A DNA stretch of 45,943 nt from positions 1 through 45,943 of the forward strand of contig PSPR01000013.1 of the NCBI GenBank assembly GCA_004195515.1, given 5' to 3'. The notes below the pieces were generated by a model, which saw nothing but the letters and a program-made list of their open reading frames with translations, did not search any database and was not told the DNA's origin. A program made the translations under genes and the position numbers. Positions 1-45,943 of this stretch are shown one piece after another (positions within the stretch are counted from its first letter, which is position 1; the number at the start of each line of letters is the position of its first letter). The stretch comes from Methanobacteriota archaeon. Lineage in GTDB: Archaea > Thermoplasmatota > Poseidoniia > Poseidoniales > Poseidoniaceae.

Positions 1-212
1 CATTCTCCAGTTACGAGATGGTATCCTCCGCGACTGTAATTCCCGACATCATGTGAGGGGCTGTGGGCTGGATTGAATGGCTCATCGAGACTATCAAATT
101 CTTCAACCAAAGTCTCGACTCCAGACCAAGATACTATTGCCGGAGCCAGCAAAGACAGCAGATAAAATGCCAGTCCAAAAATAGTAACCATGCGCATTCT
201 ATCAGCGCTCAT
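1..212 (-). CDS. Partial CDS (runs off window start): N-terminal hydrophobic segment, probable membrane-anchored or secreted protein
   Basis: Reverse-strand reading from ATG at 212: MSADRMRMVTIFGLAFYLLSLLAPAIVSWSGVETLVEEFDSLDEPFNPAHSPSHDVGNYSRGGYHLVTGE..., open to the edge; signal or TM-like N-terminus. Confidence 0.6.
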   Translation of the reverse strand, partial: MSADRMRMVTIFGLAFYLLSLLAPAIVSWSGVETLVEEFDSLDEPFNPAHSPSHDVGNYSRGGYHLVTGE

Positions 213-449
213 AAATCCTGATGTTGAGCCTGAAATATAAATCTATCTCCAGCGATGAAAACCAACAAGAAAATAGCCTTGCTAAGAGTTCGATAGCGTC
301 CTCATTCATTCCTGCTTTTGCTGACTCTAATGCCGCACTCGATGCTTTTACTATCACTTATAATGGACCAATTTATTCAGGTTTAGTGTTGATGAGTAAT
401 CTAATCTGCCGGGAGAAAGTTCATTATCGAGATTAGCCAAAGTTGAGCC

Positions 450-633
450 ATGAGCAAGGCCACCCCCCTCCTGATAGCCCTATTGCTGATGACAACCGCA
501 ATCGCTGGTTGCTTCGATCAAAGTTGAAGCGCCGGTTGAGAAAACTCCAGTCTCTTATGATAATGTAGCCGATATTACCGCGCATAAAATCGAAGCAAAA
601 AAATCGGCATTTACTAAAGTTCAAGACTCTTGA
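450..633 (+). pseudogene. Small lipoprotein, apparently interrupted by a 1-nt frameshift (lipobox AIAGC)
   Basis: ATG450 reads MSKATPLLIALLLMTTAIAGCFDQS* (stop 525-527). The frame starting at 520 continues KVEAPVEKTPVSYDNVADITAHKIEAKKSAFTKVQDS* (stop 631-633). Joining the two with a 1-nt change gives a normal small lipoprotein. Confidence 0.5.
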
Positions 634-914
634 TACGCGGTTATTGCGCTTGGCTGAATCAAGCCAAAGTTGTGAGAATCTTCAGAGGCGAGCGGATCTG
701 GATTATCACCTTGAACAAAAATCCCTTCGGCTCTTATTTCTTTAATTCTTTTCAGACAAATTACTTTTGGTTTAAATGGGTGAAAAAATGCAATCAGGTC
801 AGATTTTTTTAGCTCTTGGCCGTTGAATTCTGTAAAATCAACAATCGATCCATCAGACCAAGTTGGCCACATTGAATCGCCTTTGACGATCACTTTCACG
901 ATGCGCGAATCCAT
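621..914 (-). CDS. sodX: S26/S24-like signal peptidase, Ni-superoxide dismutase maturation protease
   Basis: KGDSMWPTWSDGSIVDF (Ser motif) and PKVICLKRIKEI (Lys motif), 97 aa; start overlaps the 3' end of sodN by 19 nt. Confidence 0.85.
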   Translation of the reverse strand: MDSRIVKVIVKGDSMWPTWSDGSIVDFTEFNGQELKKSDLIAFFHPFKPKVICLKRIKEIRAEGIFVQGDNPDPLASEDSHNFGLIQPSAITAYQES

Positions 915-1360
915 GGGACTTCACGGCCTTTGATCGCCCAAAATAAATTGTGAATGTTTTCGATTGCATCCATTAATTCCTGTGCGTGAGTTGGTGAGAC
1001 CTCGACCTTACATGCCGAGCAAAGTTTTGCTGCCTGCCAGAAGGTATTGTGAATTCCGGGGTTGGTTTCCAAATGAACCGGCTTGAAGAAATCGGTCCAC
1101 AGAACCAATAATTCACTCTTGCACTTGTGTGCTTCCTCTTCCTTGATGGCTGCATATCGACTCATTGTGTTGATATAAGCAGCCATTGCTGGCCCGTCAT
1201 CGGTAGACGGGCAGGTTAAAGCGACCATTTTATTGGTCATGGATTGTACAGCTTCACCTGCGATGCGAGCACTAGCAGGGTCATACACTCCGCATGGTCC
1301 ATCACAGTGGGCTTCGGCGACGATAATTTTGGTTTTTTCACTCATCGGTTTAATCTCCAT
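896..1360 (-). CDS. sodN: Nickel superoxide dismutase precursor
   Basis: Nickel-hook motif HCDGPCGVYDPASARIAGEAV preceded by a short propeptide (MEIKPMSEKTKIIVAEA); adjacent sodX. Confidence 0.93.
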   Translation of the reverse strand: MEIKPMSEKTKIIVAEAHCDGPCGVYDPASARIAGEAVQSMTNKMVALTCPSTDDGPAMAAYINTMSRYAAIKEEEAHKCKSELLVLWTDFFKPVHLETNPGIHNTFWQAAKLCSACKVEVSPTHAQELMDAIENIHNLFWAIKGREVPWIRAS

Positions 1361-1496
1361 TAACCATGCGACAATGGCGGCATCATATCAAGGTGTGCGT
1401 CGTTTAAGATTGTTGACGACATGGCCTTTAGTCAAGGCAGAGTCCCACAATGGTTATGTGTGTCGGGAAGGTCGGTTGACATACAGGTGATTCTTA

Positions 1497-2440
1497 TGAA
1501 GGCTCTGCGACGTTCCATGTTCTTGCTGGCACTCTATCTTACAAGCATGCTTCTAGTTGCTACCCCTGCTGCAGCACAAGTTTCCGTACCAGCGGTTGAT
1601 TTGTCGTGTAGCACAGTTTATGCATCGGGTTCTATCGAGATTGATGTATATCCTGGTGCAGCACTTTCCGGCTATGCTAATTGCCGTGTTGCAAACCCAA
1701 CCACTTATATCGAGCGCATTCAAATTCAAGTGGTTGCAGATGGATTATCGGTTGCAGGAGCAGGAACAGTCACCGTCGGTGGAAACTCCGAAACAGATGT
1801 TCAAGTCACTATCCGTGCTAACCCCCGAATGCAGATGGGAAGTCAGCAACTCAAGGTTACTGCAACAGTAATCGAAGCAAACGGTGCAACTCCACCAAAT
1901 AATGCTGAGTCGCAATATACCATGATTATCGCTATCATGCAATTCAGTCGTCTTCAGGTTGAGGCTACAGAGTCTTTCTTACAACTAGGTCCTCGAACCG
2001 ATCACAACTTTGAGTTCAAGGTCTTTAACCAAGGCAATTGGGCTGACAAGTTCAAGGTTGGAGTCACCGATAACTCTCGAGACAAATTAGAAGAAAATGG
2101 ATTCACGATATCTATCCCAATGGTTTCGGTTGAAATCGAAGTAGGCAACGTGCCTCAGAAAGTTCGTATTATGGTTCGAACTCCAAAGAATCAGGGTTGG
2201 ACAGATGAATACCACACCTTGGAATTTACGGCTGAATCTGAATTTTCTTGCCGGCACGAAAAGAGTGGATGTAATTCCCAAACTCAGATGGTCACCATCT
2301 ATGTCCGTGGTATTTATCTACCAGGATTCGAGATCATCCCATCTTTATCCATGCTTGGATTAGCAGCAGCAGTCCTCGCTCGTCGAAACCTCGACGATGA
2401 AGAGGAATTGGAGTTGCGTGAAGCGGCTCCCGGCCTGTGA
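1497..2440 (+). CDS. Secreted surface protein with PGF-CTERM-like C-terminal sorting signal
   Basis: ORF 1421..2440; likely start ATG1497 (MKALRRSMFLLALYLTSMLLVATPAAAQ signal peptide) after SD-like AGGTGATT. C-terminus LPGFEIIPSLSMLGLAAAVLARRNLDDEEELE. Confidence 0.8.
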
Positions 2441-2464
2441 CGTTAAATTACAAATATGGACCTT

Positions 2465-2485
2465 CAACCCCTCAAAGAGGGGTTG
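2465..2485. promoter_or_regulatory. Perfect 9-bp hairpin CAACCCCTC-AAA-GAGGGGTTG
   Basis: Exact inverted repeat between CDS 1497-2440 and CDS 2540-3676. A second hairpin, GCGATG-CA-CATCGC, lies at 2499-2512. Confidence 0.6.
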
Positions 2486-2539
2486 GGTTGATAACATAGC
2501 GATGCACATCGCAAATTGCTCAAAGAGCAGGTGATTGAA

Positions 2540-3676
2540 ATGGGTGGACTACTCGACAAGGCAGAAAAAGTCGCAGAAGCTGTGGATGCAACTCTAGATT
2601 TGGAAGTGAATTCAAATCACAAAGAAGCGATGATTTCTGATGAAGGCATGAAAGGTGCACTATTTCAAATCGCAGGATCTATTGGTTTATTGGTAATTCT
2701 GGGTCTGATATTCTACTTCAAATATGTGAATTGGTACCTCTTTGGAGTTTCACTAATTGTGAGTTGGGCCGTTTTCAATGCTCAAGAATTAATTGAAAAG
2801 AATTTCAACCCCACCAAATTGATTGCAACCGCAGTTGGTTGGCTTGTATTATCGATGGCGGTAATGGGTGGAAGTTTCTTTATTGGTGCTGCAGGCGGAG
2901 TAAAAATCACCGAGATTACTTTCGATGAAGATGATGACCAACTTCGAATTACCGTTTACGGCAGTTCTGGAGATGACTTCCATTTAGAAGTTGTAAAAGA
3001 AGGAACTACTCTATGTTCTGATGATGGCTCAATCGGCATGGATAAAACCACAATTTCATTCCCAATAGCCGATTGTTGGGATGGTAATGCGTTCGATGAA
3101 TCGGGCGATGATGTTATCGAATATCTTGCCGTTGTGAGTTCTGGCTCTGACGTGGACTCATATAAGGTGCCTCCAGCCATCATGTCTAGAGAGATTACAG
3201 GTGCTTTGGTAAAAGTAGTCGAGCTAACCTCGACTACCGATAATGTTGAGTACGATGGTCTTCAGGTCGATATGATTCTAGGAATTGATTCTGAAACCAA
3301 TACCTACATCTTTGGCAATGGTGCTTATGGTGGTTCAGAACCTTTGTTGATCAAGGCTGATTGGTCAGCAACTATCGAAGTTCTATATGGTGGAGACACC
3401 GTTTATACCTACTCGAAAATAACTTCAAATGAAGGATTAGCGAGTGGAGTTGGCGAATTCGATTTAGGTTGGGTTCAGATCACATCGAATTCAGGCGGAA
3501 ACTTAGATAGGTCTCATTTCTACCAAGATGACGGTTGTTATACCTTCAAGATCTCCGTCAAGAATGAAATCACTGGTCAAACATTGGTCGATGACCGTAG
3601 TCAATTGGAATTATTCTGGGACGATAACGAAGCCGATGACGATTCCGCCAATGATCAAAGTGCTCAAAACTGTTGA
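2540..3676 (+). CDS. Membrane protein: acidic N-terminal segment, about 3-4 TM helices, C-terminal extracytoplasmic acidic beta-rich domain
   Basis: ORF 2516..3676, likely ATG2540 after AGGTGAT SD-like sequence; hydrophobic segments IAGSIGLLVILGLIFYF, WYLFGVSLIVSWAVF, LVLSMAVMGGSFFIGAAGG. Confidence 0.75.
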   Translation: MGGLLDKAEKVAEAVDATLDLEVNSNHKEAMISDEGMKGALFQIAGSIGLLVILGLIFYFKYVNWYLFGVSLIVSWAVFNAQELIEKNFNPTKLIATAVGWLVLSMAVMGGSFFIGAAGGVKITEITFDEDDDQLRITVYGSSGDDFHLEVVKEGTTLCSDDGSIGMDKTTISFPIADCWDGNAFDESGDDVIEYLAVVSSGSDVDSYKVPPAIMSREITGALVKVVELTSTTDNVEYDGLQVDMILGIDSETNTYIFGNGAYGGSEPLLIKADWSATIEVLYGGDTVYTYSKITSNEGLASGVGEFDLGWVQITSNSGGNLDRSHFYQDDGCYTFKISVKNEITGQTLVDDRSQLELFWDDNEADDDSANDQSAQNC

Positions 3677-4333
3677 TTAATTTGTTGTATTTTCATCGAT
3701 TGTACTCAGTAAATTGATCATTAAATTTTGATTTTGAATCATCTGATTTGATTTTCCATCAATTGAATCCAATTTGTCATTCATCGAATCCAATTTGTTA
3801 TTCATCATATCCAATTTGTTATTCATCAGATCCAATTTGTTATTCATCAGATCCAATTTGTTATCCATAACCTCCAATTTGTCCAATATTTTTATTAGAA
3901 CTGTATTGATTCTATCCAATGAAATTGTCATCCGGTCTAGACCATCACCCATCCGGTCTAAAGCATCACCCATCCGGTCGAGTTTATCCAAGGCGAGGTC
4001 GAACCGATCGGCCTCGCCCTCAATCGAATTTGGCACCCTGCACATTGGCATCGGCAGGCCTCCCCTTACTACTAGAGCATCCTTCACTTTTATTTTTACA
4101 CCGAGTTCATTCATAAGTTTGGTGGTGACCTCGATGAAAGTGGTCATTGAATTATTAGAACCACTAATCACAGTTTTCACAAGTTTTCCGTCGGTTTGGT
4201 CATTGAAAATCAATCCTTCTAGACCACTTTGGTTCGCTATTTTTATTATTTTCCTTCTGAATCCCTTCATCTGGACTTCACCAATAAGGTGAATCGATTT
4301 GCTGACCCAATCCATTTCAATTGTTGCTTGCAT
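3677..4333 (-). CDS. Acylphosphatase-like N-terminal domain fused to long heptad-repeat coiled coil
   Basis: IHLIGEVQMKGFRRKIIKIANQSGLEGLIFNDQTDGKL resembles the acylphosphatase GxVQGVGFR...GxVxNxxDG pattern. C-terminal repeats DRMGDALDRMGDGL... and NKLDLMNNKLDLMNNKLDMMN.... Confidence 0.72.
   Translation of the reverse strand: MQATIEMDWVSKSIHLIGEVQMKGFRRKIIKIANQSGLEGLIFNDQTDGKLVKTVISGSNNSMTTFIEVTTKLMNELGVKIKVKDALVVRGGLPMPMCRVPNSIEGEADRFDLALDKLDRMGDALDRMGDGLDRMTISLDRINTVLIKILDKLEVMDNKLDLMNNKLDLMNNKLDMMNNKLDSMNDKLDSIDGKSNQMIQNQNLMINLLSTIDENTTN
3760..3885. repeat. 21-bp tandem repeats (about 6 units, consensus tcatcagatccaatttgttat) encoding heptads
   Basis: Units at 3760-3780, 3781-3801, 3802-3822, 3823-3843, 3844-3864, 3865-3885; the two central units are identical. 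Confidence 0.85.
3929..3991. repeat. Second, sequence-distinct 21-bp tandem repeat (3 units, catccggtctagaccatcacc-like)
   Basis: Units at 3929-3949, 3950-3970, 3971-3991, within the same coiled-coil CDS. Confidence 0.8.
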
Positions 4334-4411
4334 ACCTCATTAAATTTGTAGGCAAAGCAACTACATGTTTCCGGTGACCCCATGAACAAAAGTGAAAGTA
4401 AAACAGAACAT

Positions 4412-4427
4412 CAGTACTAAAGTACTG
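4412..4427. promoter_or_regulatory. Perfect inverted repeat CAGTACT-AA-AGTACTG between two minus-strand genes
   Basis: Exact 7+7 bp palindrome in the 121-bp gap between stop of CDS 4455-6098 and start of CDS 3677-4333. Confidence 0.5.
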
Positions 4428-4454
4428 GATTCTAAGCAAAGGTGAATGTGAAAA

Positions 4455-6098
4455 TTAATTGATGGAGCCAATGTCTTCATCCTCAACTTCAACTTCGACT
4501 TCATCATTTTCTTTGTGAGCCTTATTTCTGCTGGAGATAAAGAAGAGAATACCTCCAATCGCTAAACCGATGAAAATGGGTACAGTTAGATTAGCACCAT
4601 CTTCTTCTGCATCTGCCCAAACAACGGTATTTGAGGTGGCAAATGATCCAGATCCAACATTGATGCCTTCGAATGAATCAGGGATATAAACGCCGCACTC
4701 GAGGGTTTTTGACCCTTCATATGCTTCATCCCAATTAATTGGAACCTCGACGGTTTCACCGGCTTCAATCAAGGTCTTTACAGTTAATCCGATGTTGACA
4801 TCTTCGCCACCACTAGTGCATTCTAGGAAAATATTTGCAGAAGCAGAGCCGCTATTTTCTATGCTAACCATTACTCCAAGACGCTTATTTGTAACCGCAT
4901 TAGAATCGCTTTCCACAATCGATAAAACCTCAATCATTGGAAGATCTATTTCAACATCGAAATGATTGGTGAGTGGAATTGATTCTACAGTAATGGAATA
5001 ATCTCCCCAGGTATTGGAAATTGTAGCGACACCACTTGCTGATTCGGTATGGAGATCTCCATTTCCATCTTGCCAGCGAACCAAACGGCTTCGCTCGGTT
5101 GGTCCAATTATGATGATATTATCTGTACATTCTGCAGAGGTTTGTTGAACATAGGAGCAATCACCGAGGCTTCCTAATTCAATTGAGTCATAGCCAATGT
5201 CTGTTGGGCTGAATGTGATATTAGACGATTGTACTCCGACGGTTCTAGAGGTCAATATATTGATCCAATTATCGATAAAGTCACCAGTACCATTCGAATT
5301 GATCCAGGTGATACTAGCATCGTCCCAGACGATTATATCTTCATCGGTTAGAGAGCCAGAAAGACTACTTCCACTAATGATGAGAGCTCCGGTCACATCG
5401 ATTGGCCCGGTTCCTTCAAGGGTTGAATCTATGATTGAACAATTTGCTGAACAATCGATGCTTGGCCCAATAACTATTGCTGAATTAATTGTTAGTTGGC
5501 CATTATTAACGATGGACCATGCTTGGGAATCATATTCAGTTACGACAGATAATCCATCGCCGTCCAAGTCTTCGGGTTGAAGTATGAACGGTGTATTGCC
5601 TTGAGGTGAAACTTGAATATCATCGATTGCTACAACTTGGAAGGTTAGATGGAAGACCGAAATCACGATATTTGCTTGTTCGAGGCTACCATTCCAATCG
5701 AATACATCTCCGGTCCAGTTTTCAAAGGTTTGATTTTCAATCGTGAAGGTAAGAGGATAAATTACTTCATCGTGGAAATTTAAGCGAATTGTTCCCGTTG
5801 GCCCAGCATTGTTTACTGGTATGATGATATTTGACCAACCAGCCAAAACCAATTTGGATGGTGCTATCGTGCTGAGATTTCCAGAAATAATTAATTCAGC
5901 GCCGTCCTCGATGACAAATGATGCATTGTCATCGACGATATAATCGCCGGAAATGGTCAAGGTCGATCCGGTTTTCACGGTCGTCAGGCCAGAGATATTT
6001 CCACTATCGGACCACTCATCATCAGAATCGATATCTGCAGCAGAAACCCCGATGAGGCTGCCCAAAACTAAGAAGGTTAGGAAAAAAGCGCTTCGCAT
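4455..6098 (-). CDS. Secreted, C-terminally TM-anchored surface protein with acidic cytoplasmic tail
   Basis: ORF 4455..6134, likely start ATG6098 (MRSAFFLTFLVLGSLIGVSAADIDSDD) preceded by AAGGTAATC. C-terminal TM LTVPIFIGLAIGGILFFISSRNK, tail EVEVEVEDEDIGSIN. Confidence 0.8.
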   Translation of the reverse strand: MRSAFFLTFLVLGSLIGVSAADIDSDDEWSDSGNISGLTTVKTGSTLTISGDYIVDDNASFVIEDGAELIISGNLSTIAPSKLVLAGWSNIIIPVNNAGPTGTIRLNFHDEVIYPLTFTIENQTFENWTGDVFDWNGSLEQANIVISVFHLTFQVVAIDDIQVSPQGNTPFILQPEDLDGDGLSVVTEYDSQAWSIVNNGQLTINSAIVIGPSIDCSANCSIIDSTLEGTGPIDVTGALIISGSSLSGSLTDEDIIVWDDASITWINSNGTGDFIDNWINILTSRTVGVQSSNITFSPTDIGYDSIELGSLGDCSYVQQTSAECTDNIIIIGPTERSRLVRWQDGNGDLHTESASGVATISNTWGDYSITVESIPLTNHFDVEIDLPMIEVLSIVESDSNAVTNKRLGVMVSIENSGSASANIFLECTSGGEDVNIGLTVKTLIEAGETVEVPINWDEAYEGSKTLECGVYIPDSFEGINVGSGSFATSNTVVWADAEEDGANLTVPIFIGLAIGGILFFISSRNKAHKENDEVEVEVEDEDIGSIN

Positions 6099-6131
6099 GA
6101 TTACCTTGTGGGGGCCACTTGCAAATGAATT

Positions 6132-6146
6132 CACCCCTATGGGGTG
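6132..6146. promoter_or_regulatory. Hairpin CACCCC-TAT-GGGGTG upstream of minus-strand surface protein gene
   Basis: Perfect 6-bp inverted repeat 34 nt upstream of inferred ATG6098. Confidence 0.45.
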
Positions 6147-6152
6147 TAATAA

Positions 6153-6761
6153 TCAATATGGAACGTCTTTCCAACCGATTTTGTAACCGATCAAATTGAA
6201 TGAGCGGTGCAAAATAGGTGTAATACCGATTAACAACGCCATCGGTAACAATAGTGTTCGGTCGCCGTGAGCGGCGCTGGTCAAGAAAATTTGACCGAAA
6301 ACGAAGACTGAAATTGCGAAAGGTAAAGTGTCTAATAGTGGGGCCTTTGATGATACATCGCCTTCACGCTTCATACCTTTTCGGCGCTTGAAAAAAGAAC
6401 CGGTCGAATCCCCGACCAAGCTGGTAAAACCGAGGAATGTGCCGAGGAAAAATGCATTTGCAGTCCAACCGCTGGCACCTTCGGTTGGTGAGATAAAAAT
6501 CCAAGTTGCAGGAATCATTGTCATCAATGCACAAAGAAGACCAGATGTTAGTGAACCACCAACCAATCCGTTCCAGGTCTTACCGTCGCCTAGAATTCGG
6601 TTACCATCCTTGTGGACGCGACCGCCATCGATAGGCCATGGACCATATCCGGTTTTGGGCAACCATTTGCCCCACATCATCGCAAAGGTGTTAACCAAAA
6701 AGCCGGGGAGGTAAATCCAGAGGCAAAATAACATCAACTCAAAGGTGTTACCCTCGTACAT
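6153..6761 (-). CDS. carS: CDP-archaeol synthase (CarS/DUF46 family)
   Basis: Multi-TM protein with GPWPIDGGRVHKDGNRILGDGKTWNGLVGG and LGFTSLVGDSTGSFFKRRKGMKREGD. Confidence 0.88.
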   Translation of the reverse strand: MYEGNTFELMLFCLWIYLPGFLVNTFAMMWGKWLPKTGYGPWPIDGGRVHKDGNRILGDGKTWNGLVGGSLTSGLLCALMTMIPATWIFISPTEGASGWTANAFFLGTFLGFTSLVGDSTGSFFKRRKGMKREGDVSSKAPLLDTLPFAISVFVFGQIFLTSAAHGDRTLLLPMALLIGITPILHRSFNLIGYKIGWKDVPY

Positions 6762-6860
6762 AATTCAGGGTCGGGCTGGTCAAGCCCTTGAACCCTCTTA
6801 GCAAATTAACTGCGAAGATACCTTATTTGCTTGGTCGGCTTGGCAACCGATATGGCTGGT

Positions 6861-8102
6861 ATGACTGTTTTGGTTGTCGGCGGTGGCGGTAGAGAGCACG
6901 CACTTTGTTTGGGCTTGGCAGATAGCCAAAGTATCGGAGAGATTCATTGTGCTCCTGGCAATGCTGGAACCGCACAATTAGCGACCAATCATGTCTTTAC
7001 TGATACAACCGATCTTGTACATCTCGCCTTTCAATTAGATGTTGATTTCGTTGTCGCAGGTCCTGAGGCACCGCTATGCGAAGGCCTAGCCGATCTATTG
7101 GCAAAAATGGATATCCCGTGCTTTGGCCCGGTCGCAGCGCTTGCTCGATTAGAAGGTAGCAAATTACATGCCAAGCAAGTGATGGCTGCCAATAATGTTC
7201 CAACAGCAGATTTTCACATATTGAACAAAGACAGCGATATAGGCGCAGCACTCGATGATTTTTCGGGAAATCCTTGGGTTGTAAAGCGAGATGTCTTAGC
7301 TGGTGGTAAAGGGGTTGTAGTCACTTCCAAAAGAGGAGAGGCTATGGACTTCATTTCGGATTCAATCAATAAAGATGGCCGGGTTTTACTAGAAGATTTC
7401 TTACCAGGCCAAGAGACTAGTCTACTTGTTATCATGGATGGGTCAAGTTATGTTTGCTTGCCGGCAAGTCAAGACCACAAACGTGAATTTGAAGGTGATA
7501 AAGGTCGCAATACCGGTGGGATGGGAGCATATGCTCCGGCGCCATGTTATACTCAAGAAGTCCAAGAAAAGGCCCTTCAAAGAATTGTTAAACCTATGCA
7601 CGCAGCCCTTAGTGCAAAACGAGTTCCTTACCGTGGCGTCCTATATATCGGCTTGATGATCGATGAGAATAACGACCCTTATGTGGTTGAATTCAATGTC
7701 AGATTTGGCGATCCCGAATGCCAAATCACAATTCCGTTAATCTCTAGTGATCTCGGTGAATTACTATTTTCTGCAGCCATTGATGAATTGAAAAACATCG
7801 CTGTAAAATTCCACGATAAGCATGCACTAACAGTAGTATTGGCCGCAGAAAATTATCCTGGGCCAGTCGAAAAGGGTCGCCCGATTACAATTGGTAATCA
7901 TGAGGTTGAACACTCATGGGTGAACCATGCCGGTACAAAAATGTCTGAAGATGGTTTAATCTCAAATGGTGGTCGGGTATTAGCTGCGACCGGGATGGGG
8001 GATTCTCTTCAAGAGGCTGCAAAGAAGGCTTACGATTTGATTGAAAAAATCAATCTCAAAGGGTCTCATTACAGGCGAGATATCGGACATCGGGCACTTT
8101 GA
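6861..8102 (+). CDS. purD: Phosphoribosylamine--glycine ligase (GARS)
   Basis: MTVLVVGGGGREHAL, ATP-grasp region (PWVVKRDVLAGGKGVVVT), FNVRFGDPECQ signature. ORF opens at 6831; ATG6861 fits the family N-terminus. Confidence 0.95.
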   Translation: MTVLVVGGGGREHALCLGLADSQSIGEIHCAPGNAGTAQLATNHVFTDTTDLVHLAFQLDVDFVVAGPEAPLCEGLADLLAKMDIPCFGPVAALARLEGSKLHAKQVMAANNVPTADFHILNKDSDIGAALDDFSGNPWVVKRDVLAGGKGVVVTSKRGEAMDFISDSINKDGRVLLEDFLPGQETSLLVIMDGSSYVCLPASQDHKREFEGDKGRNTGGMGAYAPAPCYTQEVQEKALQRIVKPMHAALSAKRVPYRGVLYIGLMIDENNDPYVVEFNVRFGDPECQITIPLISSDLGELLFSAAIDELKNIAVKFHDKHALTVVLAAENYPGPVEKGRPITIGNHEVEHSWVNHAGTKMSEDGLISNGGRVLAATGMGDSLQEAAKKAYDLIEKINLKGSHYRRDIGHRAL

Positions 8103-8334
8103 GAGAAAATTTTTGTTCTCAGAAATATGGTGACATCCACACAGCGTCGCGTGAAAACATCGATTGGCCGACGCTCCCGGCTGGGCTTGACTTTAAGAAA
8201 ACATCAAATCTCTCGATTGTAAATTTTTCAATAAATGCTACTCAGTGTGCCTTTTATTCCAACAACTCTATTATTGATTGCCAATTGATTGTAGGGAACC
8301 AATAAAAAGGGGTCACAAGTGGCCGAGACGCTCT

Positions 8335-8348
8335 CAGCCTTATGGCTG
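8335..8348. promoter_or_regulatory. Short hairpin CAGCC-TTAT-GGCTG in aglB leader
   Basis: 5-bp perfect stem 26 nt upstream of ATG8375. Confidence 0.35.
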
Positions 8349-8374
8349 CACATTGACAAAATGAGGGAACAAGA

Positions 8375-11300
8375 ATGTCAAACGAAAATGGCGACGAAAA
8401 AGCAGTGCCTAAAGCAATGCTAGGGTGGCTCATAGCCCCCCTTGCAGTGTTGGTTGCACTAACAGTAAATTATGGTCTAGGTTTCGGCTTAGATCTCAAC
8501 ATGGAAACAATGACCCCGTACGCGGCGCTAGCATTAGCAGCAGCACTCGGAATGGCACCACGTGTCTTACGAGAACAGGGTATCATCGACAACGTCAACA
8601 ATCAAGTACAATCCCTCCTCGTCCTTGTAATATCTCTTGCCGCTAGCGAAGGTATCGCTATGTTCAGCGGATCAAATCTGATAGGATTACTATTCTTCAT
8701 CACTATGTTTGGAGGATATATCCTCGATAACCATGGTCGATTCGAATGGAATACCGTATTGATTTTCAATATGGTTGGATTCATGTCTGCTTTAGCAGCA
8801 GCAGGATATTTCATAGCAAACCAATCCTTTGAGTTCAGTATCGAAGGTCAAACCTATGACCGAACATCTGCATGGCAAGAAGCGATTGGATTCATCTTCT
8901 TCAATGTCTGGACAGTAATCACCGTCCTCGGTATGCTCGCTGCAGTTCTTCTGCGCGGCCTTGTTGGCCCAGAAAGCGAAAAAGGCTGGTTTTCATACAT
9001 ACCATCTTCCGATGGTCTATGGAACCGTGCAACATTGCCATTACAAATCGCTTTGGCGGTTTGGGCAATGTCCCATGTCGCAGTATTGGCTTACTTCAAC
9101 AGTCTTGGCGATTTGGATATCTTAGCGATATGGTCCGAAGAAGCTTATCATGGCTACATTGGATTCTGGCCGGCAGCATTGACTGGTGTAGTTGCACTAA
9201 TCTGTGCTTGGATGGCAGCGGAGCGCTGGTTTACCCGTGCTTTGTTTATCGGTTCAATGTGGGGCTTATACATCATCTCTTCACTATATGAGACCGGGCA
9301 TTGGTCCTCTGAAACCTTCGAGGAATCTTGGGCTGTTTGGTATTGGTTTGGAATTTCATTCCTGCTTTCGGTCATCATTTATTGGTTCGCAACCCACGAA
9401 CGATACGGTGGCTGGGTGAATCGTGAATCTCACGAACCTAGCCAAGCCCGTGTATTCTGGTCCAATCATTGGGCTGGTTTGATGACCGGACTTGCGTTCT
9501 TAGTTGCTCTTGTTATCAGGGTTCAATGGTACTTAGTACCATCAATGAACTCTTATGGTCTCAATGATTTCGATCTAACCGGTGGTTCTGACCCTTGGTA
9601 CATGAAGCGAGTTGTCGATTATATTATCGCTGAACACGCTCACCTAATCTTTGACGCAGACCGAAATTACCCGGTCGGTGGAATCAACCCACGTCCGCCA
9701 TTATTTACCTGGTCTTTGGCCTTGGTTGCAATGTTTATCGCACCAATAATGGGTGTGGCTACAACCGAAGCGGTATGGTGGTCTATGCTCGCTATGCCTG
9801 CGGTCTTCGGTGCTCTAACCGTTTTCCCAATGGCAGGAATCGCAAAGGACAACTTCGGCAAAGGCGCAGGAGTAATCGCAGCATGGCTTATCGTATTCAT
9901 GCCTACCCACGTCCAAAAATCGACTTGGGGTATGGCTGACCACGATGCTTTCGTCTTGCTCTTCTTGACTGCAGCGTTCATGTTCTACCTACGTGCTGTT
10001 AAGGCCGGTGGCGATGACCGCTTGATGCGAAAAACCAATGCAAGCCCAAGTGGAATCTTGACCGCGATTGGAATCGTGATGAAAGAACGCCGTTTGGCTA
10101 GCGCAAATGCGATCGCCGCTGGTGTTTGTTTTGCAATCGTCGCTTTGGGTTGGAAAGGATTCGTCTACGGGCCGGCTATCATCTTCTTAGCATACTTCGT
10201 ACAAGTTGCAATGAATATGTTCCGCCGCAAGGATAGTACTATTCTCACAACCCTTAACCTATTGATGATTGGAACCATCTTCCTGATGGTTCTACCATTC
10301 TATGGCCACCCACAATTGGACCTGATTCTTAATTCGACTGGTCTTCAACCGCTCTTGTTCATCTTCGGATTTACATTAGCTATCGGTTGGATCACAACTG
10401 GATTCCGTGACAAGCCTTGGTTGCTAGTCCTAGGTTCTCTGGTCACAGGCGGAATCTTATTCTTCGTTCTATTGTATGTCCTTCAACAATTGGATATCTC
10501 CAATGCATGGGAAGTTTTGACCACAGGTTCTGGTTATTTCACCAAGAACAAGATTTTTGGAACGATCGCTGAGGCGAGTGCTCCAAGTCGTGGACAACTC
10601 TTTGCTTCGTTCGGACCAATAGTGTTCGTACTTGCAATCGTAATGGGTATCCTTGCGATTTGGGATGGCATAATGAAGAAGCAACAGACCAAACTTATTC
10701 TTGGAATGTGGGTCCTCGTCGCAGCATACATGGCTTGGTCCGCTGGAAGATTCCTCTTCAATGCAGCACCAGCAATGGCTGTCATGAGTTCTTGGGGAAT
10801 CGTCACTCTATGGAGAGCGTCCGGTGCTTCCAAGATGGCTCGCGAGTGGAGGCGAATGGGAATTCGCACTCCCGGTGACAGAATTTCCAACGCTCGAAAA
10901 GCGGTTTGGAAAACCCCACAATTTTCTGCAATCTTCTTGGTTCTTATCATGATTGCATCTCAACATGCAACCTATGGAATCGATGCAGCAATGCCTTCAA
11001 CCGGTCAAACCGAGTCTGAAATGGATGCAACAATCTATAATATCATGCCGGAAATACTCCGCTGGAATGAATTGGGCTTCTCGCTCTTGAACGATGAAGC
11101 ATATGACGAAGAAGGAAACTCTCGTTGGTTCTTAGGCTCTTTCGGGTCCGGTTTCAATGACCAAGGCTGGAATCTGGCTTATGATTGGCTAGCTCATCAA
11201 GACACCGACCAATCATATTCAGACCGCCCTGCGTTCGTATCTTGGTGGGATTACGGTTTCCAAGCTCTTGAGTCCGGAGACCACCCGTCGGTCTCAGATA

Positions 11301-14300
11301 ACTTCCAGTCTGGTATTCCTGCAACTGGAAATATGTTATTGGCTCGTAACCAAGACGATTTGGTAGCAATGTTCGTCTGGAGATTATCCGAAGCAGATCT
11401 GAAGATCAGCGAAATGAACGATGGCGAAAGGATTCACAGTAATTCATTCGAACAAACTCTTGAAAAGCACCTAAGCAGTGTTCAAGTTGCTGAATTCAAC
11501 GAACTTCAGATCGCTTTGGACAAATCAGATGTCACCGACAGAGTATTCAGTGTTACTCAAGCCAATCGTGAAATCGTCTTGGCTGAAGGATATAGTCTCT
11601 CAAATGGAATGGTAGATTCTAATGGCGACCTTTTATTCAAGGTTTACAATAGTGGTATTGTGGTTCCTTGTGAACCGGAAAATGAAAATGATTCGACCTC
11701 TTGTAATGGAGATGCATTCACCTCATTCAGTATTGCGAATTCAACCTTCAACAGCCACATTCGTTCTGCAGGGGATACCGAATTCAATTCTACCCATTAC
11801 ATCGTTGGAGATTATTGGTATACCGCCGACCTAGTCGATGAATTCGATTCGGTCAGTACAAAGATTCACCGAGCAAATGCCGGAATCGCATTGATCACTC
11901 AATTGTTAACAAGTTCATTGAGTTCTGATGAAATTCACGACCTCTATGCCGATTTGATGGACAATAGGGTTTACACCGTCCAAGATTACGATGGCGGTCC
12001 AGGTGAAATGATTACCAGAGACCACGAAATTCGTTACTTTGCAGTCGATAACCGTCTTTACCCTCGTGGTGGCAGATACAACTCCGAATATTCTGGTGGA
12101 AACCCATCCGGAATTTTCGGAGCACCTACCATCCTTTCCGGTCAGGACTTCGCAACTTTCATGGATGAGGTTTACGAGACCAGTCGTGGAGATTTCAGAG
12201 ATGAGATGACCCGCGATGAATTCAATGAAGAAGCACGAAAGGACGTCATTAACCAACAAGCAGGTTCCGATGTAGAACCTTTGAACCTTGACGATGTACG
12301 AATAGACCATACATCTGCCTTCTTTGACACCATGCTCGCAAGAGCATATGTTGGATATGGCGCAGATGACTTAGGATTCAATTCCTTTGAACAACCTGGT
12401 CAGCACTTCCAGCAATCCGGAACTCCCAATTCAATGATGACCAATGCAGTTCCAATGCCTGGTGCAATGATGAATCGCTTCGTTATCGCAAATTGGTATG
12501 ACTCAGAAGATCAATCTAAGAGTATTCCACAAGCTAATACATATGTGAAGATTCTAAAGTACTATCCTGGTTTAGAGATTGAAGGTTCGGTTGCAATGAC
12601 CGATGGCCAAGGTCTACCTAATGTCAGAATTCTAATCGAGAGAGACGCATTCTCCGGTGAGGATTCAACTGACTTGGACCAAGATACTTACTGGATTCCA
12701 ATCGGATATACCGATGCTGATGAGAATGGTGAATGGTCATATACCGTACCAGCTGGCCGAATCCGTGTTTCTGCATTCGCAGGAGTATTCGATGATGTTA
12801 ATGCGAAAGACTCATTCAAACTCGGTGAATATACCGAGGGATTAGGAGATTTAACCATTCCTTATAATGACGACCGCCAACCAAATCTAATCACCGCATT
12901 ATTGGGAAGGGTTGCAAATATGTCTTGGATGGGTGAACAAACCAACAATATTACCGGAGATATGGCTGATAGAGTCAGCAATTTTGAAGGTAACTTCGAC
13001 ATTGAAGTCAAATCGAGTGGAATATCTGGAACCGTTTCATGGTCTGGACATTCCAACTTCGATGGTGAACCATTGGAAAATACCACTTTCATCTTACGTA
13101 ATATTTGGTCTTTAACAGATAACTACACCATCTCCACAACTTCAGGATCTTTTACATCTGACGAATTTAGAATCGTTGGACCAGGAGAAGGAGAGGTACT
13201 CTTTGATGGAGAAGGAACATTCGACACTCAAGGATCGATGGGGCTGGTCAGAGGATTCACAGGAAATTTCACTCGTGAAATCTCTTCGGGCCGTACCTAT
13301 ACATCTGAAGGATCCTGGACCGGAGTTGGTGAATTGGTTGGAACATTGTATGATTATACTGCACCTGATTGTAATCAATCAGAAGCAGAGGATGGGGAGA
13401 TGATGGATGATATGCCAACATTCCAGAATGAGACCGACGTCACCATATTACACGATGCTTGTTTGATGGTTGGAGAGACCGATAAATATCTCTTCATCAG
13501 TCCTATCAATGCTAGCGGTCGAGTAACTGCGATTTCAACGGTGACATTGGTCAAGCAATTGGTCAGTGAAACATTCGAAGGTACCGGTGTTTTCGTCGGT
13601 GAAGGGACTGTTAGTGGAACTGGATTATTCTCTGGTGCTGGAACATTCTCAGGCGAGATGGTTAAGCCCGGTTCATTCTATCAAAGCGGATTGGTCCCTG
13701 GTATTTACAATATGATTGCCCAATTACCAAACGGTAAGGAAGTGCTTTTGCCAGACCCTGTCGAGGTTGAATTGCAACCAAAGACCAATTTGGAAATGAC
13801 AATGCCTGGTTCTATCTTCAATGATACCCTTTACTCTGATACACTAACCGATGGGGAACCTACTCCAATGCCTGGAGTTATTGTCGAAATTCTCGATATG
13901 GAATTAGGCGAGGATTCGGTAATTTCAATCGAAACCGATGAAGGTGGAAACATTTCATACGGTCCTATATCTCGTGGCGATTATATCTGGAGAGTCGATG
14001 CAGATGGTGATGGCTGGTACGAAAGAGAGGTTCCATTCTTTGTGTTTGATGAATCGACCAATGTAACCTTCGAATTTTCAATACCTACAAAGAGAGATGT
14101 AACAATTACACTAGGGCAAGGAGATTCTAGCCTAGATTTGGCAAACCGCACAGTTTACTTCACCAATGTATTATCTTCAGATCTAAACCCAATGGTTGTA
14201 AATGCCACATCGAATGAAACCGGTATAGTATTTGCAGAATTGGACATGGGTGATTGGATAGTATCGGATGAATTTGATGAAGATTATGTCTTATGGGAAG

Positions 14301-17300
14301 AATTAGTGATTCGAGATACCGACCAAAACATTAGCATGGATTATGCGATTAGTGTATGGTTCAATGGTACCGTATATGCTGTTCCAACTGGATTGATGGA
14401 TGCAGAAGATATTAATTCGCCTTCCGATATCCCATCTGAAAGTTTGGAACCTGCTAGTATCGTTACTGTAGAAGCTCGTTCTGGCTCAATTCTCTTGAGT
14501 AATAGAAGCGATTCATCTGGCAATTATTCATTGCGATTACCAGCTGGTAGAACCTTCCATCTAACCGTAGAAAGTTTCTTCAGCAGTGAAACATATACTG
14601 GTGGAATGACCTTTGATGATGCTGAAGCAGTAGAGGATTACACAATATACATCCAAGAAGCAAAACTAGTTCGTGGAAAGGTTTGGCTTAACTCAGCCAC
14701 CGAAAACGCAACCGATTGGGGTGAAGGTGTTCCTGGTTCTGAAGAAACAGAAGTTATTGCAACCTCTGTCGATGGATTGGAATGGCGAACCGAATTGACT
14801 GGTCTCGGCGATTTCTCATTACATCTACAATATGGCAATTGGACTTTTAGCGTTTCAAACGATATGATGAAGGTTGAGCCTGTAATAATCGAGACTGAAA
14901 ATATGAGTGAAGAAATCGCATTAATTGCAATGCCGGACCCAGTATCCTTGACCATTTACATGTTCTTGGACAGTTCAGAAGATGGTGTACGTGAAAACGG
15001 AACCGCAATTTACCCTTCGTTCAATCTGGTCCCAGCCGGTGAATTCGGAACTCAAATTAATATCACTTCTGATGATTACGATCAATTAAACGGCTCTATC
15101 ACTTTGGAAGTAGATGTTGGAGATTATACTTTCTCGATTACTGAAGATGATGCTAGAGATGAAAATGCAAGCGATTACCGATTGCGATATAACTTTGCGC
15201 CAGGATTAGAATTGGGTCTGTCGAATGAAGGAGAACCCATCGAAATCGCCTTTGATCCAATGTACTTGGTAAGTGGTGAAATCGATATGGAAAGTGGGTT
15301 CGATATGGTCAATTCAACCATTTGGCTCACTAGTGTCGATAGTGAAGACTTTGTCTCAATGACTACCGATGAGAATGGAACCTTTGCTGCATATATCGCT
15401 CAAGGCGATTGGTATGTTGAGGTTGCACCTTACGAAGCGGATAGCAATGAAACAGAGATTTTCCGCGGCCTTTTAAGCGTGGATTCAAACTCGACAAACC
15501 GAAGTGACCTTTCGTGGCAAACCCAGACTGCAATGCTAGTCGTATTCCAACTACAAGAAGGATTGACAGAAGTAAACCTCACCACAACTAGAGTTACAGC
15601 AGTTAGCCTTGATGGTCTAGGAAATGTAAGTCTAGGTCCTTCCGATAACGATGGAATGATTTCAGAGGTACTGATGCCAGGTTCTTGGACTATGAGCATT
15701 AATCGCACCGATAATCTAGAGCGATGGGTCCTTGAAGAAGGAACTCATAACTCAGATGATGAAATAATAAACGGCTCTTGGTCTCCAAGTGTCGTTTCAG
15801 TTGACAAATGGGTGATGGTCGGAGGAAAGGTCTTCTGGGACCTAAACGCTGACGAAATTCCAAGTATAGGCGAAGGAATCCTGAATGCTACCGTTCTAAT
15901 CAACGGCGGTACAATCGATGAAAACTTGACCACCGATGAAGAAGGTGTATGGAGTCTATTCGTACCTATCCGTACCAATTATACCGTTGATGCAAACAAA
16001 CTCGGATTTGGGAATCAATCCTACATGATGGATAACGAATCTGTCTACATGGTAAATGATACTCACGAAAGCCGAGATATTATGCTCAGCGCCGGTTTGG
16101 TTTCAGTAACTGGTAATGTAACCGACATCGCAGACCTAGGTCGGCTTGAGGGTGCAACTATAACCTTGATTCCTGTTGTAGGAATCGAGCGTGACTCAAT
16201 CACAATGTCTACATCTTACGATAATGAAACCCTTTCTTGGAGCGCAGATATCGAACCGGGTCAATGGATTGTTATGGTCATCGGAACCGATGCTGATGAA
16301 AACGGCGGTGGAGTTGCAGTTGGCTTACTCAACGCATCTGTACAAGATGGTGCGAGCATTGACCTGGATATGGCAATGGGTGGTCGAGTCTCGATTACAA
16401 CTGCTTGGACTACTTTTGATGGTGTTGCTAAACACGCTGGAGATGCTGAAGATGCAAGAATTTCAATAGATCTTGGTGATGAGATGGAATGGTATGCTGA
16501 TGTTGATGACGCTGGAAAATTGGATTTAGTCCTACCTTCTGGTACTGTTGATCTGAGTAGCGAATTCAGTACTGTTCAACATGACATGGAATTAAATATG
16601 GAATATACCGCTGGAATTCAAGTAAATAACGAAGTTGGTTTGGATTCCCGTGAGATGGCGTTTGACCGTCGTGAAAACTCAGATTTGACAATTGAGATTG
16701 TTTCGATCAATGGAGATAGTGCAATTTTCGACGAATCAGATTTAACAGAGATGAGTGCAATAAGCGCTGATGATAATAGTTATACCACAATTGAGATGAC
16801 ACTTAATTTGCAATATGACGGTACTGAAATCGAAGATACTTTCACAGTAGTTGGGTCAATAACAGTTGCACAAGATTCTGCTGATTGGCAGGTTGTTTTC
16901 AAGAATTCAACTGGCGAATGGGTCCAATCAACCATGATTACAATGGGTGTTGGTGATGATAATGCTTCGGATAATCATATATTATCTACCTCTGTAGATG
17001 TTAGAATAATAATGCCATTGCAAAACGAAAGCCGTTCATACGATGATGGTCATGCTGTAAACATGAAATTCTCGACCGAATACGGTGAATCAGAATTAAG
17101 CGTAAGAGTGAACATTCCACAGGTACATTCGATATCGATGACTGCCACCGATTCCAATATTGGTATTGCAGATGGTTCGACCGCTGTCGTCGGAGTAGCA
17201 TTGACCAATAATGGAAATGGTGACGACACGATGACTATCACCCCAAGTTTGAGTGATGATTGTTCGACCGATGGATGGGCAGTAACTCCAATAACTGAAA

Positions 17301-17902
17301 ATAGAACAGTTGGACCTGATGTGACCCTAACACAGTCCTTCACAGTGAAAGCTCCTAGCAATGGCAGTATCACAACATGTTCGGTTTCGTTCTCAGTTAG
17401 TTCTGAAGGAACTCACGATACCTTAACCGGTGCGACAGAAGTTGTGATATCGGTTGCAAGTCTATCCTTCGATACCAATGGTTTCAGACCACTAGAGGCA
17501 GATGCAGCAGCTAATGAAGCAGGTACTATCAGAATTGCTGTGAAGAATGATGGATTCTTAACCGCAAGCGATGTAATCGTAACTCTGGTCGGAACAGCTG
17601 ATACCGAATTTGAGCAGCAGCAGGTCACTATTACAGTTCCTGCACAAGGTTCGGCCTATGCTGAGTTCTCATACGATGAATTCAATACCGGAAAGCAACG
17701 CTTCGAGGTACGAATGGAATCGATTGGGACACCGACCGATAGTACAGATGATGATCTTCAGGAATACTTTGACATCAGATTCTCTAGCATGTCCGAAGGC
17801 GAAGAGTCATCATATGTTCTACTGATTGTGGTCTTATTGGGTGCAGCAGTCCTATTCGGCGGCTATAAGGTCGCTCGAAAGGGTTCGAGCAGCCGGTTCT
17901 GA
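8375..17902 (+). CDS. aglB: Giant AglB/STT3-type oligosaccharyltransferase with extra N-terminal TM module and about 2200-aa C-terminal ectodomain plus terminal TM
   Basis: GGSDPWYMKRV (Asp codon 9590), WGMADHDAF (9938), NYPVGGINPRPPLF, WWDYG at 11243-11257. Downstream carboxypeptidase-regulatory-like and NEW3/CARDB-like modules; C-terminal TM YVLLIVVLLGAAVLFGGYKVARK. Confidence 0.92.
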   Translation: MSNENGDEKAVPKAMLGWLIAPLAVLVALTVNYGLGFGLDLNMETMTPYAALALAAALGMAPRVLREQGIIDNVNNQVQSLLVLVISLAASEGIAMFSGSNLIGLLFFITMFGGYILDNHGRFEWNTVLIFNMVGFMSALAAAGYFIANQSFEFSIEGQTYDRTSAWQEAIGFIFFNVWTVITVLGMLAAVLLRGLVGPESEKGWFSYIPSSDGLWNRATLPLQIALAVWAMSHVAVLAYFNSLGDLDILAIWSEEAYHGYIGFWPAALTGVVALICAWMAAERWFTRALFIGSMWGLYIISSLYETGHWSSETFEESWAVWYWFGISFLLSVIIYWFATHERYGGWVNRESHEPSQARVFWSNHWAGLMTGLAFLVALVIRVQWYLVPSMNSYGLNDFDLTGGSDPWYMKRVVDYIIAEHAHLIFDADRNYPVGGINPRPPLFTWSLALVAMFIAPIMGVATTEAVWWSMLAMPAVFGALTVFPMAGIAKDNFGKGAGVIAAWLIVFMPTHVQKSTWGMADHDAFVLLFLTAAFMFYLRAVKAGGDDRLMRKTNASPSGILTAIGIVMKERRLASANAIAAGVCFAIVALGWKGFVYGPAIIFLAYFVQVAMNMFRRKDSTILTTLNLLMIGTIFLMVLPFYGHPQLDLILNSTGLQPLLFIFGFTLAIGWITTGFRDKPWLLVLGSLVTGGILFFVLLYVLQQLDISNAWEVLTTGSGYFTKNKIFGTIAEASAPSRGQLFASFGPIVFVLAIVMGILAIWDGIMKKQQTKLILGMWVLVAAYMAWSAGRFLFNAAPAMAVMSSWGIVTLWRASGASKMAREWRRMGIRTPGDRISNARKAVWKTPQFSAIFLVLIMIASQHATYGIDAAMPSTGQTESEMDATIYNIMPEILRWNELGFSLLNDEAYDEEGNSRWFLGSFGSGFNDQGWNLAYDWLAHQDTDQSYSDRPAFVSWWDYGFQALESGDHPSVSDNFQSGIPATGNMLLARNQDDLVAMFVWRLSEADLKISEMNDGERIHSNSFEQTLEKHLSSVQVAEFNELQIALDKSDVTDRVFSVTQANREIVLAEGYSLSNGMVDSNGDLLFKVYNSGIVVPCEPENENDSTSCNGDAFTSFSIANSTFNSHIRSAGDTEFNSTHYIVGDYWYTADLVDEFDSVSTKIHRANAGIALITQLLTSSLSSDEIHDLYADLMDNRVYTVQDYDGGPGEMITRDHEIRYFAVDNRLYPRGGRYNSEYSGGNPSGIFGAPTILSGQDFATFMDEVYETSRGDFRDEMTRDEFNEEARKDVINQQAGSDVEPLNLDDVRIDHTSAFFDTMLARAYVGYGADDLGFNSFEQPGQHFQQSGTPNSMMTNAVPMPGAMMNRFVIANWYDSEDQSKSIPQANTYVKILKYYPGLEIEGSVAMTDGQGLPNVRILIERDAFSGEDSTDLDQDTYWIPIGYTDADENGEWSYTVPAGRIRVSAFAGVFDDVNAKDSFKLGEYTEGLGDLTIPYNDDRQPNLITALLGRVANMSWMGEQTNNITGDMADRVSNFEGNFDIEVKSSGISGTVSWSGHSNFDGEPLENTTFILRNIWSLTDNYTISTTSGSFTSDEFRIVGPGEGEVLFDGEGTFDTQGSMGLVRGFTGNFTREISSGRTYTSEGSWTGVGELVGTLYDYTAPDCNQSEAEDGEMMDDMPTFQNETDVTILHDACLMVGETDKYLFISPINASGRVTAISTVTLVKQLVSETFEGTGVFVGEGTVSGTGLFSGAGTFSGEMVKPGSFYQSGLVPGIYNMIAQLPNGKEVLLPDPVEVELQPKTNLEMTMPGSIFNDTLYSDTLTDGEPTPMPGVIVEILDMELGEDSVISIETDEGGNISYGPISRGDYIWRVDADGDGWYEREVPFFVFDESTNVTFEFSIPTKRDVTITLGQGDSSLDLANRTVYFTNVLSSDLNPMVVNATSNETGIVFAELDMGDWIVSDEFDEDYVLWEELVIRDTDQNISMDYAISVWFNGTVYAVPTGLMDAEDINSPSDIPSESLEPASIVTVEARSGSILLSNRSDSSGNYSLRLPAGRTFHLTVESFFSSETYTGGMTFDDAEAVEDYTIYIQEAKLVRGKVWLNSATENATDWGEGVPGSEETEVIATSVDGLEWRTELTGLGDFSLHLQYGNWTFSVSNDMMKVEPVIIETENMSEEIALIAMPDPVSLTIYMFLDSSEDGVRENGTAIYPSFNLVPAGEFGTQINITSDDYDQLNGSITLEVDVGDYTFSITEDDARDENASDYRLRYNFAPGLELGLSNEGEPIEIAFDPMYLVSGEIDMESGFDMVNSTIWLTSVDSEDFVSMTTDENGTFAAYIAQGDWYVEVAPYEADSNETEIFRGLLSVDSNSTNRSDLSWQTQTAMLVVFQLQEGLTEVNLTTTRVTAVSLDGLGNVSLGPSDNDGMISEVLMPGSWTMSINRTDNLERWVLEEGTHNSDDEIINGSWSPSVVSVDKWVMVGGKVFWDLNADEIPSIGEGILNATVLINGGTIDENLTTDEEGVWSLFVPIRTNYTVDANKLGFGNQSYMMDNESVYMVNDTHESRDIMLSAGLVSVTGNVTDIADLGRLEGATITLIPVVGIERDSITMSTSYDNETLSWSADIEPGQWIVMVIGTDADENGGGVAVGLLNASVQDGASIDLDMAMGGRVSITTAWTTFDGVAKHAGDAEDARISIDLGDEMEWYADVDDAGKLDLVLPSGTVDLSSEFSTVQHDMELNMEYTAGIQVNNEVGLDSREMAFDRRENSDLTIEIVSINGDSAIFDESDLTEMSAISADDNSYTTIEMTLNLQYDGTEIEDTFTVVGSITVAQDSADWQVVFKNSTGEWVQSTMITMGVGDDNASDNHILSTSVDVRIIMPLQNESRSYDDGHAVNMKFSTEYGESELSVRVNIPQVHSISMTATDSNIGIADGSTAVVGVALTNNGNGDDTMTITPSLSDDCSTDGWAVTPITENRTVGPDVTLTQSFTVKAPSNGSITTCSVSFSVSSEGTHDTLTGATEVVISVASLSFDTNGFRPLEADAAANEAGTIRIAVKNDGFLTASDVIVTLVGTADTEFEQQQVTITVPAQGSAYAEFSYDEFNTGKQRFEVRMESIGTPTDSTDDDLQEYFDIRFSSMSEGEESSYVLLIVVLLGAAVLFGGYKVARKGSSSRF

Positions 17903-17954
17903 AGCGTTCGGAATACCATACAGGTTCAAGCACCATAGGCGATAGCCTCACCAT

Positions 17955-19178
17955 ATGTGGGATGAGCGACAGCTCGATGGAATGGAATTCATTCCAGAAC
18001 CGACCGATTCTCGTATTGTTTCTGCAGCTGACCCTACAACGGTCGGCCATCAAGAAGGATGGCGAGGTGAAGTAATGGGTTGGTCTCCTGAGCCGATCAG
18101 GGTCGTGCCTAGGCGTTCAACTTCTGGGAAGAATATTCTAAACGTTGGAATAATGCTCCTACTTGTTTTGGTGATGTGGTCAATATGGCGTTCCCAATTT
18201 CTATTCATTGAGGTACCTCCTCAGCAATCTGAATGGGCATTCGAGGATTCGGGAGTACGATCATTACAATCTCTTGGTTTGAGTGGTGATGGAATCAGGG
18301 TTTGTATGGTAGATACTGGAATAGACACCTCACATCCTGATTTTAATGGCCTTCAACTAGTATTTCGTGATTTCATTTCAACCGGAAATGAACCTGTGGA
18401 TCATGGAGGATTAGCACATGGTACTATGATGGCTGGTATATTGGTTTCAAATGGTCATCTAGATGGTGTCGCCCCAAATGTAATTCTTGGAATGGCAGCA
18501 GCTCTTGGAGAGGACGATGAAGGTGAAAATAGCGGTTCTGAAGATAAGGTAGCAGATGCGATAAATTGGTGTTGGAAAAAATTCGGCGCCGATATAATCT
18601 CACTTTCTTTAGGTGGGGTGCACGATCCAAATGCAACGACGGAAGGGCCCTCTTCGAACGCGGTGCGCCAAGCGTTGGATAATGGCGTCTTCGTGATCGC
18701 AGCAGCAGGCAACGATGGTGGAGAAGATGATGATGGCAGAGTCGCTTCACCATCAAATGTGAAAGAGGTAATTTCAGTAGCAGCTCTCGATAAGAATAAT
18801 TTGATCTGGGAGGGCTCCTCGATTGGGTCTGGTATAGATAATTCTGGAGATGCAGAGATTCAACCTCATCAAAAACCAGAAATTTCAGCGCCTGGCGTCG
18901 ACATTTTATCTACCGGTCCTGGCGGTGAATACTTCATTTCGACCGGAACTTCAGACTCAACAGTATTTGTCGCAGGTATCCTCTCTTTGATTCTTGAAGC
19001 GGAACCTCAAATCGCAAATGGTCCAGATATGGAGTGTATGGGTTTGGTCAAAACCGCGTTAAAACAATCCGCAGTGCCTCTTTTAGATGGTGTTGAGCAC
19101 GACCCATATTGGGGTTATGGAGCCATCGATGGATTGGCTTGGCTTGAAGAGATTCAAGCCTTGGGGTCATGTAATTAA
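17955..19178 (+). CDS. Membrane-anchored subtilisin-like (S8) serine protease
   Basis: Asp motif CMVDTGIDTSHPDF, His motif AHGTMMAGILV, AAAGNDGG, Ser motif GTSDSTVFVAG; N-terminal TM ILNVGIMLLLVLVMWSIWRS. Confidence 0.9.
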   Translation: MWDERQLDGMEFIPEPTDSRIVSAADPTTVGHQEGWRGEVMGWSPEPIRVVPRRSTSGKNILNVGIMLLLVLVMWSIWRSQFLFIEVPPQQSEWAFEDSGVRSLQSLGLSGDGIRVCMVDTGIDTSHPDFNGLQLVFRDFISTGNEPVDHGGLAHGTMMAGILVSNGHLDGVAPNVILGMAAALGEDDEGENSGSEDKVADAINWCWKKFGADIISLSLGGVHDPNATTEGPSSNAVRQALDNGVFVIAAAGNDGGEDDDGRVASPSNVKEVISVAALDKNNLIWEGSSIGSGIDNSGDAEIQPHQKPEISAPGVDILSTGPGGEYFISTGTSDSTVFVAGILSLILEAEPQIANGPDMECMGLVKTALKQSAVPLLDGVEHDPYWGYGAIDGLAWLEEIQALGSCN

Positions 19179-19329
19179 CATTTGATATTATACAGGCTAT
19201 TTGACATTTTTATATTTTTTAAGTATTAAAAATATGATATTTTAAGGATGATATGATACTCTTCAATTGACATTCTTCCAAATCAGTTAAGGAGGTAGCA
19301 GTTTTGGCAAAAGATACGAGGAATGTAAT

Positions 19330-22300
19330 ATGTCTTACAACAACACCGGCAAAAGCTTAACATTGGTCAGCATTTTTTTGCTATCTCTATTTACAGCAAT
19401 GATTGCGGTTCCGACTGTTTCTGCAGTAAATGAAACCACAAATGGGACAATAACGGGGACTGAAACTTGGACTGGTGTTATGAACCTTGATGGCGATATT
19501 TACGTTGCTGGTGGTGCTAAATTAATTATAAACGCTGGTACTACAATTAATCTTCCAGCAGACAAAAATATTCAAGTTGCTGGTTCAATATGTGCTGGAG
19601 ATTCCGCTTGTGGAGCATCTCAAGCGAGCACAGGTAGTCCTGTCCGGTTCAAATGGGCTGCTGCTGCCCCTGCTCCAAATAACTCGACAGGCCGATGCTA
19701 CATTACAGGCATCTTGAACCCGGATATGGCTTGTGGGTCTGGACTTTACATCGAACCTACAATCGATACTACCTTTGATAGCGCTTACGGTATTCCTGTC
19801 GAAATAGATGATCGTGGAACTTTCAAATATGGTGCATTGGTATTTGCAGGCTCAAGCGTAATTACAAACTCTTTAACTTTTACAGATATAAACACAACTA
19901 ATGTTTTAATCATAGATGGTGGAGCACCAACACTCGATATGGGTACATTTACCGTAGGGGTAGATGGTCAAGGCTACCATGGCGCCGCAATTCAAGCATA
20001 CGGCGCTGGTGCAGGATTGATCACAATGAAAATAACCAACTCCGATTTCACTGGTTCTGAGGATGATTGCGGAAGTACAGGTGGAGGACGTTCAGCAATT
20101 TATCTCGAGGATTCCTTCATAGATATTAATTCGGTTTCTATTAGCCAAAATTCCTATGGGGTATTCTTGCGAAGCAGTAGTGGTTGGTTGACCAACTCCA
20201 TATTTACAACCAAATGTAACGCTATCGATACAAATTCTCATCTTGATACCTTCGGAATTAAACACACTTTGATACTATCGGATAATACTATCACTACTGA
20301 AGAAGGTACTGGAATTACTGCTTACGATGGCGCAATTGTGCTCGCAGAACGTAATACAATCTCTGGAGCATCTGAGGGTTCAGCATTTGGTATTCGTTCT
20401 TCCAATGTAACAATCAACAATAACATCATTGGTCCAATCGAAGGTTGGAACGGATTATGGATATATGGCGATTCAGATATATCTGCTGAAAATAATACTA
20501 TTATGAATACTGCAAAAGAGCCGGTGTTGATTGGAGAATATCACTACAAAGATCAAGGCTGGAACGTTCCAGCTCCTACAAAAGCGAGAATTTATTTCGC
20601 AAATAACATCGTTTCCAATAATTCAGGAACATGTAATTCAGATTATATGTACGGTGGCGATTTCAACTGCCCTGCATTCCATATTTTCATGTCCTCTGGA
20701 ACTTTCATAGGCAATACGGTTACCGGTAATTCCGGTGATGGGTTCCGAATTAAAGGTGGAATAGTAAATGCACAAGATAACAATATTGAAGTTGGTGGAT
20801 TTGCGGTTAATATTTCACTATTCGACGATAATTATGGCAACAAATTTGGCAGTATTGGTTATTTCTCTGGAAATACTTACACCAATGCTAGCCAAATATA
20901 CAACATTACAGAATCTCGTGTAGCGGTACAGTCAGAATATATGCCAGACCCTGGAGCAGGTGAACTTTATCCGGTTTCTTTATCTTGGGGCGGAGCGGAA
21001 TGCGACCCACCACTTAATTTGGATGAATGTTTACAAACACCACCTACCGCAATATGGCCGCCAGCTTTCATGCCATTAGCAATGGAAGTAAACCCTAATG
21101 CAACCACCTTTACATTTTCGGATATTCAAAATTTTGATCGTTCAAAAATACACATCCAGAATCAGAACACCCCATGGGGTGCTCAAGTGGAACAAGGTGA
21201 ATTGGTAAGATACCAAGTCAAAGCCGATAATTCCCACGTTGTTGATGCTAAAGTGATAATCAAGGATGCAACCGGCAGACCACTTTACAATATGAGCACC
21301 GATTCATATGGTTATACTCAATGGGTAACCTTGCCTTCAGATTTCCATCTTGATCGCAATTGGAATCATTTTGCCATCGATGCAGGAGAAGATTCTTGCG
21401 GGGATGGAATTGATAACGATGGAGATACTCTAACAGATGGTCAAGATCCAGATTGTGCAACTGGTAGGGAATTACCTTTGTATCTGGTTGAAACAATGCG
21501 CTTCGGCAAAGGTACCGCGAATCACACCTTTACTCTCACCGGGATGGTAGACGAAGTTATTCATCTGACTAACTTTGCCCCTTCGGTATCGGTTGACCAA
21601 TCTGATGGTACCTCATTCCCTCGGTCTGTTATCTTAACCGGTACGGCTCACGATGGTGCTAACGGGCCCTACTTCAATGATTACGATTCATGGAAGTCCC
21701 AATTTGGTACTGTTCAAATGGTAGAAATCCAGCCTCATGGTAGCTTGGACTGGTACTTGGCAACAGATACCTCCGGTTCTAATGGAACCGTAACTCAACA
21801 TAATTGGCCCTTCAAAACCTGGACCTATGAACGGGATATGGGCGACCACTTTGAAGAAGACGTAACATTCAGAGTCCGTTCGAACGATGGTCTGGATGAA
21901 TCAGTTGTTTCCACTCGTGTTTTCAAATTGAACATTAATCCACCAGTAATCAATCTTGATTCCCCCCTCGATGGCTCAACCCACGATGGTCAAGAAGTAT
22001 TGTTTACAGGAACAGCAACTGATGATTATACTGGAGTACAAGGTAGTGATATTCGAGATATTTGGTTCCAGGTAGACGGCCCAAATAATTACTCGGCAAA
22101 TTATCCTGCAATGAGTGGAGGCGGAACATCTTGGTCCGACACATGGAATTTCTCATCCTTACCTTCCGGCCTTTACACATTCACAGTGTGGGCGAGTGAC
22201 TCAAATTATTGCCATGAAGTTGTGGATATTTGTTCTTCAACAACAATTACAATCAACATTGATAATGATAATTTAATTCCGATTGTACAAGTTAGTGAAC

Positions 22301-23580
22301 CTTTGCCAATGCAAGCGGTTAGAGCAGATGAAGAGACGGTGATCAGCGGTGTCGCACGTGATAACGACGGCCAAGTTACCAGGGTCGAAATTTCAATTTT
22401 CGATCTTGCTAGCGGTTTTTGGCTCAACGATGGACCAAATCCGGTCACTACCTTCCAATCAAACGGCGCATGGATTGCATATTGGGATACTAGCAAATTA
22501 GTTCACGACCAACAATACGATATTTCAGTTATAGCCTATGACGGTATTGATTACTCGATGTCAGAAACATTGCGAATTATTATCGATAACCCAACCGATG
22601 CAAATAATATTGCCCCAACATTCAATCCAGATGGTTGGGCTAGTTCAATCACAATTTTCTGTGATGAAAACTCTAAGGTTTTCGACAAATGTAATGGTGG
22701 AGCATCGATTAACCTTTTGGATCATTTTAATGATTCAGACGGCGCAGGACCTGCATCTAACCATTTTATTTGGGATCTTTATGATGATCCAACCACAGCT
22801 AATGATGACGCGTATTTCGACTTCATTACCATCGATGCTCAAGGTATTGCAACTTACAATCCGATTGCAAATCTTCAGGCTTTATCTGCCGATATGGCGG
22901 AGTGGTCCTTGACCGGAGTGATGTTTGAGGCAAGAGATGCTCATGATTCTGTTGCGTTTTCATATACCGTCAATTTCATTGTAAAGGGTGTAAAATTCAC
23001 CGCTAAAAGAGTCGATGATGGCCCAGTAGTTTTCGGTGATCCTGCAAATTACGAGGGCACAGGTCTTCCTGGTAGTCAGGTTAAGGCAAGGCTGATCGAT
23101 GGTGATATCATCGTAAACAGTACGCTTGTGAAAGCGGATGGGCTTTGGGAGATGGATATTACCTCGGCTCAATTAGGAGATGATGGAACTTTCGTGATAT
23201 ATTTTGTCCAAGATGGTCAAACCATTGGAAAAGATGATGATTCTGCGGCCATAACATTGCAATCTGGTGATTCTGCAACCGATAGTCTTTCGTCAGGTGT
23301 TATCATCGCACTTAGTGTAGTTGCAATAATTATCTTATTGGGCGTCGGTGCATTCTTCTTCTTAGAATTCGAAGAATTCGATGAAGATGAAGAAGGTGAA
23401 GACCAAACAGCAGAGGCCGATAAGGACCCATATGCTTGGGCAAAGCAACGCGCGGCTGAGCAAGCAGCGGCAGCACCTGCACCGCAACCCGCTGCCCAAT
23501 CACAGAATCCGGGCTGGCTATGGGACGCTCAATCCAACCAATGGGTTGCAGATCCTAATTACCAACCACCGCCACAATGA
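19330..23580 (+). CDS. 1416-aa surface protein: signal peptide, parallel beta-helix region, Ca-binding DGIDNDGD motif, Ig-like modules, C-terminal TM and Ala/Pro-rich Trp-containing cytoplasmic tail
   Basis: Signal LTLVSIFLLSLFTAMIAVPTVSA; repeated NNTI/GNTVTGNSGDGFRIKGG-type beta-helix turns; CGDGIDNDGDTLTDGQDPDC; TM SGVIIALSVVAIIILLGVGAFFFL; tail PGWLWDAQSNQWVADPNYQPPPQ. SD GGAGGT upstream. Confidence 0.85.
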   Translation: MSYNNTGKSLTLVSIFLLSLFTAMIAVPTVSAVNETTNGTITGTETWTGVMNLDGDIYVAGGAKLIINAGTTINLPADKNIQVAGSICAGDSACGASQASTGSPVRFKWAAAAPAPNNSTGRCYITGILNPDMACGSGLYIEPTIDTTFDSAYGIPVEIDDRGTFKYGALVFAGSSVITNSLTFTDINTTNVLIIDGGAPTLDMGTFTVGVDGQGYHGAAIQAYGAGAGLITMKITNSDFTGSEDDCGSTGGGRSAIYLEDSFIDINSVSISQNSYGVFLRSSSGWLTNSIFTTKCNAIDTNSHLDTFGIKHTLILSDNTITTEEGTGITAYDGAIVLAERNTISGASEGSAFGIRSSNVTINNNIIGPIEGWNGLWIYGDSDISAENNTIMNTAKEPVLIGEYHYKDQGWNVPAPTKARIYFANNIVSNNSGTCNSDYMYGGDFNCPAFHIFMSSGTFIGNTVTGNSGDGFRIKGGIVNAQDNNIEVGGFAVNISLFDDNYGNKFGSIGYFSGNTYTNASQIYNITESRVAVQSEYMPDPGAGELYPVSLSWGGAECDPPLNLDECLQTPPTAIWPPAFMPLAMEVNPNATTFTFSDIQNFDRSKIHIQNQNTPWGAQVEQGELVRYQVKADNSHVVDAKVIIKDATGRPLYNMSTDSYGYTQWVTLPSDFHLDRNWNHFAIDAGEDSCGDGIDNDGDTLTDGQDPDCATGRELPLYLVETMRFGKGTANHTFTLTGMVDEVIHLTNFAPSVSVDQSDGTSFPRSVILTGTAHDGANGPYFNDYDSWKSQFGTVQMVEIQPHGSLDWYLATDTSGSNGTVTQHNWPFKTWTYERDMGDHFEEDVTFRVRSNDGLDESVVSTRVFKLNINPPVINLDSPLDGSTHDGQEVLFTGTATDDYTGVQGSDIRDIWFQVDGPNNYSANYPAMSGGGTSWSDTWNFSSLPSGLYTFTVWASDSNYCHEVVDICSSTTITINIDNDNLIPIVQVSEPLPMQAVRADEETVISGVARDNDGQVTRVEISIFDLASGFWLNDGPNPVTTFQSNGAWIAYWDTSKLVHDQQYDISVIAYDGIDYSMSETLRIIIDNPTDANNIAPTFNPDGWASSITIFCDENSKVFDKCNGGASINLLDHFNDSDGAGPASNHFIWDLYDDPTTANDDAYFDFITIDAQGIATYNPIANLQALSADMAEWSLTGVMFEARDAHDSVAFSYTVNFIVKGVKFTAKRVDDGPVVFGDPANYEGTGLPGSQVKARLIDGDIIVNSTLVKADGLWEMDITSAQLGDDGTFVIYFVQDGQTIGKDDDSAAITLQSGDSATDSLSSGVIIALSVVAIIILLGVGAFFFLEFEEFDEDEEGEDQTAEADKDPYAWAKQRAAEQAAAAPAPQPAAQSQNPGWLWDAQSNQWVADPNYQPPPQ

Positions 23581-23626
23581 TCAATTTGTGTGAGGGGGAA
23601 CCCCACGCAATAGACTAAGAGTGAAG

Positions 23627-23637
23627 ACGGCGGCCGT
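23627..23637. promoter_or_regulatory. Palindrome ACGGC-G-GCCGT just upstream of STAND regulator start
   Basis: Exact inverted repeat ending 5 nt before ATG23643. Confidence 0.35.
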
Positions 23638-23642
23638 AATTT

Positions 23643-26168
23643 ATGGTAATTGGTCCTAAGCCGGGAGTTCAAGAGAGAATCTTGTTACATCTATCCGATT
23701 TTTCGGATTTTATGAATTCTGTTGAAGTGCCATTTTCGTTATCCCAAATGGGAATTGCTAACGCGGTTGCAATCGCGCGTTCAAACGTTCCAAGAGCGAT
23801 TGCAGGCCTCAAGGATCAAGGTTTATTGGTCGAGAGGCAGGCTCACGTCGCAGGAGTTAGTAGGAAAAGAAAAGCATATTTTTTGACCGAACCAGGGATG
23901 GTATTGGCATCGGATACTTGGAAGAGGTTGCGTGAATTTGAACTGAGATGCATTCTCCCAGGGGGTAATACAATCTCTTCAAACTTAGGGGAGATTCAAG
24001 ACAAATTACCATTTTCAATGCGTCCAGTCGATGTAATTCGCTATCTCGATGATAACGGGGTTCTCGATGTTCGTTCTCTGTCAGCGGATTTAGTTGAGCG
24101 AGATCTGAGTAAGCACGTAGAGAAACAACTTGTTACAAGTTTGGGCGACCTGCCTCGTTTGCGTCACTTTTACGGACGCTCGACAGAATTGGATAATATG
24201 GTTAATCTAATCGAAGCAAGGTCAACAACTTTGATGATTCCTGGAATCGCCGGCATTGGAAAAACATCTATGGCTGCTAAAATCATTGAATCCTTTATGT
24301 ATCGTAGAAATTTACTTTACCACCGCTGTCAAGATTGGGATGGTTCAAGGGCTTTTTTCGAAAGCATCGCTGATTGGTTGACCAATCTTGGCGATTCTAC
24401 CTTTGCCGATTATATCGCGACGACGCCGGTTCCTCAATCTGCAGATTCTGCCAGATTAATTATTGACGCATTAGAAAATACCCCTGCATTAATCGTGATA
24501 GACGATTATCATAAAGTCGCAGATAAATCGTTACATCAGACAATACAATCCCTTTCTAGAGGTTTGGTCGAAAGCGAAGGAGAGGTAGGGCTGGTAATAT
24601 TTTCGCGATCTTTCAAAGAGGTAGTGCCACTCAAAGATGCTGATGGGAGAATTGTTTCCCTCGTTCTGCCTTTAGAAGGCCTAGATCAGGAATCGACTAG
24701 GAATTTACTTTCAACTATCACCGATTTAGATGATGAGAAATTGATTTACATTCACTCGATGAGCCGTGGTCATCCTTTGGTTTTGGAATTGATCAACCGG
24801 GGGGCATCTGCAGGTGCTTTTCACGAATCTTTGGAGAATTATGTAAATATAGAAATTTTTTCAAAATTATCAGCCGAGGAAAAACGATTATTGGGCGCTC
24901 TATCGGTTTTCAGAGAGCCGGTTCCTTTGGAGGCTCTTACCGACCAAGGATTGAATGTTGATGAATTGGATTCCCTGGTCGAAGCTGGGCTTGCCCGTCA
25001 CGGGGATTCTGAAACTTACGATGTTCACGATTTGATCAGAGAATTCTTATTACAGAGTTTAGATAGTCAAGGGCGAGAAGATTTGCACAATAAAGCGGTT
25101 CTTTGGTATGAGAAACAAGGTGAGGAAAGCCATGTAGCACTCGAATTAATTTTTCACTTAATCGCTTCATCGCGCCACGAAGATGCGGCCTCAATAATTG
25201 TATCTCAAGGTCGTGATTTAATCAAGGAAGGTCATATAGAATTACTCGATTTATTAGAAAAAATTAAAACCGAGGATTGTAGTGATAATAGTTCTTGTAG
25301 AATCGACAGCCTTAGAGGCGAAGTATTGGCTTTACTCGGTCGATTTGATGAGGCTGAAGAGGCATTCAATTTAGCCCGCCCAACCGCAGAGAAGGCCGGA
25401 ATTAAAGATGTTGTAGCGGATATTTTAGCCAACTTGGCAGATATTTCATTAAAACGTGGCGATACTGAAGCATCGCTTTCGATGCACCGCAATGCATTGG
25501 AGATGTATATTTCGATCAACGATGCTCTTGGCGCTGCAAGGTCCTACAATAATATGGGCTATATTTTCAGAAGAAAAGGTGATAAAACCAAGGCGCTTGA
25601 AGCGTATGCGGAAGTTGAATCTATATTAAATGGCCAAGAATCTATTAATTTAATACCTGCTCAAATCGTTCTCGCAAGAGCATTATTGGATTTGGGTGAA
25701 CACGAGCGAGCTCGAGACCATGCTCTGGGTGCTTATGAGGGATCAATAAATTCCAGCGATGCGATTCTGCACGCCCGTGCCCGCGCAGTACTTGGCCGGT
25801 TTTATGCAAAAACCGGTGATGCGGAATTAGCCTTGCATCATTATACCGATGCTCTCAACACGATGGGTGAGGCTGGAGATCCACTCGCTCTGGTCGAGGT
25901 GTCAATTCTTTTGGGCGAGGTTCTACAAGATAGTGGTAGGGTCGATGAAGCCCTTGAAAAGTATCGTGAAGCCTTGGTTATTTCCGAAGCGAATGATTTA
26001 CGGATGCAAATCGGTGAATTATTATCTAGGCTTGGAGGAGTTGCCCCAGACCGACAAAGAAGAATGGAATATTTGCAGCGAGCACTTTCTGTCTTCAGGG
26101 AATTAGGTGCTCAAACTCGAATGCGCGAAGTCCAGATGATGGTCCATACCGCAGTTATGGGTCGTTGA
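23643..26168 (+). CDS. STAND-class P-loop NTPase regulator: N-terminal winged-HTH, central NTPase, C-terminal TPR array
   Basis: wHTH-like MGIANAVAIARSNVPRAIAGLKDQGLLVERQ; Walker A GIAGIGKTS; Walker B ALIVIDDY; TPR-like repeats AARSYNNMGYIFRRKGDKTKALEAYAEVE and ARAVLGRFYAKTGDAELALHHYTDALN. Confidence 0.85.
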   Translation: MVIGPKPGVQERILLHLSDFSDFMNSVEVPFSLSQMGIANAVAIARSNVPRAIAGLKDQGLLVERQAHVAGVSRKRKAYFLTEPGMVLASDTWKRLREFELRCILPGGNTISSNLGEIQDKLPFSMRPVDVIRYLDDNGVLDVRSLSADLVERDLSKHVEKQLVTSLGDLPRLRHFYGRSTELDNMVNLIEARSTTLMIPGIAGIGKTSMAAKIIESFMYRRNLLYHRCQDWDGSRAFFESIADWLTNLGDSTFADYIATTPVPQSADSARLIIDALENTPALIVIDDYHKVADKSLHQTIQSLSRGLVESEGEVGLVIFSRSFKEVVPLKDADGRIVSLVLPLEGLDQESTRNLLSTITDLDDEKLIYIHSMSRGHPLVLELINRGASAGAFHESLENYVNIEIFSKLSAEEKRLLGALSVFREPVPLEALTDQGLNVDELDSLVEAGLARHGDSETYDVHDLIREFLLQSLDSQGREDLHNKAVLWYEKQGEESHVALELIFHLIASSRHEDAASIIVSQGRDLIKEGHIELLDLLEKIKTEDCSDNSSCRIDSLRGEVLALLGRFDEAEEAFNLARPTAEKAGIKDVVADILANLADISLKRGDTEASLSMHRNALEMYISINDALGAARSYNNMGYIFRRKGDKTKALEAYAEVESILNGQESINLIPAQIVLARALLDLGEHERARDHALGAYEGSINSSDAILHARARAVLGRFYAKTGDAELALHHYTDALNTMGEAGDPLALVEVSILLGEVLQDSGRVDEALEKYREALVISEANDLRMQIGELLSRLGGVAPDRQRRMEYLQRALSVFRELGAQTRMREVQMMVHTAVMGR

Positions 26169-26639
26169 TTAGAAACTCGGTCTATTTGTAGCAATACTGG
26201 TAATTCCATTTTGATGAATTACCCATATTTCACTCAGGCCTGAGAGAGAAATGGTCCCAGAATAATTACCAGAACCGGTCGCAGAAATACTGACCTCTCG
26301 ATTTAACTCATATTCGTCATGGTTCAAAGTTAAGCCATGTTCGCTGAGGGTTAATTTAAACAAGGTTTCATCCGCCTCGGTATATCTCCATTTTACAGCT
26401 TCAGCATATTGTATGGAGTCTCCTTGGCGACTTGCCAAATCCGCTCGCTCAACCGCTGATGCGAGGTCAGCAAGATTTGTATCGATGGCATTTTGGTTCC
26501 AACGTTCTCTGGTTGCTGTTTCAATTCCAAAGGACCAGACACTAAACATCGAGAGTAAAATTACTCCGAGCATGAAAGTAAAAATATAACCTAATTCAGT
26601 AGATGCAGCAGCTTCATCTCTCTTGATTTTAGAAATCAT
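26169..26639 (-). CDS. Type IV pilin-like small protein (third gene of pilin operon)
   Basis: MISKIKRDEAAASTELGYIFTFMLGVILLSMFSVWSFGIET: charged leader followed by hydrophobic helix; start overlaps upstream stop (ATGA, 26636-26639). Confidence 0.72.
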   Translation of the reverse strand: MISKIKRDEAAASTELGYIFTFMLGVILLSMFSVWSFGIETATRERWNQNAIDTNLADLASAVERADLASRQGDSIQYAEAVKWRYTEADETLFKLTLSEHGLTLNHDEYELNREVSISATGSGNYSGTISLSGLSEIWVIHQNGITSIATNRPSF

Positions 26640-28732
26640 GAATTAGCCTCCGAAATATCAACATCGATACTGCTGATTTGCAAACTGAATTGAATCGGCT
26701 CCCCACCGGTATGCCAAATTGCTTCAGATGGTCCATGGGATGGAATCGGAACCCAGCCCACATAATCGGTCAACAAATCCAGCCGCCCTGGATAAACTAT
26801 CCAATCTTCTGATTGATCTAATGCTCTCGAAGAGTATTGGGCGATCGCATCACCGTAAGGACCTTGCCAGCCTCTTCGCAAGTCAAATGCTTTGGAAGAT
26901 GCTAAACTATATCTCATCTCCAATTTCAATTCCAACTCCATATTTCCTTGGCCGCTTGTAGAGGTAAATGAGGGGTGCATCGAGGGAATCGTCACCGAGA
27001 ATCTCGGACCTGGACCACCTTTATCGCTAGGTGGCAAAATAACCTCGGCCTTAATTTCAGGATGGTTGGTTACAACAGCACCACCGGTCCAAGCGATCTC
27101 CAAACCGCTGATCGAGGTTTCGAATTCATATGTTAGCCTCGAAAGATGGAAAGCCCAAGCTGTGGCAATGGTTCCATGGGTTGAATCATCCACTTGGCCA
27201 ATTAATTCAATCGAAAAACTCGAAGGATGAGTGCCTTCTTTCCAAGCTCTGAACAATTCATTTTGCATTCTTCCTGCCATATTTTCCCATGGGATTTCAG
27301 TTTGGATCCAACCTGAGGCAGTCATGTCGATTCCAATACAGCGCTGTGCTCCTTCGTCCTCAAGTCGTAATAATCCATCATTGCCTTGAGATTGGAGGAC
27401 CTCGATTGCATCACCAGAAGTAAGTGTTACCCGCCCTTCAGCCGTAATATTCCACTCGGCCTCATAACCGACTAAATTAACTGAATTGGTTTTTGAAATA
27501 TTTGTTAGAAATGTCTGGCCGCTTAATCGGCCGGTATTTCCAGCCGCCAAATACGTCATTCCAGAATCGCTCTCACTCCATTCGAGCAGAAAATTTTCAC
27601 TACCCTTTACTATTGCAGAATTATCTATTTCACCATCAGGCCAAGCGATTGAAGTTGTTGAGTTTGCTCCTAATGTGAGGCCACCATTTCTCCAAGAAAT
27701 TATCGTTGCCTCTTGACCCGGGTTGGTAAATATCACTGTACCATCGCTCGCTGGAGCTAAAAATTCCTTGGAGAGCATTGATGAATCTTGTCCTATCAAC
27801 ATGGTTGAACCCGAGGTCGTAGTTTGAACGATCAAGTTAGAATTAGCATTAGTCCTAAATTCAACCAATTTGTCTTCACTCAAATTGAATTGTTTTGTCC
27901 ATGAATTTGCAAGATGCAATTTATCACTCTTTATCGACACATCTGAGTTTGTTATGCCGTCTATTGTCCATTCGATCAAAAGATTGGAGGTTGAGAGAAA
28001 TTCGACATCCGTCAAACCACTAGGCAGCGGTAATGCCCAATGTCGTCCTTGACCGGTTGAAGGGTCTAACAATGATGGTTGAGCTAACATGATTCCACCT
28101 TCACCCGAGATCATCATTCCTGTTAAGTCATGACTTGAGGAGAAGTTTTTATCTCCGTCCAAACGGAGCACTTCCCCGATGTTCACCAAATATTCCACAC
28201 CTTCTTGTACGATATTTACTGGACCTAATGGTATGGTCAATCCATGTTTTGGCGTTACTAAAATTGAATCGATCCCTCCAGGCGGTGAAAAAATGAATGG
28301 CCTACCCGGGCCTAGTCTCAAGTCCTCATAGCAAAGGGCCTCAATTTTGCTTTCGGAATGGCGGATGTCGATGGTCCGATCCATATCTAAGCCATCTCTG
28401 ATTCTGAACGAGTTATCTTCATGCCAAGAAGCGGAATACCACATTCCACCTCTGGTCCGGTCCCATCCAAGGTCGCCGTCCAATGGAATCATTTCGACCT
28501 TGGTCATATCACCAGGCATTCCAGATTCGGCCAAGATATTAGCCTCATGTGCGAGAACGGTCATCTGGGCTTCCATATCGTGGCGTTTGACCGCCCCTTC
28601 TAATTCTTGGATAACCGGTGTCATCGACATTAGCATCAAACTGATAATTGAGATGACTCCGCCGAATAGTAAAACGGTTGCAACCGCTGCACTCACAGCA
28701 TCTTCATCTCGACTGATGCCTTGCTTTATCAA
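26636..28732 (-). CDS. Large (698 aa) type IV pilin-like surface protein
   Basis: MIKQGISRDEDAVSAAVATVLLFGGVISIISLMLMSM: archaeal prepilin-like leader and H-domain; ATGA overlap with upstream gene (28729-28732). Confidence 0.75.
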   Translation of the reverse strand: MIKQGISRDEDAVSAAVATVLLFGGVISIISLMLMSMTPVIQELEGAVKRHDMEAQMTVLAHEANILAESGMPGDMTKVEMIPLDGDLGWDRTRGGMWYSASWHEDNSFRIRDGLDMDRTIDIRHSESKIEALCYEDLRLGPGRPFIFSPPGGIDSILVTPKHGLTIPLGPVNIVQEGVEYLVNIGEVLRLDGDKNFSSSHDLTGMMISGEGGIMLAQPSLLDPSTGQGRHWALPLPSGLTDVEFLSTSNLLIEWTIDGITNSDVSIKSDKLHLANSWTKQFNLSEDKLVEFRTNANSNLIVQTTTSGSTMLIGQDSSMLSKEFLAPASDGTVIFTNPGQEATIISWRNGGLTLGANSTTSIAWPDGEIDNSAIVKGSENFLLEWSESDSGMTYLAAGNTGRLSGQTFLTNISKTNSVNLVGYEAEWNITAEGRVTLTSGDAIEVLQSQGNDGLLRLEDEGAQRCIGIDMTASGWIQTEIPWENMAGRMQNELFRAWKEGTHPSSFSIELIGQVDDSTHGTIATAWAFHLSRLTYEFETSISGLEIAWTGGAVVTNHPEIKAEVILPPSDKGGPGPRFSVTIPSMHPSFTSTSGQGNMELELKLEMRYSLASSKAFDLRRGWQGPYGDAIAQYSSRALDQSEDWIVYPGRLDLLTDYVGWVPIPSHGPSEAIWHTGGEPIQFSLQISSIDVDISEANS

Positions 28733-29772
28733 GTCCTCACCTCAACTCTATGAAGGTCGATCTCCAAATCGATTTTACTCTCTCCACCATCGATGGTAAA
28801 GCCATCACTACCGCTTGCCCGTTGCCATGGACTTAGGCCTCGATATTCGGAATTGGTCCCAGCTGCGAGATTTAGATTATAATCGGTTAACCAGCCTTCG
28901 GTTAACTGGGGTGAAATCGCATCGTCTAAGGTTGAATCAAATGTGAATCTGAAGTGCCAAGCATCACCTGAGAATAATGTGATTGGGCCATTTGACATCA
29001 GATCCAATTCCACAACCCGTCCACTAGGTGCAGCCCCAATAATTCGCACGTCTCTTAATCGTAGGGAGGCTCTCATGGTTCCATCGATCAATTCATCAAT
29101 GTCGATATCAGGTTTCTCTATTACGTCCCAATGAATTGAATCTGTTCGGTCATATCTTGCATCATTGATCACCGCTATCTCGTTTTGGCCACCTTGATAA
29201 TCTGTGACGATTCGCAATCCTGAAATCACAATTTTGGCATGGGTATGAAGTTTGAGACCATTCGCATCGAAAATGCTGACGATGTAAAGGTTGTAAACAT
29301 TCAAGTCGTGCTCGATAATGACCTTGTTATGGGACGGGGTAAAATTTGTTATCTGTGAGCCAGTTGGCGTCCAAATCGAAACCGATGCTGCACTTTCATT
29401 ATATGCTAAGATCGAAAAAGCGCTTCCATTCAGATATTCTACCTCGATTCGTTCATCGGAGGTTAAATCGGCTGATACGGTCCAGATTTCAACATTGATC
29501 AAAGTGCTCAAACTGCTCGTTGCTGCTGGGATTGTAGTTTTAATACCCGTCCCTTCGCTTGCAGAACCAACCAGTTCGAGTCTACCATCAAGCCTTTCAG
29601 CCATACCATTGGCGTTGGACCAACTGCTGTTGTCTTGAAATTCTGCAACAAATGGAGTGAGGAACATGAATGTGCCACCCATCATGGAAACAACCATCGC
29701 CAAAAGCATTACTACGCCCAAGACTTCGCTAACAGCTTGGTCTTGACGTGACAGCGTTCCGGCTTCCATCAA
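28729..29772 (-). CDS. Type IV pilin-like protein (first gene of pilin operon)
   Basis: MMEAGTLSRQDQAVSEVLGVVMLLAMVVSMMGGTFMFL: RQDQAVSEVLG resembles archaeal pilin N-terminal domain. Confidence 0.78.
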   Translation of the reverse strand: MMEAGTLSRQDQAVSEVLGVVMLLAMVVSMMGGTFMFLTPFVAEFQDNSSWSNANGMAERLDGRLELVGSASEGTGIKTTIPAATSSLSTLINVEIWTVSADLTSDERIEVEYLNGSAFSILAYNESAASVSIWTPTGSQITNFTPSHNKVIIEHDLNVYNLYIVSIFDANGLKLHTHAKIVISGLRIVTDYQGGQNEIAVINDARYDRTDSIHWDVIEKPDIDIDELIDGTMRASLRLRDVRIIGAAPSGRVVELDLMSNGPITLFSGDAWHFRFTFDSTLDDAISPQLTEGWLTDYNLNLAAGTNSEYRGLSPWQRASGSDGFTIDGGESKIDLEIDLHRVEVRT

Positions 29773-29813
29773 AGTGAGGATATTCTACCTCGTTATTATG
29801 TGTTCACCATGTA

Positions 29814-29830
29814 GAGCCCTTACAGGGCTC
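29814..29830. promoter_or_regulatory. Perfect hairpin GAGCCCT-TAC-AGGGCTC between MBL gene and pilin operon
   Basis: 7-bp exact stem with 3-nt loop; overlaps the MBL stop codon (29829-29831) and lies about 42 nt upstream of pilin start 29772. Confidence 0.55.
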
Positions 29831-30647
29831 ATCTGCTGATGGTAATTTTAGTGCGGTTTTGGTTATCATTCGCAATATTTCCGATGGTATGAGTGAATTC
29901 GGGGCCATCTTGAAGCGAGATTCTGATGTCACCCTCAAAAATATGATCCAAATGGTACAAAACAGTTGATTCAGCCAGGTGAGGTTGGTTGTTTTTTTCC
30001 GAGAGGTGAGTCAGGACGATCGACCTTGTGTTCTCATTGACAACCGATGCCAAAAATTCGCCGGTTTGTTGATTGGAGAGGTGACCTCCTCGGCCCGAAA
30101 TTCTCTCCTTCAATCTGGCCGGATATGGGCCATTCCACAAACGTGAATGATCATAGTTTGCTTCGATTGAAATATGCTCGCAGCCATACATATGGCTAAC
30201 CAATTCGTCAGTCCAAGATCCAAGGTCCGTTACCAAGGCTGCCCTCTCTCCGTTATGGCTGATTATGAACGCAACATTATCGGCTCCGCCATGAGGGACT
30301 GGGACCGGCAAAATTGCAAGGTCATCAGAGAATTCTAACGCCTCCAAATTTTCGAATAATCTGACGGTTTTCAGGTCGAGATTTAGTGCACTCGCTGTGC
30401 GGTCATTACACCAGATTGGAATTCCCCATTTCCGTTGAGCGATTCCGGCTCCACCTCCGTGGTCCCCGTGGTGGTGGGTGATGAGGATCGCCTCGATCTC
30501 ATTTGGTTTGATATTCATCAATCCCAACCGTTTTTCCAACTGCCTACCACTGAATCCTTGGTCTATCAATATGCGATGGCCCTCGCACTCGATAAGCGTC
30601 GCATTACCACGACTACCCGAACCGAGATGCGTTATCGATAATGACAT
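29829..30647 (-). CDS. MBL-fold metallohydrolase, YycJ/WalJ-like
   Basis: MSLSITHLGSGSRGNATLIECEGHRILIDQGFSGRQLEKRL...ILITHHHGDHGGG...VTDLG; ORF opens at 30689, likely ATG30647. Confidence 0.88.
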   Translation of the reverse strand: MSLSITHLGSGSRGNATLIECEGHRILIDQGFSGRQLEKRLGLMNIKPNEIEAILITHHHGDHGGGAGIAQRKWGIPIWCNDRTASALNLDLKTVRLFENLEALEFSDDLAILPVPVPHGGADNVAFIISHNGERAALVTDLGSWTDELVSHMYGCEHISIEANYDHSRLWNGPYPARLKERISGRGGHLSNQQTGEFLASVVNENTRSIVLTHLSEKNNQPHLAESTVLYHLDHIFEGDIRISLQDGPEFTHTIGNIANDNQNRTKITISR

Positions 30648-30808
30648 TGCTAACTCGATGAGGCCAGCGCGCTGAGCCCTTGAACTCATCTATCTTCAAA
30701 GAATGAAATATGTGGATTTCCTATGCAAAATTAACTAGCCAACCTCAAAAATGTCTGAACATCACTCCATCATACTCATAAGTCGGATTCGTCGGTTCAT
30801 AGACGGTA

Positions 30809-30824
30809 GGGTGCGTACGCGCCC
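30809..30824. promoter_or_regulatory. Near-perfect palindrome GGGTGCGTACGCGCCC immediately upstream of SD and start
   Basis: 6-bp stem (one G-U) with GTAC center, followed by AAGGTGGTCACAATG. Confidence 0.45.
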
Positions 30825-30836
30825 AAGGTGGTCACA

Positions 30837-33800
30837 ATGCGACGGTCTCAATCAACTCTATTGGTAACTATACTCGTGGTCTCAGGACTGTTCATGATGT
30901 CGCAGATTCCAGCAATATCAAATGTCGGAACAATTCATCCTAATGCGACTAATCAAGAACGCCCACCAACCACCGATTCCGATGGCGATGATATTCCAGA
31001 TGTCCACGAGAATCTTTTCTCCGAATGGGTAAATTGGACGGCTAATGACGGTCGTGCGGTTTTGATTAAAGGGCTGGACCGAGACGATGCATCGGATGCA
31101 AATTCTGATTTGGACCACGATGGTCTAAATGCTACCGAGGAATATTGTTGGCCCTATCCAGCTAATTGTACAGATACCGGATTCACTAGAGGTTTGACCG
31201 GTGTAATCGATCCTTTCACCGGAGACCGTTCCTATCTCGACCCTCGTATTGCCGATACCGATGGTGATGGGATGCCAGATGGCTTCGAGGTGGCAATGTG
31301 TGAACGATTGGATTCATTCGATATTACAACTATGAGTTTCCAATGCTCCTTATTTGATCCTCTAAATGCATCCGATGCTGAATCTGACCCGGATGAGGAT
31401 GGCTTTGATGTCGACAGAAATGGATTTTTATCACCTGGTGAAATGCTAACCTCTCCCGAAGAATACTCATATGGTGCACCAAGTAATTGGACCACAGAAT
31501 TGGATGGATTACGATGTAATCATCCCGATCCTGAAGGGGCAGTAATAGAGGATTGGCCCTTTATCTCATTAGATCCTGCTTTGACCAGATTACTGAATTT
31601 GCTCGATGCTTGTGCTTTTAACGGCACAGAAAATGTTGTCGACGAAGAGATTTGGCTTGGAACCGATCCGCTTGAAGAGGATAGTGACCGGTATAATTGG
31701 GATGGATTCAAGCATCGAAGAATTTATCCTTCTAGCGGGGATGGCATATCGGATGGTTGGGAAATACACTTTGGATTAGACCCACTGAATCGCTCGAACG
31801 CATTGAGTGATTTAGATTCTGATGGCTGGGATGTCAACCGAGATGGATTCCAATCAAAGGATGCTGCAAGGACAAATACCGCGCTAGCGGTTGGAGAAGA
31901 ACTCTCAACACTAGAGGAATATTTGGTCCATTTGGACGATGGTAATACTGTGAAATCAGGTATGCGGTCGGTCGGTCTAGCGGCTAATTCTGGGACTTAT
32001 ACTGAATATATGCTAACAGCCGAATCATCGACTGAAAATATTACAATATTGCACCATGATATTAGAGAGATTATCTCAGCAGATGGCTTGATGTGGGTCG
32101 GCACAAAACTAGGGCTTACAGTCATAGATTTCGAAGCTGACACTTCCAAAGATTTTCCACTACCTCAAGGCCATGACCTCAACGATCTCATCGTTCTTGA
32201 TAGCACAGTTGTAATGCTTACCGAAGGTGGGATTTGGATCGCCCAACACGATGGCGGAGCAGTAGCCCCTATCGGCGAATGGGAGTATATCCCAGGAACT
32301 TTCAATGCAGGTGATACTCTAATCAGAGACGGTGATAATACCCATATCATTGCCTTGGGAGCTTATGGCTTTGGCAAGGTCATTGAATTGGACTCAGATG
32401 GAGTTCTAGGTTCGATTTGGGAGATTGGAGCCGGAATCTCAAATGTGATGCTAGAGGGAAACGCTAGTGCAACTCAAGTTGAACACGTTGATGTCAGCGG
32501 TGGTCCACTCACTCTCTATGTTGGTACAGACGTCGGTTTATTTCGAGTCGAAACCGCTTCTGCAAGGGATACTGCTACACCAACGTGGGTGTTTTACAAT
32601 TCTCCTGAGCCAACTACTGTAGCAAATAATTACGCAGAACTTCGAGCCCTTGGTTCACAAACTACCGGCAATCCTGCATGGGTAAATACACTGGTCGCGC
32701 AAGGTCCGACCGGTGGTGCGGACCAAGTGGTTTGGGTTGGAACTCCTTCAGGATTACATCGAATCGATTTGGTTGCTGGTCATATGGACCACAGCGGATT
32801 ATTAGAGCATCCAGGTTTGGATGGTAAGACAATATCCGATGCTAATTATATTCAATCGATCACTCCTACCGATTCCTCATTATTAATTGGAAGTAAATGG
32901 GGTCTTTGGGCAATAGCCGGAGGGCATGCTGCGGTTTATGGAGCCACCTCTCAAGAGTGGATTCCAGGGGCGGTCGCATCGAGCGCAGTTCATGATGTAA
33001 ATGGGGTAAATACCGTTTTCGTTGGAATCGACCCCGGGAAATATTCAAATTTACAACTTATGGACCCGATGGTCAATGATTCCGATTCGGATGGCATGAT
33101 CGATGGTTGGGAAGTTCAATACGGATTAGACCCAACCGATCCGTGGGATGCATTACTCGATGCAGATGGTGATGGTGTTAATTTAAACGATGATCCAATC
33201 AAAGAAAGACTCTGGCGCAATCTCGATGAATTCAGATATACTGCTCGAACTGCAGATGGCTTCAATGCAACAGATCCTCGAGTTGTCGATACCGATATGG
33301 ACGGTGTTAATGACGGTGCAGAATATTTCGGTTTATTTCATGAATTAACCCCTCTTTGGTGCCATTATACCAACTCATATGACTTTGAACACATCTGTGG
33401 TGATGAAGCAGGACAAGCAGCGAATGCTACATATTTATCCTCGTTGGGAATCGATGAAGGTACAGATCCTACCAACTCAGATTCTGATGGAGATGGAATG
33501 CCAGATGGATGGGAAATCAAGCACCGTCGTTGGATTGGTTCAACTTTTACCGGCTCAAATAATTGGAGTTTGGACCCCAGTAGGGCCGATGATGCCCTTT
33601 GGGATGCAGACGGTGACGGATTATCGAACCTTTGTGAGTACCAATGGTCTCAGATTAGGCTTGGAGCGATTGCGGGTGATATTTTGGAGAGCCATTTGGT
33701 CACACCTGAATCCGCTCAAACTTGGGCTGAATCAGATCCAAATAATGTCGATTCAGATGGTGATGGCTTGCCCGACGGATGGGAAGCAAGGAATTCCTGT

Positions 33801-36524
33801 GTTTGGACTGTATCTAGAGTTGGAATTAATCCGTTAAATGGCAGCGATGCGTTTGAGAATCCTGATGGTGATGGTTTCGATATTAATATGAATGGAGTTA
33901 TCGAAGATAATGAAGCATTCGTAAACTGGCTTGAATACAATATTCGGGATAACTTATTTTCGGGCAACATGAGTCTTGATGGTGAAGAGATACCCGAAGG
34001 ATTCAGCACAGATCTCTTCCGAAACATTTCGGATTGGGCAATACCTGAAGATACATTTGGCGATGGCGATGCTACCGGTGACCCAACCGATGCCGATAGC
34101 GATGGTGATGGCATGCCAGATGGTTGGGAAATTTGGTTTGCTCGTTGGCATTTATTAGATTCTGAATGGACTCTGGACCCATTAAATTCTGAAGACCGTT
34201 GGGAAGATTCTGACGACGATGGAATGTCAAATTGGGAAGAATACAATAGTATTGATCCAAGTCGTTCCGAGACCAATGCGAACCGTTCGAGCCCGCAATG
34301 GTTCGTCACCAGTATTGGTGCAGGATTCACTTTACAACAATGGGCTGGAATTACCAATGCCGAATCTTTTGGCAGCTTTGCCTCACAAGAAATTATCAAC
34401 ATCTCGGGCTATACTACAGATCCAACAAATCCGGATACAGATGGTGATGGATTCCTCGATGGGCTTGAATTATTGTTCACCGCTTGGAATGATACAGCCC
34501 AGACTTGGACACTTAATCCATTGGTGCCGGGAGATGGTTTATTCGATGCAGATAACGATGCTCTAACCGACGCTCAAGAATTCTCATTGGCTACAATGAA
34601 TCCTGTTAATGGTATAACTCACCCTCTAGATGCACCACTCATGCATTTGGACGGCGATATTAACGATCCAACCCAAAAAGCTCAACGAGTTTACTCAATC
34701 CTATTGGATAAATCCCTAAGAGGGCAGCGCCATTTAGAAGCATTCCAAACCTGGCAATCAACAGGGATTCCTAGTAATTTCTTAGCTACATTGATGGGAA
34801 TAACCGACCCAACTATCGCCGATACAGATGATGATGGGATGTTAGACGGTTATGAATATTGGTTTACAACTTGGGATTTAGAAGATAATCGTTGGTCGAT
34901 GAATCCTCTAATCGATTCAGATCAATGGCTGGATAGCGATGGTGATTCTTATGATTGTAATCAAGACGGAAATCTATCATTAGATGAACAATTCACCAAT
35001 AAACGCGAATATGAATCTCGAGTTTACGGGAAATATTCACAAAGATTTACCACTAATGCTGGCCTGATTGGTTTCGGTGATGATGCTATTTCAGCATATG
35101 AAGAAGATGGAAAAAGCAATGGTGAAGCACGCCTTGCTCTATTCAACGATTTTTATGGGAAAAACTCGGAATCGACCAGTCGTGTCGATATGATAAATAC
35201 TGCCGATCCAGATACATTTAATCGAACCTTATTGGGTATTTCAGATCCGACGAGCACCGATTCAGATTCAGATGGAATTGAAGATGGATGGGAATATTGC
35301 TACGCTGTTTACGGTTTACCGGATGCGACAACGGTTAATCACTGGGCGAGTAATCCAGTAAATCCATTCGACGTAAATTATGATCCTGATAGCGATGGCT
35401 GGTATGGTAGAACCGCATTTGATACCCCCGCTAGCCAAGGCAGTTGGACCGACCGGTCTTTCACAGCAGATGGTGGCATTATTCAGAATGGAATCGGTGA
35501 TCTACCATTTACCAATATGATGGAATGGTTGAATGGTACTATGCCGGATACGAATGACTCGGACAATGATTCAATATCTTATATTACCAATATTAATTCT
35601 GGGTCGGTCGTTTCTCATTATCTAGATTGGAATTTATCAGATGGTCGTGAGGTGTTCAAATATGGTACAAATCCGATGGATAATGATACCGATGGCGATA
35701 TGTTGCCTGATTGGTACGAATATTCCAAGGGTTGGAACGAATCGAATGATAATTACAGTTCCTTCCTCAATGTGGAAGTTCAATGGGTCGACCCTAGTAC
35801 AGGTGTAGCCTGTACCGCTGATACGACCTCTTGTAGACCGTTATCTCAGAATAGTGGAACCCTTTCAAGGCCGACTTTAGGCTTGACTTGGGCTCAGTTT
35901 GACCCTAGGGATTCGTCAGATGCGAACTATGATCCAGATATGGATGGTAATTGGGATTGTAGTGGTGCGACCTGCGAATATACTGCGTACACTAATTTCA
36001 TGGAATTTTTCATGCTCGCCGACCCAAATCTCGATTCTCCTAATGCCGTGCGATTATCTGGTGAAACCTGGCAGGGTTCACCGATAACTGAGTGGTGGCA
36101 ATTCAGAGCTTTCACTCTTGGGTTGGGAGAAGTTTCCGAAGATAGCACCAATTATCTTCAAATGAATAAGAGAAATATTGATGATGAAATTTACGTATTG
36201 ATAATCGACGATAATGATGGCGATTTCTTAGTTATTGATACTGGAGATGATGTCACATTATGTTCAGGAGATATTACAGATGATTGGGAGTTATATTATA
36301 CTGGCAACACTAACCGTGCACCGACAATTTCTGTCGGTGAACACGAATTAGGCTGGTACTTGCTTGACCTTGACGACGATCATATCGCCGAAGGAAGTGA
36401 CCCATTAAACTGGGATACCGATGGCGATTGGGTTGTTGATTGGTTTGAGGTTATCGACGATGAAGAAGACGGAATGCGTGGAGATTCATCGCCGATTCGT
36501 TACGATTCTCGTCAGACGGCTTAA
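30837..36524 (+). CDS. About 1895-aa secreted protein with about 13 TSP3-like Ca-binding repeats (DxDGDGMPDGWE) and a beta-propeller-like segment
   Basis: ORF 30828..36524, likely ATG30837 (MRRSQSTLLVTILVVSGLFMMSQIPAIS). Repeats DTDGDGMPDGFE, DSDGDGMPDGWE (x2), DSDGDGLPDGWE, DSDSDGMIDGWE, DTDDDGMLDGYE and others; WVGTKLGLTVID / YVGTDVGLFRVET / WVGTPSGLHRID propeller-like blades. No C-terminal TM. Confidence 0.85.
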   Translation: MRRSQSTLLVTILVVSGLFMMSQIPAISNVGTIHPNATNQERPPTTDSDGDDIPDVHENLFSEWVNWTANDGRAVLIKGLDRDDASDANSDLDHDGLNATEEYCWPYPANCTDTGFTRGLTGVIDPFTGDRSYLDPRIADTDGDGMPDGFEVAMCERLDSFDITTMSFQCSLFDPLNASDAESDPDEDGFDVDRNGFLSPGEMLTSPEEYSYGAPSNWTTELDGLRCNHPDPEGAVIEDWPFISLDPALTRLLNLLDACAFNGTENVVDEEIWLGTDPLEEDSDRYNWDGFKHRRIYPSSGDGISDGWEIHFGLDPLNRSNALSDLDSDGWDVNRDGFQSKDAARTNTALAVGEELSTLEEYLVHLDDGNTVKSGMRSVGLAANSGTYTEYMLTAESSTENITILHHDIREIISADGLMWVGTKLGLTVIDFEADTSKDFPLPQGHDLNDLIVLDSTVVMLTEGGIWIAQHDGGAVAPIGEWEYIPGTFNAGDTLIRDGDNTHIIALGAYGFGKVIELDSDGVLGSIWEIGAGISNVMLEGNASATQVEHVDVSGGPLTLYVGTDVGLFRVETASARDTATPTWVFYNSPEPTTVANNYAELRALGSQTTGNPAWVNTLVAQGPTGGADQVVWVGTPSGLHRIDLVAGHMDHSGLLEHPGLDGKTISDANYIQSITPTDSSLLIGSKWGLWAIAGGHAAVYGATSQEWIPGAVASSAVHDVNGVNTVFVGIDPGKYSNLQLMDPMVNDSDSDGMIDGWEVQYGLDPTDPWDALLDADGDGVNLNDDPIKERLWRNLDEFRYTARTADGFNATDPRVVDTDMDGVNDGAEYFGLFHELTPLWCHYTNSYDFEHICGDEAGQAANATYLSSLGIDEGTDPTNSDSDGDGMPDGWEIKHRRWIGSTFTGSNNWSLDPSRADDALWDADGDGLSNLCEYQWSQIRLGAIAGDILESHLVTPESAQTWAESDPNNVDSDGDGLPDGWEARNSCVWTVSRVGINPLNGSDAFENPDGDGFDINMNGVIEDNEAFVNWLEYNIRDNLFSGNMSLDGEEIPEGFSTDLFRNISDWAIPEDTFGDGDATGDPTDADSDGDGMPDGWEIWFARWHLLDSEWTLDPLNSEDRWEDSDDDGMSNWEEYNSIDPSRSETNANRSSPQWFVTSIGAGFTLQQWAGITNAESFGSFASQEIINISGYTTDPTNPDTDGDGFLDGLELLFTAWNDTAQTWTLNPLVPGDGLFDADNDALTDAQEFSLATMNPVNGITHPLDAPLMHLDGDINDPTQKAQRVYSILLDKSLRGQRHLEAFQTWQSTGIPSNFLATLMGITDPTIADTDDDGMLDGYEYWFTTWDLEDNRWSMNPLIDSDQWLDSDGDSYDCNQDGNLSLDEQFTNKREYESRVYGKYSQRFTTNAGLIGFGDDAISAYEEDGKSNGEARLALFNDFYGKNSESTSRVDMINTADPDTFNRTLLGISDPTSTDSDSDGIEDGWEYCYAVYGLPDATTVNHWASNPVNPFDVNYDPDSDGWYGRTAFDTPASQGSWTDRSFTADGGIIQNGIGDLPFTNMMEWLNGTMPDTNDSDNDSISYITNINSGSVVSHYLDWNLSDGREVFKYGTNPMDNDTDGDMLPDWYEYSKGWNESNDNYSSFLNVEVQWVDPSTGVACTADTTSCRPLSQNSGTLSRPTLGLTWAQFDPRDSSDANYDPDMDGNWDCSGATCEYTAYTNFMEFFMLADPNLDSPNAVRLSGETWQGSPITEWWQFRAFTLGLGEVSEDSTNYLQMNKRNIDDEIYVLIIDDNDGDFLVIDTGDDVTLCSGDITDDWELYYTGNTNRAPTISVGEHELGWYLLDLDDDHIAEGSDPLNWDTDGDWVVDWFEVIDDEEDGMRGDSSPIRYDSRQTA

Positions 36525-36599
36525 GCCATTTTAGTTGACGCTGAACCGGATGATTCAAGGCTGAGGTCGGTGCTGGTCTAAACAACAGGGTTGGTGTAC

Positions 36600-39500
36600 A
36601 TGTTGCAGAAGGTTTCCTCTCGTGCTGCTTTTATCATGGTTTTGCTATTATTGTTGTTGACTCCACTCAGCCCAATGGCCGATTACATGGGGGAAAATGC
36701 CGAGGCAGCAGGCTCTACTCGTCACATTTACACCTTTTCAGATGGTAGTGTAGAAAACATTGCCCTCTACCAAGGCGGCGGGCCTGATACGACAACAATT
36801 GTATCTTTACCTAAAGGCGCTGAAGTATTGGATGTCCAATTGACACTCTCTGGTGCAAGTTCAACTGGCTGGTCACAAGTTACAACTGATACTTACGAAG
36901 ATTGGATGGATGGAGACGGAAATAATGTTGATTCAAGATCGGAGGATTTGACCCTTGGTTTAGGTGCATCGGATGTTCTAGAGTCTAAGCATGGAATGGA
37001 CGAAGAAGTGTTTCCAGGCTCGACCGCTTGGCTAGATAACGGAAGTTATTCGATACGTCAACCTCATACCTCAAATTCTACTGAATCGAGATTTAGTGAG
37101 CAAGTAAAAATTACTAATACCAATTTGATGGCCCAAGGACAAGGAGCGATTTTGAGAAATCACGACCAGTTATTCATGTCGACATGGAGCGGTTCATCGT
37201 TTGACAAAGTGGTCCACAAAATGAATTCTAACAATATGAGTCGAAATGCAGTTGTCGACCTTCAGCAGGGTTCCTGCACCTTACCTTCTGATCCAGCATC
37301 GACCTATTACAAATCCTATGGCTTCAGAGATTGGGCGGTAACAGATGATGAGATTATGTATGGGATTTTCTCGACTTACAAATACTTCTATTCAACCTCG
37401 GCACCAACTCAACATCACCGAATCTTGAAGATAGACATCAGTGATGACTGGACTTGGAAGTGTCTTGATTCTTACGACATATCAGCTCAATTCGGCGAAT
37501 ATACCGCTATCGGTTATGATCGAGTCGATGACCAAATTTGGGTCGTTCACGGTCAGCAGCGGCGAATTGTCCCGTATGATTTTGGAGATAATGGACAATT
37601 TACCAGAGGTGAAGAAATGTATTCTTTCACTTCGAGCAGTTCTTCAAATACGGCTTGTGGCCAATCCTCAAGCATTGTCCGAGGACTCGCTGTCCATGGG
37701 CCAATGTTTTACATGCGTTGTATGAAAGGTACATATTATCAAGATACGGACCAATTAAGTGCATGGGCTATATCTGGGTCAACTGCTTCATTGGTGCCTC
37801 AATCAGGAACCCGTGATCTCTCATCATTAGGCAATGGATTAGTTTACGATGGTGATAGATTATTGACTGTTGATTGCGGTTATTCAAGTTGGCAACAAAA
37901 GACCCTTTACTACCGTGAATTAGGAATAGCAATTGAATACAAGACAACTGCCGCTCCAGGATCTACCACTTGGATCGGCGAGACTATTTCGACTACTGAT
38001 GATGTAGTGGCAGTGAATGTTAGGAATCATTGGTCGGCATTGAGTCAAGGAGACCGTGTCGATTATTGGGTTAGTGCCGATAACGGCACCCATTGGGAGG
38101 CGGTTGAGAAAAATCAAACAATTCACTTTTCTAATCCGGGTAAAGAATTGGTTTGGAAATTACAATTAATAGGTTCGTCCGCAGTATCTTGGTGGGTAAA
38201 TCTGGAATACACTACCGCTTATTTCAGTTCTGGCGATTGGACTTCTCAAGTTGTGAATACCGGAACTGAAGTTGGTAAAGCAAGAGCGGTATGGACCTCA
38301 ACTGATCCGAGCCCGACCTCGATTTCGGTAATGGTTTCAAATGATAATGGCTCGAGTTGGCAAAGCGCAGATAATAATGTTGAGTTTAATTTCCCATCGA
38401 GTGGTGGGGGCGGAAATGAAATATTGTACAATATTCAAATGTCAACAACTGATTCAAGCCAAACCCCTTCGGTTGATTCGTTTATTCTGTGGTATGAAGA
38501 AGGATATCCCGATGGACCATCTCTCGATATTGGTGACGATGATGTTTGGGATTGGCGCTCGATTATTTTCTTGAACGAATCCGATATTGTGGCTTCAGAC
38601 GATTCCCCTGTTGGATCGGTTGTATCAGAATCTCCCGGCCTAGTCGCGGCTTTCAATACCCATATTCCGGAAAATGGAATTGGGACGGTAGATATTCCAA
38701 TCGCGGTCAAAGCTAGAACTCCAGGTCGCATCAAAATAACTCAATTGGATATTGAATATCGCTTGAATACTCGAGTTCTCGATGCAAGTCTTGAAGGTGG
38801 TCTAGTCACTCCAGATAATATTTATCGCAATTTGGTTGTGAGGGTTGGACATGGCGACAATGTTGACCGTGTTACAGAAGCAGTCATTGGATTAGACCAT
38901 AGTCATGGAGATAACCCAGCGTTCAAATGGATTAGAGGTGATACTTGCAATGTTGAAGATAATGCGAGTGAAATCATCACATTTGATGTAGGTAATTGCA
39001 CGTCTGTCACCGATGATGAGGGAATCGTATCTATCACCATGGCGATGAAAGTAAACTGGACTTGGGACGATGAACGCAAAATGGAAGCGATAGTTTCAGT
39101 CAATGATGACGTTGGCGCTCAAGTTCAATCTTGGAAAACCGACACCTTGGAATTAAATGTTGAGAACGATATTCAAATGGATGGGATGAGAGTTTGGGAA
39201 GAAACCGGTCGAGAATTATACCCGGGCGATTGGGTTCGTGGAGGATTCAATCTATCGATCGCTGGTGGCCTTCATTTTGAAAACTCTGCATTTGCGCCAC
39301 AAGCCGGTGAATTCATACTTAGGGTTTTAGCTCAAAATATTACCTATGACGGAGATCCAATCGGTGAACCTATCATCCTTCATCAAGAAGGGAACCCTGC
39401 GTTTGGCCGATATAATTTGACCTTCCAGTCACCGGTTGAATCGGCTCCTGGTGGCATGGTTTTATACGTGGAAGCAATTGATTTACCCAATGGTTCCACC

Positions 39501-41939
39501 TATGCAAATCCCGGATATAATACCATTAAATTAGTATTTGATGGAAATTCACCGCTGGTTTTGTTTGCAAGTCCATCAAGTGGAGATGAAATGCATGTAG
39601 GTGCACCTGCCCCGGGTGGCCAATCTATCGAGATAATCATTCAGGATTCTGTAGATCCACCTCAAGTGGTTGATTTACACTATTGGATTGGATGTGAACC
39701 AGGTGATCATGAATCTTGTTCAGATTTGAATTTCAATGGCTTACCAGAAGATGGTGAGTATCGCTCAAAAACCTTAACTACTCCAGAGATTAAACCTGGC
39801 GGTATGAATATTTTTAACGGATTGATCGATGATTCGATGCTATTACACGGCGCTCGAGTGGCATTCTTTGTAAGTGGTAAGGATAGTCAAAATAATACAA
39901 TTGCAATGGGTGGAGGCCCAGTTTGTGATGATGGACCACCTTATTGTGGCGATAAACCAGGTGAAATTCCACCAGATTGGGACAATTCATTGTCATGGTA
40001 TTCGATTCGACAAGAGTTTGAGCCTGTGATGGATGTTGATAATTCGACGATTTTAGGTCACGATGATAAAACACCTCTTCATCCGGGCACACCCTATACT
40101 GCAACTTTTACGATTTCAGATATTAATGGATGGTCTGATGTACAATATGTCCAATTGGCATTAGCTGGTGATTTTGATGATGATGAAACCTCGATATTCG
40201 CCTTGTTATCCGCTGATGAAAATGGCATGCCCGCTATCAGCCTCGAAAGTGGCGGTTCAGGCCTGGCAGTATCCAATTTATACTCTTCAATATTTTTAGA
40301 TCCAACCAATAATAGTAGAATGGTCGTATCGATTAGATTCCAATTGACCTGGAATTTCCCTGAAGTTTGGGATACAAATGGCGATTCATATTTCATTCCA
40401 AAGGTGTGGATTGAAGACAAACCTTGTGGTTTAGAATCCGATGTGCCATGTAATACGCATAAAGCCGGTCTTGGAAACGACATGTGGTCGCTAGATAATG
40501 ACTTGCGCTTCGATACACAACAAGGCCATTTATTAGCAATCGAATTACGCGATGGCTCAAACCATTATAATCCTGAATTCGATGAAACATTAATCGGTGC
40601 TGGCCAAGCAATCCGCTTTTCAGGCCGGGTCTTATTCGCTGAAGATGAAACACCAGCGCCGCAAGGCGCATTTGATATAGTCCTAGGAGATTACGACCAA
40701 GAATGGGTTACATCAAGCCGAGACGGTGGTTATTTCAGTATTGATTTCCTAGTTCCAGATGTCCGAAGTGGTCATTTAGACCTAAGGGCAAAATTAACCG
40801 ATTTGCCGGGTCTTTCAACCGATGAATCAGAATTCAAGCCTCGTTTGAGATTAGCAGTAGATAGTGCTAGACCAACTATTCATATGGTTACTTTAGACGG
40901 AATTCTTGCTGGTGAAGAAGTTCCAATTTCCCGAGCAGGAAATCTCCTAGTGATGGTTGAAACCAGAGATGATCAAGGATTTGATGCGAATCACCCTGCA
41001 GTTCTACATTATTTGGTTAGAGCAGGAGAAGCTGAAATCAGTAGAGGTTCTGCACCGCTACCGGAGACCACACCATTCGAGGACCAATTCTTTTGGACTG
41101 GATATATTGATTTGACCGATGGTGGAGCAACGATGTTATTGCCTTCCTATACCATCGATGTTTGGGTGACTGGTTCGGATGCTTCTGGCAATCCGTACGA
41201 TTCGGCAAATAATCAGATTGGTCAACCTATCGCCTCTTGGCCTCTTGCTTTGACAGGACCTGATGTTAGTCTCAGAGCTGCTGATACGGTTTGGTGGTGG
41301 TCCGACCCTTCACCTGCGCCAGGTGACGCGGTCAGCCTGACCATTGAAACGAGAAACTCTGGAACAACAGGTGAAGTGAGTTTCGTCCTGCAGCGCCGTG
41401 TAAACGGCGATGATTGGCTTACTTTAGATGAGAAATCAATAGAGTTATCATCCGGTAAAAAAGGTCAAGTTCATCTCGAAACAATTGCCGATGGAGTTAG
41501 CGGTCAACCCCTTGAATTCCGGCTATTATTACTTGATTCAGGTGTTGAAAAAGAAAGGATTTCAATATCACCTTTGATTTTAACCGAAGAGACAGAGCGA
41601 GATGGTGTAGCATTAGCAAACCAGGTTGCCGAGTCTCAATTATCAATAATCATGTATTTGATTGCCTTGAGTGCAATGTCCTATGCGATATTTACAATGG
41701 TTCAAATGAGGAAGATTAAACGCGGTGAGGAGGTAGAACCCGAGGATCAAACCGGTGAGGTTATCGCTGATTTAGAAGATTCAAAGAAAGTTCCAGAAGT
41801 ACCTGATATGAGTGCTCAATTAGCTGTTGAACCTGCTGCAAACAAAGGTCCACCCATACCTCCTGATGGTCTGCCTGAGGGCTGGACTGAAGAGCAGTGG
41901 GGCCATTACGGTGAGAAATATTTGAATTCTGGTCAATAA
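36600..41939 (+). CDS. About 1779-aa surface protein with signal peptide, C-terminal TM and cytoplasmic GWTEEQW tail
   Basis: ORF 36591..41939. Signal RAAFIMVLLLLLLTPLSPMA; TM LSIIMYLIALSAMSYAIFTMVQM; tail PPDGLPEGWTEEQWGHYGEKYLNSGQ. Confidence 0.85.
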   Translation: MLQKVSSRAAFIMVLLLLLLTPLSPMADYMGENAEAAGSTRHIYTFSDGSVENIALYQGGGPDTTTIVSLPKGAEVLDVQLTLSGASSTGWSQVTTDTYEDWMDGDGNNVDSRSEDLTLGLGASDVLESKHGMDEEVFPGSTAWLDNGSYSIRQPHTSNSTESRFSEQVKITNTNLMAQGQGAILRNHDQLFMSTWSGSSFDKVVHKMNSNNMSRNAVVDLQQGSCTLPSDPASTYYKSYGFRDWAVTDDEIMYGIFSTYKYFYSTSAPTQHHRILKIDISDDWTWKCLDSYDISAQFGEYTAIGYDRVDDQIWVVHGQQRRIVPYDFGDNGQFTRGEEMYSFTSSSSSNTACGQSSSIVRGLAVHGPMFYMRCMKGTYYQDTDQLSAWAISGSTASLVPQSGTRDLSSLGNGLVYDGDRLLTVDCGYSSWQQKTLYYRELGIAIEYKTTAAPGSTTWIGETISTTDDVVAVNVRNHWSALSQGDRVDYWVSADNGTHWEAVEKNQTIHFSNPGKELVWKLQLIGSSAVSWWVNLEYTTAYFSSGDWTSQVVNTGTEVGKARAVWTSTDPSPTSISVMVSNDNGSSWQSADNNVEFNFPSSGGGGNEILYNIQMSTTDSSQTPSVDSFILWYEEGYPDGPSLDIGDDDVWDWRSIIFLNESDIVASDDSPVGSVVSESPGLVAAFNTHIPENGIGTVDIPIAVKARTPGRIKITQLDIEYRLNTRVLDASLEGGLVTPDNIYRNLVVRVGHGDNVDRVTEAVIGLDHSHGDNPAFKWIRGDTCNVEDNASEIITFDVGNCTSVTDDEGIVSITMAMKVNWTWDDERKMEAIVSVNDDVGAQVQSWKTDTLELNVENDIQMDGMRVWEETGRELYPGDWVRGGFNLSIAGGLHFENSAFAPQAGEFILRVLAQNITYDGDPIGEPIILHQEGNPAFGRYNLTFQSPVESAPGGMVLYVEAIDLPNGSTYANPGYNTIKLVFDGNSPLVLFASPSSGDEMHVGAPAPGGQSIEIIIQDSVDPPQVVDLHYWIGCEPGDHESCSDLNFNGLPEDGEYRSKTLTTPEIKPGGMNIFNGLIDDSMLLHGARVAFFVSGKDSQNNTIAMGGGPVCDDGPPYCGDKPGEIPPDWDNSLSWYSIRQEFEPVMDVDNSTILGHDDKTPLHPGTPYTATFTISDINGWSDVQYVQLALAGDFDDDETSIFALLSADENGMPAISLESGGSGLAVSNLYSSIFLDPTNNSRMVVSIRFQLTWNFPEVWDTNGDSYFIPKVWIEDKPCGLESDVPCNTHKAGLGNDMWSLDNDLRFDTQQGHLLAIELRDGSNHYNPEFDETLIGAGQAIRFSGRVLFAEDETPAPQGAFDIVLGDYDQEWVTSSRDGGYFSIDFLVPDVRSGHLDLRAKLTDLPGLSTDESEFKPRLRLAVDSARPTIHMVTLDGILAGEEVPISRAGNLLVMVETRDDQGFDANHPAVLHYLVRAGEAEISRGSAPLPETTPFEDQFFWTGYIDLTDGGATMLLPSYTIDVWVTGSDASGNPYDSANNQIGQPIASWPLALTGPDVSLRAADTVWWWSDPSPAPGDAVSLTIETRNSGTTGEVSFVLQRRVNGDDWLTLDEKSIELSSGKKGQVHLETIADGVSGQPLEFRLLLLDSGVEKERISISPLILTEETERDGVALANQVAESQLSIIMYLIALSAMSYAIFTMVQMRKIKRGEEVEPEDQTGEVIADLEDSKKVPEVPDMSAQLAVEPAANKGPPIPPDGLPEGWTEEQWGHYGEKYLNSGQ

Positions 41940-41961
41940 TTTGTGTTAAGGGGAATTTAAA

Positions 41962-42396
41962 ATGAATCCAGCCGAGGGGATGGTGGTCCTTCAAGAAAGG
42001 ATGGTCAATTTGGTCAACCAGTTATCGATGCCGGTTTTGGAGTGCAGTTTGGTGATAGGGCGATGGACCAATAAGATGACTATCCATTTAACGAAATTAG
42101 CGCAAACGAACCAGGAAACACTAACTCCGCTACTCAGTAATCCTTGGGACTTAGATGTAGAACCAGTAAAAACCGAAGTTGAATTCGATTTGGAAAAAGC
42201 TCTTTCATTAGTCGACCACGACCGGATGGATATTCTTGACACATTGGTGAGGGTAACCATAGAGGAACAAGAACTCCCGCTCGCCGATGGGTTATTGGTT
42301 CTGAGGTCATGGGAAAAATTAGTGCGGGAGCAATTATCACAGGTAAAAGGTCCAGGCCAATTATTCAGCCCAACCGATATTCCAGAAGATTTTTGA
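41962..42396 (+). CDS. Small soluble protein of unknown function (144 aa)
   Basis: ORF between co-directional genes (22 nt after upstream stop, 9 nt before downstream start); upstream AAGGGGAATTTAAAATG. Confidence 0.65.
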   Translation: MNPAEGMVVLQERMVNLVNQLSMPVLECSLVIGRWTNKMTIHLTKLAQTNQETLTPLLSNPWDLDVEPVKTEVEFDLEKALSLVDHDRMDILDTLVRVTIEEQELPLADGLLVLRSWEKLVREQLSQVKGPGQLFSPTDIPEDF

Positions 42397-42405
42397 GGTG
42401 GAAAA

Positions 42406-43161
42406 ATGAGAGCGATATTTTTAGCGGTTACCATAATCTTAGCAGCATTTTCAGGTTGCTTTGGAAGTGATGATATTCTTAGCGAAAAAAGAGGCATTCC
42501 GGGAGGATTGACCTTGGCTTGTCTACAAGATTCACAATTTACTAGCATGGAGTTAGTTTTCCTTTATGAAGAAGGCTATGAGCCAGAAGCAAGTGATTTA
42601 CTCAAATCTCGGATCGACCAAGTTTGTGAAAAATCAACTGTTAGAATTAGAAAAGAAATAGTAAATTTCGAACATTCTGGAAGCTGGTCATCCGATGATA
42701 TCAGAGACCAAAGATGGGATTTGGGCGCTGATGCGATGCAGGAAAATACCTTGAGATGGTATTTTCTTTTCCCATCTGGAGTCTATCAAAAAGATAGTGT
42801 TCTCGGTGTTGCAGTAGATGCTTCAACAGTTGCAATTTTCAAAGATTCAGTAGCGGATGCCGAAGGATTCCTCGGTCGACCTTCGGCAGAAGAGGTCGAA
42901 AGGTCGGTAACGGTTCATGAATTAGGTCACCTCTTAGGTCTGGTAAATCTGGTATATACCTCCCCGATCGATCATGAAGATTCGAATAATAAAGGCCATT
43001 CAAATAATGATAATTCAGTCATGTATTGGGCGATTGAATCCAGTGATGTTGGAAACTTTATTTCTGGTGATTTGCCAGATGAATATGATGCTGATGACAA
43101 GTCGGATCTAAGCGGATTAGCAGATGGTACAATATCGGCTAAGAACCAAATTTGGTCATGA
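42406..43161 (+). CDS. Lipoprotein zinc metalloprotease (HExxHxxGLVN)
   Basis: MRAIFLAVTIILAAFSGCFGSD lipobox; VHELGHLLGLVNL (HELGH at 42916-42930), downstream DHEDSNNKGHSNNDNSVMYW with Met-turn-like SVMYW. Confidence 0.82.
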   Translation: MRAIFLAVTIILAAFSGCFGSDDILSEKRGIPGGLTLACLQDSQFTSMELVFLYEEGYEPEASDLLKSRIDQVCEKSTVRIRKEIVNFEHSGSWSSDDIRDQRWDLGADAMQENTLRWYFLFPSGVYQKDSVLGVAVDASTVAIFKDSVADAEGFLGRPSAEEVERSVTVHELGHLLGLVNLVYTSPIDHEDSNNKGHSNNDNSVMYWAIESSDVGNFISGDLPDEYDADDKSDLSGLADGTISAKNQIWS

Positions 43162-43488
43162 TTTTCTACTGACGATAATACTCGCTGCCCGCCAAGCATC
43201 GAAAACCGACCACACATAGAGAAAAACCCAAAGAATTAGTGTGAACGACAGAGGGATTTGCAATAAGAAAAAATCAGTACCTCGGCGGTGGTTACGGTTG
43301 AAGTGTTGGCCTAAGTAGAGGAAAGGGACCAATGCTAGAATCATTGCAATGACAGGTCTGAAAGTACCCCAAATACCGATTCCTGCGGTAATTTCGTGCC
43401 AAATTTGTCTAATGATTGCGAAAAAGCCGAATCGAGGTTGCTTTGAAGGCACACTCACCTCGATAACCTCGACATCTTCGTCATCCAT
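43156..43488 (-). CDS. Small membrane protein (110 aa, about 2 TM helices)
   Basis: Hydrophobic segments FRPVIAMILALVPFLYLG and FFLLQIPLSFTLILWVFLYVW; acidic N-terminus MDDEDVEVIEV; overlaps metalloprotease stop by 6 nt. Confidence 0.65.
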   Translation of the reverse strand: MDDEDVEVIEVSVPSKQPRFGFFAIIRQIWHEITAGIGIWGTFRPVIAMILALVPFLYLGQHFNRNHRRGTDFFLLQIPLSFTLILWVFLYVWSVFDAWRAASIIVSRKS

Positions 43489-43567
43489 GTATTAGGGGGC
43501 TAAAATGGGATTACTTGTCAACATGACGATGAAAATGCTCAAAGTTAGACCGCTTTTAGCCCAGTTG

Positions 43568-44500
43568 ATGCCTAAGCCAATTCTCGTATCCGGCTTTGAG
43601 CCATTTGGAAACCATAAGACGAATATTTCCAAAAAGGTTGCTTTAGAAGTGAACGGATTATCGGTTCGCGGTCACACAATAGAATCAAAAATATTGAGCG
43701 TTGATTTGGCTGGAGCAAAATATGTATCTCAACAGCTCAGTGAACAGGACTTTGCAGCGATTATTCATTTAGGTCTGGCAGAGAATGCCAAGGTACCTCG
43801 GATTGAGTTGAAAGCAAAAGATATTCTTGATTTCAGAATTCCTGATAATTCGGGTCGCCAAATAAAAGATTCGATAATTTCCGGGGAAGGAGATTTGTTT
43901 TCGAAAATTGAAATTGATGATTGGGATATTGCCACGATGATCAGCCAACCGATAATAAGCGAAGATGCGGGAGAATTCCTTTGCAACGAAGTTCTTTATC
44001 GGACTCTGCACGCTCTCAATGATAACACTCCTTGTTTTTTCTTACATTTGCCCCCTATTTGTGAAGATCCGGTCGGTTTGGTTTTACAATGTTTAGACCG
44101 GATGCTACGTCCACCTTGTTTAGATGTGGGTGCAGGTGCGATTATTAGCGCTGGAAAATTCTTGGCAGCTAGGCGTGCTCCCAAAGAAAAACATGCAGGT
44201 TGGTGGGAATTTCCTGGAGGGAAATTTGAGCCTGGTGAAGACGCGGTTGATTGTTTGAGACGTGAGATCAGAGAGGAGTTGGAACTTGAGGTTGAGGTTG
44301 GAGAAGAGGTTGGTATTTGGATTTATGATCATGGTGATGTGGTCGTCAGGCTTCATGTTCGGCGCTGTACCATAATTTCCGGTGAGATGAAATTGAATAA
44401 TCACGACAAGGTCCAATGGTGTACAAAAGACGACGAAGTGGACTGGTTAGGTCCAGACCAAGAAATAGCATCTGCAATAATCGGCCATATTTCCAATTGA
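43568..44500 (+). CDS. Fusion: pyroglutamyl-peptidase I-like (C15) domain plus C-terminal Nudix/MutT-like hydrolase
   Basis: ORF 43505..44500; MPKPILVSGFEPFGNHKTNIS, FRIPDNSG, EDAGEFLCNEVLYRTL (Cys codon 43982), FFLHLPP. Then GAGAIISAGKFLAARRAPKEKHAGWWEFPGGKFEPGEDAVDCLRREIREELELEV Nudix box. ATG43568 fits the C15 N-terminus best. Confidence 0.85.
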   Translation: MPKPILVSGFEPFGNHKTNISKKVALEVNGLSVRGHTIESKILSVDLAGAKYVSQQLSEQDFAAIIHLGLAENAKVPRIELKAKDILDFRIPDNSGRQIKDSIISGEGDLFSKIEIDDWDIATMISQPIISEDAGEFLCNEVLYRTLHALNDNTPCFFLHLPPICEDPVGLVLQCLDRMLRPPCLDVGAGAIISAGKFLAARRAPKEKHAGWWEFPGGKFEPGEDAVDCLRREIREELELEVEVGEEVGIWIYDHGDVVVRLHVRRCTIISGEMKLNNHDKVQWCTKDDEVDWLGPDQEIASAIIGHISN

Positions 44501-44510
44501 CAAAATTTCA

Positions 44511-44942
44511 TCAGCTAAGCATTATTCTGATTGGAAACATGATCATTAAAAAAATGACTAAGGGTGCTATTGCGGAATAGAATAGGCCTTTGTGAACGAT
44601 TTCTTTGCGAATTTTTTCCCCAAGAATCCAGATGAGAAGGGAGAGGTAGGATACTGTGACTCCGGTAATCATCATTCCAATTGGACCGACTATAATCAAT
44701 CCCCCATATCCACTAGGAGGTTCAATCCAGAAATATACCAGCATAATCAGAAACAAAACCAGACCAATAACGAAGATTACTACTGCAACAATATTCGTCC
44801 ATTTCAGAATATTCTTCAATGACCATTTCTTTTGGTTACTCCAAGAGAATTCTTCATCACAGTAAGGGCACTCAAACAATCCATATTCGCCTTCTTCCAA
44901 TTCGATATCTTCTTCACAATGAGGACATAGGATATCGCCCAT
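44511..44942 (-). CDS. N-terminal zinc-ribbon (CPHC...CPYC) membrane protein
   Basis: Likely start ATG44942: MGDILCPHCEEDIELEEGEYGLFECPYCDEEFSW followed by about 3 TM helices. The ORF track extends upstream to 45116. Confidence 0.75.
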   Translation of the reverse strand: MGDILCPHCEEDIELEEGEYGLFECPYCDEEFSWSNQKKWSLKNILKWTNIVAVVIFVIGLVLFLIMLVYFWIEPPSGYGGLIIVGPIGMMITGVTVSYLSLLIWILGEKIRKEIVHKGLFYSAIAPLVIFLMIMFPIRIMLS

Positions 44943-45115
44943 GTTACTTCCATTAATTGCTACTGAATAAGTGTTGAGCCATTCATCTTGGTTTTTTGGT
45001 GGTCTAATACAGACAACCGACATATCATCTCCATAAAGTCGCAAGGGGTCATCCCAAACCGCTCTGTATTTGATAATTAGAAGCCGATTAATTGATATGT
45101 ACGCTAATTTGAACA

Positions 45116-45241
45116 ATGGTTGTGACTGATGAAGACTCGAAGGATAGTGGCTGGAATTGGGTTATAGGATATTTTGCAGCAGGACCTGTATTCATGCTGT
45201 TGTTGATTGTTGCAAGTTGGCTCGTTTCAAAAATGATTTGA
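45116..45241 (+). CDS. Candidate 41-aa single-TM smORF
   Basis: Manual reading: MVVTDEDSKDSGWNWVIGYFAAGPVFMLLLIVASWLVSKMI*; acidic N-terminus plus one hydrophobic helix, in an otherwise unassigned gap. Confidence 0.45.
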   Translation: MVVTDEDSKDSGWNWVIGYFAAGPVFMLLLIVASWLVSKMI

Positions 45242-45439
45242 CATCGAAGGATGTTGTAAATAGCATTCAAGCAGAGGGTACCATGCGGGGTACAGACGGA
45301 GTTGACATCGGCAGCGGATTCAGGATGGGATGTCAGGCTTATTCATCACTCAGTTCGATTTGTTTAACCCTATTTATCCTGAGAAAATGGGTTTTGTGTA
45401 GGGGTTATATTTATTTACACAACATTATCTCCCAAGGTA

Positions 45440-45943
45440 ATGTTTGCAAGTAATACACATGCTCGGCTTCGTAGCCTGATGTTATCTTTGATTATGTTCG
45501 CCTCGGTTTTTGCCGGGATGGCGGCCTTAACACCTGCTGTTGGTGCCGATTCTGGGCGGTCAACTGGGTATGAAGAATTAGTGGTTTCAGTACCTGATAC
45601 CTATTATGATAGAGGTTCAGATATACCTCTCACAATTGTAGCAACTAATTTAGATCCTGCAACTGAATATACGTTAACTTATACTCTATGTGATTTTGAA
45701 TCTATGGGCAATATTGACGATCAATGGTGTTACCCATTGGAAGATTGGACAAATAATGGTGAACCAGTAATTTCTGGTACTGTCGATATTGGTTCTGGAA
45801 ATAATTACCATATGACAACAATCACAATTACCGATCCAGGATGTTGTGGAGAAGTTGAATGGGATTCTACATTGCAACAAGAGGTAATGGATGGTTTAGA
45901 AAACGGCTCTTATGGATTTATAGTTTCGCTTGATGTTCAAGAT
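45440..45943 (+). CDS. Partial secreted surface protein (runs off window end)
   Basis: ATG45440 after AAGGTA: MFASNTHARLRSLMLSLIMFASVFAGMAALTPAVGADSGRSTGYEELVVSVPDTYYDRGSDIPLTIVATNLDP...; open for 168 codons to the edge. Confidence 0.8.
   Translation, partial: MFASNTHARLRSLMLSLIMFASVFAGMAALTPAVGADSGRSTGYEELVVSVPDTYYDRGSDIPLTIVATNLDPATEYTLTYTLCDFESMGNIDDQWCYPLEDWTNNGEPVISGTVDIGSGNNYHMTTITITDPGCCGEVEWDSTLQQEVMDGLENGSYGFIVSLDVQD

Follow-up and report, generated by a model that had tools for sequence, protein, structure and literature searches.

A giant AglB of Poseidoniales with intact oligosaccharyltransferase motifs and a long, sequon-rich beta-sandwich ectodomain predicted to be anchored at both ends

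INTRODUCTION

The common picture of an archaeal oligosaccharyltransferase (OST) is a compact enzyme with a single subunit, no longer than roughly 1,000 residues. AglB-L of Archaeoglobus fulgidus (PDB 3WAJ, 5GMY and 7E9S) has ~870 aa with one small peripheral domain, and the model for the archaeosortase-associated AglB, TIGR04154 (archaeo_STT3), has a length of 831. For MGII archaea, passages of a metatranscriptome paper place an oligosaccharyltransferase among the highly transcribed genes and do not describe its architecture (PMC9723583).

Here we analyse a giant AglB encoded in a stretch of 45,943 nt (hereafter the window) from an archaeon of the order Poseidoniales, a group of uncultured marine archaea. 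AglB itself is known; in the open-access literature we found no description of a long AglB. For a sequon-rich ectodomain of >1,500 aa, apparently anchored twice and conserved across the phylum, and for the order-specific N-terminal module reported below, open-access papers likewise yielded no description.

RESULTS

One open reading frame with an intact AglB core

Positions 8375–17902 of the forward strand form one open reading frame (ORF) with an ATG start, 3,175 aa and no internal stop. Its parts are as follows.

8375..17902, forward strand: giant AglB, with same-length orthologues in two families of the order
8375..9424, forward strand: N-terminal membrane module of ~350 aa and ~10 helices (AF2, charges), with no Pfam or PDB relative
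9425..10984, forward strand: STT3/AglB GT-C membrane core (PF02516; TIGR04154, 181 bits; PDB profile 3waj; top Foldseek matches all OST)
9581..9601, forward strand: GGSDPWY (residue 403), first acidic motif, D406 invariant
9935..9952, forward strand: ADHDAF, second acidic motif, with D522, H523 and D524 invariant
10559..10576, forward strand: GTIAEA, TIXE-type external-loop motif, E733 invariant
11243..11257, forward strand: WWDYG (residue 957), motif of the acceptor Ser/Thr pocket, invariant
11072..12751, forward strand: C-terminal globular AglB domain to about residue 1459, shared with ~1,290-aa AglBs (hhalign)
12752..13042, forward strand: first CarboxypepD_reg-like sandwich, in a P1-like position (sequence; hhalign)
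13043..13654, forward strand: Gly-rich beta domain with long strands (insertions within 1557–1760; AF2 strands of up to 26 residues)
13682..16564, forward strand: about ten beta-sandwich repeats of ~95 aa (self profile alignment; AF2)
12872..16324, forward strand: sequon-dense stretch, residues ~1500–2650 (sequon counts)
16565..17794, forward strand: NEW3-, CARDB- and choice-of-anchor-T-like sandwiches near the membrane (profile matches)
17816..17872, forward strand: C-terminal transmembrane (TM) helix, the one terminal hydrophobic helix (residues 3148–3166), followed by the basic end KVARKGSSSRF

PF02516 (STT3) matched residues 404–672 over its curated cut-off (E=2e-20, 74 bits vs 24.5), and TIGR04154 matched residues 373–992 at 181.6 bits, which is below the 450-bit curated cut-off for that subfamily. 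AglB of A. fulgidus ranked first in the PDB profile search (3waj) and again in Foldseek searches with the AF2 model of the core, a model of moderate confidence with poor loops (pLDDT 69.8); all 17 PDB matches at E<=0.001 were OSTs, the best being 7e9s (E=1.9e-9). GGSDPWY, WGMADHDAF (residue 518) and WWDYG all lie where the earlier note on this DNA had placed them, and D406, D522, H523, D524, E733 and W957–G961 are invariant among 50 orthologues. The giant AglB is also the sole STT3 match in its own 81-contig draft genome. Its product would be the single AglB oligosaccharyltransferase of the cell, with a predicted OST activity.

The AglB core spans residues 351–1459. In hhalign comparisons, AglBs of ~1,290 aa aligned to 369–1459, and the alignment of ~900-aa AglBs was limited to 404–993. 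The ectodomain of ~2,200 aa counted earlier from WWDYG onwards has accordingly to be shortened: the long beta-sandwich tail is real, but the ~500 aa between 957 and 1459 are also found in ordinary Thermoplasmatota AglBs of ~1,290 aa, and the extra part amounts, on this alignment, to ~1,700 aa.

Other ORFs of the window were annotated in passing. A nickel superoxide dismutase lies at 896–1360 on the reverse strand (PF09055, E=5e-43), and two adjacent reverse-strand ORFs at 26636–29772, of 698 and 347 aa, have weak N-terminal DUF7289 matches. Two giant predicted surface proteins are adjacent at 30828–36524 (1,898 aa, TSP3 match) and 36591–41939 (1,782 aa, no Pfam match). The ORF at 43505–44500 appears to be a fusion, its first half matching pyroglutamyl peptidase (C15) and its second half NUDIX.

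An N-terminal membrane module confined to the order

The first ~350 residues had been missing from the earlier description. In the AF2 model they form a block of about ten helices with pLDDT mostly 65–89, and the loop charges (9 K/R inside vs 1 outside) fit an N-in/C-in bundle. No relative was found in Pfam or PDB profile searches. A copy of the STT3 core was rejected as its origin because profile comparison gave no match, and kinship to the N-terminal extensions of three other families (f13, f20 and f26) was rejected on the same ground. The module is confined to AglB of Poseidoniales, where it occurs at one place per matched genome, assembly fragments aside; none was found outside the order in a 194-genome sample of the phylum.

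A tail of beta-sandwich modules

From about residue 1460 to 3140 the protein consists of beta-sandwich modules only, as far as tested, and the AF2 model of residues 1440–2639 is almost purely beta, with a mean pLDDT of 82.5. The modules and final TM helix named in the earlier note were borne out: CarboxypepD_reg (PF13620) matched with E=4e-15 and 56.5 bits, NEW3 and CARDB matched in 12 and 9 of 27 homologues, respectively (Pfam), a choice-of-anchor-T-like match covers residues 2825–3018, and helix 3148–3166 closes the chain. The offsets found by self-alignment (195, 287, 380, 473, 568 and 660) follow a period of ~95 aa and hence indicate about ten repeats over residues 1770–2730.

The alignment with AglBs of ~1,400 aa reaches residue 1964. 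Conservation of the proximal tail (1551–1800) is nearly equal to that of much of the core. The Gly-rich domain (1557–1760) is well conserved within the order and mostly missing or much reduced in long AglBs outside Poseidoniales. The Foldseek neighbours of the tail are generic extracellular rods, including TIE protein, SpyCEP, the alpha-2-macroglobulin family, pilins and the S-layer protein SlaB, the last being one fold match amid the others.

Sequons accumulate in the tail

Between residues 1560 and 3140 we counted 46 N-X-S/T sequons vs 16.0 expected by shuffling (z 8.5), and 19 instances of the reversed motif; the catalytic and membrane parts have no sequon excess. Summed over 51 Poseidoniales tails, there are 2,238 sequons for 903 expected (reversed motif, 956), and 37 long tails of other families hold 1,324 for 568 expected. 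Sequons also exceed expectation in the smaller tails of short AglBs (135 vs 41). Compared with control motifs, N-X-S/T reached 2.49-fold vs 1.04 for DxS/T, 1.10 for QxS/T, 0.70 for N[ST] and 0.68 for Nxx[ST], and NP[ST] was found 29 times for 32 expected (0.91). Moreover, the tails prefer NxT over NxS (NxT:NxS 1.78 vs T:S 1.12).

In a 672-kb sample of its own genome, AglB ranked first of 446 ORFs by sequon excess. A control against all neighbouring ORFs was dropped because the cytoplasmic proteins mixed into it overstated specificity, and the secreted ORFs of the same genome were used instead. Taken together, those of at least 500 aa show a mild enrichment (528 vs 370 sequons); thus, the trend is real, and AglB is its extreme case and not unique. 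From residue 1500 on, at least 80% of 47 orthologues share a sequon at 13 positions, and at three positions all of them do; the remaining sequons mostly shift position among orthologues, with density persisting. Such sequons are demonstrably glycosylated in the related, S-layer-less Thermoplasmatales (PMC12448462), and we infer that the tail is N-glycosylated in the cell.

The gene is kept in one frame across Poseidoniales

With a core query of 652 aa, the gene was recovered from 93 of 99 genomes belonging to the same genus, family and order, and all 22 genera were represented. Complete open frames mostly measure about 3,120–3,320 aa, and the length is conserved over 22 genera from two families. 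In a GTDB genome scan, 51 of 55 closed ORFs from named Poseidoniales records (Candidatus Poseidoniales or Poseidoniaceae, also Poseidonia sp. and Ca. Poseidonia alphae) had 3,145–3,321 aa. Two records not labelled as MAGs, isolates AH-273-F07 (L227) and AH-287-P07 (L242), which are taken to be single-cell genomes, also encode the giant AglB. L242 is among the aligned orthologues, and L227 aligns over residues 1–3175 in one frame, its called ORF being shorter (2,954 aa).

Copies split in mid-gene occur in L044, L235 and L285, and in L220 from another family. In each of them the tail resumes in another frame no more than a few hundred bases away, which indicates frameshifts and not two genes. 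In L044 (G036), a one-contig genome, the frameshift, either real or a sequencing error, falls near residue 1529. Relatives do not have OST and tail split into separate genes, an arrangement that would have spoken against a single giant AglB, and a chimera or mis-assembly was rejected. The single-gene AglB of the earlier note, with its OST core, long beta-sandwich ectodomain and final TM helix, is therefore upheld. A stand-alone gene for most of the tail was not detected in genomes with a short AglB, a weak negative given that the profile does not pick up a known fused tail (G179) either. As a separate observation, a Poseidoniales-type AglB is carried by L291, an assembly with the title ‘Deltaproteobacteria bacterium isolate AH-558-G13’ that has probably been mislabelled or contaminated.

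Long AglBs span the phylum

In a survey of 293 sampled Thermoplasmatota genomes with follow-up, AglBs of 2,080–2,740 aa occurred in about 20 families outside Poseidoniales. They have tails of ~1,500–1,920 aa after WWDYG, and their complete ORFs end in a C-terminal TM helix with a basic end. AglBs of Poseidoniales are the longest in the survey; their class-mates of family f3, presumably Marine Group III, have 2,300–2,365 aa, and other families have 900–1,430 aa and no terminal TM helix. A typical AglB length of 800–1000 aa, as previously assumed, fails in this phylum, where ~2,100–2,700 aa is common, and the presumed rarity of the long form found no support.

In profile alignments with most groups of long AglBs, the Poseidoniales protein is collinear from about residue 350 on, over 1,980–2,280 columns with 21–24% identity. 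In a quick ML tree built from core sequences, all long forms fall together, the single short row inside being the frameshifted L220. The tail was likely gained in this long clade, as read from a tree that has one long outgroup.

Four long proteins that resemble AglB and end in a C-terminal TM helix have no WWDYG at the expected place, namely L205, L206 and L207 (family f17) and L214 (family f37), the last with WNGYG instead. In several of these genomes, the WWDYG-less protein is the single STT3 match. Judged by this motif, they are possibly diverged or inactive OSTs.

DISCUSSION

The evidence for the anatomy of the giant AglB is strong. As to its role, we lean, with slightly more belief than doubt, towards a tail that forms a glycan-clad scaffold in cis round the OST active site, as a twice-anchored and self-glycosylated arch. 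AglB would transfer lipid-linked glycans to Asn-X-Ser/Thr at the outer membrane face, and would have grown by adding beta-sandwich modules. Because the STT3 C-terminal domain is outside, the tail should be outside too and the terminal helix should lead back to the cytosol; hence the rod would be tethered at both ends and would have to arch. The sandwich chain would leave the catalytic domain, pass over the outer membrane face and return to the C-terminal anchor. It may then be an N-glycosylation substrate of its own or a neighbouring AglB, and a permanent scaffold doing in cis the job that in other organisms falls to accessory OST subunits or surface glycoproteins made as separate proteins. 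The excess of sequons and the predicted anchoring at two ends strengthen the surface scaffold suggested in the earlier note, a role that is conjectural.

Alternatively, the tail may be chiefly a surface coat or adhesin fused to AglB, in which S-layer-less cells carry glycocalyx rods and the enzyme mainly glycosylates its own rod. The sequon excess, the highest of the ORFs sampled, would suit such a coat, as would the surface rods (pilins, TIE protein and SlaB) among the fold matches of the tail and the lack of a paracrystalline S-layer in Thermoplasmatales (PMC12448462). We nevertheless consider it unlikely, since a single copy per genome and anchors at both ends fit an arch more readily than a projecting adhesin, and other large secreted proteins are present.

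We think it similarly improbable that the arch handles clients, gripping the Sec translocon or secreted chains before they fold, in the manner of ribophorin or NOMO as luminal subunits of the eukaryotic OST or translocon, so that sequons are reached before folding. The conservation of the proximal tail, close to that of much of the core, speaks for it, together with weak sequence matches to NOMO sandwiches (9c7v_B, E=2e-4; PF22902 in 15 of 27 homologues). However, these matches seem to reflect the generic CarboxypepD/prealbumin fold, NOMO is absent from the 50 best fold matches of the tail, and the tail sequons would be left unexplained. Homology to NOMO is retained as a faint lead, and the earlier idea of a tail holding acceptor substrates near the active site is not supported.

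More speculatively, AglB of this phylum could combine the roles of glycosylating enzyme and chief glycosylated surface structure. As a self-glycosylating arch tethered at both ends, it would stand in for an S-layer or for accessory subunits of the OST, having grown stepwise from ~1,200 to >3,100 residues; we are doubtful of this extended version. That two adjacent genes were wrongly joined by assembly or gene calling is hardly credible, for although the window comes from an 81-contig draft, the same length and order recur in >90 independent genomes and collinear homologues exist in other families.

Abundant archaea of the ocean surface and much of their phylum have an OST with a far larger, apparently twice-anchored ectodomain that seems to rank among the enzyme's own chief substrates. 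With such an enzyme, OST accessory domains acting in cis, autoglycosylation and the surface cover of S-layer-less archaea become open to experiment. Long AglBs are encoded in complete single-contig genomes of other families; hence, cultured hosts are probably available.

Compared with known systems, the giant AglB has the GT-C core, acidic motifs, TIXE-type loop motif and WWDYG in common with AglB-L of A. fulgidus, which lacks the N-terminal module, the repeat tail and the C-terminal anchor. TIGR04154 likewise has no such tail, and its match is to residues 373–992 of the giant protein. NOMO, a component of the BOS complex of the ER multipass translocon, also has prealbumin-like sandwiches arrayed outside the cytoplasm and a TM helix at its C-terminus, but it is a separate protein with no catalytic part, and the similarity seems to be that of the generic fold. 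The other long AglBs of Thermoplasmatota have the collinear core and tail, the basic-ended C-terminal TM helix and the sequon-rich tail as well, but they are shorter, have no counterpart of the Poseidoniales N-terminal module and are missing the bulk of the 1557–1760 domain.
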